This document shows positions 1-42,074 of a stretch of 42,074 nucleotides of DNA, in pieces (position 1 is the first letter of the stretch; every line of letters starts with the position of its first letter). A program made the translations under genes and the position numbers. This DNA comes from a virus. The notes below the pieces were generated by a model. The model had not been told where the DNA came from, made no database searches, and saw nothing but the letters and a program-made list of their open reading frames with translations. The DNA lies in IMG/VR virus record IMGVR_UViG_3300025617_001075, positions 1 through 42,074 of that record. The stretch is one strand, 5' to 3'.

Positions 1-2
1 CT

Positions 3-314
3 GGTGGTGGAGGTGGTGGCGGTCGCTCAGGCGGTACTCCAGGAGCTGGAGGCGCTGGTGGCGGTGGAGACGGTGGGGCAGACCCTACTGACCCCCAGAG
101 CGGAGAAGCTAACACTGGCGGCGGTGGCGGTGGAGGGGGAGAGGCCGACCCAGCCGCTGTTGGTGGGTCGGGTGGTTCTGGGGTTGTGATTGTTAAGTAC
201 CCAGCAGCCGCATATCTCACTGTAGGAGCAGGACTGACCTCATCAACAGTCACTTCTGGAGACTACAAAATCACAACTTTCACCGCTGGTACTGACACAA
301 TTACGGTAAACTAG
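3..314 (+). CDS. Glycine-rich tail fibre/appendage protein, C-terminal part (5' end outside window)
   Basis: The reading frame is open from the left edge and ends in TAG at 312-314, giving the last 103 residues of a larger protein. The first two thirds are dominated by glycine runs with scattered Ser, Asp and Pro. They lead into a GGSGVVIVKYP segment and then a short Thr/Ser-rich beta-like tail ending DTITVN. Glycine-rich blocks closing with a GGSG-hydrophobic-[KR]-Y motif are common at the C-terminus of tail fibre and adhesin-like proteins of aquatic phages, so a role in host attachment at the tail tip is likely. The next gene starts 8 bases downstream. It is read opposite to every other tail gene in the window. 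The N-terminal part, which would identify it, is missing. Confidence 0.7.
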   Translation, partial: GGGGGGGRSGGTPGAGGAGGGGDGGADPTDPQSGEANTGGGGGGGGEADPAAVGGSGGSGVVIVKYPAAAYLTVGAGLTSSTVTSGDYKITTFTAGTDTITVN

Positions 315-321
315 GAGAATC

Positions 322-699
322 ATGGCGCACTATGCTTTTATCAATTCCGACAACGAGGTTGTCGAAGTCATCACGGGTAGGGATGAGACGGAAGTTGTCG
401 ACGGCATTTCCGACTGGGAAGCCTACTACGCAACCAAGCGTCCAGGACTGACCTGCAAGCGCACCTCATACAACACCCGCGCTGGGCAACACACTGGCGG
501 TGGAACGCCGTTCCGTGGAAACTACGCTGGGAAGGGCTACTCATACGACTCTGAGTTGGACGCCTTCATCCCACCCAAGCCCTACGCCTCATGGACGTTA
601 ACTGACTCCTACACCTGGGAAGCTCCCGTTGCCTACCCAACGGATGGCGCGGACTACGACTGGGATGAAGAAAACCAACAGTGGGTTGAGCGCGTCTAG
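322..699 (+). CDS. Conserved phage protein of aquatic-phage type, function unknown
   Basis: A 125-residue protein with an ATG start preceded by AGGAGAATC, a good ribosome binding site. The sequence opens MAHYAFINSDNEVVEVITG and carries a central YKRTSYNTR-like stretch (here CKRTSYNTRAGQH) followed by GTPFRGNYAGKGYSYD, FIPPKPYASW and a C-terminal YDWDEENQQWV. I recognise this layout from small proteins that are widespread in marine and freshwater phages, often close to tail-fibre genes, with no established function. There is no signal peptide or membrane segment. The many aromatic residues and short beta-prone segments would suit a small structural or fibre-associated protein. It follows the glycine-rich tail gene at once, so the two are probably co-transcribed. 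Confidence 0.75.
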   Translation: MAHYAFINSDNEVVEVITGRDETEVVDGISDWEAYYATKRPGLTCKRTSYNTRAGQHTGGGTPFRGNYAGKGYSYDSELDAFIPPKPYASWTLTDSYTWEAPVAYPTDGADYDWDEENQQWVERV

Positions 700-733
700 C
701 CGCTATTACACTTTGTTGTAGTAACCTGTAGGG

Positions 734-1312
734 GTGAACAATGTACCCAACTGGTTTCAAAACGACGGCCTACAAAACTTCGAGACACATCTTCAGCACT
801 TAGCCGCACGTCCCTCACGCCTACTTCAAATTGGGGCGTATACAGGAGACGCCAGTGTGTGGCTGTATAACAACATTCTGTATCACTACCAAGACTCCGT
901 GCTTGTGGATGTTGACACATGGGAAGGCTCAGACGAGCCAGTGCACCACGACCTTAACTGGACAAGTGTTGAAACACTTTATGACAGCAAAACTTCTGGG
1001 GCTCGCCACAACCGACAAATAGTAAAATATAAAGGTACGAGCGACAGCTTCTTTAAAAACAACGTAGAAAAGTACGACTTCATCTACATTGATGGAGACC
1101 ACACTTCGTACGGTGTGCTTAAAGATGCAGTTAGCGCTTTCGAATGTCTCGATGTCGGGGGAATCATCGCCTTTGATGATTACCTTTGGTCAGCAGGGTT
1201 GGGAGCCAATAAAGAGCCCAAAATGGCCATAGATGCCTTCTACAGCATCTACATGGAGCGCACTCATGTACTTGTAAATGACTATCAGTTTTGGGTAAAG
1301 AAGGTTTACTAA
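734..1312 (+). CDS. Class I SAM-dependent methyltransferase
   Basis: A 192-residue protein of the methyltransferase-24-like type. Motif I for S-adenosylmethionine binding is LQIGAYTGD (residues 31-39). An acidic end of strand 2 (VDVD, 58-61), YIDGDH (118-123) and IAFDDY (145-150) follow, which is the usual pattern of the Rossmann-fold small-molecule or sugar methyltransferases found beside glycosyltransferases. The start must be the GTG at 734: an in-frame TAA lies at 722 and no other start codon falls between. No clear Shine-Dalgarno sequence precedes it. Its stop overlaps the ATG of the halogenase gene (TAATG), so the two are translationally coupled. The substrate is unknown; the neighbours suggest modification of a glycan, peptide or small molecule. 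Confidence 0.8.
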   Translation: MNNVPNWFQNDGLQNFETHLQHLAARPSRLLQIGAYTGDASVWLYNNILYHYQDSVLVDVDTWEGSDEPVHHDLNWTSVETLYDSKTSGARHNRQIVKYKGTSDSFFKNNVEKYDFIYIDGDHTSYGVLKDAVSAFECLDVGGIIAFDDYLWSAGLGANKEPKMAIDAFYSIYMERTHVLVNDYQFWVKKVY

Positions 1313-2901
1313 TGACAGAAAAAGAACCGCATCGTTTTGTAATTGTTGGTGGAGGCACTGCGGGATGGATTTCCGCACTTTTTCTTCGCTACAAGATGCC
1401 GACCGCAAGAATTACACTCATTGAGTCAGAGTCCATCGGAATTCTTGGGGCAGGTGAGGGCACAACCCCCGCGTTCATCACGCTACTCCAGAAACTCCGT
1501 ATTCCGCTATCTCGCCTCATCAATGAGACCAGCAGCACGATGAAAAACGGGATTAAGTTCGAGAACTGGACAAAAGACTCTGACTACTACTATCACGGGT
1601 TTTTTGCCTCTGACGATGTCGGGTTGGGAGCTTTCGACAACCCTCAATACCTCGCGGACACAAGCCTTCTGGTTGCTCACGCTCAAGCCAACGACAAATC
1701 GTTTTCAGAGATTAACTTTTGTGAGGACGTCAGCGAAAAAAATAAGATTCCGCTGTTTGTGCACCCCGAATACGACGAACAATTTATTCCAGACCCCTTA
1801 GAGAAGTATTTCTCACACGCACACTATGCCAACCACTTTGATGCTGTTGCCCTAGCTGAGTTCTTCCAGAAAGTAGCGGTAGAAGAGCGAGAAGTTACCC
1901 GTATAGAGGGCAAAGTCGTAGACCAGAAGCAGCGCGACAACGGAGACCTCTACGAAGTCATTCTTGAGTCAGGAGAGTCGGTGGAGGGTGACTTCTTCAT
2001 TGACTGCACTGGCTTTGCACGCAAGTTCATCGGCAAAGTGTACGAATCAGAGTGGGTAAGCCACAAAGAACAGCTCACCGTAGACTCAGCGATGCCTTTC
2101 TTCCTGCCTGTCGACTCAGAAGCTATTCCCGCGTACACAGGGTCAACTGCAATGAAGTACGGTTGGATGTGGAAAATCCCGCTCCAGCACCGCTACGGTT
2201 GCGGATACGTTTTTGACTCCAACTACATCAGTGAAGAAGAAGTCAAAGAAGAAATACGGGAAATGGTCGGTGACCAGGACGTCACATGGCCCCGAGAAAC
2301 AGCATTTAAGTTCGAACCTGGGTACTACAAGACCCCCTGGGTAAATAACTGTATTGCGGTAGGTCTTTCAGGGGCCTTTATTGAGCCTTTAGAGGCAACG
2401 TCTATCTGGGCGTCAATTATTTACCTAGAGAAGGCATTTAGAGACATCAATGGGGTCATTAGACGCCCCAAAGCGTATGTTGATGCTTTCAATGCTAGAG
2501 CGGTCCAGGTCAGCGAAGACATCTTTGAGTTTGTCTACTTCCACTATATGGGTGGACGAGAAGATAACGAGTTCTGGTCCCACTACCAAGACCCGAAAAA
2601 CACCCCTGAAAGAATTAAAAAGATGCTGAGCAGTTGGGAAGAGGTTCTTCCGACTTACACCGACTATCGAGACAGCATCTTCCCCCTGCAAAGTTGGATT
2701 TCAGTCGCTGCTGGTCTCGGTCAACTTAACACAGAGCTATACAAGCAGGCTTACGAAGACAACCAGCTTCCAGAGGGCGTAAACGTTGACTATGACTCTT
2801 TCCTTGAGGCAAAGGCAGAGATTGTTCAAGATATGAAAGACCATGTCGAGTTTATAAAAGACATGAAAGAAAATAGTAACCCCATATTCCCCGTGGCATA
2901 G
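1312..2901 (+). CDS. Flavin-dependent halogenase (tryptophan halogenase family)
   Basis: A 529-residue protein of the PrnA/RebH family, which uses reduced FAD, oxygen and halide to halogenate an electron-rich substrate. The FAD-binding GGGTAGW is at residues 13-19 and GEGTTP at 48-53. The catalytic lysine equivalent to PrnA Lys79 is K78 in MKNGIKFENW. The family signature WxWxIP is W285-M-W-K-I-P290. The EPLE segment holding the catalytic glutamate is at 358-361; the serine that follows in PrnA is alanine here. I place the start at the ATG at 1312, coupled to the methyltransferase stop, rather than an in-frame TTG at 1291. Viral members are known: the cyanophage enzyme VirX1 is an iodinating halogenase. 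The substrate cannot be read from the sequence, and no flavin reductase gene is visible, so the host would have to supply FADH2. Confidence 0.9.
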   Translation: MTEKEPHRFVIVGGGTAGWISALFLRYKMPTARITLIESESIGILGAGEGTTPAFITLLQKLRIPLSRLINETSSTMKNGIKFENWTKDSDYYYHGFFASDDVGLGAFDNPQYLADTSLLVAHAQANDKSFSEINFCEDVSEKNKIPLFVHPEYDEQFIPDPLEKYFSHAHYANHFDAVALAEFFQKVAVEEREVTRIEGKVVDQKQRDNGDLYEVILESGESVEGDFFIDCTGFARKFIGKVYESEWVSHKEQLTVDSAMPFFLPVDSEAIPAYTGSTAMKYGWMWKIPLQHRYGCGYVFDSNYISEEEVKEEIREMVGDQDVTWPRETAFKFEPGYYKTPWVNNCIAVGLSGAFIEPLEATSIWASIIYLEKAFRDINGVIRRPKAYVDAFNARAVQVSEDIFEFVYFHYMGGREDNEFWSHYQDPKNTPERIKKMLSSWEEVLPTYTDYRDSIFPLQSWISVAAGLGQLNTELYKQAYEDNQLPEGVNVDYDSFLEAKAEIVQDMKDHVEFIKDMKENSNPIFPVA

Positions 2902-2909
2902 GAGAGACA

Positions 2910-3977
2910 ATGAAAGCAGCAATCTACACCATCGCGCTAAACGAACGACAGTTTGTTGAGTCCTGGTTCGAGTCAGCAAAGGATGCAGACTACCTCCTCA
3001 TTGCAGACACGGGGTCGACAGACGGCACAGTGGAAGCAGCCAGAGCCCTGGGAATCAACGTAGTGGATGTTCGCGTATCGCCTTGGCGTTTCGACGACGC
3101 CAGAAATGCTGCTCTGGCCGCTCTCCCAGCTGACATCGACATGTGCGTGTCTCTAGACATGGACGAGGTCATCACTCCAGGATGGAAAGATGTCTTGACC
3201 GAAGCGTGGGAGCGCGGTGTAAACCGTCCTCGCTACAAGCACATCTGGTCCTTCAACGAAGACGGCACGCCTGGCCTCGAGTTTAGCTACGACCACATTC
3301 ACGGTCGCAAGGGCTTCCGCTGGCGTCACCCTGTACACGAGTGCATCTACTCCTACGGCATCGAAGAGAAGCAAGAGTGGCTAGATGGCATTGAGACACA
3401 CCACCACCCAGACCCGTCTAAGAGCCGCTCTCAGTATCTCCCGCTTCTCTCGATGTCTGTCAAGGAAGACCCGTACAACGACCGCAACGCTTTCTACTAC
3501 GGGCGAGAGTTGTACTTCTATGGACGCTACATGGAAGCTGCAGCGGAGCTAAAGCGTCATCTAGAGCTCCCCACAGCCACCTGGGCACCCGAAAGAGCCG
3601 CTTCCATGCGGTTTATCGGCAAATCTCTCCCCGCAGAGGCTGAGCACTGGTTTAAGCGAGCCATCGAACAGGCTCCTGGCCGCAGAGAGCCTCACGTGGA
3701 CCTCGTGAAGCTGTACTACGAACGCCAAGACTGGAAGAACTGCCTAAATTCAGCTGAAGCGGCTCTCTCCATCACAGAAAAGCCCCTCGAGTATCTCTGT
3801 GAGGCAGAGTCTTGGGGTGCCGCACCGTGGGACTACGCAGCTATTGCCGCCTACAACCTTGGGCACTACGCAAAGGCAGCCGAGTACGCTCGCAACGCTG
3901 TAGAGATTGAGCCAGACAACGAAAGAATGCAGAACAACCTGGTTTTCTGCGAAATGTCAGCAGCTAACGCTTCTTAG
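2910..3977 (+). CDS. Family 2 glycosyltransferase with C-terminal TPR repeats
   Basis: A 355-residue protein. Residues 1-165 are a GT-A glycosyltransferase: an opening IYTIALNER strand, IADTGSTDGT (31-40) for nucleotide-sugar binding, the RNAAL segment (65-69) and the DMD metal-binding triad at 83-85. RWRHPVHE follows in the acceptor region. From about residue 180 to the end the protein is helical, with TPR-like 34-residue units (for example AEAEHWFKRAIEQAPG and AAEYARNAVEIEPDN). Such GT2-TPR proteins glycosylate peptides, proteins or cell-surface polymers. The ATG lies 8 bases after the halogenase stop behind AGGAGAGAC, so it belongs to the same operon. Its last 14 bases overlap the leftward whiB gene. 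The acceptor is unknown: the phage's own tail proteins or a host envelope polymer are both possible. Confidence 0.85.
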   Translation: MKAAIYTIALNERQFVESWFESAKDADYLLIADTGSTDGTVEAARALGINVVDVRVSPWRFDDARNAALAALPADIDMCVSLDMDEVITPGWKDVLTEAWERGVNRPRYKHIWSFNEDGTPGLEFSYDHIHGRKGFRWRHPVHECIYSYGIEEKQEWLDGIETHHHPDPSKSRSQYLPLLSMSVKEDPYNDRNAFYYGRELYFYGRYMEAAAELKRHLELPTATWAPERAASMRFIGKSLPAEAEHWFKRAIEQAPGRREPHVDLVKLYYERQDWKNCLNSAEAALSITEKPLEYLCEAESWGAAPWDYAAIAAYNLGHYAKAAEYARNAVEIEPDNERMQNNLVFCEMSAANAS

Positions 3978-4500
3978 AAGACTTAGCTTTACTCTTAGCT
4001 GCTTTTTCGGCTCGTTTTTCCTTTTCCTTGAGTCTTTTTGCCGTACGGTCTTCCCTGTGCTGCTTGTAAGCCTCTACGGCATTAGCACTGGTTCGACTCC
4101 TCCAGGAAAATTTACACACTGTGCACGTCACAATGCGAGCTGTTGTCCATCTACCTCCGCCAGGCACCTCTATTGAACTAGTCTCGAGTTTGGAAGGTCG
4201 AGCGGTGCAGTATGGACAATTCGGAAACCTACGGCGGCGAGCCTCTTCGCCTTTGTAGGACACTGAGAGCGTTCTACGCATCTCCACTTCATCTTTACCG
4301 CCCCAAATACCCCAGATTTGGCGGTGTTCTAGTGCCCACTGAAGGCACTGCTTTCTTACGGGACAGCTAAAACAAAGATTTTTAGCGGCATATTTTTCCT
4401 TGGGCTCCTTAGAAAAGAACCACTCCATAGCCTCTTTGTTTTCGGGCTCAGCGCATAGGGCATCTCTTTGCCATTTTAGATTTGTCGCTGGTGTCCACAC
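3964..4500 (-). CDS. whiB: WhiB-family iron-sulfur transcription factor with extended zinc-ribbon-like tail
   Basis: A 178-residue protein. The WhiB core has four cysteines C16, C43, C46 and C52 (spacing C-X26-C-X2-C-X5-C), which bind a [4Fe-4S] cluster, followed by the family turn GIWGG at 64-68. WhiB proteins occur only in actinobacteria and their phages and act by contacting the primary sigma factor. Unlike the usual 80-120 residue members, this one continues with a second Cys pair set (CPYC around 95-98 and CTVC around 126-129), a possible zinc ribbon, and a highly basic Lys/Ala/Ser tail that could bind DNA. The start is the GTG at 4500; later ATGs would lose C16. A promoter-like sequence with a palindromic operator lies just upstream. 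The 3' end overlaps the convergent glycosyltransferase gene. Confidence 0.88.
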   Translation of the reverse strand: MWTPATNLKWQRDALCAEPENKEAMEWFFSKEPKEKYAAKNLCFSCPVRKQCLQWALEHRQIWGIWGGKDEVEMRRTLSVSYKGEEARRRRFPNCPYCTARPSKLETSSIEVPGGGRWTTARIVTCTVCKFSWRSRTSANAVEAYKQHREDRTAKRLKEKEKRAEKAAKSKAKSSKKR

Positions 4501-4519
4501 ATAACTAGTTTACCAAACA

Positions 4520-4548
4520 AGTGTAGACAATTGACAGAGTTCTGTCAA
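4520..4548 (-). promoter_or_regulatory. Leftward sigma-70-type promoter candidate for whiB
   Basis: On the minus strand a perfect -35 box TTGACA (4548-4543) is followed by a 17-base spacer and TACACT (4525-4520, four of six matches to TATAAT). Transcription would begin near 4513, giving a leader of only about 12 bases before the GTG at 4500. The -35 box is one end of a perfect palindrome, so the promoter is likely controlled by a dimeric repressor or activator. Confidence 0.55.
4531..4548. promoter_or_regulatory. Perfect 18-bp palindrome, probable operator
   Basis: TTGACAGA-GT-TCTGTCAA: two perfect 8-bp arms separated by 2 bp, in the 52-base gap between the 111-aa gene and whiB. Each end is a consensus TTGACA, so on the plus strand it also pairs with TAAAAT (4554-4559) after exactly 17 bases. 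The plus-strand match may simply follow from the symmetry. The position over the -35 box suits a repressor or autoregulation site. No T-run follows it, so it is not an intrinsic terminator. Confidence 0.55.
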
Positions 4549-4552
4549 AATG

Positions 4553-4888
4553 TTAAAATTCTATCCAAGTTACTATAGAAACTTCTACAACCTTATCCCC
4601 GTACTCGGTCATGCCTTCTTCGTCGCAAACCGTGTACTCAGACTCGTCGGGCAGAAACCCTGCGAATCCGCTCTGTGTGTTTGATGATTCGAGCATTCTA
4701 AAGCCGTCAGAGAGCCCGTCAGCAATGCCGTCTCTCTGCAGTGTTGACGCGAGAGCACGCCTAACTATTTCATGGTCGGTGTCAACCTCCCCGATGGTGA
4801 AATAAATTAGCTCAGAGTGATTATCAGAAAAATACCCTTCGCCCTCCCAGCACTGCCAAAGATGCTCGCCGTGCCGTACATCCCTCAT
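4553..4888 (-). CDS. Hypothetical protein, acidic, 111 aa
   Basis: I do not recognise this protein. It is 111 residues long and acidic, with no membrane segment or signal peptide. It contains a WQCWEGEGYF aromatic stretch near residues 11-20, a mostly helical centre (around DHEIVRRALASTLQRDGIAD) and a beta-prone C-terminus ending VEVSIVTWIEF. The ATG overlaps the stop of the upstream Cys-rich gene (TGATG), so its translation is coupled to that gene. It sits inside the whiB cluster, so a regulatory or host-takeover role is possible, but nothing in the sequence shows it. Confidence 0.65.
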   Translation of the reverse strand: MRDVRHGEHLWQCWEGEGYFSDNHSELIYFTIGEVDTDHEIVRRALASTLQRDGIADGLSDGFRMLESSNTQSGFAGFLPDESEYTVCDEEGMTEYGDKVVEVSIVTWIEF

Positions 4889-5142
4889 CAGAAGGGCTCT
4901 TCATCATCTATGAACTGGATTTCTGGCTCTACTAAATCGTAGATTCCACAGATAGTAACCGACTCACACTTGTGGCAAGTCTCCACTACACCAAGTTCGT
5001 ATTGCCTCGGGGTGGGCACCCCCTTAAGGCGCATAAGTATGTTTCCCTTGTCGTCAACGCTCTCGGGCTCCCACTTGGAATGCTTCTTAATGTAGCAAGC
5101 TTCACATACTGGAACAGGAGACTGTAATGGCTCAGCACTCAT
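4888..5142 (-). CDS. Small Cys-rich, zinc-ribbon-like protein
   Basis: An 84-residue protein with two CxxC knuckles: C13-E-A-C16 and C56-H-K-C59, with a further Cys at 65. Between them is a basic/beta segment (GNILMRLKGVPTPRQYELGVVE). The arrangement is that of a zinc ribbon, 39 residues between knuckles. Small zinc-ribbon proteins next to whiB genes are frequent in actinophages; their function is not established, though nucleic-acid or RNA-polymerase contacts are plausible. The ATG at 5142 has no Shine-Dalgarno sequence, but a perfect TATAAT ends exactly six bases before it, which would give a leaderless mRNA. The stop overlaps the start of the next gene. Confidence 0.7.
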   Translation of the reverse strand: MSAEPLQSPVPVCEACYIKKHSKWEPESVDDKGNILMRLKGVPTPRQYELGVVETCHKCESVTICGIYDLVEPEIQFIDDEEPF

Positions 5143-5148
5143 ACACTA

Positions 5149-5154
5149 ATTATA
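5149..5154 (-). promoter_or_regulatory. -10 box placed for a leaderless transcript
   Basis: The minus strand reads TATAAT-TAGTGT-ATG: a perfect -10 hexamer (5154-5149) followed by six bases and the ATG (5142-5140) of the Cys-rich gene. Transcription starting at the A of ATG would produce a leaderless message, a common class in actinobacteria. No good -35 box is seen 16-18 bases upstream. The hexamer also contains the TAA stop of the upstream whiB gene, so chance cannot be excluded. Confidence 0.35.
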
Positions 5155-5434
5155 GCGCGTTGAAATCTACTCTTCGCACAACAGGTATCCCGAGCTTGGT
5201 CCGCATATTTGCTCTTTCTCGGGGAGACGTGCCTCCCCACATACCGTGAGACTCATTTTTCAAACCCCACTCAGCGCACTCGATTAAGTGAGGACAAGTC
5301 TTGCAGACAGAGCGAGCATATGTGTATCGGTCTGATGCGGCTCCTGCTTCATTGTCATCGGGGTCTGGCTGGAAAAACATATTCGTTCCAACCTCTGCAC
5401 AAGCTGGCTCTTCGTAGTCCCAAGGTTTCCGCAT
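5150..5434 (-). CDS. whiB: WhiB-family iron-sulfur transcription factor (short form)
   Basis: A 94-residue protein close to the standard WhiB size. The four cluster-binding cysteines are C12, C44, C47 and C53 (C-X31-C-X2-C-X5-C), followed by HGMWGG (63-68) and a short basic tail with the PRERANMR segment. It differs from the other WhiB protein in the window in lacking any extra Cys-rich tail, so the two probably have separate roles. The ATG start is preceded by GGAAGGAAC, a good ribosome binding site. Phage WhiB proteins are known in some cases to act on host promoters (for example TM4 WhiB, which represses host whiB2), so a role in reprogramming host transcription is likely. Confidence 0.9.
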   Translation of the reverse strand: MRKPWDYEEPACAEVGTNMFFQPDPDDNEAGAASDRYTYARSVCKTCPHLIECAEWGLKNESHGMWGGTSPRERANMRTKLGIPVVRRVDFNAL

Positions 5435-5480
5435 TTCGTTCCTTCCATTTCTGCGTCATTGCTTCTCTGCCACCCTATAG

Positions 5481-5729
5481 CTAATCGCGAATTTTTGCAA
5501 TTACCTCGGCTTGATACTCGTACTCGCTAGCTATGTCTTCACTCTTCGTGACAACAATCTCATAGTTGACGCGTGCGCCAGAACTTGAGCTAACAGCCTT
5601 GTTATCATCGTCGAACTCATCCTCTTCCGCAGAGGACATAAAGCGGGAAATAATGTTGTCAGACCTAGAGGCAATCTCCTCGTAGCTGTCCCCTGAAACA
5701 GAGAAGGTAAATGTTGTGCTTCTAGACAT
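5481..5729 (-). CDS. Hypothetical protein, 82 aa
   Basis: I do not recognise this protein. It is 82 residues and acidic, with a beta-prone N-terminus (TTFTFSVSGDS), a helix containing NIISRFM, then a DEFDDDNK and SSSSG linker and a beta/helix C-terminus (NYEIVVTKSED, YQAEVIAKIRD). This alternation would fit a small alpha/beta fold. It overlaps the end of the upstream 139-aa gene by 8 bases, so it is translated from the same message. A 46-base gap separates it from whiB downstream. Confidence 0.6.
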   Translation of the reverse strand: MSRSTTFTFSVSGDSYEEIASRSDNIISRFMSSAEEDEFDDDNKAVSSSSGARVNYEIVVTKSEDIASEYEYQAEVIAKIRD

Positions 5730-6141
5730 TTACAAGCTTCTCCAATGCGTGTGGGGAGTAGTGAGCGCCGTTCAAACTGGGCTCCTTACCATCCGTGCTT
5801 TTAAAAATCACATCTCCGTAGCGAACGCCAACAACAACACCGCGACGTCCGTTGTGTGCGGTCCCAGCATCCCCTGTGAAGGCGTCTGCCTTAACGCGGA
5901 CCTCGTCTGCAACCTTGATGTCGCCAGGACGTGCAGGAACCCACAATTCGTTCTTGTTTATTTTTACGTGAGCGTGGCCGAGAGCCAGCTTAGAGAACAT
6001 CTCTACAGCTTGAGCTCTTTGCTCATCAGTGAGTTCGATTGTGTCAACTAACTCAATCAGTTTCATTGTTGCATCACCTACGGGCTTGCGTACTTTGGCA
6101 GCTTGCAGCTGCTCCTTAACCCATTTCATGTCGAGTCCCAT
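5722..6141 (-). CDS. Hypothetical protein with KOW/SH3-like C-terminal half
   Basis: A 139-residue protein. Residues 1-60 are helical (MKWVKEQLQAAKVRK, LTDEQRAQAVEMFSKLA). The second half reads as a small beta-barrel: LWVPARPGDIKVADEVRVKA, an HNGRRGVVVGVRYGDVIF segment and then a closing helix HSPHALEKL-like (YSPHALEKLV). The G-x-x-G-x-V-x-x-V pattern after a VxVK strand is typical of KOW/SH3-like domains, which bind nucleic acid or ribosomal or RNAP partners, but I place this only as a resemblance. The ATG has GAGGAG seven bases upstream. It lies between the glycosyltransferase-like gene and the small genes of the whiB cluster. Confidence 0.65.
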   Translation of the reverse strand: MGLDMKWVKEQLQAAKVRKPVGDATMKLIELVDTIELTDEQRAQAVEMFSKLALGHAHVKINKNELWVPARPGDIKVADEVRVKADAFTGDAGTAHNGRRGVVVGVRYGDVIFKSTDGKEPSLNGAHYSPHALEKLVNV

Positions 6142-6155
6142 TTTGGGTCTCCTCT

Positions 6156-7175
6156 CTATACCATTACCGATTGTTTTTTGTTTATATCAAATCTACTCGG
6201 GTCTATCTTCCATTCCGATATGGCCCCTAAGTAGAAGTCTCTCTGAGCCACTGAAAGTTCAAACCTTTCAGCTGTAGTCATACTTTCAACAGAAGAAGCG
6301 AGGTATGCCCACTCTGGACCAAGCTCTCCGCTAAATCGCCAATCTGTTACCACGGGAACGCCCACCCCCAAAGACTGAGCGAGTGCAGGAGACCACCACG
6401 GTTCGTTGCTTCTGTAGAGAGAAACTATGGTCCCCACGCTACGTCTCACTCTAGTCAGAGTGATGTCTTCCGTGTCCCATCTGCTCCGTCTGGTTGCCAT
6501 AACTGGCAGAGCGAGAGTCTTAGAGACTTTCTTTGCCCATTTTGTGTTGAGAGCGTCGCAGGTCCAATACGTCCGCTCTGAGTCCAAATCAGGGCTAATC
6601 CGACCCACCTGTAGCAGAGTCTCATCTAAATTCACGGCCACCGACTGGGACACGTTTGGCAAGGCTTTCTGAATGAGCTCCTGCGGGAACCACGGGAAAG
6701 CTGGGTACAGGAGGGTAGGCCACTCTTCCGTGTACAGGAACTCAATGAATTGATAGACCTCTTCTTGAAACTCTAGGTACTCTGTGAACTCCGAGAAAAA
6801 CTTTCTATTGGAGTAAAAGTCTTTCTGAAGGTCAGACACGTTGAGGTAGCAAGATTTTAGAGAAGCTTGGATTTTGTATGGCTCTGGGGCGTCAATAAAA
6901 AGAAAGAGCTTCCCAAGCTTACGTGCCCTGTTAGCAATAGCAAACGCTGGATAAACCCTATTAGCGGAAAGACTTGTGGGGGGAGCAATCCCAACAAAAA
7001 TGGCATCATATTCATTTAGTTTTTCCGTAGAAAGGTTAATAGACGGTTCCGCCAGCTCGGCATCAATCCCCTGAGAAATAAAGGAGTGCGAGAGCAAAGA
7101 GGCAAAAGTGGGCGTCCGAGTTGCTGTTTTTGAGGAAGCCTGCGGACTTGTGCTTCCCGTGATGAGTGCTTTCAT
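6156..7175 (-). CDS. Putative GT-B-fold glycosyltransferase
   Basis: A 339-residue protein when started at the ATG at 7175, which has AAGGA four bases upstream; an in-frame TTG at 7211 has no ribosome binding site and lies inside a stem-loop. The N-terminus (MKALITGSTSPQAS) is a Rossmann-like strand-loop. The C-terminal half holds a nucleotide-sugar-site-like segment: IVSLYRSNEPWWSPALAQS, then LGVGVPVVTDWRFSGELG. This matches the end of GT-B enzymes where the donor sugar is held next to a 'new start, new place' Gly-rich turn. No DNA glucosyltransferase signature is certain. It could modify phage DNA, a virion protein or a host glycan. It follows the ssDNA-binding gene after a stem-loop. Confidence 0.5.
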   Translation of the reverse strand: MKALITGSTSPQASSKTATRTPTFASLLSHSFISQGIDAELAEPSINLSTEKLNEYDAIFVGIAPPTSLSANRVYPAFAIANRARKLGKLFLFIDAPEPYKIQASLKSCYLNVSDLQKDFYSNRKFFSEFTEYLEFQEEVYQFIEFLYTEEWPTLLYPAFPWFPQELIQKALPNVSQSVAVNLDETLLQVGRISPDLDSERTYWTCDALNTKWAKKVSKTLALPVMATRRSRWDTEDITLTRVRRSVGTIVSLYRSNEPWWSPALAQSLGVGVPVVTDWRFSGELGPEWAYLASSVESMTTAERFELSVAQRDFYLGAISEWKIDPSRFDINKKQSVMV

Positions 7176-7200
7176 TTTGTCCTTAAGTCCGTGTGCCAGG

Positions 7201-7222
7201 GTGCCACTCAAATGAGTGACAC
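7201..7222 (-). other. RNA stem-loop between ssb-like and glycosyltransferase-like genes
   Basis: In the leftward transcript GTGTCACTCA and TGAGTGGCAC pair over nine to ten positions with one G-U wobble; on the plus strand that pair would be a C-A mismatch, so the structure favours the leftward RNA. It starts 13 bases after the ssb-like stop codon. No U-run follows, so it looks more like a processing, stability or attenuation element than an intrinsic terminator. Confidence 0.45.
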
Positions 7223-7235
7223 CCCGACATTGCCA

Positions 7236-7787
7236 TTAGAACGGAGCCGAAGGGGCCGCGCTGGGGGCAGGAGCAGCCGCAGGTGCGGGTGCAGGAGCAG
7301 GAGCCGCTGCGGGTGCAGGTGCGGGTGCAGGAGCTGCTGCAGTCTGAGCGGGAGCCGAGGGGACGGCACCAGCCTGAGACGGGTAGTAGTTCTTGATTTC
7401 GTTGGAGGTCTTGCCGTTGTAGGTACGGCTACCAACCTGGCCACGGAATCGGCGACCCGCCAAGCCCTGAGCAATCTGCTCGTTTGTCGGTGCGCGGTCG
7501 AAGAACTCCTGGGTTAGACCCATGCAGTTCATCTTGCGGAAGAAAATACCGAGAGCAGTGGAGTTCTCGGGAGATACAACCAGGTTGTCCCAGACGAGAC
7601 GCTTGTCGTGGGCTCCGCCCGTAACCTGCGCCTTGAGCTTGAACATAGTCTTGCCTGACTGTGTTTCGGTTGCAGGAGCCTCTACAACAGTGAACTCGTA
7701 GTCACCGTCGGGAAGTGGCTCGTAGTTGCCACCACCTGAGCTGTCTCCTGCATCTTTAATGAGCTGTGCCCAATCAAGTGTGGTCAT
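7236..7787 (-). CDS. Probable single-stranded DNA-binding protein (DUF669-like) with Pro-Ala tail
   Basis: A 183-residue protein. Residues 1-125 look like the DUF669-type phage ssDNA-binding protein: YEPLPDGDYEFTVVEA, then KTMFKLKAQVTGG, RLVWDNLVVSPEN, and FRGQVGSRTYNGKTSNEIKNYYP, giving an OB-like set of strands. Residues 133-183 are almost only Ala and Pro in two near-identical ten-residue units, ending SAPF, which would be a long flexible arm. It is the last gene of the replication block and its ATG overlaps the Sak4-like stop (ATGA), with AGAGGT upstream. Pairing with a Sak4-like ATPase supports a recombination or replication role in coating single strands. DUF669 membership is from memory of the pattern. 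Confidence 0.7.
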   Translation of the reverse strand: MTTLDWAQLIKDAGDSSGGGNYEPLPDGDYEFTVVEAPATETQSGKTMFKLKAQVTGGAHDKRLVWDNLVVSPENSTALGIFFRKMNCMGLTQEFFDRAPTNEQIAQGLAGRRFRGQVGSRTYNGKTSNEIKNYYPSQAGAVPSAPAQTAAAPAPAPAPAAAPAPAPAPAAAPAPSAAPSAPF

Positions 7788-8563
7788 GATGTTACCTCTT
7801 CTTTCTTCTTACTGGTTTTGGCCTCCTGTTTGGGACCAAAGATGGTGTCGAGCATCATCTCAATACTGAGGTTGTGCTGCTCAACGATTGAACCCAGGCG
7901 ACCCTGGACTCGTTCACCTGCTTCGTATTCGTTAGTACGCTCTACGTACATACGACGCACCTTGTGAGGCGCACCAAGCGGGTCTTCATTCGGGAAGTCC
8001 TCGACAGCCAATGCACCGAGGATGTCATAGAAGTACGGTGCTTGAATAGCAAGTTGTCCCTGCAGATACGGACGGTGCTTACCGTCCTGGGTCACCCGAG
8101 ACATAGCCGTCAAGACGACAGCCTCAAGTGGGTTTGTTGCGTGCATTGTGAGGTCTCGCAAGTCGCGGAGAAGACCACCCATGTGGCGAAGCAATTCGCC
8201 CCACTGCTGCATCTTCATCTGCTCGTTACCAGCAATGCTGTCCATGCACTTGACCTGGAGCTCCGAGATGGAGTCGATAATCAAGCTCTTAAAGTGGTGG
8301 TTGCCAAGTTGCAACCACTGGTAAGTCTTTAGCACGGTGTCATAATCCCGCACTGCGACAACCACGGTGTCCCACGTTCCATCTGCAACGGGGGGTTCCT
8401 CGCGCAGTGGGTCCCAATACTTGACAGTGATAGGAAGGAATCGGTGTCCACCCTCCACATCAAGCATTAGGCGTGGGTACGGAGCGGTAACGGCGAAGGA
8501 GGACTTACCCACCTTTGACTCACCGTAAACCATAACGGTCAAAGACCGTTGGATTTCACTCAT
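7784..8563 (-). CDS. Sak4-like RecA-family ATPase, single-strand annealing
   Basis: A 259-residue P-loop NTPase of the AAA_24/Sak4 type. Walker A is GESKVGKSS at 14-22. The Walker B strand SLIIDSIS ends at D97. A QMKMQQWGELLRHMGGLLRDLRDL helix region and VVLTAMSRVTQDGKHRPYLQG follow in the positions of the RecA-core elements. Sak4 proteins are short RecA-like recombinases that promote single-strand annealing with a partner SSB; the partner here is the gene directly downstream, overlapping by 4 bases. The C-terminus ends in a Lys/Glu-rich tail (KTSKKKEEVTS). It lies 3 bases after the Cas4-like nuclease gene, which would supply processed ends. Confidence 0.85.
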   Translation of the reverse strand: MSEIQRSLTVMVYGESKVGKSSFAVTAPYPRLMLDVEGGHRFLPITVKYWDPLREEPPVADGTWDTVVVAVRDYDTVLKTYQWLQLGNHHFKSLIIDSISELQVKCMDSIAGNEQMKMQQWGELLRHMGGLLRDLRDLTMHATNPLEAVVLTAMSRVTQDGKHRPYLQGQLAIQAPYFYDILGALAVEDFPNEDPLGAPHKVRRMYVERTNEYEAGERVQGRLGSIVEQHNLSIEMMLDTIFGPKQEAKTSKKKEEVTS

Positions 8564-8566
8564 TCG

Positions 8567-9496
8567 TCACTCACTTCCTTTTTTCTCTGAGTCGCCATAG
8601 TATGCATATGGGTCGGCTACTTCGAACATTGCTTCAATCGCTTGCTCAGCCGCTGAACCGTCATCGACAAGCGTGCATACGGTGAAGAACTTACACTTCC
8701 ACTTACAGTCCCGTGAGGGGCTGGGATAGGCGTGAAAGGCTGGACTCTCCCCCTCATCCAAAGCGGTGCGGACGCGCATCATGTCGCCCACGGTGCCGTG
8801 GATTCGGTCCCAGAAGGACCGCAAGGTGAAGACATTGTGTCGCACTTCGAACTGGTCGTAGAAGGGTGGGCGTGCGTTTGCCGTACGGCGAACCTTCTTC
8901 AGCAGGGTGAAGATACCACCCTCCGAACGCTCTCCTTCTCCGTTCTGGTGCTGCTCTAAAAGCATGTAGGTAAGAATCTGCTCATTCATGGGGGCAAGGT
9001 TTGCAAAGTCGCTGAGAGAGCCACCCACGGTCTTGAAGTCGCGGAACATGCGAACACCGTCACCACGTCGTCGCACACGCATATCAAGCTTCCCCTGTAG
9101 CTCGACTTCTCCGTTAAACATTGGCATAACCATCGTTTCTTCGGTAGAAATCATCTCGAGCTCAGCGTCAACACCGTTCTCTTCCACCCACTGCAGGTAG
9201 CCCTCAAGCATGATGTGCCCAAGCTCGGCTTCCTTTTCCAGCTCAGCTACGTCTCGGAAGTCCGTGAGCAGAGCCTCCTTTTCCATGTTCACCAAGTTTG
9301 CGTGAGCCTGAAGCAGCGGTATGCCAGTCGAGTAGTACTGGTCCAAGGCTTCGTGGATGCGAGACCCCAAAGCAAGTGCACCAGTGACTTGACGCTCTTT
9401 CGGCTGTAGCCTGCGGTAGTAAGTAAACCACCAGCGTCGACGGCAGTCTTTAAAAGTTTGAATCTCAGAATTGCTGATGCGTACTACTTCGCTCAT
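8567..9496 (-). CDS. Cas4/RecB-family PD-(D/E)XK exonuclease
   Basis: A 309-residue nuclease. Motifs run in order: GSRIHEALDQYY with H48, GKLDMRV with D138, and DFKT with D153 and K155. The iron-sulfur cysteines are C18 near the N-terminus and C264, C268 and C274 near the C-terminus, as in Cas4 and AddB nucleases. The enzyme should degrade or resect DNA ends, giving single strands for the Sak4-like protein. No CRISPR array or other cas gene is in the window, so this is the stand-alone phage type. The ATG overlaps the helicase stop (ATGA) and has GAAGG upstream. Confidence 0.87.
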   Translation of the reverse strand: MSEVVRISNSEIQTFKDCRRRWWFTYYRRLQPKERQVTGALALGSRIHEALDQYYSTGIPLLQAHANLVNMEKEALLTDFRDVAELEKEAELGHIMLEGYLQWVEENGVDAELEMISTEETMVMPMFNGEVELQGKLDMRVRRRGDGVRMFRDFKTVGGSLSDFANLAPMNEQILTYMLLEQHQNGEGERSEGGIFTLLKKVRRTANARPPFYDQFEVRHNVFTLRSFWDRIHGTVGDMMRVRTALDEGESPAFHAYPSPSRDCKWKCKFFTVCTLVDDGSAAEQAIEAMFEVADPYAYYGDSEKKGSE

Positions 9497-11301
9497 TTTG
9501 CTGCCTTCTCTTCCTTCAGCAGGGCAAGGAGTTGGTCCTTGTCTCGCACAATCTGTTCAAAGTTGTCCGCTTTGGATTCCAATACTTGGAGGACTCGCTC
9601 TTCGATAGTTCCTTCGGTGACGTAGTCAGTCACAATGATGGAATCGTGAATCTCAGAGCCGATGCGGTGCACGCGGTCCAGAGCCTGTTTGTGGTCAACC
9701 AAAGACCACGGACGCTGAAGCATCACTAGACGGCGAGCTGCTGTCAGGGTCACACCCACACCACCAGCCTGAGCCGTGTAGAGAATCCACTTGGTACGCC
9801 CAGCCTGGAAATCGTCGATAGCCTGCTGACGCTGGTCTTCGTCTTGAGCCCCCGTAATGAGTCCGTGAGGAATTTCGGCTTTGGTCATAGCCGCACTCAG
9901 GAGCTCAATGAGCTGACGTGACACTGCACACACAGCAACGGAATCCTCACCAAAGTCTTTTGCTTTGATGTCTGCCATTAACGCATCTACCTTGCAAGAA
10001 GGGTCAGACAGCAGGGCTTTCTGCTCCCCTGTGGTTTCGCTAACCGCCATCTCTGCATATGAGCTAGCAAACTGCAACAGTCGTGTGGTCTGGGTCAAAA
10101 CACTGGGGGCAGTAACAAGTTCCCCGTCCTCCAGCTCAGCCATCATGGTCTCACGCATCTGCGTGTAAGCCTTCTTTTGCTTCGTGGACATCTCCACGTC
10201 ACGACGCTCGAAGACCATCTCTGGTAGCCAGGGAAGCACCTTTTGCTTGAGCATCCGACGCATATGCGGATTGATGGTCTTGTAGAACTCTTCCTGCATG
10301 TGAGGCTTCACGCCAAGAACGAGTAGTCCACCAAAAGCATTGAGGATGGTGTCTACCATTCTCTCCATCCACTTGGTCTTGCTGGGCCAGTTCTCGGGTG
10401 AAATCCAGTGCAGAATGCTCCACAGGTCCACCACGTCATTTGCAATGGGCGTTCCTGTCAGGGCAAAACGAATGTCCGCGTCTCCAGTAGCTGACCACAG
10501 AGCGCGAGTCTGCTTGGACTTGGGGTCTTTGGAGCGGTGAATCTCATCTGCGATTACAGCTTTGAAGTCAATGTGGTTGAGCTCGCGGAGGTGTACTTCA
10601 CAACGGTTGAGGCTAATGCCTTCGTCGTGTCCGCCACACTCCGAGCAACGGGTAAGAGCTACCGAACCGTAGGGAGCCAATCTCGAGTGGGTACGCAGAG
10701 ACTCCCAGTTAATGATGAAGACATCAATGTTGCTCTCAGCCCCAATTTCAAATTGTTTTCTCCGCTGAGTAGAAGTTCCCTTAACGACCTGAGTGGTTAC
10801 TTCAGGCCACCATCTCTGAATTTCACGTTCCCAGTTCTTCTTGAGAGTGTTGGGGCAGACAATGAGAGCGGGGAATACATCCTCTCCTTGCTCCTTCAAA
10901 CGCTTCAAAGCACGGATTGCCTGAGCAGATTTTCCCAGTCCTGGTTCGTCTGCCAGTAAAGCACGTCTAGAAGCCGCCAGGAAGGCCACTCCCGCCCTTT
11001 GATGGGGGAACAGGTCTTCATCCCCATCGTATTCTTCAAGCTCCCTGAGGGCCACTGAGGGCTGTATACGGGTGTTTACGAGGTCTTCTGCCCAAGCCGT
11101 GAGCCGAGGGCCAATTGTGAGGTCGTCCTTGAAAGTAGAGCGGAGTGCCAGGCAGCTAGACCAACTCATAGGCAGTCGCCAAACCTGCTCTTTTGTAGAC
11201 CAAGACGACCCAGGAAGACTCTTACATAGCTCCTTGTATCGCCATTCAGCGTTGATAAGGATGTGCGAGTTTTCGTTGTCGAGCTCTACAGATACTGGCA
11301 A
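9493..11301 (-). CDS. SNF2-family DNA helicase/translocase with inserted zinc knuckle
   Basis: A 602-residue superfamily 2 protein. Residues 1-90 form a small N-terminal domain with a WSTKEQVWRLP motif. Then come a Q-motif-like FPHQRAGVAFL (98-108), Walker A DEPGLGKS (118-125), DEIH (252-255), LTGTP (281-285) and, in the second RecA fold, the QALDRVHRIGS motif VI. Between Walker A and DEIH an insertion holds C219-X2-C222 and C234-X2-H237, a probable zinc site. SNF2-like phage helicases unwind or remodel DNA at forks and in recombination. The start is TTG at 11301, supported by AGAGGT six bases upstream. A 70-base gap separates it from the resolvase gene. Confidence 0.9.
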   Translation of the reverse strand: MPVSVELDNENSHILINAEWRYKELCKSLPGSSWSTKEQVWRLPMSWSSCLALRSTFKDDLTIGPRLTAWAEDLVNTRIQPSVALRELEEYDGDEDLFPHQRAGVAFLAASRRALLADEPGLGKSAQAIRALKRLKEQGEDVFPALIVCPNTLKKNWEREIQRWWPEVTTQVVKGTSTQRRKQFEIGAESNIDVFIINWESLRTHSRLAPYGSVALTRCSECGGHDEGISLNRCEVHLRELNHIDFKAVIADEIHRSKDPKSKQTRALWSATGDADIRFALTGTPIANDVVDLWSILHWISPENWPSKTKWMERMVDTILNAFGGLLVLGVKPHMQEEFYKTINPHMRRMLKQKVLPWLPEMVFERRDVEMSTKQKKAYTQMRETMMAELEDGELVTAPSVLTQTTRLLQFASSYAEMAVSETTGEQKALLSDPSCKVDALMADIKAKDFGEDSVAVCAVSRQLIELLSAAMTKAEIPHGLITGAQDEDQRQQAIDDFQAGRTKWILYTAQAGGVGVTLTAARRLVMLQRPWSLVDHKQALDRVHRIGSEIHDSIIVTDYVTEGTIEERVLQVLESKADNFEQIVRDKDQLLALLKEEKAAK

Positions 11302-11371
11302 TTTGTTACCTCTTTATGTCGTTAAAACCATGGTACCACATCAAGTGGTGTTAGTAAGAATTTCGTGTTAG

Positions 11372-11854
11372 TTATTCTGTAACATTGTCCAACAGTAGTC
11401 TAGGAATCCACTTATGGAGGCGAACTATTGCCAATAGGGCGTGTCGGATTGCATCTAAAGCGTGTCCCGCCCCACCGACATGCCAGAATCCTAAAGTTTT
11501 TAGGGCTTTGTTGGGAAACATGTTTTTTGCGTCAACAGGGGCTTGGAAAAGAATTTTATCCACTGGATAGCCATGGTCTCTGCATATCTGTTTCAGACTG
11601 CCAATTTGTTCAAGGCTGTACGGGGCTTGAGAGTTTCGCACGGTTTGTGCGTTGATAACGAATCTTTCGCAGACAACCGTGAACTCCTCATAGCTCTCCC
11701 AGTCGCCCATACACTCTCTAATCTGCGGAGCAAACTCTTCCTCATTCAGTTCGGCAGATAACTTGATTACGGGGTCTTCCCCCTCTGCTCCAGTCCACAA
11801 AATAAAACAGACGCCAGTGGCAAGCCCAGGGTCTACCGAAAGAACAGCTTTCAT
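11372..11854 (-). CDS. RuvC-like Holliday junction resolvase
   Basis: A 160-residue RNase H-fold endonuclease. The first strand SVDPGLATGV carries D8, VCERFVI carries E63, and the C-terminal helix GAGHALDAIRHAL carries D134 with H131 and H137. These match the acidic metal-binding residues of RuvC. Length and layout fit short phage RuvC-like resolvases, which trim branched DNA before packaging. The ATG overlaps the polymerase stop (TAATG), so the two are coupled. The alternative, an RNase H-fold repair nuclease, cannot be excluded from motifs alone. Confidence 0.83.
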   Translation of the reverse strand: MKAVLSVDPGLATGVCFILWTGAEGEDPVIKLSAELNEEEFAPQIRECMGDWESYEEFTVVCERFVINAQTVRNSQAPYSLEQIGSLKQICRDHGYPVDKILFQAPVDAKNMFPNKALKTLGFWHVGGAGHALDAIRHALLAIVRLHKWIPRLLLDNVTE

Positions 11855-13680
11855 TAGTACTTATCCCCCCATGTCTCAAGAGGACCATCAGCATCCGCAG
11901 TGAGCGGGACAGCCCAGCCCTCGGTGGTGGTCATGCACTCGCGAACGAGCTGCTTGATTTCTTCAGCATCCTTGCGTGGGGCCTGAAGCACAATTTCGTC
12001 ATGCACTGGAACAATCAAGTAGTCCGTAAGGTCAGCTTGGTCAAGCTTCACCAGGTTCGATTTGAAGACTTCGGCAGCTCCACCCTGGATAAGGTAGTTG
12101 ACCAAAGAGTAGGTTCGATTGTCGTCACAAGGCACCCTGCGACCAGTCCAAGTTTTGACGTATCCTTGCCCCTCCGAAAGTAGACGCTCCTCACCCAAGT
12201 TTGCTATTTGTCGTTGGAAGAGTGCCATACCTGGGTAGTTAGAGTCAAAAGAGTCTGACACTGCCTGCATCTGCTCTTTTGCCACACCTGCAGTTACAGC
12301 CTGCTTGGCGACACCAGCACCATAGAGGCGTCCGTACACAACGCCCTTGATGAGGTTACGTCGCTTGTCAGACTTCTGCATGGAAGGGTCTTGGTACACC
12401 TGACGACCAATTTCCGTAAACGGGTCCGAGCCTTCAGCGTCCGCACGATTGAAAAGGTGGATTAGGTTCTCATCACCCGAGAGCGATGCAAACATGCGGA
12501 ACTCAACCTGGTCAAGGTCAGACGTGATAATAACGTGGTCATCATCTTTCGGGACGAACGCTCGACGCACGGTTGCGTCCCCCTTGGGGAGAGTCTGCAA
12601 GGCGGGGTCAGTAATAGACATCCTTGATGTTCTAGCCGCGACCGTGTTGATAGAGGGGTGAAGGAATCCGTTACTGTTCTTCTGAATAAAGTTAAGGAAG
12701 TAAGTATTCGCTAGCTTGTCTGCTTTACGCTGTTGCAGCACCGCTTCAGCTAGTTGCTTAACGTGGTCGTTGCCCTCGATAGACAGCTTTTTAATTTGGT
12801 CCTTGCTCGCGGATTTTTGGCCCGACGGTGTGAGCTCATCAATGACCGCGCCAAGCCCCTCTAAGGTCTTCACCAGTTGAATGTTGCTGGTGATAGAAGT
12901 GTTGTAGGTGTTATAGGCCCAGAGCTTCGTCCGCTCTGCAAAGTCCAAAAGCTCGTCGTACTTTTGTTGGGAATACTCAAGGTCAACACGAGCCCCGTTG
13001 ATTTCCATGCGAGTGGCAATCTTTCGAGCTGCCATTTCCAACTCGTAAGCTTTGTGATACGGCCCATCAGGGCCACACTGCTCGTAAAACTTGTGCCAGA
13101 GTCTGGTAGTCAAAATAGTGTCAAGAGCACCATATGCCCAGTAAGGTTCAAAGTCGACAGGGACCGTGCCCCAGGTCCAACCATTAGCGGTCATCTCCTG
13201 GTCAAGTACATCTTGAAGGCTCGCTGCTTTGGCGTCGATGAGCTTGGAAGACAGTGGCTTAAGACCTGCGGGAGAGATGGGGTCAATAATTTTCGCCATC
13301 AGCATCGTGTCATGCGCCTGTTGCCACGGGAAATCCCAATCCGAGTTAACCGCAAACCAGCGTGCTTCAAAAGCAATGTTGTGGCAGATGATGGGGCCTG
13401 TGTACTTGCTCATCCCCTGATAGAAAACACCCTTCCAGTGGTCCCACGGGATGGCCCAAGCCTGCTCTGAGTCACCCACCTGAGCAAGACGAATACGACC
13501 GTGCCAGGGGGACAGGGCGTCCTTCTTGTTGTTCCCTGGAAGCTCGCCAGTCTCGATGTCTACAGCAAGTGCATCCAGGGGGCGACGCTCCCCTAGCCAA
13601 GAGAGAAACTGGTTAGCAGTCTCCATGTCATTAACTAGGTGAAGCTTTACGTTGGCAAGCCCCGAGGTGTCATTCGTCAT
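11854..13680 (-). CDS. polA: Family A DNA polymerase with 3'-5' exonuclease
   Basis: A 608-residue T7-like replicative polymerase without a 5' nuclease domain. The proofreading domain has D41-I-E43 (Exo I), CHNIAFEARWF around 99-109 (Exo II) and the Exo III helix ending at D187. In the polymerase, motif A is SDLDQVEFRMFASLSG with D388. The O helix is RRNLIKGVVYGRLYG with K445 and Y449, the position of Taq F667 and E. coli F762. Motif C is VHDEIVLQ with H560-D561. Tyrosine at that position is as in T7 and in viral surveys goes with virulent phages. The ATG has GAAGG upstream, and a promoter-like sequence lies at 13752-13725. It opens the replication operon. Confidence 0.95.
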   Translation of the reverse strand: MTNDTSGLANVKLHLVNDMETANQFLSWLGERRPLDALAVDIETGELPGNNKKDALSPWHGRIRLAQVGDSEQAWAIPWDHWKGVFYQGMSKYTGPIICHNIAFEARWFAVNSDWDFPWQQAHDTMLMAKIIDPISPAGLKPLSSKLIDAKAASLQDVLDQEMTANGWTWGTVPVDFEPYWAYGALDTILTTRLWHKFYEQCGPDGPYHKAYELEMAARKIATRMEINGARVDLEYSQQKYDELLDFAERTKLWAYNTYNTSITSNIQLVKTLEGLGAVIDELTPSGQKSASKDQIKKLSIEGNDHVKQLAEAVLQQRKADKLANTYFLNFIQKNSNGFLHPSINTVAARTSRMSITDPALQTLPKGDATVRRAFVPKDDDHVIITSDLDQVEFRMFASLSGDENLIHLFNRADAEGSDPFTEIGRQVYQDPSMQKSDKRRNLIKGVVYGRLYGAGVAKQAVTAGVAKEQMQAVSDSFDSNYPGMALFQRQIANLGEERLLSEGQGYVKTWTGRRVPCDDNRTYSLVNYLIQGGAAEVFKSNLVKLDQADLTDYLIVPVHDEIVLQAPRKDAEEIKQLVRECMTTTEGWAVPLTADADGPLETWGDKY

Positions 13681-13717
13681 TAGTGCCTTCTATCGTTGGG
13701 CTGTTTATTGTAGCGTA

Positions 13718-14188
13718 CTAGGAAATTATCTCCACCCTGTACACGCTGTCAATCTGCTCATCGACTTCTGCTGCTTCTTCCAACAGCCTTTGTGCGACGT
13801 GCGTCAAATACCTAGCACCATTCTGGTCGTATTTATAGAGCGCGTCAAGCACTGGCTCCGCATCGTCACTCACCTGAGCCCAGGTCCTGTCCTTCTCGGG
13901 GAACAAGATAGGTAGGTCTCGTTCGGGGTCGCACTCTTCGCAAGGCATAGCGAATTCTTTTATTTCATGTGGCTGTGATTCCGAAAGTCCATACCTCTTC
14001 ACAAGCGGGCAAGTGGAAGAGTGGAACACAAGAGAGACTCCGACACGAGAGAGGATGTATTTTCCGTTCTCGGTTCTGTAGAGCTTAAACTCAATCCACC
14101 GTACCGAGCCGCGTCTCCAAGAAGAAGACTCCCCCAAGAGGTGCCCACTGAACTGGAGTATGCGGGAGCCGTCTTTTACCTCAAACAT
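13718..14188 (-). CDS. Hypothetical protein with four cysteines, 156 aa
   Basis: I do not recognise a function. The N-terminal 80 residues look like a beta domain: SRILQFSGHLLGESSS, RWIEFKLYRTENGKYILSRVGVSLVFH. A possible metal site follows, with STCPLV near residue 60 and MPCEEC near 82-85. The second half is helical (EPVLDALYKYDQNGARYLTHVAQRLLEEAAEVDEQID). The order of an RNA- or DNA-facing beta sheet plus a Cys pair set is seen in small actinophage proteins of unknown role. It overlaps the upstream gene (TAATG). Its end carries the promoter of the polymerase gene. Confidence 0.65.
   Translation of the reverse strand: MFEVKDGSRILQFSGHLLGESSSWRRGSVRWIEFKLYRTENGKYILSRVGVSLVFHSSTCPLVKRYGLSESQPHEIKEFAMPCEECDPERDLPILFPEKDRTWAQVSDDAEPVLDALYKYDQNGARYLTHVAQRLLEEAAEVDEQIDSVYRVEIIS
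13725..13752 (-). promoter_or_regulatory. Promoter candidate for the replication operon
   Basis: On the minus strand a perfect TTGACA (13752-13747) is followed by 16 bases and GATAAT (13730-13725, five of six matches). Transcription would start near 13718, giving a leader of about 38 bases before the polymerase ATG that includes the GAAGG ribosome binding site. It lies inside the last codons of the upstream gene. Confidence 0.5.
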
Positions 14189-14532
14189 TATGCGGACTCT
14201 TCTGCGCTAAAGGCATCATTAAAGTATGCCCAGTTCCACCATTTTTGAATTTCTTGCATGGCCCACTCGGCTTCATCGTAGTCGCCATTGACAGGCCAAA
14301 AACTTGACGGTGCAGGCTCAGAAAGTTGAACCACTGAAATGTCAGCTGTAATGTCTTTTACATACTGGATAAAGTTTTCCATATGAGTGTAGGCTTCTGC
14401 AGCAGACAAAGCCTCTCTGTCTTCTTTATTTTCAAACACTAGAGCTACCGAAAAAGTTTCTCCGCCAGAGGAGGTAAAGACTTTCTCCCAGACAGGTCTA
14501 GAACCAGGAGTATATGAAAAGGTATATGTCAT
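14188..14532 (-). CDS. Hypothetical protein, 114 aa
   Basis: I do not recognise this protein. It is 114 residues and acidic, opening with beta-prone MTYTFSYTPGSRPVWEKVF, then FSVALVFENKEDREALSAAEAYTHMENFIQYVKD, and a Trp-rich stretch near the C-terminus (EWAMQEIQKWWNWAYF). There is no membrane segment. Start and stop overlap both neighbours by TAATG junctions, so it is translated between the fibre gene and the 156-aa gene. Its location right after the fibre could mean a fibre-assembly or host-interaction role, which is a guess from position only. Confidence 0.6.
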   Translation of the reverse strand: MTYTFSYTPGSRPVWEKVFTSSGGETFSVALVFENKEDREALSAAEAYTHMENFIQYVKDITADISVVQLSEPAPSSFWPVNGDYDEAEWAMQEIQKWWNWAYFNDAFSAEESA

Positions 14533-15773
14533 TACTTTTTGTCTTCCACTTCAGATATTTTCTGTTTAAGTAATTCTATCTCATCCTGTTGCAGTTTAAC
14601 TAACTCCAACACGAATCCCGACAAAAGTCCATAGTTAACCTTGTCTGGGTTGCCCTCTGCGTCGTACGTTACAACTTCCTCAAAACCCATTTCAATGAGC
14701 TCTTCAGCCATGTAACCGTGCATCCACTCTCTGTTTTTCTCAGCGTGGTTGTATGCTTTACTCCTTTTATACTTAAACTTTTTAAGAGTAAGATTTAAAA
14801 GCTTTTTGGGGTCAGATGGCTGGTGGTCTGAGATGTCAGTCTTGTACCGAACCGAAGAAGAGTCCCCAGATGTGGTGACATTGGCCGTGCGAAAGCTAGT
14901 CAAAGTTCCGCCCAAAGAATCTCGGGAGTAGTACCTATCCACGTACGAGTGACGGTGACCTTTGGTAGAAATTTGTCCAGTCTCTACTCTAATATTGTTT
15001 CCTGATTTTCTAATACCAAAACCAGTAGTTAACCCTGCGCTTACAATACTTGACGAAGTGCCAGAGGATATTTTGGCGTAGCTGACAGCACCATTAGCAA
15101 TTTTAGAGTTGGTGACAGAGCTGTTCGACAACTGCGTGCTTCCAACATTTCCAGACGCAATCTTAGAGCTTGTTACCGCACCGTTCTGAAGTTGGCTGGT
15201 CCCCACGGAACCGCTCTGCAGTTCAGCGTTCCCAATCGAGTCACTCTGCATGGCAAAATTCCCCACCGAGTTATTCTGAAGCGCACCGCTCCCAACAGAG
15301 TCGTTTTGAAGCTCGTCGCTCCCGACCGAGTCTCCAAGCATGTTTTCGTTGCCAACAGCATCGAGCTGTAAAGCGCGAAAACTTACAGAGTTTTCGTCCA
15401 GTGTGTCCTCACGGACAGAGTTTGGAATCATATTGATGTAGTCAATGGACTCTTCAGCCATTCGGTCATTCTCAATGGTGCCTATTGCAATCTTTTCATT
15501 AGTTACCGAAAGACCGATAAGCTCACTGGTTCCAACAGAGTTGTTGTCTATCTGAGCCTGCTTAATAGCGTCAGCTTGAATCTGGTCGTTACTAATAGCG
15601 TTAAGAGCAATTTGGTCGTTACTGACCGCCCTAGGCTGAAGCGCACTACGCACGACAGACTGATTACCCAAGGATGTGGGCGACGGCCTGTTTTGAAGAT
15701 ATCTAACCCTACGCTGAAGGTCTGAAATAGACCCCGTAAGACTCTGTCTGCTGGCTCTTCTTCTAGTTGCCAC
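14532..15773 (-). CDS. Tail fibre with decapeptide repeats and C-terminal S74 chaperone domain
   Basis: A 413-residue fibre. After a basic N-terminus it has about nineteen consecutive ten-residue units, then a GHRHSYVDRYYSR linker and a C-terminal intramolecular chaperone of the peptidase S74 type. The chaperone has SSVRYKTDIS at the start, then HGYMAEELIEMG, NYGLLSGFVLELVKLQQ and a terminal coiled coil. S74 domains trimerise the fibre and then cut themselves off at the Ser of S-D-x-R-[LY]-K; here the Asp is Ser. I choose the GTG at 15773 because GGAAGG lies nine bases upstream; the TTG at 15782 would have no spacing. The gene overlaps the minor tail protein by 11 bases. It is likely a receptor-binding or side fibre. 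Confidence 0.85.
   Translation of the reverse strand: MATRRRASRQSLTGSISDLQRRVRYLQNRPSPTSLGNQSVVRSALQPRAVSNDQIALNAISNDQIQADAIKQAQIDNNSVGTSELIGLSVTNEKIAIGTIENDRMAEESIDYINMIPNSVREDTLDENSVSFRALQLDAVGNENMLGDSVGSDELQNDSVGSGALQNNSVGNFAMQSDSIGNAELQSGSVGTSQLQNGAVTSSKIASGNVGSTQLSNSSVTNSKIANGAVSYAKISSGTSSSIVSAGLTTGFGIRKSGNNIRVETGQISTKGHRHSYVDRYYSRDSLGGTLTSFRTANVTTSGDSSSVRYKTDISDHQPSDPKKLLNLTLKKFKYKRSKAYNHAEKNREWMHGYMAEELIEMGFEEVVTYDAEGNPDKVNYGLLSGFVLELVKLQQDEIELLKQKISEVEDKK
15069..15638 (-). repeat. Nineteen tandem decapeptide units in the fibre shaft
   Basis: The encoded pattern is x-x-x-[SA]-[VI]-x-x-x-x-[LIM], repeated 19 times without a break from about residue 46 to 235 of the protein. Units such as QNDSVGSGAL and QNNSVGNFAM are close copies, others are diverged. 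This fits a triple-stranded beta-helical shaft whose length could change by 30-bp gains or losses. Confidence 0.8.
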
Positions 15774-17760
15774 TTTGGTCAACCTTCCAATCTGTCACTA
15801 TCTCTAAATCAACTATTTCGGGGAAAGACGGAGAATCTGGGACCTTAACCTTGTACGAGCTAATCTTTCGGATAAGCACGTCATCCCGAGGCTCCTGGTC
15901 TGAAGCAAGTCTTTGTTGGACAAAAGGGTCATTGATAATGATGGAGCACCAATCCCCAGGAAAGAAACTGCCCACCTCTGGAGATAGCGAACCGTTAACC
16001 GTGAGCTTGTATGTGCTTACGGGAGGCAAAGATTCGTACAAGTAGTCCTGAGCGTAAAGGTGCAAGCTCAACTCGTTCTCAATCTCGTCTAGCTGCTCAG
16101 AGAGGTCGAGAAGTGGCCAACTCTTTCCGTTTTTGTTGTCCAAAAGGTTTCTGGCTGCTGCTCCCGCATAGGGCTGACTTGCTTCGTTATTGAGGTCTTC
16201 TATGTTCCCAACAACAAAAAAGCGAGTAGCGGAATCTTCTGCGGTTTCGTCAATAGAAAAAGTTTCGATATTCCCTGGGTACTCGAAGACCACCTTTTCC
16301 GCACCGAATGCGGTGACGGGGTAGACGTCCCCTGGGGGAGGCGGGTCAGCTAAATCAATCGGGAACATTCGGAAGGTGCGAGTGAAAGAAGCAGTGTCGT
16401 AGTCGTAATCGCAGTCGATGCGGTACTCAAAACCGCCGTCAACAGTGTTCGAGTACTGCTCAAGGATTTCCCCCACAGTCTTCTGCTCAAAGCCACGGAA
16501 CACCTGAGTGTCTTGGTAGTAGCCACTCTTATCTAAGTTCTCAAAAGCAATGCCGACATCTGCGTTGGCAGTGTAGCTTCCGTAATCACCGTACACAGCC
16601 TTAGACCCAAACTGAGCGATGCCACCAGCAACCGTGCTCTCAGGCACGTTAAGAATCCCGCCAGAGCTAAAAGAGAAACTGTTCTCCGTGGGAACATCTG
16701 TTATAACAAATCTTCCGTTAAAAGTTTGGTCCAGCACTCCCGTGAAGAAAGAGTCAACTCCTGTCAAGAAAACTGTTTGCCCGACTGAAGCCCCGTGAGG
16801 CAGGTCCAAAGTAATAGTTGCTATGTTGTTCGTTAGCTCTTTTGTGACCACATTGAGTGTTCTAATTCCAGGCAGTGATGTTCTAGGAATGTCCGAACCA
16901 AACTGTTGGAACACGACTGTTCGACTGTCGGGAACGGATGACACTATGTGGAATCCGTCAATGTCGGAGTTAATTTCGAAAAGTTCTATTTCTTGACCAG
17001 GAATGATGTCATGGTCTTCCTGCGTCCTCAAAGTTACCGAGTTAGAAGACCGAGTGACCCGAACGATAGAAGCTTGAAATTCTTTAGCTGGCTTGATGAA
17101 CTCGTTGGCAAATGCAAGCCCACCCAAATCGGAGGAAAGTCGGAAGACCAAGTCTCTAGCCAAGTCGTAGCTGTCAACCATAAGACGACAAGCTCCACTG
17201 GTACTTTGTCCGCCCCCGTTGGCAGAAGTAGTGGTGAACTGAAACTGCGTAGCGGAAGGAACACTTGTGACTGTCTGAGTTCCGTCCACCAAAGGACTTG
17301 TGAAAGTTATACGGACAACATCGTCTACAGAAAACCCATGCGCCAACTCGGTGGTAACCGTAGCCGTGCCATCGCTTACGGAATACTCTGCAACTCCGAT
17401 AAAGTTTGACCCGTATTGGATTGTCTGCCAGATGTTGCGGTGGTAGAAGTAGCTGAGGAACTCCCCGCCGTCTACGCCAAGTTCTTGACTGTCGACAGAG
17501 TATGACCGAGACCAAACAATCCCACCCCAGACACAAACGCCATTTCGCATCACGTACAGCCCAGTTCGCCCAGGCATAGTGGCTTCGTAAAGATTTAGCC
17601 CTTCAGTGGCCTCCACGAAAGGAATTGTCCCCGAGAAGGAGCCAGCCCTGCGATTGGTTCGTTCGAAAGACACTCCCTTAAAGGGCACTTCCGAAATAAT
17701 CTCGTTGCTCATCAAGTCGGTCAGAAAATACCGATACTCGATATTCTTAACTATTGCCAT
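15763..17760 (-). CDS. Minor tail protein (tail hub/baseplate-like) with three inserted beta modules
   Basis: A 665-residue structural protein. The N-terminus (residues 1-120) has GVSFERTNRRAGSFSGTIPF and a CVWGGIVWSRSYS turn, typical of Gp37-like minor tail proteins of actinophages that follow the distal tail protein. The C-terminus (about 390-665) has GEILEQYSNTVDGGFEY, a VFEYPGNIETFSIDE segment and SPEVGSFFPGDWCSI, which is the usual hub-like end of this family. Between them lie three copies of the HGF-type beta module (about 125-187, 232-300 and 305-382), also present in the next two entries. The protein probably closes the tail tip around the tape measure. It follows the distal tail gene after 31 bases. 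Confidence 0.78.
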   Translation of the reverse strand: MAIVKNIEYRYFLTDLMSNEIISEVPFKGVSFERTNRRAGSFSGTIPFVEATEGLNLYEATMPGRTGLYVMRNGVCVWGGIVWSRSYSVDSQELGVDGGEFLSYFYHRNIWQTIQYGSNFIGVAEYSVSDGTATVTTELAHGFSVDDVVRITFTSPLVDGTQTVTSVPSATQFQFTTTSANGGGQSTSGACRLMVDSYDLARDLVFRLSSDLGGLAFANEFIKPAKEFQASIVRVTRSSNSVTLRTQEDHDIIPGQEIELFEINSDIDGFHIVSSVPDSRTVVFQQFGSDIPRTSLPGIRTLNVVTKELTNNIATITLDLPHGASVGQTVFLTGVDSFFTGVLDQTFNGRFVITDVPTENSFSFSSGGILNVPESTVAGGIAQFGSKAVYGDYGSYTANADVGIAFENLDKSGYYQDTQVFRGFEQKTVGEILEQYSNTVDGGFEYRIDCDYDYDTASFTRTFRMFPIDLADPPPPGDVYPVTAFGAEKVVFEYPGNIETFSIDETAEDSATRFFVVGNIEDLNNEASQPYAGAAARNLLDNKNGKSWPLLDLSEQLDEIENELSLHLYAQDYLYESLPPVSTYKLTVNGSLSPEVGSFFPGDWCSIIINDPFVQQRLASDQEPRDDVLIRKISSYKVKVPDSPSFPEIVDLEIVTDWKVDQSGN
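16615..17388 (-). repeat. Three HGF-type beta modules in the minor tail protein
   Basis: Three diverged copies: one with TATVTTELAHGFSVDDVV, one with SVTLRTQEDHDIIPGQEI, and one with IATITLDLPHGASVGQTV then QTFNGRFVITDVP. Each follows the pattern strand, [HD]G-x-x-x-G-x-x-[VI], F-[ND]-G, strand, V-P-[ST]-x-x-x-F-x-F. The third copy holds an extra eight or so residues before FNG. Confidence 0.7.
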
Positions 17761-17791
17761 CGTCTATCCTGTCGTTTTCGTTTTAAGTTTA

Positions 17792-20344
17792 TTAGCCAAG
17801 CCAGCCAGAACGATAATAAACACGCAGGGTTGCTTCACCTTCAGGGTTGCCTGTGTCTTCGAACTCGAGCTGATTAAACCCAGGAGCCAACTTGATGAAG
17901 TCAGCCAAAACATCGACACGACCTCTCGCGTTTTGCACGGAGCCGTTGAAAGCAACAACATGGTCTTTAGTGTCAATCTCTAGGATGTCGGCACTAACAA
18001 TTGCTGTAGCACCAGTAAGCCCAGGCGTGAACTGAACATCATTCTTTTTAATTGCGTTACCAGCAGCGGGCCTTCTGGAAATTACATTGGAAACGGCAGC
18101 AGAGCCAGACGAAGCCGCGAAGGGGAGGCTTCCACCCACCGTGGCCAACCCATCAGCAACGGCTGTTGACTCGATTGTTCCTGGCATCTCAAAGAAGCCA
18201 AAGTCTTTAATAACCTGTGCACCATTCGGGGCGTCTTCCTCAGGGACGTCCCCTCCACCAGGAGTCGAGTACGTCAAAGTGGTTGCGGAAGGCGTTGCAA
18301 TAATTGTGTACGTTCCGTTAAAGGAGTTGTCGATTCCAGTAACTCGAATCTCTTGCCCGACAGAATACCCATGGGCGACCTGCGTGGTGAGGGTTACAAT
18401 TTCGCTGTTACGCGCTGCCTTGTCAACAACAAAAGGCTCTTCCAAATCAATGTTGGGGTTAACCAACTCAAAGTTAATTACATTGAGGAACGGAATTGCA
18501 GTAATAGTGTGAGTCCCGTCGAAGGGGGCACCCATTCCAGTAATTGTTATTTCTTCACCAGAAATTGCTCCGTGAATAGAATCTGTGATGATGGTGGCAA
18601 CGTTACCGATAATCTCGCGATTTCGAATCTTTCTACTAAAAGCTCTAGCCTTACCGCCAGCGACAGTTGTCGACACTAAGTCAGCCGCAGTCTTGTCAAA
18701 AGTGAAGCTCGTGTTGCTGGGCAAGCTGGTTATCTCATATGTTCCATTAAATGTGGAGTCAACATCACTAATGGTTACCTGCTCACCAATCACAAACCCA
18801 TGAGCACTAGAAGTTGTAATAGTCGCAACGTTCGAGCTAATTGCCTTCACAGTTACGGCTATCTCAGTGGCGCGATTACGGAGATAGTTAAATGTGTTAG
18901 AAGTGACATCCTCGATGATGTACCCACCGTCCAAGGAAAGATTCACGCCAGAGATGTTTACTCCCTCGTCCGCAACAAACCCGTGGGCAGAGGACGTCGT
19001 AACGGTGACCAAATCATTAGTCATCTCTACAGTAGAAATTTCTCGAGAGTTAGTTCGAGTAGACGCGTATGTAAACGTGCTAGTGGTGGGAACGTTGAGG
19101 ATTTCAAAAGTTCCGTCATAGTTGACCCCAGCACCAGTGATGGTGACTTCCTCGCCCACAATGAACCCATGGTTTTGAGTCGTGGAGATGGTGGCAATGT
19201 TGGAGGTCAGTTGCGTTGAAGAAATCGACTGAGGGGAAGACCGCTGAGCCGAGTAAGTGAAAGACGTGCTCGAGGGAACAGAAAGGATTACCGCTTGCTC
19301 GGTGTCGAACAGAGCGTCCACACCGTTAACTACAATATCTTCCCCGACATTGAAACCGTGGTCTTCTGTGGTCTCCAAAGACGCGACACCGCTATCAAAA
19401 CTCTTGAACGACACAGACTCCACGTCTGCAGCAGAAGTGGTGAAAGTAAATGTAGTACTTGTGGGGACAGAGGTTATTACTTGGTCTCCATCAAAAGGAG
19501 CTCCGACACCAGAAACGTATACGCTGTTGCCGACCGAGAAATCGTGCGGCTCCGTTGTTGTGAGCTTGGCTATGTCTGTAAGAGAGTCAACATCGAAAGA
19601 CAGTTCTTTATTCACGATAGCTCTTGAAAGGCGACCTTTAAGGCTCTGCGTGATGAGAATTAATTCGTTGGTTGTCCTATTAAAAATAGTCCCAGGAGAC
19701 GCAAAAGGCCCCGTGACCTCCATGATGCAGGGAACATTGTAGTTACCAGAGTTTTGGACAACACCCTGTCCGTCATACCCAAGCTCGCTGTTTTTTACAG
19801 GGATTTCAGCAAAGTCATATCCGTCGGGAGCTGTTTCATTCCAAGAGTACTTAATCGGGTCAGGTGCCCTCAGGCCGATAGAGAACTCGGTGCGGCCTCT
19901 AGTGTTTACGGTATCGATAGACACGTCACCGCTGAGGTAGACATACGAAGCACGAATGGGGTTAGTCCCCGTCTTTAGCCACGCACCAGTGCGAACCAGG
20001 TCACACGCCTGGATAAGGCGGTCTCTAGCTGCCTCCACAAGCGCTGGGTCAGGAGCCAAGAAGACACCCTCAATAACGAGAGGACGTGAGTTGTACCTAC
20101 CAGCAACTTCGTATGCCCCATCACCAAAGCCGCGCTCAATGACATCTACGTCTGCAGGGGGCGGAGCCCACCAGTTCTCGATATCCGTGAGAACCCAAAC
20201 CACACCAGAACTGTCAATGGTGTTGAAAATAAAATCGCCGAGGACTACGTCACCGCGTAGCCGAAGCTTCTCGATTTCATTAGACTCGAGGTTTTGTAGA
20301 CCACGATTGACTGAATAAGCCTCATCAGCTGGTGTAAATACCAT
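17792..20344 (-). CDS. Distal tail (Dit-like) protein split by a seven-copy beta-module array
   Basis: An 850-residue protein. Residues 1-245 resemble the N-terminal part of Sipho_tail/Dit proteins: WWAPPPADVDVIERGFGDGAYEVAG-like, then RPLVIEGVFLAPDPALVEAARDRL, and GRTEFSIGLRAPDP. The C-terminal 100 residues resume the Dit galectin-like domain with ILEIDTKDHVVAFNG and FIKLAPGFNQLEFED, ending in YYRSGWLG. Between them residues 255-697 are seven tandem modules of about 55-70 residues. Dit forms the ring that joins tail tube to tip, so the array would stand out from the ring. Typical Dit proteins are 250-300 residues. The ATG overlaps the tape-measure stop (TAATG). Gene order after the tape measure supports the assignment. 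Confidence 0.8.
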   Translation of the reverse strand: MVFTPADEAYSVNRGLQNLESNEIEKLRLRGDVVLGDFIFNTIDSSGVVWVLTDIENWWAPPPADVDVIERGFGDGAYEVAGRYNSRPLVIEGVFLAPDPALVEAARDRLIQACDLVRTGAWLKTGTNPIRASYVYLSGDVSIDTVNTRGRTEFSIGLRAPDPIKYSWNETAPDGYDFAEIPVKNSELGYDGQGVVQNSGNYNVPCIMEVTGPFASPGTIFNRTTNELILITQSLKGRLSRAIVNKELSFDVDSLTDIAKLTTTEPHDFSVGNSVYVSGVGAPFDGDQVITSVPTSTTFTFTTSAADVESVSFKSFDSGVASLETTEDHGFNVGEDIVVNGVDALFDTEQAVILSVPSSTSFTYSAQRSSPQSISSTQLTSNIATISTTQNHGFIVGEEVTITGAGVNYDGTFEILNVPTTSTFTYASTRTNSREISTVEMTNDLVTVTTSSAHGFVADEGVNISGVNLSLDGGYIIEDVTSNTFNYLRNRATEIAVTVKAISSNVATITTSSAHGFVIGEQVTISDVDSTFNGTYEITSLPSNTSFTFDKTAADLVSTTVAGGKARAFSRKIRNREIIGNVATIITDSIHGAISGEEITITGMGAPFDGTHTITAIPFLNVINFELVNPNIDLEEPFVVDKAARNSEIVTLTTQVAHGYSVGQEIRVTGIDNSFNGTYTIIATPSATTLTYSTPGGGDVPEEDAPNGAQVIKDFGFFEMPGTIESTAVADGLATVGGSLPFAASSGSAAVSNVISRRPAAGNAIKKNDVQFTPGLTGATAIVSADILEIDTKDHVVAFNGSVQNARGRVDVLADFIKLAPGFNQLEFEDTGNPEGEATLRVYYRSGWLG
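18254..19582 (-). repeat. Seven tandem HGF-type beta modules within the distal tail protein
   Basis: Seven units with the pattern T-x-x-[AI]-H-[GD]-F-x-[VI]-G-x-x-[VI]-x-[IV]-[ST]-G-[VA], then F-[ND]-G, and V-P-[ST]-x-x-[ST]-F-x-[FY]. The clearest is unit 5: SSAHGFVIGEQVTIS with STFNGTYEITSLP. The pattern resembles the small beta domain that profile libraries label as the E1 FCCH domain in many phage proteins. Repeats are diverged in DNA. Confidence 0.8.
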
Positions 20345-23300
20345 TAGACCGAACCTCTTCTCATCTGGTAAGCAAGCTTACGCGACACGAGGTCTGCCAG
20401 CTCTCTTTCGTCCATTCCTGGTGACGGGTACACGTTGATAGTTGCACCAGCACCCCCACCCGTCAAACGGTCAATCATAGCTTTATCACGCCTAGACAAA
20501 CCGTCTGGGTCTAGGGGTTCGACACGCTCTGGACGCCCAGCCTCACCAATTGTTGCGACAACACCGCCAGGGGTTGCGGGGACAATTCCACCTTTAGCAA
20601 GTCTCGGTATATTGGGGATACTAAATTCTCTTCCTCCGATGAAAGGAACCCAATCGGGGATGTTGACTTTAAACTTGCCTGCAGTGTTGTTCCAGGCGTC
20701 AATGATGCCGTTGAATAATCCCTTAACAGGGGCGAGTAGACCTTCCCACAGCTTGACAAAGAAGCTCTTAAACCCTTCGAGGGCATTTTCGAAAAAGCCA
20801 ATTGCTGACTCAAAGTCACCTGTAAAGAGGGCCACAAAGCCCATATATACATTTGAAATAGCGTCAAATACAGTTTTAAAGGCGTCAAAGATTTTGAAAA
20901 CACCCGCAATTAGTCCCCCGATGCCACCAATAACGGCACTAATAATTCCAGCTATCAGAGGGACAAGTGTTCCCGAGAAGAAATCACCTAAGCGGCCAAA
21001 TATTTCATTAAACAGGTCGCCGAGACCCTGAACCCCTGGGAAGACGTCTTGAATTACACCATTAATGTTATCCATGGCACCTTGGATGGCTGCTCCAATG
21101 GCCTCAAAAGCAGCACCAAGCGAAGTTCTAAACGCTTCGCTGTTTGCGTACATAGCTACAAATATGCCAATAACGAGACCAGCAATACCGAGGAACCTAC
21201 CCAAAATTTTTGCTGCTACCTTGAGCGGGTCCACTATCTTCGCGCCAATTGGGTTATTTTTGAAAAAGAGGAATGGGGTGGCAAGCAAAAGAAGCGAGCC
21301 CGCCAACACCTCAACAAAAAACTTAGCGGCTCGGAAAGCTATACCAAGAGCAGCCACCTGAGCCAATATGGGACCGATGTTGTCAAATATAAGTTTGAAT
21401 GCGTCTGTCTCAGTGAAAGAAACAAATCTTTCCAAAAGCCCGTTTAGTGTCTCGAAGAAACTCTCGAGTGCTGTACTCGATGTCAGATTTTTGACTAGTG
21501 TCCCGAAATTTTGAATAAATGTGGCCAACCCCGAGACGGGACTATCCTCACCCTCCGTGAGGGCTAGGCCGACCTCCCTGAAGACTCCAATAAGACCGTT
21601 CTCCCCAGTGAAAGCAGTGAGCAAATCTTTTATTCCCTGGGTGGCCCCAATTTCCAGAAGCGCCCCACCAAGCTGAGCAATCGCGTCAAAAATAAGTAAG
21701 AAGTTATTCGCGAGGCCCGTAAACAAATCATCTAGGCTTCCATCATCAGCCATTCTCTGCATGGTTGCAAGAAAATCATCAGCCCTAGTTTGAAGGCCGC
21801 CGAGCAAAGTATCAGCCGCTCCACCCTCTTGGTTAATCGTCCCGCCAATAACTCCTAAAGCTTGGAAGAATGTTCCAATGACTCCAGCCAAGTTTTCAAA
21901 GTTTCTCTGCGCGTTACCAAGAGTCTCCCCCAGAGTGCTGGTTTCGCTGGTTAGGTCCTCTAAGAAGCTCAGGCTGGAAGATGCTGCCCACTCGCCAAAC
22001 GCTGTGATGAGGGGCTCGGCGGCTTCTAGAACAACTAAGAACGCCGAAGCCAGATTGACGGCAGCGGTGCCTAGGTTCCTCAGCAGGTCATTGTTTGTGC
22101 CGAAGACATTCTGTAGCCTCTCAAAGCCTTCCCCCGTAAACAAAGCAGTGGAGAGATTTTCTGCGAATTCCCCAACAATACCGCCAGTCTCCTGCAGAAT
22201 CGCTTGAATCGGACCACCAGCCGCAAGGAAAATTTCAAGAGCATTCGTAAGAGGGCCAAATAGGTCACGTCCTGCGGCAAATCTAAACTCTAGGAATGCG
22301 TCCCGAGAGTCCCGCAAAAACTCAACAAAGGCGATAGCTTCGGGGGACAGGTCTTTAATGGCTTGGGCGTATGCATCGATTCCGCCAGAAGCCGCTCGTG
22401 CCGCTGCCTGCTCGGCTTCTTTTAGTGCCTCTCGAGCTTCGGCGATGCGCCTGTTAAGTTCCCGCTCAGTGGTGCCCCCTGCCGCAGCTGCTGCCGCTGC
22501 TTCCGCTGCATCCTTCTGCGCTTCTGCCGCCTGTTGATAAGCCCTAGCCGTATCTATGGCAAGGTCGGCTTCTCTCTGCTGAGCTTTAGCCAAAGCCTCC
22601 TTGGCAGACAAAACTTCTTCGGAGCCTTCGACACCAGCCTTGGTGGCTGCGTCCTCTTCTTTCTTAAGGTCAGAGTTGTTGTCAATCGCTTTGCGGAGAT
22701 TTAGCTCAGCTTGGGCAAAAGCAAGCTCTGCCTCTTGGCGGGCTCGAGAATTTGGCGGGAGGTCTTGAACTGCTTGCAGCGAGTCCCTTGCTTTTTCAAA
22801 CTCAAGTCGCGCTTTGGCTTCGCTAATCGCAGCGCCTTCAACCTGGAACCTAAGTTGTTGAAGTTTCTCTACTGCTTCTTCCCTGGCTGCTGTAACAGCC
22901 AAAGTTGCATCAAGCGTTGCTCTCTGGGCTTCGTTGTATCCCCGCTGAGCCCTCTCAGCAGACAGAAGCGCATCAGCAGCCCCACGAGCCGCATCGGCAG
23001 CTCGCTCTCGGGCCGCAGCCAGCTCAGCTGGGGCCTCCTCTTCTAGTAGCCGCTTCAGCTTTACTCGTGCAGCGGTAACCCGCTTTAAAGCTGCTTCCTG
23101 AGCCCTACTGGCAGCAGCAGACCCTGCTTGGGCTTGGTTGGCAGCTTGCAAAGCTTGACCAACCCCGCCCAACGCAACTCTTGTAGTAATTGCCGCAGTG
23201 GCGACAGCCAGCAGCCCAGCGGGCAGAACAACTAAAGCCCTAGCAGCGTTCCCAACAGCGGCACCCAGAACAATTAGCCCACCACCCAGTGCACCAATAA

Positions 23301-23568
23301 TTCCCGCAAGTCCAATAAGTGCTGGCCCCAGGAACCTAGCCGCGTTGTTTACACGGCGGAACTCAACACGAGAAGCTTCTAAAGAGTTAGTTAATTCACC
23401 TAGCTTGCTAAGCACCTGAGGAGTGACCGCGTCAGCAAACCTGCCAGCAAACTGCGTTCCCAGCTTCTCGCCAACATTGGTAAGGCCGCTCAGGCCCTTG
23501 TTGAGGTCTGGAACAAACTTGCTCGTGAGTGCACGAACAGTAATAAAAGCACTACCTACTACTGCCAT
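20344..23568 (-). CDS. Tape measure protein
   Basis: A 1,074-residue protein, the longest in the tail module, lying directly after the two chaperone frames. Residues 1-140 carry hydrophobic segments (FLGPALIGLAGIIGALGGG). Residues 150-400 are a long Ala/Glu/Arg-rich coiled coil. The rest alternates helices and hydrophobic membrane-like stretches (GIAGLVIGIFVAMYANS, LIAGIISAVIGGIGGLIAGVF). The end has the common tail LAKGGIVPATPGGVVATIGE and an ERELADLVSRKLAYQMRRGS-like helix. Tape measure proteins set tail length at about 0.15 nm per residue, which gives a tail near 160 nm. No lysozyme or peptidase motif is evident. Confidence 0.92.
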   Translation of the reverse strand: MAVVGSAFITVRALTSKFVPDLNKGLSGLTNVGEKLGTQFAGRFADAVTPQVLSKLGELTNSLEASRVEFRRVNNAARFLGPALIGLAGIIGALGGGLIVLGAAVGNAARALVVLPAGLLAVATAAITTRVALGGVGQALQAANQAQAGSAAASRAQEAALKRVTAARVKLKRLLEEEAPAELAAARERAADAARGAADALLSAERAQRGYNEAQRATLDATLAVTAAREEAVEKLQQLRFQVEGAAISEAKARLEFEKARDSLQAVQDLPPNSRARQEAELAFAQAELNLRKAIDNNSDLKKEEDAATKAGVEGSEEVLSAKEALAKAQQREADLAIDTARAYQQAAEAQKDAAEAAAAAAAGGTTERELNRRIAEAREALKEAEQAAARAASGGIDAYAQAIKDLSPEAIAFVEFLRDSRDAFLEFRFAAGRDLFGPLTNALEIFLAAGGPIQAILQETGGIVGEFAENLSTALFTGEGFERLQNVFGTNNDLLRNLGTAAVNLASAFLVVLEAAEPLITAFGEWAASSSLSFLEDLTSETSTLGETLGNAQRNFENLAGVIGTFFQALGVIGGTINQEGGAADTLLGGLQTRADDFLATMQRMADDGSLDDLFTGLANNFLLIFDAIAQLGGALLEIGATQGIKDLLTAFTGENGLIGVFREVGLALTEGEDSPVSGLATFIQNFGTLVKNLTSSTALESFFETLNGLLERFVSFTETDAFKLIFDNIGPILAQVAALGIAFRAAKFFVEVLAGSLLLLATPFLFFKNNPIGAKIVDPLKVAAKILGRFLGIAGLVIGIFVAMYANSEAFRTSLGAAFEAIGAAIQGAMDNINGVIQDVFPGVQGLGDLFNEIFGRLGDFFSGTLVPLIAGIISAVIGGIGGLIAGVFKIFDAFKTVFDAISNVYMGFVALFTGDFESAIGFFENALEGFKSFFVKLWEGLLAPVKGLFNGIIDAWNNTAGKFKVNIPDWVPFIGGREFSIPNIPRLAKGGIVPATPGGVVATIGEAGRPERVEPLDPDGLSRRDKAMIDRLTGGGAGATINVYPSPGMDERELADLVSRKLAYQMRRGSV

Positions 23569-23583
23569 GTGTTCTCGCTTGTT

Positions 23584-24060
23584 CTATCCTGATGGTGGGT
23601 CAAGAGTTCCCCCAAATGGGTTCGGGCTGTCGGGGTTGAACTCTGTTGCTGGTACAAAGGGTTTTGTTGGTCCTTTTTCTGGCGCTAAGGGGTCATCAGC
23701 ATCTACACCGCCAACGAACCCGTCACTAAGTGGCTCGCCGCTAGCAGTAGTAGTACTATAATTATAGCTGTTGCTTGATGATTGTGACTTGTACTGATAT
23801 TTGTAATTTTTGTTATACAGAGACTGGTACATCTGTGTTCTAATATTAGATTTAGCCTCTGCCTCTTCTGCCGTAGCCATTTGATGGTCTACTTCAAAAA
23901 AGTAATGAATTACATCCAGCATGTCGCTGGAATCCATTTCAGTAAGTCTCAGCCCCCTAACTATGGCTTGTCCGTGCACATATGGCCAAAGGTCAACTGC
24001 CCATGCTAGGAGCCCGATGGCTCCTGTGTAGGGCGGGCGGAGTACTCCTCGACTAACCAT
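23584..24060 (-). CDS. Tail assembly chaperone, downstream frame (GT-like)
   Basis: A 158-residue reading frame directly before the tape measure. It overlaps the upstream chaperone frame by 55 bases in the -1 frame, the classic arrangement in which a ribosomal frameshift makes a longer fusion. Its first half holds LLAWAVDLWPYVHGQAIVRGL and MLDVIHYFFEVDHQMATAEEAEAK. The second half is low complexity, rich in Tyr, Ser, Asn and Lys, then Pro and Gly. I see no canonical X-XXY-YYZ slip heptamer in the overlap. The ATG at 24060 has GGGAG ten bases upstream, so an independent start is also possible. Confidence 0.75.
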   Translation of the reverse strand: MVSRGVLRPPYTGAIGLLAWAVDLWPYVHGQAIVRGLRLTEMDSSDMLDVIHYFFEVDHQMATAEEAEAKSNIRTQMYQSLYNKNYKYQYKSQSSSNSYNYSTTTASGEPLSDGFVGGVDADDPLAPEKGPTKPFVPATEFNPDSPNPFGGTLDPPSG

Positions 24061-24344
24061 GCCGTAATATCTCCCAGAGTTTCGACCGTAACAATAGTGG
24101 TCGGGTCGTTCAGGAGGGCATCAAACCTTGTGTAGCTTTCGGGCTTCAAAGCGGTAGCAAAGAATTCATTAATTGTTCTAGCTGCAGCAGCCCCATCGTC
24201 GTCAGAGCTGTTAGCCGCAAGCTCGAGAAGAGCGCGTCCCTGAAGGTTCGGGTGACAGTTAAACTCTTGCCCGTGCAGTTTAAACGAAATTGGCTCCTGG
24301 GAAACCTCTCCGCCTGCACCAAAATCTTTGAATCTGTTTGTCAT
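24006..24344 (-). CDS. Tail assembly chaperone, upstream frame (G-like)
   Basis: A 112-residue acidic helical protein located before the tape measure: SFKLHGQEFNCHPNLQGRALLELAAN, TINEFFATALKPESYTRFDALL and ETLGDITAWLVEEY. This composition and position are those of the upstream (G-type) chaperone of siphoviruses, which coats the tape measure during tail assembly. The ATG has GAGGAATAAC upstream. The last 55 bases overlap the next frame. A 62-base gap to the gp10-like gene holds a weak 5-bp hairpin only. Confidence 0.75.
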   Translation of the reverse strand: MTNRFKDFGAGGEVSQEPISFKLHGQEFNCHPNLQGRALLELAANSSDDDGAAAARTINEFFATALKPESYTRFDALLNDPTTIVTVETLGDITAWLVEEYSARPTQEPSGS

Positions 24345-24406
24345 GTTATTCCTCTATCTTTTGTCTAAGACGCCACATTTTGTAGTGCGTCATTGTTACT
24401 ATCTTA

Positions 24407-24790
24407 TCAAGTCCTTACTGACCTAAGAGCTCTCGTAAGATAGGGATTTGGCTTCGTGCCAGGGTGTCTGACCAAGTGCGTCATGACTATTTGACCCTTT
24501 GACTGGAAGCGTAAAACTTGTTTTTTATCGGGCTTAATTAGGTGGGGCCTAGACCCTTCGTGGTGTAGGTAGGCGTGCCTCACGTTGGAGCCAATTTTGA
24601 TGTACTGTCCTCGAGGGTCCCTGTAGTGTCGCATGTGCAGTGAAGACCTAAGAGCCCCCGTTCGCACTCCTACCAGCCTTTTAGCTCTGGCAAGGATTCT
24701 CCTACCCTTATTCCTAAGAAACACCCCAACTGGCAACTTGGGGTCCCTAAGGAACAAATCAATAGCTCGTCCGTTTATTTGAATATCCAC
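24407..24790 (-). CDS. HK97 gp10-like tail completion/minor capsid protein
   Basis: A 127-residue basic protein: FLRNKGRRILARAKRLVGVRTGALRSS near residues 24-50, IKIGSNVRHAYLHHEGSRPHL and a terminal HPGTKPNPYLTRALRSV. The order of GxL-R-x-S, a V-x-YA-x-xx-EGxRPH-type segment and H-P-G-x-x-P-x-P-[YF]-[LM] is that of HK97 gp10 family proteins, which sit at the head-tail joint or tail end. The start is GTG at 24790, which overlaps the stop of the upstream gene (TAGTG) and has no strong ribosome binding site, so it relies on coupling. Confidence 0.82.
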   Translation of the reverse strand: MDIQINGRAIDLFLRDPKLPVGVFLRNKGRRILARAKRLVGVRTGALRSSLHMRHYRDPRGQYIKIGSNVRHAYLHHEGSRPHLIKPDKKQVLRFQSKGQIVMTHLVRHPGTKPNPYLTRALRSVRT

Positions 24791-25296
24791 TACGGAACCG
24801 CCATGGTTAGAGTCATACGAGTTGTCTGAAACCCACCCTCGGGCTCATCAGCATCAATGGTCGCAATCACTCCAAGACCAAAAGGACCAGCCTCAGACCA
24901 AGCATCAAAACTGTTCATACTTTCCATCAAAATCCACGCATCAAGAGCCGAAACATAAGCGGCATCCTGGATATCATCAGCCCTAGGAGCTTGACCGTTG
25001 TTCTGAGTAATGGGAACAGCCCTAGCAATCTGCACAGAAATAGTTGCAGTCCTGGGGTCGTGGCAACGGCGAGGCTCTGTTGCTTCGTCTCCTGGGGTGC
25101 CCAGATACATCTGAATAAAGGAAACACAAACCTGTTCGCAATCCACCACAGGGGTAGCCATTGTGAAGTAGCGTCTGGTCGGCAGAGGCATACTGTAAGA
25201 CTCGTAGACAGAGATAACCCTGTTTAGAACTTCTTGCAGAAAATTAGCAAGGTTCTTAGCGTCGTCGCTTGCGCCGCTTACGTCAGTTAATGGCAT
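24790..25296 (-). CDS. Probable tail terminator protein
   Basis: A 168-residue protein. It has an N-terminal helix (NLANFLQEVLNRVISVYES), a central beta part (DCEQVCVSFIQMYLGTP, TATISVQIARAVP) and a C-terminal strand region (GLGVIATIDADEPEGGFQTTRMTLTMAV). This layout, and the place between adaptor and gp10-like genes, fits the tail terminator or tail-to-head joining proteins of actinophages. Four Cys residues (one pair DCEQVC) are present but not in a metal-site pattern. AAGGAAAAGAC precedes the ATG. The label rests largely on gene order, and another connector role is possible. Confidence 0.55.
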   Translation of the reverse strand: MPLTDVSGASDDAKNLANFLQEVLNRVISVYESYSMPLPTRRYFTMATPVVDCEQVCVSFIQMYLGTPGDEATEPRRCHDPRTATISVQIARAVPITQNNGQAPRADDIQDAAYVSALDAWILMESMNSFDAWSEAGPFGLGVIATIDADEPEGGFQTTRMTLTMAVP

Positions 25297-25312
25297 GTCT
25301 TTTCCTTAGTCT

Positions 25313-26452
25313 TTATGCAATTGCGATAGGTGTTACGCGGTCTCCCAGTTGGTATATAACATTACTTGTAAGTATATTGATAACTTCATCTACAGAAGGG
25401 TTGCCAAGACTCGGGCGGGTTGCATAAATGTCAAGAGTTCCTGGGTCTCTAGGCCCCAGTACGGCAAGAAGGTCTGAGTAGTTCGCGCTCAGGCGAATTG
25501 TTCCCTCGGTGTCATCGTAGAAAGCAGCATTCGCTAGAGTTTCTGTAGTCGTGTTGTTGAAGTTAGAAACAACCGCAGAAAGCTCCCAAGCGCTGTCATC
25601 TGCCAGGAAGTCCGCGCCAAGTTCGTTGGTGTAGTAAATGTTTGTCCCACCGTCTTGGTTGAAGTACAAGTCAAGTGCGCTGAGCTCGAAAGCTGGGCTC
25701 TTACCTGTGATGCGACGTGCACGGGGAACATCTGGGCTAAACACTCGAGAACGAGCTCTTGCCCTGTCGGGGTTGGCGACACGGAGGAACAAGTCAACCG
25801 CGTAAATTCCAGTCTTAAGCTCGTCAATGAAGTCTTGATTGTCAAGGACGGTGTAGCTCACGCCCTGGCGGACAACAGAAGTTACACGCTGGGGCAGCGC
25901 ACAGGTGTCATCGTCTTCATACAATTTGACAAGCTCATTGGCAAGAAGACGGGCTGCAGCTCTACCAGCCTGCGGAGGCGGAGAACCATATGTATATGTA
26001 ACTTCTACGTTGGCTGAAGTCCAGTTTGCGTTCGGCGTACCGTACACGGTTGAGTGGTCACTCAGGTAGTACGTGCTGGGGTCAATGATGTTTCCGTTGC
26101 CATCACGAAGGTTGTGGATTTTAACAACCTTACGTCCACGCAGTCGCACCCTCTGGTAAGAAGATGTTCCGTCCCCGAGGAAATCGTGGTGCGAGTATCG
26201 CGCCTGATTACCAGTAGGGATGTTCTCCACTTGACCGTTAATCAAAGTCGGAGTGTACCCCAGGCGGGAGCCATTAGCCCTGAGGTAGGGGTCATACATC
26301 GAAACGTAGCGCTCGGTAACAGTAGTAGTTCCCGTAAACTTACGACCAGACAGTCCCCACATAATGTAGGAAGCAGTCTTTACCGCCTCGTAGGCATAAT
26401 CAGAGTCGGCGTATTCGCCTAGGTCTTCAGTGTCTACCCAGAGGTTGCTCAT
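25313..26452 (-). CDS. Head-tail adaptor with long C-terminal extension
   Basis: A 379-residue protein. Residues 1-230 resemble the head-to-tail adaptor of actinophages: AYEAVKTASYIMWGLSGRKF near the start, then VTERYV, GRKVVKIHNLRDGNG, STYYLSDHSTVY, VEVTYTYGSPPPQAGRAAARLLANELVKLYEDDDTCALP-like and RVTSVVRQGVSYTVLDNQDF. After SRVFSPDVPRARRITG near residue 245 an additional domain of about 130 residues follows, rich in aromatic residues and beta strands, ending DRVTPIAIA. Adaptors are usually near 130-230 residues, so the extension is unusual; it may reach outside the neck. The ATG has GGAGACGC upstream. Confidence 0.75.
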   Translation of the reverse strand: MSNLWVDTEDLGEYADSDYAYEAVKTASYIMWGLSGRKFTGTTTVTERYVSMYDPYLRANGSRLGYTPTLINGQVENIPTGNQARYSHHDFLGDGTSSYQRVRLRGRKVVKIHNLRDGNGNIIDPSTYYLSDHSTVYGTPNANWTSANVEVTYTYGSPPPQAGRAAARLLANELVKLYEDDDTCALPQRVTSVVRQGVSYTVLDNQDFIDELKTGIYAVDLFLRVANPDRARARSRVFSPDVPRARRITGKSPAFELSALDLYFNQDGGTNIYYTNELGADFLADDSAWELSAVVSNFNNTTTETLANAAFYDDTEGTIRLSANYSDLLAVLGPRDPGTLDIYATRPSLGNPSVDEVINILTSNVIYQLGDRVTPIAIA

Positions 26453-26473
26453 TGCGTCTCCTTATTTATAAGT

Positions 26474-26526
26474 AAAGACGGGCAGCAGCGGAGTATCAAC
26501 ACACTCACGGCTAGCTGCCCGCCTTT
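26474..26526 (-). terminator. Terminator-like stem-loop after the major tail protein gene
   Basis: In the leftward RNA AAAGGCGGGCAGC pairs with GCTGCCCGTCTTT over 13 positions, with one G-U pair that would be an A-C mismatch in the opposite transcript. The inner 27 bases can fold further. The 3' arm ends in UUU, followed by ACUUAUAAAU. It lies 6 bases past the major tail protein stop, where many phages reduce expression of following genes. Confidence 0.5.
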
Positions 26527-26532
26527 AGCTAA

Positions 26533-27579
26533 TTAGGAAGTGGGGTCCTCAGACGATGCGATGATGAAGTCAATCGGGTTGTCTGGGTTGTAGTCATCCG
26601 TACCAGGAACGTTGTATCCCGAGGTCGAACCTTGGCTCTCGAAGTCAGAGACTGCGAGGTAACCGCGCTGACGCACAACCTCACCAGCAGGCGAGACAGG
26701 TGTCGAAGCGACATCTGCGTTCGTCTTGGCGAAGCGGAACGATGTGGTGGTCGGTGTAGCTGTGATGACGTGAGTACCGTTGAAGGTGCTGTCAACTCCA
26801 GTCACAACCACTGTCTGACCAGTCGTGAAGCCGTGTGCGGTTCCAGTTGTCAGAGTAGCGACGTTAGAAGTGAGAGACTTGTTGCTCACGGTGTTTGTGC
26901 TCTCTCCGAACCACTGGTGGAAGCCCTTCAGGCCCTCAGGTGCCCAGTCGCCACGTGCGTAAGCGTAGGGACGCTCTGTGGCAATCGGGTACTCCCAGCG
27001 GTCATCAAGACCACCAGCGAACGAAACGTTTCCAAGACCGTAGCCCTCGAACGTGTTAGCCAGCAGGCCGTTCTCGATAACGCGGTCACCGCTCTGGCGG
27101 AGCTTCGCGTAGGGGAAGACCCAGTAGAAGTAGGGGTTGGTGGAAGCACGCTTGCCGTCTTTAACAGCGAAGGACCAAACCTCGATAGCCACACCGTTAC
27201 CAGCGGGGTCATCACCGACGTTGGGGGCTGCCCAACCAATGCTCTGGTTGTCGGGGGAGGCGAAGCTTCCATAATTCTTACGGAGAAGCAGACCACCAGA
27301 CATCAGAGCAGTAAGCTCGGGGTCAGGCTCGCAAATAGCGATTTCCATGGTGATTCGCTTCAGAGTGTCGGGCGCTTTGTAAGACACGCAAATCGTGCCG
27401 TCAGCCGACTTTTCTGTGATTTCATCGCCCTCTTCGTACTCAGGGGTGAAAGAGGCTCGCAAAAACGCCGAGGTGGTGTAGCTGTCTCCTGGTTCGTTGA
27501 GGAGATTGCCAGCGGCGTCCAGTCGAGTGACTCGAATCGCCACACCTTGGACGCTGGCTGCGTAATCCTGTGTAGCCAT
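26533..27579 (-). CDS. Major tail (tube) protein with C-terminal beta module
   Basis: A 348-residue tail tube protein. Residues 1-230 have the actinophage major tail protein layout: an early GVAIRVTRLDAAGNLLN, then FTPEYEEGDEITEKSADGTICVSYK and APDTLKRITMEIAICEPDPELTALMSGG. NPYFYWVFPYAKL and the Gly/Phe-rich NTFEGYGLGNVSFAGGL follow. Residues 233-302 hold one copy of the HGF-type module found in the distal and minor tail proteins, after which the tail tube sequence ends. AAGGAG precedes the ATG. About three copies per tube ring would repeat down the tail. The gene lies before the adaptor and terminator genes, an uncommon order. Confidence 0.87.
   Translation of the reverse strand: MATQDYAASVQGVAIRVTRLDAAGNLLNEPGDSYTTSAFLRASFTPEYEEGDEITEKSADGTICVSYKAPDTLKRITMEIAICEPDPELTALMSGGLLLRKNYGSFASPDNQSIGWAAPNVGDDPAGNGVAIEVWSFAVKDGKRASTNPYFYWVFPYAKLRQSGDRVIENGLLANTFEGYGLGNVSFAGGLDDRWEYPIATERPYAYARGDWAPEGLKGFHQWFGESTNTVSNKSLTSNVATLTTGTAHGFTTGQTVVVTGVDSTFNGTHVITATPTTTSFRFAKTNADVASTPVSPAGEVVRQRGYLAVSDFESQGSTSGYNVPGTDDYNPDNPIDFIIASSEDPTS
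26674..26883 (-). repeat. Single HGF-type beta module in the major tail protein
   Basis: Residues 233-302 contain SNVATLTTGTAHGFTTGQTVVV, with a V-T-G-V-D-S-T-F-N-G core and ITATPTTTSFRF. It is a close match to units 5 and 7 of the distal tail protein array. Confidence 0.8.
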
Positions 27580-27610
27580 ATTAGTGTGCTCCTTAAAGGT
27601 TATTTCTTAG

Positions 27611-28525
27611 TTAGGTGTTGGGGATTGTCACTCGCATCGCAAAATGCATCGAGGGGTCAGAGAATACCGCTGCAGGGCGGTACGCTTTGATTCTCATGTT
27701 ATTAATTGTAACATCTGCACCTTGAGCCAAGTTTTCATTGACGATTTCAATTTTGCCAAGATGCACGTTAACGTGCCCAGTCGCATACATCCACTTGTTA
27801 GTGGCAGAAGCAGCAGCCCCTGTTGCACCGATTGGGCCGTTACCTGAGTATCCTGAGCCAATGACGACATGGGTTCCCAGACGTGTCATTGCACGGCCTG
27901 AACCCTCATCTTCGCCCTTTTTGTAGATAAGGCGAGAACCTAGATTTGAGGCAAGGTCGCGGGTCATGTGAATGACACCGTTCTCGCCTGTGGGGGAGCC
28001 AGCAATTGCCTGCTCCAAGTACATCAAAGCAACGCTGGGAGAAAATGCTCCAGCTACGGGAACCGTAGAAGCACCAGTCTTACTGAGGTACATGTTGTCT
28101 TCACCAGCGTCATAAACATCTGGTGACGTGGAGATGAGCCCCTGGGCGGCTTTGCCATCCCAGTACTCAAGCTCCAAAGCCTTCTGTGTGACAGCGTTGA
28201 GCTCTTTTACAACTCGAGCAAAACGGTCTTCACCAGGAAGGCTGAATGTGGAAGCAAAATCCTCAACATCGATGTAGAAAGGTCGATAGTTAAGGTGTCT
28301 TGCATCTGCTTGGTTGTCTGTCAGTTCCCCGTCAGCAACAACTGAGTCATTGACGGTGAGCAGACGAACAAAGGACGGCATTGAGTCAAACTCTTGGTCG
28401 AAACCACGGACCCAACGCTCGTCATAATCTCTGCCAGTGTGTTCGGTAACACGGGCAACGCTCAGGATTCCGCAGGGGGCAGGAGTCAGTTCTCCAGCGG
28501 GGTAAACTCCTCTGAATTGTGCCAT
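27611..28525 (-). CDS. Second HK97-fold-like capsid protein (candidate vertex/pentamer protein)
   Basis: A 304-residue protein. I do not have a firm family, but the layout looks like an HK97-type capsid subunit: an N-terminal arm, a helix VVKELNAVTQKALELEYWDG at about residues 105-124, a middle VALMYLEQAIAGSPTG, the strand GTHVVIGSGYSGNGP and a C-terminal AYRPAAVFSDPSMHFAMRV. Some actinophages encode separate hexamer and pentamer capsid proteins in adjacent genes, which would fit its place after the major capsid gene. A head decoration protein is the alternative. The ATG is preceded by AAGGAG farther up and AGGA just before. Confidence 0.5.
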   Translation of the reverse strand: MAQFRGVYPAGELTPAPCGILSVARVTEHTGRDYDERWVRGFDQEFDSMPSFVRLLTVNDSVVADGELTDNQADARHLNYRPFYIDVEDFASTFSLPGEDRFARVVKELNAVTQKALELEYWDGKAAQGLISTSPDVYDAGEDNMYLSKTGASTVPVAGAFSPSVALMYLEQAIAGSPTGENGVIHMTRDLASNLGSRLIYKKGEDEGSGRAMTRLGTHVVIGSGYSGNGPIGATGAAASATNKWMYATGHVNVHLGKIEIVNENLAQGADVTINNMRIKAYRPAAVFSDPSMHFAMRVTIPNT

Positions 28526-28565
28526 TTCCTGTTATTCTCCTTGCTTTCCTGAGCGTTGCCTCGTG

Positions 28566-28585
28566 TTACTTACTTACTTACTTAG
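28566..28585 (-). repeat. Tandem TTAC repeat (TAAG on transcript) between capsid genes
   Basis: Four copies of TTAC and a final TTAG lie in the 76-base gap between the two capsid genes. On the leftward transcript this is TAAG repeated, which puts TAA in all three reading frames after the major capsid stop. Confidence 0.7.
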
Positions 28586-28601
28586 CTACTGTTACTTCGG
28601 C

Positions 28602-30755
28602 TTAGTACTCGATGGCCGCAGAAGCCACGCCACCAAGGGTGTCGCGGAGGGCTGCAGCAGCACCGTTAACCTGAACAGTCGATGTGACCTTGATTGACTC
28701 AACGCCAACCTTGGCAACACCCTCAAATGTCTCAATGAACATCTTGTAGTCGTTGGTACCGACCAGGGTGGAGTCACGGATGACGCCGAGGTCGAGAGTT
28801 CCGCCGTCGAGGAACATGAATGTTCCCTCAGCGAAGATGTACCAAACGAAGGTGTCCTTGAACTCGGTCATCGCGCCTGTGCTCTGAGCAGCGAACACGT
28901 CGCCGTCAAGAGTGAAGGTCACGTTGATACCACGAGATGCGAGGTAGCCCTCAATCTCCGAGCCAGCGGCCAGAGTGTTGTCACCAGGCATCGCCAGAGC
29001 GAGGTCAGCAACCATTGCGTCCTTAACCCATGCGGGCATGATTACGCGAAGGGGTGCATCTGCCTCGAGGCGGTGACGCGAGCGGTATGCGGCAGCCGCA
29101 CGGCCAACCTGGACGAGCACGTCGCGACCCATGCCAATAAGGCTTGTGGACGTGACAGCTGTCGAAGCTGCACCAATTGCGGAGAGGGTCTGAGCCTCTG
29201 CCTCACGTGCGTGCTGAATCAGACCAAGCTCGTTGTGGCGAGCAATCAGTTCAGGGTATGCACGAGTTGCCAGGTTACCGAACTGCATCTGCAGAGTCAC
29301 AGCGTCAGTGGCGACGGTGTTCTCAGCAGCTGCGGAGACAGTCAGGCTGTTTTTAGCAGCGGGGTCTGGTGTCTCAGCGCCATCGTTCGCAGCAGTCCAG
29401 ATGCCAACAGCGTCAGCGTGGTCTGCGAGAGCGGGCGGGGTAACGAAGCGGATACCGCCACGGTCAGCCTGGAAACGGGGGAGGCTGTCACGCACGGGGC
29501 GAGCAGTTGTTCCCATTCCGAAGATGTCGTAGCGAGCTTCAAACGGAGCAACGTGTCCACCAGCAGCAACAATGGCCTCGGGCGAAGTCACAGCGTGAAT
29601 CTTCTCCCAGTTTTCCTGTGCGTCGGTAGAGAGCGTGCGCTCCTCGGGGTAGGAAGTGGTGAGCGATGCAACGATGTGCTGCTCTCCGTCTCCTCCGTTT
29701 ACACGGCGAAGACCGTGCAAACGCTTGGCCATAGCCTCAGCTACAGCGTCCATTGAATCGAGCGAACTTCCCGCAGTGTAACCAGGAATGTCCGCGCCCG
29801 CCGTGATTGCCACGGGAGCGACTGACTCCTTTGTTTCCATACGGCGGTCCGCTGGTACTTCGATTTCGAAGTTTTCTGCATCAGCAGCGGCGGTCACGGG
29901 TGCCTCCATAGTTTCTTGAACTTCCTCGGTGGAAAGCTCAGTTGGGGTTGATTGTTCTTCAATTACAACTTCTTCAGATGCAAGCTCGGCCTCAGCGGGA
30001 ACTTCAACCGAAGCTTCCTCTGCGTCCTCAATTGCTGCGTCTTCTTCTGCTGCTTCTTCGGACTCTTCGTCCTCGTCAGCAGAGAGTTCAACGACCTCTT
30101 CTGTAGTTGCTTCTGAGGCCTCAGCAGAAAGTTCCCCTTCTGCAGACTCCTCAGTGGCTTCCTCTTCTTCAGCGGAAGCGGTTTCAGCCTCATCGGCGAC
30201 CTCGACGGTCTCCTCTGCGGCTTCTTCAGTCGAAAGTTCAGCGGTGTTCTCCGCCTCGGTCGACGCTTCGGACATTTCCTTCTTCTCCTCTTTGTCCTCT
30301 TCATCGGAAGCGGGTGCTTCCTCTGCTTCGGCAGGAGCCTCGGCTGCGGCCTCTTCGGCCTCATCCTTCATTGGCTTTGCCTCATCGGTTGCAGGAACTT
30401 CCTCTTCCTTCTCCTCTTCCTTGGCCATTGCGGCTTCGGCTTCGGGGGCGGATTCGGTAGCTACTTCTTCGGAGGTTTCGGAAGATGTTTCTTCCTGAGC
30501 GTCCTCGCCGCGTACACGGGAAGCTGCATCGGCAGCCCGCTGGGCGAGCTCCTGCGCTGCGGCCTCGCGCTGCTTGAGTTCCCCGCGAACGGAGTCAAGC
30601 ATGTCGGCAAGTGACGTCATAGCGTCAACTGTGTGCGAGGAAGGTTCCTCTGATTCGACCGATTCAAATTCGCTGATAATAGCGTTCTGGAGCTCGTCGA
30701 CCTGTGCGTCGTCGAGTTCAGACAGCTGGTCCAGCATTTCTTTAATACGGTCCAC
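28602..30755 (-). CDS. Major capsid protein with fused N-terminal acidic scaffold
   Basis: A 717-residue protein. Residues 1-82 are helical coiled coil (MLDQLSELDDAQVDEL, LADMLDSVRGELKQREAA). Residues 84-300 are an extreme Glu/Ala/Ser/Thr low-complexity stretch. From about residue 305 an HK97-fold capsid subunit follows: RPVRDSLPRFQADRGGIRFVTPP, LATRAYPELIARHNELGLIQHAREAE, PLRVIMPAWVKDAMVADLA, GYLASRGINVTFTLDG and FAEGTFMFLDGGTLDLGVIRDS. Such an N-terminal extension works like the HK97 delta domain and is removed by the prohead protease, encoded just upstream. HK97's delta domain is near 100 residues; this one is threefold longer. The start is GTG behind AAGGAGGGACA. The 165-base leader has stem-loops. 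Confidence 0.9.
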   Translation of the reverse strand: MDRIKEMLDQLSELDDAQVDELQNAIISEFESVESEEPSSHTVDAMTSLADMLDSVRGELKQREAAAQELAQRAADAASRVRGEDAQEETSSETSEEVATESAPEAEAAMAKEEEKEEEVPATDEAKPMKDEAEEAAAEAPAEAEEAPASDEEDKEEKKEMSEASTEAENTAELSTEEAAEETVEVADEAETASAEEEEATEESAEGELSAEASEATTEEVVELSADEDEESEEAAEEDAAIEDAEEASVEVPAEAELASEEVVIEEQSTPTELSTEEVQETMEAPVTAAADAENFEIEVPADRRMETKESVAPVAITAGADIPGYTAGSSLDSMDAVAEAMAKRLHGLRRVNGGDGEQHIVASLTTSYPEERTLSTDAQENWEKIHAVTSPEAIVAAGGHVAPFEARYDIFGMGTTARPVRDSLPRFQADRGGIRFVTPPALADHADAVGIWTAANDGAETPDPAAKNSLTVSAAAENTVATDAVTLQMQFGNLATRAYPELIARHNELGLIQHAREAEAQTLSAIGAASTAVTSTSLIGMGRDVLVQVGRAAAAYRSRHRLEADAPLRVIMPAWVKDAMVADLALAMPGDNTLAAGSEIEGYLASRGINVTFTLDGDVFAAQSTGAMTEFKDTFVWYIFAEGTFMFLDGGTLDLGVIRDSTLVGTNDYKMFIETFEGVAKVGVESIKVTSTVQVNGAAAALRDTLGGVASAAIEY
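29856..30506 (-). repeat. Glu/Ala-rich low-complexity region of the scaffold
   Basis: Residues 84-300 of the major capsid protein are made of short irregular Glu-Glu-Ala and Ser-Thr-Glu units with almost no aromatic residues and few Lys or Arg, a strongly negative, disordered or helical segment. The DNA is a run of GAA/GAG/GCN codons, which opens long meaningless frames on the other strand. Confidence 0.85.
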
Positions 30756-30777
30756 TGTCCCTCCTTAGGGCAGTTAC

Positions 30778-30798
30778 AGTAGAACTTTTTGTTCTACT
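30778..30798 (-). other. Stem-loop near the capsid ribosome binding site
   Basis: AGTAGAAC-TTTTT-GTTCTACT: perfect 8-bp stem with a five-base loop, 23 bases before the capsid GTG and just ahead of the AAGGAGG ribosome binding site. It could affect translation, RNA stability or protein binding. Confidence 0.55.
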
Positions 30799-30841
30799 TG
30801 CTGATTAGTCGAGGCCGAGGGACTCCAGTGCGCGGTAACGC

Positions 30842-30876
30842 GTGGAGGCACTCCACCTGTAATAAATATTACAGGT
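30842..30876 (-). other. Two overlapping stem-loops in the capsid leader
   Basis: GTGGAG-GCA-CTCCAC (30842-30856) and ACCTGTAAT-AAAT-ATTACAGGT (30855-30876, a perfect 9-bp stem) share two bases, so they may compete or stack. Neither is followed by a U-run in the leftward RNA. A nearby direct repeat of TGTACGT (30881-30899 region) adds to the structure. The leader between the protease polyprotein and capsid genes is the longest non-coding stretch in the window, 165 bases. Confidence 0.5.
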
Positions 30877-30920
30877 TCCATGTGTACGTGATTGTACGTT
30901 TCTAATGCCAAATACGGACA

Positions 30921-33900
30921 TTACGTGAGAAGTCGTAAAAGCTTCGACATCTCAGAGGAAATTTCAGACTGGCTGTAGTAATCTCCACCAGACATGAATG
31001 TGCGAAGTTCCTCTGTAGCAATGTCGGCATCTTCCTTGCCAATCTTGTCTTCGACTCGAGTGACCATGTCTTCCATCAAATCGCGCAGGGCGGGAGGTAC
31101 ATCGCTAAAGCGAATCTTCTCTGCATCCGCACCAAACGCGAAAGGCAAGTTAGAAATAACCTCTCCAAGCTGACCAGCAGAATTACGAACGTTTTCTAAA
31201 GCTTCAGGATTAAGCGCTTTAGCGTCCAATCGGTCAATAATTCCGATTAATTCCTGTGCAGATTCCACTGCTTGGTCGTAGTTTCCAGCGCTGTCAAGGT
31301 TCTCGGCTTCTTCAACCTTCTCCACGACATCCTGTAAACCAGACTTACCAAGGTCAGTCTTGAGGCGAGCAAGTACCTTGCGGAACTTGCCTGAGGCGTC
31401 ACGGGGCTGAGTCTCAGGGGTGTACTTCCCCTTTTCTTCGCCACGTTTGCTGTCTGCCTTCTGCTTTTTGGCTTCCTGCTTGAGAGCCTCAATTTCTTCA
31501 GGCTCCAAGTCCTTCAAATCCTCATCATCGGCCCCAGCGGCGGTCAAAACCTCTTCTGAAAAAAGTGCTTCAGAATTTAACGATTTTAAGGCCAATTCTG
31601 CTCGAATCCGCAATTCATTAGTTGGCTCCATAGAAGCAGCAACAGCAGCCACACGCTCGTGCAGCGAAAGCTCTTCGCCCTCGGCGTTGTACTTAGTGCT
31701 CCACTTCGGCGGAATCAAGTCCTGCTTCTTGAGGCGTCGGGCACTACGCATGATGTGCTTACGCACTGCGGCACGCGAGCCAGGCTTGGAGCGCCCATAC
31801 GCTTGAATAGCATTCTTCAAATCGTTGACGTTACGAATCGGGTACGAGCCATCAGGCATTGCCTTGCCCTCTTTAGCGAGACGCTCACGAACACGGCGAG
31901 AGACAACAGCTGTTTCATTCTCGCCATCGAGCATCTCAATCATGTAGGCCCAGTCGCCCTCTTCGATGGTGTCCTTAACCTGCTTCACCTTCGCAGCAAG
32001 CTCTGCTGTACGAGCAGCGAACACTTCCTGACGCATAGCCGAGAAGCGTGATTTAGCATCCTCTACCTTTGGAGCGTACTGAGCCGTCTCGAGGTCTGAG
32101 ACCTTCTGGTTTAACTCTGCGAGCGGGTCATACTTCATCTGAGCCAGAGTGTTCGCACCAGCTGCAACCAAAGCCATAACCTGGCCAGAAGCAACACGAG
32201 CACGAGCAATTGGGAAGCCAGGTACATTCACCTGACACACCGCTACTAGCTCAAGACGACCCTTAATCGGACGCCAGTCTCCAGAAGGAGCCGATGCCCG
32301 AGCAGCGCGAATTTGCTCTGGGGTGGTACCAGGACGCAGAGAACCAGCAACCCAGATTCCAAAGGCGTCCTCGCCAGCGTGGACATCGGCAAAAGCGGAA
32401 GCTGTGTCGTCATAGTGCTTCACTGCGGCTGAAGCGTCTGCTTCCATCCCAGCGTGCCCACCCGCAAGAGTGAGCTGACCAACGGGAACATCGGTACCCT
32501 CTTCGGTCTTAAGAGCTCCAGTGTGGAAATAAGCGTAGTTGCTACGGCTCCGAGGCGGACGAGTACCGCTAGCCATACCAATGTGGTCAACGTGCCAGGC
32601 AGCGATGTGACCAAAAACTTGCCCATCATCCGTAATCGTCAGAGGGGTTGCCTTGTCAAGCTTGGGGTTGTTAAACCAATCCTTGGGCGGGGCAACAGGA
32701 ATTGCTCCTGCGACCATACCGCAAGCGACCAAAGCGGACGCGTCTAGTGGGTTCACCCCATCGACGTAGATTCCGTCTGGCTGCATTACTTCCTCCTCAA
32801 CGTCGCCGCTTTCGTCAGCGACTTGGATATAACATTCTTGAAATGCAGGTTTAGGCACAATTGTTACAGCCATAATCCTTGCACTTCTAATATTTATTTT
32901 ACCTGACTCTTTTTCTAGTGTTTCACCAGTGTCTTCGTCAGTCATCTGAATAATTTCTGGTTCGTCTGCTTCGAACTTGTCCATGTCAGCAGACACCCCA
33001 CGAATAAACCCGTGGCGGACAAGACGCTCAGCTTCCGTTCCAAACTCACCGATATCGAAATATCCGTAAGCATTTCCGATGCCGCCCTCGATACGTTCCA
33101 TGTGGACAATCTGTCCGACAACCACGGAGCCATCGTGACCCTGCCCTGTCTTAATCTGCCACAGCAGGGGGAGCGGAAGGTCTCGCATAGTGATGGAGTC
33201 CTTCTCAAAGATGCGACCGTCACCAGTCTCTGTCTCCTCTGGAATAACCAGCGGAATAACAAACTGAGAACCGTGCTGAGTTGGTTTAGGTCCCTCTCGA
33301 CCAACCAAGCGGGAGCGGGCTGACTCAGCCCTGGCACGCAAAGTAAACTCTTCAATAATGCTCTGCGAAGTCTTCAGGCTCTCGAGCTCACCAGAAGAAC
33401 GCAACGCCTTCTTCTTTTTACCAACGTTGCGCTTGTCTCCAGGCCACACGCCAGTCATTTCTTTGTGGCGGAGAGCACAGTAGCCCTTTGCTCGGGGACC
33501 CATGTACTTCTTGAGATAGCGGTTACAGCGGGTCCAGTCACCAGGAGTGTTCCAGCGAATCTTGAGGCCACCCTTGCCAACAGTCCAGTAACGGCGAAGC
33601 TTCTCGGCGTTACCACGGTTGCGGTCAGCCCCACCAGCAGCCATAATCGCTCGCAAAGTGCTGTTATTGCTAAGAGCAACTGCGCTTGCGGCAACGGCGT
33701 TTGTCCCGTCAATCTGCTCGACCACGGCTGATAAGTTTTCATTGTCGAGAACAACAACAGGCGGAGGAGTGGGGCTGTTAAGGTCGGCGAGAATCTTCTC
33801 GTCTTTAATCCACTTACCCTCGCGGCGTTTGAATGCCGCAGGAGAGATGCTCTTTGTACTGGCAGGAACCAAAGAGATTAGCTCCATGACTGCCTGAGGG

Positions 33901-35804
33901 TCATCCTCGGCAACAATCGCCATGTACATGGGAGCAACATCCGAAGTCTCGGGAGTGAGCTCTTTAGCGCCACCAGCAGCAACAAAACCAGAAGCAGTGA
34001 TGTCGTACTTCTTGTCCAGGGCATCCTGGTTCTCTTTGCTGTAAACCTCTTCTTTGGATTTCTTAGCCTCTACAGGAACCGAAGGCCTGTACCAACCGCC
34101 CTGGTAGGAACCAGAAGCTCCGCCGAACTGCTTGTCGAGCCAATCGCGGAGGAGGGGTTCGTTAGCAACGTTGGCCGCAATAGACGGGTTCCAACTCGAC
34201 TTAGGTGAACCGTCTGGCTTAAAAGCACCCTGGTAGTAGCGACCCATAGCAGTGTTAATGTCAGGCGGGTCTTTGGGGATGAACGGAGCAGCAGGAGTGG
34301 CCTCATACTCTGGTTCAAGACGCTGGTCGGATGTCCAACTGCCCCAATCAGAAATAGCCGAAGTAAGACTGTCGCGATTTAGGGCGGGCAACCGTCCAGG
34401 GAGAGTTGCTGTCGGCTGGTCAATAGGCGTACGTGGCTCACCCAAAATGCCAGAGAAATCTAGTGTGCTCGGGGGAACCTGGGAGATAGGCTCAAAGGTG
34501 CTTATTTCCTGAGTCGTATTGCCTGGAACCTCGACCGAACTGCTGTTGTCCAACTCCACAGTGACTGTTCCAGCATCAGGATTCTGTGCAGTAATGACTC
34601 CCTGGTAATTGTAATCTCCGCCAATAACAACACGAGACCCAGTTTCTGCAAACCGACCAAGCTTGTCACGAACCTGTTGAGAGGCATTCTGAGACCTTTC
34701 CTCAGGCGTATACTCACCATCATTCTCCGCATCCGCAAAAGTAGCGACACCCGCAGCCATCAAACCGTCGTCGTACTCTTCCTCTTCCTCAAGCTCGTCA
34801 ACCGTGTCCGCACTGAGCTGGTCGAGCATCTTCCAATCAATTTCAGAAACCGCACTCTCAAAAACTTCAGTTTCTTCAAAGTTTATTTCCCGAAGGAAAA
34901 CACTCTGGAAAGGCTCGTTGTCGAACATCGCAGAAATAGACACAGCGGTCTCGCGGTCAACAGGCAGGTGAATCTTCTGAGCCTTGTCGTAGGGGTCGTC
35001 CAGTGACTTATCATATGTGATAAAGTCGTGCTCAACGTTGCCCAGGTCTTCCCAGTAGCCGTCATCCCAAACTCGGCAGCTGCCGTCTTCGTCTACCTTG
35101 TAGAGACGGTCGATGCCACCGTGCGTCAGATTAATTCTGATGTAGAACTCTGCCATTGACTCGTCAGCACTGAAAGACTTGTAGTCAATTCTTTCCTGAG
35201 CGTAGTACTCGTCGTACATAGCCGCAGTCAGCGAAGCGTTGGAGCGCTTCTTGTCTTCACGCTCTACAATTGCGGAGGCCCATCTCTGTCCTGCGTCGCC
35301 TCCCCAGAGTGCCCAGGCGATGCGTCCGTTGCTGGGGTACCCGTCTTGTCCTGGCTTGTAGCCTTTGCCTTTTTTGTCGACTTCGTGGCGGGGGAAGTAC
35401 TTGGCGATGTGCCTGACTTTCTTGATGCCAACTTGGCCCCCGCGAGCGAGAGTCCGAGCAGTGTTAAGCCCAACAGGTGTACCACCCCTCTTCTCTTCTT
35501 TTCGCCACTCTAAAGCCCTCTTGGCTTCTGCCTGAACAGACTTCGGGATGGTGTACATGCGGTCAGCTGCCGCAACAATTGTGATGTCCAACTCTGTGAG
35601 GGCAGCATGGGCCAGCTCCTCTGTTACATCCCGAGGAGACTTATCCTTGAGCCTCAGCCAGCGAGCGGAAGCCACCAAAACATTAGCGTTATTGATTTCC
35701 TCAACGGAGTTAGACGCTTCGTCAACAACAACACCCAAGGTGTCCTGCAAGTACAGAACACGAGAACCGTTACGGCCCTTGTATGTCAGTTGGCTAGATG
35801 TCAT
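30921..35804 (-). CDS. Head maturation polyprotein with prohead protease in the middle
   Basis: A 1,627-residue protein when started at the ATG at 35804; an in-frame TTG at 35864 would lie deep in the upstream gene. Numbered from that ATG, domains are: 80-185, an actinophage head domain with EWRKEEKRGGTPVGL and YPSNGRIAWALWGG; 360-435, a YTPEERSQ linker and SH3-like strands; 725-800, RNRGNAEKLRRYWT with GYCALRHKEMTGVWPG; 840-992, the protease with GHDGSVVVG (H890) and HGFIRGVSADMD (S938), then VTIVPKPAFQEC; 1040-1200, FGHIAAWHVDHIG and GIWVAGSLRPGTTP; 1310-1370, YPIRNVNDLKNAIQAYG and SRAAVRKHI; 1460-1510, GKYTPETQPRDASGKFRKVL. The His-Ser spacing fits HK97-like proteases. It sits just before the capsid gene it should process. 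Confidence 0.85.
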   Translation of the reverse strand: MTSSQLTYKGRNGSRVLYLQDTLGVVVDEASNSVEEINNANVLVASARWLRLKDKSPRDVTEELAHAALTELDITIVAAADRMYTIPKSVQAEAKRALEWRKEEKRGGTPVGLNTARTLARGGQVGIKKVRHIAKYFPRHEVDKKGKGYKPGQDGYPSNGRIAWALWGGDAGQRWASAIVEREDKKRSNASLTAAMYDEYYAQERIDYKSFSADESMAEFYIRINLTHGGIDRLYKVDEDGSCRVWDDGYWEDLGNVEHDFITYDKSLDDPYDKAQKIHLPVDRETAVSISAMFDNEPFQSVFLREINFEETEVFESAVSEIDWKMLDQLSADTVDELEEEEEYDDGLMAAGVATFADAENDGEYTPEERSQNASQQVRDKLGRFAETGSRVVIGGDYNYQGVITAQNPDAGTVTVELDNSSSVEVPGNTTQEISTFEPISQVPPSTLDFSGILGEPRTPIDQPTATLPGRLPALNRDSLTSAISDWGSWTSDQRLEPEYEATPAAPFIPKDPPDINTAMGRYYQGAFKPDGSPKSSWNPSIAANVANEPLLRDWLDKQFGGASGSYQGGWYRPSVPVEAKKSKEEVYSKENQDALDKKYDITASGFVAAGGAKELTPETSDVAPMYMAIVAEDDPQAVMELISLVPASTKSISPAAFKRREGKWIKDEKILADLNSPTPPPVVVLDNENLSAVVEQIDGTNAVAASAVALSNNSTLRAIMAAGGADRNRGNAEKLRRYWTVGKGGLKIRWNTPGDWTRCNRYLKKYMGPRAKGYCALRHKEMTGVWPGDKRNVGKKKKALRSSGELESLKTSQSIIEEFTLRARAESARSRLVGREGPKPTQHGSQFVIPLVIPEETETGDGRIFEKDSITMRDLPLPLLWQIKTGQGHDGSVVVGQIVHMERIEGGIGNAYGYFDIGEFGTEAERLVRHGFIRGVSADMDKFEADEPEIIQMTDEDTGETLEKESGKINIRSARIMAVTIVPKPAFQECYIQVADESGDVEEEVMQPDGIYVDGVNPLDASALVACGMVAGAIPVAPPKDWFNNPKLDKATPLTITDDGQVFGHIAAWHVDHIGMASGTRPPRSRSNYAYFHTGALKTEEGTDVPVGQLTLAGGHAGMEADASAAVKHYDDTASAFADVHAGEDAFGIWVAGSLRPGTTPEQIRAARASAPSGDWRPIKGRLELVAVCQVNVPGFPIARARVASGQVMALVAAGANTLAQMKYDPLAELNQKVSDLETAQYAPKVEDAKSRFSAMRQEVFAARTAELAAKVKQVKDTIEEGDWAYMIEMLDGENETAVVSRRVRERLAKEGKAMPDGSYPIRNVNDLKNAIQAYGRSKPGSRAAVRKHIMRSARRLKKQDLIPPKWSTKYNAEGEELSLHERVAAVAASMEPTNELRIRAELALKSLNSEALFSEEVLTAAGADDEDLKDLEPEEIEALKQEAKKQKADSKRGEEKGKYTPETQPRDASGKFRKVLARLKTDLGKSGLQDVVEKVEEAENLDSAGNYDQAVESAQELIGIIDRLDAKALNPEALENVRNSAGQLGEVISNLPFAFGADAEKIRFSDVPPALRDLMEDMVTRVEDKIGKEDADIATEELRTFMSGGDYYSQSEISSEMSKLLRLLT

Positions 35805-36090
35805 CGTACTTATCCGTTCCCTTAGCAAAAACTTCGTCGCGGGAGATTTCCTCACCCTTGTCAAATTTTTCGAGCAGCTTCATGTCCAGAGCGTCAGACT
35901 TTTCCAGAACTACATATTCCGAACCGTCGTAAACCTCTTCTGGCATATCCTCGAATGGTGTCCACTTTCCGTCCTGTCGAACGTACTCACCAACGCCTTT
36001 AACCACATAGACCAGGGCGATAGGTTCCTCGGTTTTATCAGCGAAGTAGAGTTCGACAAAGTCGACTACTTCTTTACCTTTAGAAATCAT
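35794..36090 (-). CDS. Hypothetical protein, 98 aa
   Basis: I do not recognise this protein. It is 98 residues and acidic, with a beta-prone first half (DFVELYFADKTEEPIALVYVVKGVGEYVRQDGKWTPF) and a helical, charged second half (LDMKLLEKFDKGEEISRDEVFAKGTDKYDD). AGGAG lies five bases before the ATG. It overlaps the ATG of the protease polyprotein by 11 bases. The VKGVGEYVRQDGKW segment resembles SDGKIYAREDAAW in its upstream neighbour, so the two may share a small beta fold. Placement among head genes suggests a virion or assembly protein, unproven. Confidence 0.65.
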   Translation of the reverse strand: MISKGKEVVDFVELYFADKTEEPIALVYVVKGVGEYVRQDGKWTPFEDMPEEVYDGSEYVVLEKSDALDMKLLEKFDKGEEISRDEVFAKGTDKYDDI

Positions 36091-36108
36091 TTAATCTCCT
36101 ATATAAGT

Positions 36109-36663
36109 CTACTGGTTATTAAGTTTAATGTTTGCTTCTTGGAGAGTGATATCGACTCCGACATCAAGTCCACGAGAGACCATAGCCGCACTAGTGTTCC
36201 CAACCTCAACAATTTCTTGGTCATCGGGCAGCTCGTCTTTTTCTACCCATGCAGCATCTTCTCTAGCGTAAATTTTACCGTCAGAAGATATCAAATACAC
36301 GCCAACTGGCCGACCATCCTCAACTCCAACAGAAGTTTTGAATCCCGTAGTGACGTACATCTCAGCTAGCTCTTTAGTTAGCAGCAGACCACCAAAAAGA
36401 GTTTCCGCATGTGACTCAGAAAAATCCGAGAGCGCATAGTTTTTCCCGTTGGCCTTGAAGAAGTAGGTGCCTTCTTTCTCCTCCAACTCGCCCTCGATAG
36501 ATAACTTCCGAGGTTGCCCTTGGTCAGCAGCAACGATGATGTAGTCGGGCTCGTCAGTATCCGTCACAAGCATCGCAGAGAACACAGTCACCACACCCTG
36601 AAAGTCTCCACTGTACAAATAGAGGGCTCCAGGAGTTTCGCGCAGTTCTTTTATGTCAGCCAT
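36109..36663 (-). CDS. Hypothetical head-region protein, 184 aa
   Basis: I do not recognise a family. It is 184 residues, mostly beta: GALYLYSGDFQGVVTVFSAMLV, DYIIVAADQGQPRKLSIEGEL, GTYFFKANGKNYALSDF and GVYLISSDGKIYAREDAAWVEK, ending in ITLQEANIKLNN. No signal or membrane segment is present. GGAGGT four bases before the ATG predicts strong translation. It starts 2 bases after the large polyprotein's stop, so it is in the head operon. A small virion protein or decoration factor is possible. Confidence 0.65.
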   Translation of the reverse strand: MADIKELRETPGALYLYSGDFQGVVTVFSAMLVTDTDEPDYIIVAADQGQPRKLSIEGELEEKEGTYFFKANGKNYALSDFSESHAETLFGGLLLTKELAEMYVTTGFKTSVGVEDGRPVGVYLISSDGKIYAREDAAWVEKDELPDDQEIVEVGNTSAAMVSRGLDVGVDITLQEANIKLNNQ

Positions 36664-36665
36664 TG

Positions 36666-39600
36666 CTACCTCCAGTCCCAGTCGGAAGCTGGGGTGTTCA
36701 TCATCTGCTCAACATCATTCCCGTTAATGAAGTCAATTCCCCGCTCCTTGAGCAGTGCAAGAATTCTAGCGCGAACCTCGGGTGTCACCGACATAGCTCG
36801 GACAGCCCCGAGGGGGACATCCGTCTTGAACAAAGCTTCACCATCGGAATTAGCGTTCTCCATAGCTTTGAAGGAGTCAAACACTTTGCCCTGCATTTGG
36901 CCCCAAGCGTCGCCCTCGTTAGCGTAGAAATCTAGCCTGCGGAGCATCTGTACGGGGTCAAAGATAAATGTTGCGTACTTGTTTGAATCGGGCTCTGGCT
37001 TCCAGTGTCCCGACTTGTTCTCGTTGTTATCGTTGACAAAGTACGTGAACGTGTAATCCGCGCCAGGTCGCAACAAGTCGTCGTTAGAAGAGTTGCCCTC
37101 TGAGCCACCAGTCAACATGCGAGAAACCGTGCTCTGGAGAGAACCATCTTCAAATATGTTAACAATTCTGTCAGCAATACCTTGCACATTTGAAGTTGAA
37201 ATATCGCTCATATACACGTTGTGATAGAAGTGTTTAATGTTGTTGTCTTTGACAATCCTTTGAGCAGCGCTCTCCGAGATAAGTATGGATGGCTTAGCCT
37301 TCGAAGTTCCATCATTCTCCAGAACCAAGTCGTCAACAGTAATGCCAAACTGCTTCTCAATCTTTTGAAGCTCTTGTTGACGGAGAAGGCCAGATGCATT
37401 CTTGGCACCATCGCGCTTCTGGCCAAACAAAGTCAACAGCTTGTTTTCCTTGATTGCTTGAACATCAAGGTCGGTAGCTGGGCGCGACTGGGTAATCCCC
37501 ATTTCCTGCAGAGCCTGCTCCACATCAGAAGAACTTGCGTCAGCAGGAAGCAAAACGTCAAAAACATTGTGCAAAGAAACGTTGCGGTTGTTGCCACTAG
37601 AGTGCGAGCTAAAGAAGTCTAGTTCGTCCTCACGCTCCGAAAGAGCCTGAGTTTCTGCAGTCGTATTGGCTCTGTGAACCTTAACTCGATACCCCTGCGG
37701 AGTTTCATAAGTGTAAGTTGCCCCCGCCTTAGCAGCATCAGGTCTAAACCCACCAACTGAAGACTCCGCATAGCTCAGCCCAGAATCTGTTCTTTCGTAA
37801 AAGTCAAAATCAATACCAGTAGATTCGTCAGCCTCGATTGCCCCCTCAGCAACAGAAGGGACAAATTTTTGACGACCAAACCAGGCAGTGAACTTACCAG
37901 TCAACCTGGTGCGAGCTCTGCCCTCGTCGTCAAAAACTCGCTGAATACGAACTTGCCCATCCTCAATCGAGGTGGAATCCATCATCGTGTAAATGCCTTG
38001 AGAAGCCTCATTCGTGTCCCCCAGGGAATCCCACTGGCGAATCTGATTGAGGGCATCCTTCGTCGACGTCGTGTTGCCAGGAGCTTGGCCCCAGTCAGGC
38101 AGAGACTCTAGCTCTACTTCCTCAACGCCAGGACCAATAACCATTTCATCGTTTGAGTAGAACCCAGGGTTGTCCCGAAGTGCCTTAGCGGCTCGGATTT
38201 CCTGCAAGTTTTCATTAGAAAGCTCGACGCCAAAACGACTGTCCGCCTCAAAAACTGGGAGGAACTTACCCGTGCCCACAAAGTCATCACCGTCTAGGTC
38301 GACGAATCTCTTGGTTTTGTCTGGTCCAGTAATAGCAACAACACTAAACTTTCCCGACTCAAAATCGGCAGAATCCACAACATACTTAGTTGTGCTTATT
38401 TTGCCGTCTTGTGCTTTTTGGGCGGTAAGAATTGCACCTGGAACAGCATATGAAAGGCCGCCGACCCGAGGAACTACAGCAGTTTTTCCCTCGCTGGTGT
38501 AGTACCTTCTAACGCCGTCTTCCATCTGAGTTTGATTTTCAAAACCATACTGGCTTATGTACTCCGCACTATTGTTTTTGGCAGCGTACGCATACAGTCT
38601 CGTCCCGACCTCGAGGTCACCCTCGGGAAGAGTGAACTCATCAAGCGCATCACCATTCGCCTTAGTCGTAGCTTGCGTCCACGAGGTAGGAGCGGGAAGA
38701 GCATCCGCGTCAAGCGGAGCATCGCTTTCAGGAGCAACATCGTCTAGAGCTGACTGCTTGTCGGGGGCAATGTACGTAACGTTCTCGCTAGAAGCAAACA
38801 CATGACCAAATCCGTTAGAAATATCCGACCAAGCGTTATCCGAGACGTGCTCGTAGTATCGCCCATCGTTACTCATAACAACTGCTCCCACGGGAAGAAG
38901 CCTTGCGTTCGCCAAAGTCATGCCCTCACCAGGCGAAACATTCTCAGCGGTAGCTTTTGGCGACAGCTTCGATGAAGTAGGCAGCGGCGGGAGGACAGGA
39001 GCCTTCGAACCCGAAGGCGCGGGGATGTTCGGAACAGCGTTGCCCTCTGGAACAACACTAGTCGAAACAATGTTGTTCTTGGTTCCGTCATCATACTTAA
39101 CGCGGAGGTAGTCAGTGTACTTCTTGCCATCGGAGCTGTACTTGCGCTTAACCGAAACAATGCGAGCACCCATACCGAACTTACTGTGGGTCGGGTTTAC
39201 AACACTAACGCGGTCACCCTGCTTCACGACAGAACCGTCAGCAGCAACATAGCTACCAGGCTGAGTCGGAGTTGAGGTGTCAGCGTAGAGAGTGTTGTCG
39301 TTCTCTTGCTTCAGAGCCTTGTTGACCGTAGTCTTGGGTGAAAGTCGCGAGTTGCCAATCTGGACATTCAGGCGAGAGAACAAAGCCTCTGCGGAGTGCC
39401 AACCCTGGCCACCCATCTCCTTAACCTTGGTCGAGCCATCAGGGTAAGTAACGCGGTGGTAGATGTGGAAGGTGTTGTTGTTCGCACGACGGACCACAAC
39501 ATCGTAGCGACGGTCTCCGTGCATCGTAGACGACACCACAACGTGACCGTTCGGGAGAAGAGTTCCGTCAAACTCGTCCTGGACACGCTGCCAAATAATG

Positions 39601-42074
39601 TCGGGCTCGGTGGACTCAGGAGAGTTCGTCTGAGCCAAAAGCTGCTCGGGGGTCGGGTACTCGCTACTTGAGTCGTCCTCTGGATTGATAAGCTGCTCAA
39701 CAGCATCCGCCATAACCTTCTGCTCTGGTGTTTCAACCTGAGGAGCGTCGGGTTCGTAAGCGTCAATCTTTGAAACAAGGTCAGAAGTGATGTCATCGTT
39801 AACGTCAGGCTGCTCGCCCAAGTCCTCGACATCCTGAGAAGTTAAATTGGGAGTCGAGTACATATCGTCGAGAGTCTTGAGCAAATCCTGCTCCCACTCC
39901 TCCAAGCTCTGGGGGAGCTCAGAGTCAGACGTCTCAATCTCGTCGCCAGAAGTGTCCTCGCCAACAATGTCGCCAACCAAGTCATCAGCAGCAGAAGCAG
40001 AAGACATTTTGGAAATCGTAAACTTCTTGAAGCTACCGTCACCATCGACAGCAGAAATGTTTGTGTTCCCAGTGTTCTCGTTTGTCTCGATAGACACAGG
40101 GCGAACAATACGGTCTACGCCGTTGTAAGAGAAGACCAAGTCCCGCTCGTTCTCTAAAGCATCGTTAACCTGAGCCTCGATGTCACCGTCAAAGTCAAGA
40201 ACCAGCGGGTTGTCGGCGAAAACCTCATCGACTTTCTCCTGAGCATCCTGGAGCTGCTCTGCCAAGTCTTCAGCTGCTTCGTCAGCGGCACTCTCCGCCA
40301 TCTCAGGGGTGACAGGCTGGAAGCGCTCGACCAAGTAATCACGGCGAGACTTCAAACGCTCCTTCAACAAATCAGCTGTTTCCGCGTCATCAGGGAAAGC
40401 CGCGTCAACAAGCTCATCAATGTTTTCATCAGTGGCACCAGGCAACATCTTCTGAACGCTGAACTTGATGTCCTCGTCAGTCATCTCGCCATAAATCGTG
40501 GCAGCCTGCTGGTTGATGTCTGGGTTACGCAAGCTATCAATTAGTTGCACATCCTCGGGGAGGTCCTTGTCCCCGCCCTGTGCACGGAAGAGGAGGGCAC
40601 CACCAGCATCAATGCGGTAAAGCTCGCGACCAAGGAACTCGCTGTCCGCGACAACCATGTTGTCAAACACGAGTCCAACAGAGTCCCAGTTGTTCAACCA
40701 AGCGTCGGCAGCAAAGCCAGACCGAGCAGCCTCGAGAGCCTCAGAGTCGTCAAGATTGTCAGCTAAAGGCTCTGCGTTCTCCAGCATTGGAGAAACCAAA
40801 ACCTCGTTGCTGTCTGCGTCGCGGCCAAGATAAACGCGGCCAACAGGAATGCCAGCCTTTTCGTAGAGAGCAGAAGCGAGAAGCTCGTTGCGGAGCTGCT
40901 TCTCTGGTGGGAACTTAACGTAGTACTGATTGCCGTCGGCGTCCTCATAAAGACCGCCAGCGTTGGAGCCACTCTGTCCGCCTACCTGGTTCCAATCGGA
41001 AATGTCGTAGACACGACCAAGCGGTCCTACTTCTTCTTGTTCAAGCTCTCCTGAATCGCTTGGCTGGTCTCCTTCAGCCACTCCTGGCGCTCCTGCTCCG
41101 TCATCTCCTGGTAGTTGCTCGGAACTTTCGTCATCGCCTTCTGGGGCTTCTTCTCCTGCATTTTTCTGGGCCTCTCGCTCAGGGTCTGTGAAAAACTCTT
41201 CAAACTCTTCGATACCGAAAATAGCAATTTCGTTTCGGTCACGAGCTGCCTGAAGGGCCTCTTCCTTGTCTTCTATTCTTTCGCTGACATCGAAGAAAAC
41301 ATACTCTTTCTCCTCGCCAGTTTCCTCGTCAGTAACCGTGGAAGTCCACGTACCGATATAATAGCCATCCTCTTTGAGTTTGTCAAAGTTGCGTGACGTA
41401 AACTCATCAAGGTACTTGATGGGGTCTGCGTCAAAGTCTTCACGAGAAACAACTTCCTCGCGTTTCTTAAATCCGCCCTCCCCGTCAGAAACGTCTGCCT
41501 CCGAAGCCACCATGTACCCATCCGTGGGCACGTCGCCAGTGACAAAGTTAACCGTGTAACCACCCTCCTTGGTGGCCTCAATCAGTTTCTCCTTCTCCTC
41601 CTGGCTAAGACCAAAAACTTCCTCTGTCTTAATGTTCTCACCCTCGATTGCATCATCAATCTCGTCGGGCTCCATCTCTCCACCGTCATAGGCTTCACGG
41701 ATGATTTCGTCTGTGTCAATACCCTGCAACTGCAAAGCATCACGCCAAGCCTCGGCTGGAACGTCATAAGTGAACTCTTCGCCATCCTCATCAAAAACCC
41801 GAATCGGTGCGTACCCAAGACGACCATCTTTATCACTAGGCTTCAAAGACTCGCGCAACCCATCCTCGAGGTCCTCAGAGCTAATTTCTACAGCCATCTC
41901 GACAGGTTTGTTAGGAGCGCCCTCAGGGGCGTCCTCAGGAGCCAAATCATCCCGTGGGTCAAATGAATCAGGGTCAATGTCATACATGCCCTCAGCGGGC
42001 TCAAAATCAGAGTTCTGAGGCAAGTAAGGAGTGTAGTCCTCGTTATTGATGACCTCGGCAAGTTCGTCATCGCT
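36666..42074 (-). CDS. Giant head-region polyprotein with HipA/PI-kinase-like domain (5' end outside window)
   Basis: The frame is open to the right edge, giving 1,802 residues plus an unknown N-terminus; a TTG at 42023 is an internal codon, not needed as a start. Numbered from that TTG, residues 335-568 hold a kinase-like domain: GSNAGGLYEDADGNQYYVKFP with K370, RNELLASALYEKAGIP with E380, WLNNWDSVG and YRIDAGGALLFRAQG. Residues 615-675 resemble a WYL/Sm-like fold (LVFSYNGVDRIVRPVSI). Residues 960-1040 look SH3/KOW-like. The last 188 residues are a separate conserved-looking domain with RPGADYTFTY and FDPVQMLRRLDFYANEGD. Long acidic linkers join the parts. Next to the head genes, it may be a MuF-type minor capsid or injected internal protein; the part with a portal or MuF domain would be off the edge. 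Confidence 0.75.
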   Translation of the reverse strand, partial: SDDELAEVINNEDYTPYLPQNSDFEPAEGMYDIDPDSFDPRDDLAPEDAPEGAPNKPVEMAVEISSEDLEDGLRESLKPSDKDGRLGYAPIRVFDEDGEEFTYDVPAEAWRDALQLQGIDTDEIIREAYDGGEMEPDEIDDAIEGENIKTEEVFGLSQEEKEKLIEATKEGGYTVNFVTGDVPTDGYMVASEADVSDGEGGFKKREEVVSREDFDADPIKYLDEFTSRNFDKLKEDGYYIGTWTSTVTDEETGEEKEYVFFDVSERIEDKEEALQAARDRNEIAIFGIEEFEEFFTDPEREAQKNAGEEAPEGDDESSEQLPGDDGAGAPGVAEGDQPSDSGELEQEEVGPLGRVYDISDWNQVGGQSGSNAGGLYEDADGNQYYVKFPPEKQLRNELLASALYEKAGIPVGRVYLGRDADSNEVLVSPMLENAEPLADNLDDSEALEAARSGFAADAWLNNWDSVGLVFDNMVVADSEFLGRELYRIDAGGALLFRAQGGDKDLPEDVQLIDSLRNPDINQQAATIYGEMTDEDIKFSVQKMLPGATDENIDELVDAAFPDDAETADLLKERLKSRRDYLVERFQPVTPEMAESAADEAAEDLAEQLQDAQEKVDEVFADNPLVLDFDGDIEAQVNDALENERDLVFSYNGVDRIVRPVSIETNENTGNTNISAVDGDGSFKKFTISKMSSASAADDLVGDIVGEDTSGDEIETSDSELPQSLEEWEQDLLKTLDDMYSTPNLTSQDVEDLGEQPDVNDDITSDLVSKIDAYEPDAPQVETPEQKVMADAVEQLINPEDDSSSEYPTPEQLLAQTNSPESTEPDIIWQRVQDEFDGTLLPNGHVVVSSTMHGDRRYDVVVRRANNNTFHIYHRVTYPDGSTKVKEMGGQGWHSAEALFSRLNVQIGNSRLSPKTTVNKALKQENDNTLYADTSTPTQPGSYVAADGSVVKQGDRVSVVNPTHSKFGMGARIVSVKRKYSSDGKKYTDYLRVKYDDGTKNNIVSTSVVPEGNAVPNIPAPSGSKAPVLPPLPTSSKLSPKATAENVSPGEGMTLANARLLPVGAVVMSNDGRYYEHVSDNAWSDISNGFGHVFASSENVTYIAPDKQSALDDVAPESDAPLDADALPAPTSWTQATTKANGDALDEFTLPEGDLEVGTRLYAYAAKNNSAEYISQYGFENQTQMEDGVRRYYTSEGKTAVVPRVGGLSYAVPGAILTAQKAQDGKISTTKYVVDSADFESGKFSVVAITGPDKTKRFVDLDGDDFVGTGKFLPVFEADSRFGVELSNENLQEIRAAKALRDNPGFYSNDEMVIGPGVEEVELESLPDWGQAPGNTTSTKDALNQIRQWDSLGDTNEASQGIYTMMDSTSIEDGQVRIQRVFDDEGRARTRLTGKFTAWFGRQKFVPSVAEGAIEADESTGIDFDFYERTDSGLSYAESSVGGFRPDAAKAGATYTYETPQGYRVKVHRANTTAETQALSEREDELDFFSSHSSGNNRNVSLHNVFDVLLPADASSSDVEQALQEMGITQSRPATDLDVQAIKENKLLTLFGQKRDGAKNASGLLRQQELQKIEKQFGITVDDLVLENDGTSKAKPSILISESAAQRIVKDNNIKHFYHNVYMSDISTSNVQGIADRIVNIFEDGSLQSTVSRMLTGGSEGNSSNDDLLRPGADYTFTYFVNDNNENKSGHWKPEPDSNKYATFIFDPVQMLRRLDFYANEGDAWGQMQGKVFDSFKAMENANSDGEALFKTDVPLGAVRAMSVTPEVRARILALLKERGIDFINGNDVEQMMNTPASDWDWR

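Follow-up and report, generated by a model that had tools for sequence, protein, structure and literature searches.

Small beta domains that are added to several exposed virion proteins are known from the Ig-like decorations of lambda gpV, T5 pb6, SPP1 gp17.1* and Douge MCP/TTP (PMC8718954, PMC13033339), which are dispensable in some phages and for which a touch on host glycans has been proposed or shown. In the mycobacteriophage Douge, the Ig-like domains on capsid and tube bind host glycans (PMC13033339). A comparable arrangement is found in lactococcal 936 phages, where CBMs on the distal tail protein (Dit), the tube and the neck bind host cells (PMC6669499). The beta-barrel of the K1F endosialidase represents one of three polysialic-acid sites of this protein (PMC12632334).

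The window, which is the whole stretch of DNA that was analysed, is a 42-kb virus fragment from IMG/VR. One module of about 62 residues occurs eleven times in three of its tail proteins: seven times in the Dit, three times in the hub and once in the tube. This distribution had been claimed in the earlier note and was found again at the positions given there, with end points lying tens of bases off the profile boundaries. We regard it as probable that the eleven copies are one E1 FCCH-like beta domain, used as virion surface decoration in a large group of actinobacterial siphophages. The genes and modules concerned are the following; a tape measure protein is encoded between the tube and Dit genes.

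15763..17760, minus strand: gene of the tail hub / minor tail protein, 665 aa, matching phrog_1885 minor tail protein (E 2e-25)
16663..16854, minus strand: hub module 3, residues 303-366, profile match, with an extra loop of 8 residues
16897..17073, minus strand: hub module 2, residues 230-288, profile match, the copy that diverged most
17221..17400, minus strand: hub module 1, residues 121-180, profile match
17792..20344, minus strand: Dit gene, 850 aa, its C-terminal half containing seven modules in tandem
18257..18430, minus strand: Dit module 7, residues 639-696, profile match
18458..18634, minus strand: Dit module 6, residues 571-629, profile match
18683..18862, minus strand: Dit module 5, residues 495-554, profile match, among the Dit copies the nearest to the tube module
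18869..19045, minus strand: Dit module 4, residues 434-492, profile match
19055..19231, minus strand: Dit module 3, residues 372-430, profile match
19241..19420, minus strand: Dit module 2, residues 309-368, profile match
19427..19600, minus strand: Dit module 1, residues 249-306, profile match
26533..27579, minus strand: gene of the tail tube (major tail) protein, 348 aa, matching phrog_792 major tail protein (E 3e-22)
26716..26895, minus strand: tube module, residues 229-288, profile match, with AlphaFold2 pLDDT of 94-97 over about residues 230-300
27611..28525, minus strand: phrog_779 gene (function unknown) beside the tube gene, without the module in the window

Relatives of the tube gene carry the annotation major tail protein. 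The hub protein reached 13.6 bits with Pfam Prophage_tail, which is under the cut-off of 31.3. The relatives comprise DSL-LC01, originating from a lake metagenome with Actinomycetia as predicted host (PMC10611076), and the Microbacterium phages Pumpernickel, Cece, A3Wally, Big4 and Zooman; IMG/VR adds several hundred more, with 436 to 508 loci whose tubes are related. The phage group is abundant in freshwater and soil and, judged from these relatives only, the window virus is taken to be actinobacterial. No phage record matched the region in a Megablast search, and a scan of IMG/VR with a Gordonia tube found no relatives. Among the other genes of the window, the head-tail adaptor (25313-26452) has about 380 aa in this group compared to about 210-290 in other relatives, and no match was found for its extra C-terminal 130 or so residues. 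At 23584-24344, two overlapping frames, possibly a programmed frameshift pair, stand where DSL-LC01 has tail assembly chaperones. A 1,647-aa protein (30921-35864) matching portal and head maturation protease families is perhaps a fusion.

The likeness of the modules extends across the three genes. Pairwise identity among the copies of the window is 18-57%. A profile built from the four non-Dit copies matched each of the seven modules in the Dit, with E values from 6e-11 to 2e-18; a profile from Dit and tube copies matched the three hub copies (E 1e-9 to 2e-15), and a profile from Dit and hub copies matched the tube copy (E 6e-23); in leave-one-out profiles, the copies obtained E values of 1e-11 to 9e-25. 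Not a single profile match was obtained with 2,100 shuffled versions of the Dit, hub and tube proteins. The plain motif was counted 6, 3 and 1 times in Dit, hub and tube, against shuffle means of 0.02, 0.014 and 0.008. A search of the other open frames of the window did not find a twelfth copy. Concerning the H-G-F signature described earlier, 96% of 369 modules have the H, but the signature proved looser than thought, as the F after HG is present in only 54%; further conserved positions in this set are G26 (86%) and G40 (94%).

Structure prediction, which the earlier note had proposed as a check, was run for the Dit and tube copies. In the AlphaFold2 model of the Dit (32 Dits, mean pLDDT 87.5), all seven modules repeat one order of strands with a period of about 62 residues, so that one fold is predicted for all of them and the modules are predicted to form a bead-string. 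In the tube model (59 tube sequences), the module is the confident part, whereas the tube core is poor, with pLDDT mostly below 50. Foldseek comparison of the tube model with the PDB delivered the ubiquitin E1 enzymes UBA1 and UBA6 as top solved matches with a probability of 1.00 (E 4.9e-4 for UBA1, 6dc6), followed by the phage endosialidases phi92 (4hiz) and endoNF (3gvj), again with a probability of 1.00. Foldseek gives no aligned residues; that the module is the matched part follows from the length of 89 columns and from its being the sole part of the tube model that is predicted with confidence. The assignment of the E1 match to the FCCH region is likewise derived from the 89-column length and from Pfam, and the match presumably concerns one particular domain of the endosialidases. 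An Ig domain was absent from the first 50 matches of the tube model, which argues against an Ig fold, and FN3/plexin matches of the Dit bead-string stayed below a probability of 0.5.

The label E1 FCCH, suggested previously from the sequence, thus fits at the level of the predicted fold. Pfam E1_FCCH (PF16190) matches 23 of the 32 Dit relatives with a best E value of 2.4e-10; in the window, the Dit remains below the gathering cut-off (18.3 bits against 29.5) and tube and hub have no match. Matches of Pfam End_beta_barrel (PF12195) are marginal (two of 32 Dits and one of 59 tubes, best E 5e-4) and were not obtained with the window proteins. Since a profile of 28 modules found nothing below E 0.19 among PDB sequences, the links to E1 enzymes and endosialidases rest on fold comparison and on the Pfam matches of relatives. 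A search of NCBIfam gave no matches, and a literature search for FCCH domains in phage tails found no paper.

The carrier protein with the seven modules has both the profile and the fold of a Dit. The product of 17792-20344 matches Pfam SPP1_Dit with 29.1 bits (cut-off 25), as do all 32 relatives, and its model was matched by Foldseek to the SPP1 Dit (2x8k, probability 1.00, TM 0.58 by target) and to the tail tip of mycobacteriophage Bxb1 (9d93, probability 1.00), among others. The insertion is located in the C-terminal half, ahead of the strand DILEIDTK, and is unlike BppA.

The comparison of relatives allowed us to read the module as present or absent at fixed sites. The tube of DSL-LC01 is 73% identical to that of the window and cleanly lacks the module: it reads GFYTWNSTTGAYTAVSDF where the window module stands between GFHQWFG and YLAVSDF. 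Three outgroup tubes without the module end at that point, and the tube core recurs in Arthrobacter and Gordonia phages, again without the module. In these alignments, the tube copy occupies a loop near the C-terminus that is empty in the 73%-identical relative. When the insert states are placed on a tree of 72 tube cores, at least eight changes are needed, so this site gained or lost the module repeatedly, the direction not being readable from change counts alone. The Dit carries between zero and seven full copies across relatives; in alignment, the seven copies of the window fall on the C-terminal-half site that holds one copy in DSL-LC01. Hubs of relatives mostly have 2, 3 or 5 copies. The phrog_779 protein carries the module in 16 of 177 relatives (e.g. 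L133:8854-9951), flanked, in those that were read, by GSGYxGNGP and KWIYATG. Its gene follows that of the major (hexamer) capsid protein, which suggests a candidate role at the capsid vertex. Roughly ten further modules are present in WJZ48558.1 of DSL-LC01 (L217:10222-18783), a protein of 2,853 aa from the second fibre cassette; its annotation as 'ALK tyrosine kinase receptor' looks wrong, and it is rather a multi-module virion protein. Several exposed virion proteins thus carry the module, and relatives dispense with it.

A different arrangement was detected in the Microbacterium phages, in which the profile is matched by halves. The A half consists of the first three strands (..NVATLTTxxHGFxxGDxVTVxG) and the B half reads ..FNGTYxIxxxxxTTFTYAKT. 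A first scan for these halves was insensitive to B, with 120 of 205 proteins balanced and one B half of the window Dit missed; with improved profiles, 309 of 364 proteins were balanced, and the nests were subsequently identified by visual inspection of alignments. The Pumpernickel hub (gp97, L002 23013-27362) has six A halves followed by six B halves, and five aligned hubs line up across this stretch, with a first A half that is degenerate in some. About six A and then about six B halves were also seen in the hub homologues of L003-L006, L223 and L224. The Pumpernickel Dit gp95 (L002 16997-20686) comprises seven A halves, two B halves and a stop, and its Pfam Dit profile ends at position 90 of 97, just ahead of the nest. 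The following gp96 (L002 20714-22960) contains four FN3 domains, then five B halves and finally the last Dit strand once more (..LDIKFRSGWAG); gp96-type proteins end with RSGWxG, like whole Dits. The gap between both genes contains the stop, a Shine-Dalgarno-like AGGA and an ATG. The same split gene pair is present in L003-L006, L223 and L224. A sequencing error or a frameshift fusion was considered for the split Dit and rejected, given seven phages, frames that do not overlap and the start signal in the gap.

The numbers of A and B halves are equal only when both genes are summed, which holds for all seven phages, these being related and their counts not independent events: Pumpernickel, Zooman and L223 arrive at 7/7, and a sum of 8/8 is reached by Cece, A3Wally, Big4 and L224, one A half of Cece coming from the first, less sensitive scan. 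The additional pair is the innermost one. In A3Wally, Big4 and Cece, a complete module separates HGFSVGDKIDI from FNGTKVVE; in Zooman and Pumpernickel, these two stretches follow each other directly. The order is thus nested (A1..An Bn..B1) in these Microbacterium-type relatives, in contrast to the window Dit, which is plainly tandem, (AB)x7. Several IMG/VR tubes (L199, L137, L144, L145, L197) read A A B B, often with another module after it.

From this order of halves, it is likely that in these relatives the module inserted recursively into itself, seven or eight levels deep in the Dit and about six in the hub, that the Dit was split in the middle of the nest and that a two-chain zipper holds the FN3-bearing protein on the Dit ring. 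Repeatedly, a module would have entered another one at the loop that joins strands three and four, and the Dit would later have been divided into two genes inside the nest. With such a split, the two gene products must associate, their modules assembling from two polypeptides; the outer five modules and the last Dit strand would each form from both chains as a multiple split-domain zipper. If true, a protein would be cut into two genes and still joined by several split domains at once, and the nests would exceed the six levels that a 2026 survey of domain insertions gives as the record (PMC13114784). The nested, gene-split form is a more surprising lead than the decoration of the window itself.

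Regarding the origin of the copies, short repeats rich in T, S and V are common in phage tails, and the modules might be taken for convergent low-complexity beta repeats, alike without a common origin. Against such convergence stand the matches of profiles across genes with E values down to 1e-18, the lack of any match in shuffled sequences of the same composition and the single fold predicted for all seven Dit copies, and we consider it refuted and its probability negligible. The profile matches argue instead that the eleven copies are homologous and share a common ancestry, and consequently some movement between genes must have happened. In this sense, the duplication and transfer within the genome proposed by the earlier note is retained for the deep past. 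A recent spread between genes of this genome could be seen in the homology of all copies, in the 54-57% identity of the tube copy to Dit 5 and hub 3, in an L190 tube module whose closest counterparts are Dit modules of other phages, and in the modules that relatives carry in the neighbouring phrog_779 gene. The latter two are possible cases of later exchange. However, when 237 modules from 27 phages were compared, about 92% found their best match in the same gene and at the same position of another phage, and 340 of 369 non-redundant modules match their own gene class best, with unanchored proteins counted as a single class. The module tree requires 24 changes of gene label compared to 152-171 in 50 shuffles, which is the grouping by gene that the earlier note itself had held to speak against its proposal; with 61 columns, the deep branches of this tree are weak, and it is not used for the order of the oldest transfers. 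Within the window, the closest pair from different genes scores 0.55, against 0.94 for an orthologue. Recent duplication or transfer is therefore largely refuted for the window copies and is very unlikely. Each of them has, by these comparisons, its own orthologues in other phages. As copies group by gene and position across phages, the duplications are older than these phages: modules would have spread among tube, Dit and hub before the phages diverged, and gain, loss and multiplication at fixed sites would have followed.

Sequence divergence is faster in the modules than in the surrounding parts of their proteins. Mean identity is 85.6% for the tube core and 70.4% for its module, 77/66% for the N/C parts of the hub and 54-58% for its modules, and 63/70% for the N/C parts of the Dit and 49-61% for its modules. 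Relaxed constraint could be the cause. A role in surface decoration is suggested by the exposed loop sites, the dispensability, this fast divergence, the endosialidase-like fold and the analogues with other folds. The chain ends of the module presumably lie close together, which would allow insertion into an exposed loop with the carrier protein left undisturbed. Each Dit ring would display 42 modules (6 x 7), and every ring of the tube would add six. Touching host surface glycans at numerous points, each contact probably being weak, these modules might retain the virion close to the cell while the tip searches for its receptor. Glycan binding is plausible by analogy, because the fold matches endosialidases and because Ig-like and CBM decorations bind host surfaces (PMC13033339, PMC6669499); if present, it would be expected in the variable loops of the module. 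That an FCCH-like fold need not bind sugars is evident from the E1 match. The main rival sees in the modules structural spacers or rods, which stiffen or extend the periphery of the tail and hold other domains off while binding nothing. The long arrays and nests on Dit and hub of the Microbacterium phages, from which an FN3-bearing polypeptide emerges, indeed look like a stalk, and the conserved residues look structural. The pattern of H, G and T in the module is also that of E1 enzymes, and these positions are for this reason probably structural. On the other hand, the single copies in tube and phrog_779 are unlike stalks, and presence or absence among close relatives indicates that assembly has no need of the module. 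A spacer function is thus possible, with about one chance in three in our judgement, and may be combined with the decoration that we favour. Since presence and absence form clean pairs, the role of the module is directly testable.

If decoration is correct, a niche usually ascribed to Ig-like domains and CBMs is filled throughout the virion by a different small fold, which is common to a domain of eukaryotic enzymes and resembles endosialidases. Compared to the Ig-like decorations, the module is predicted not to have an Ig fold, its nearest solved structures being E1 enzymes and endosialidases. It sits inside a tube loop with a conserved C-terminal tail after it, whereas the Ig-like ones are terminal, and it occurs in up to seven copies on the Dit. 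With evolved Dits and the CBM-decorated 936 lactococcal phages (PMC7291167, PMC6669499), it shares the insertion into the C-terminal part of the Dit, and in both cases tube and Dit of the same virion bear related modules. Evolved Dits are characterised by a CBM in loops of the galectin-like C-terminal domain and by binding to the host cell surface; those reported contain one or two CBMs, often of the BppA fold, whereas the window type has a different fold, with as many as seven copies in tandem. With the E1 FCCH domain (PF16190), the fold appears to be shared and the profile match ranges from weak to good; there is no E1 context, the window proteins are under the Pfam cut-off, and the function is surely different. 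The endosialidase beta barrel (PF12195) is likewise a beta module of virions and belongs to a sugar-binding protein, but identity is very low and the module proteins contain neither propeller nor enzyme. Finally, the nests of the relatives have their counterpart in Si3 of cyanobacterial rpoC2 (RNA polymerase), a nesting reported as six-level (PMC13114784), which has the same module-in-module pattern (A1-B1-C-B2-A2), and both elaborations are associated with a gene split. In contrast to Si3, the nests of the relatives would be built from a single module at seven or eight levels, with a split that passes through the nest itself. No nest was found in the window, whose Dit carries its modules in tandem.
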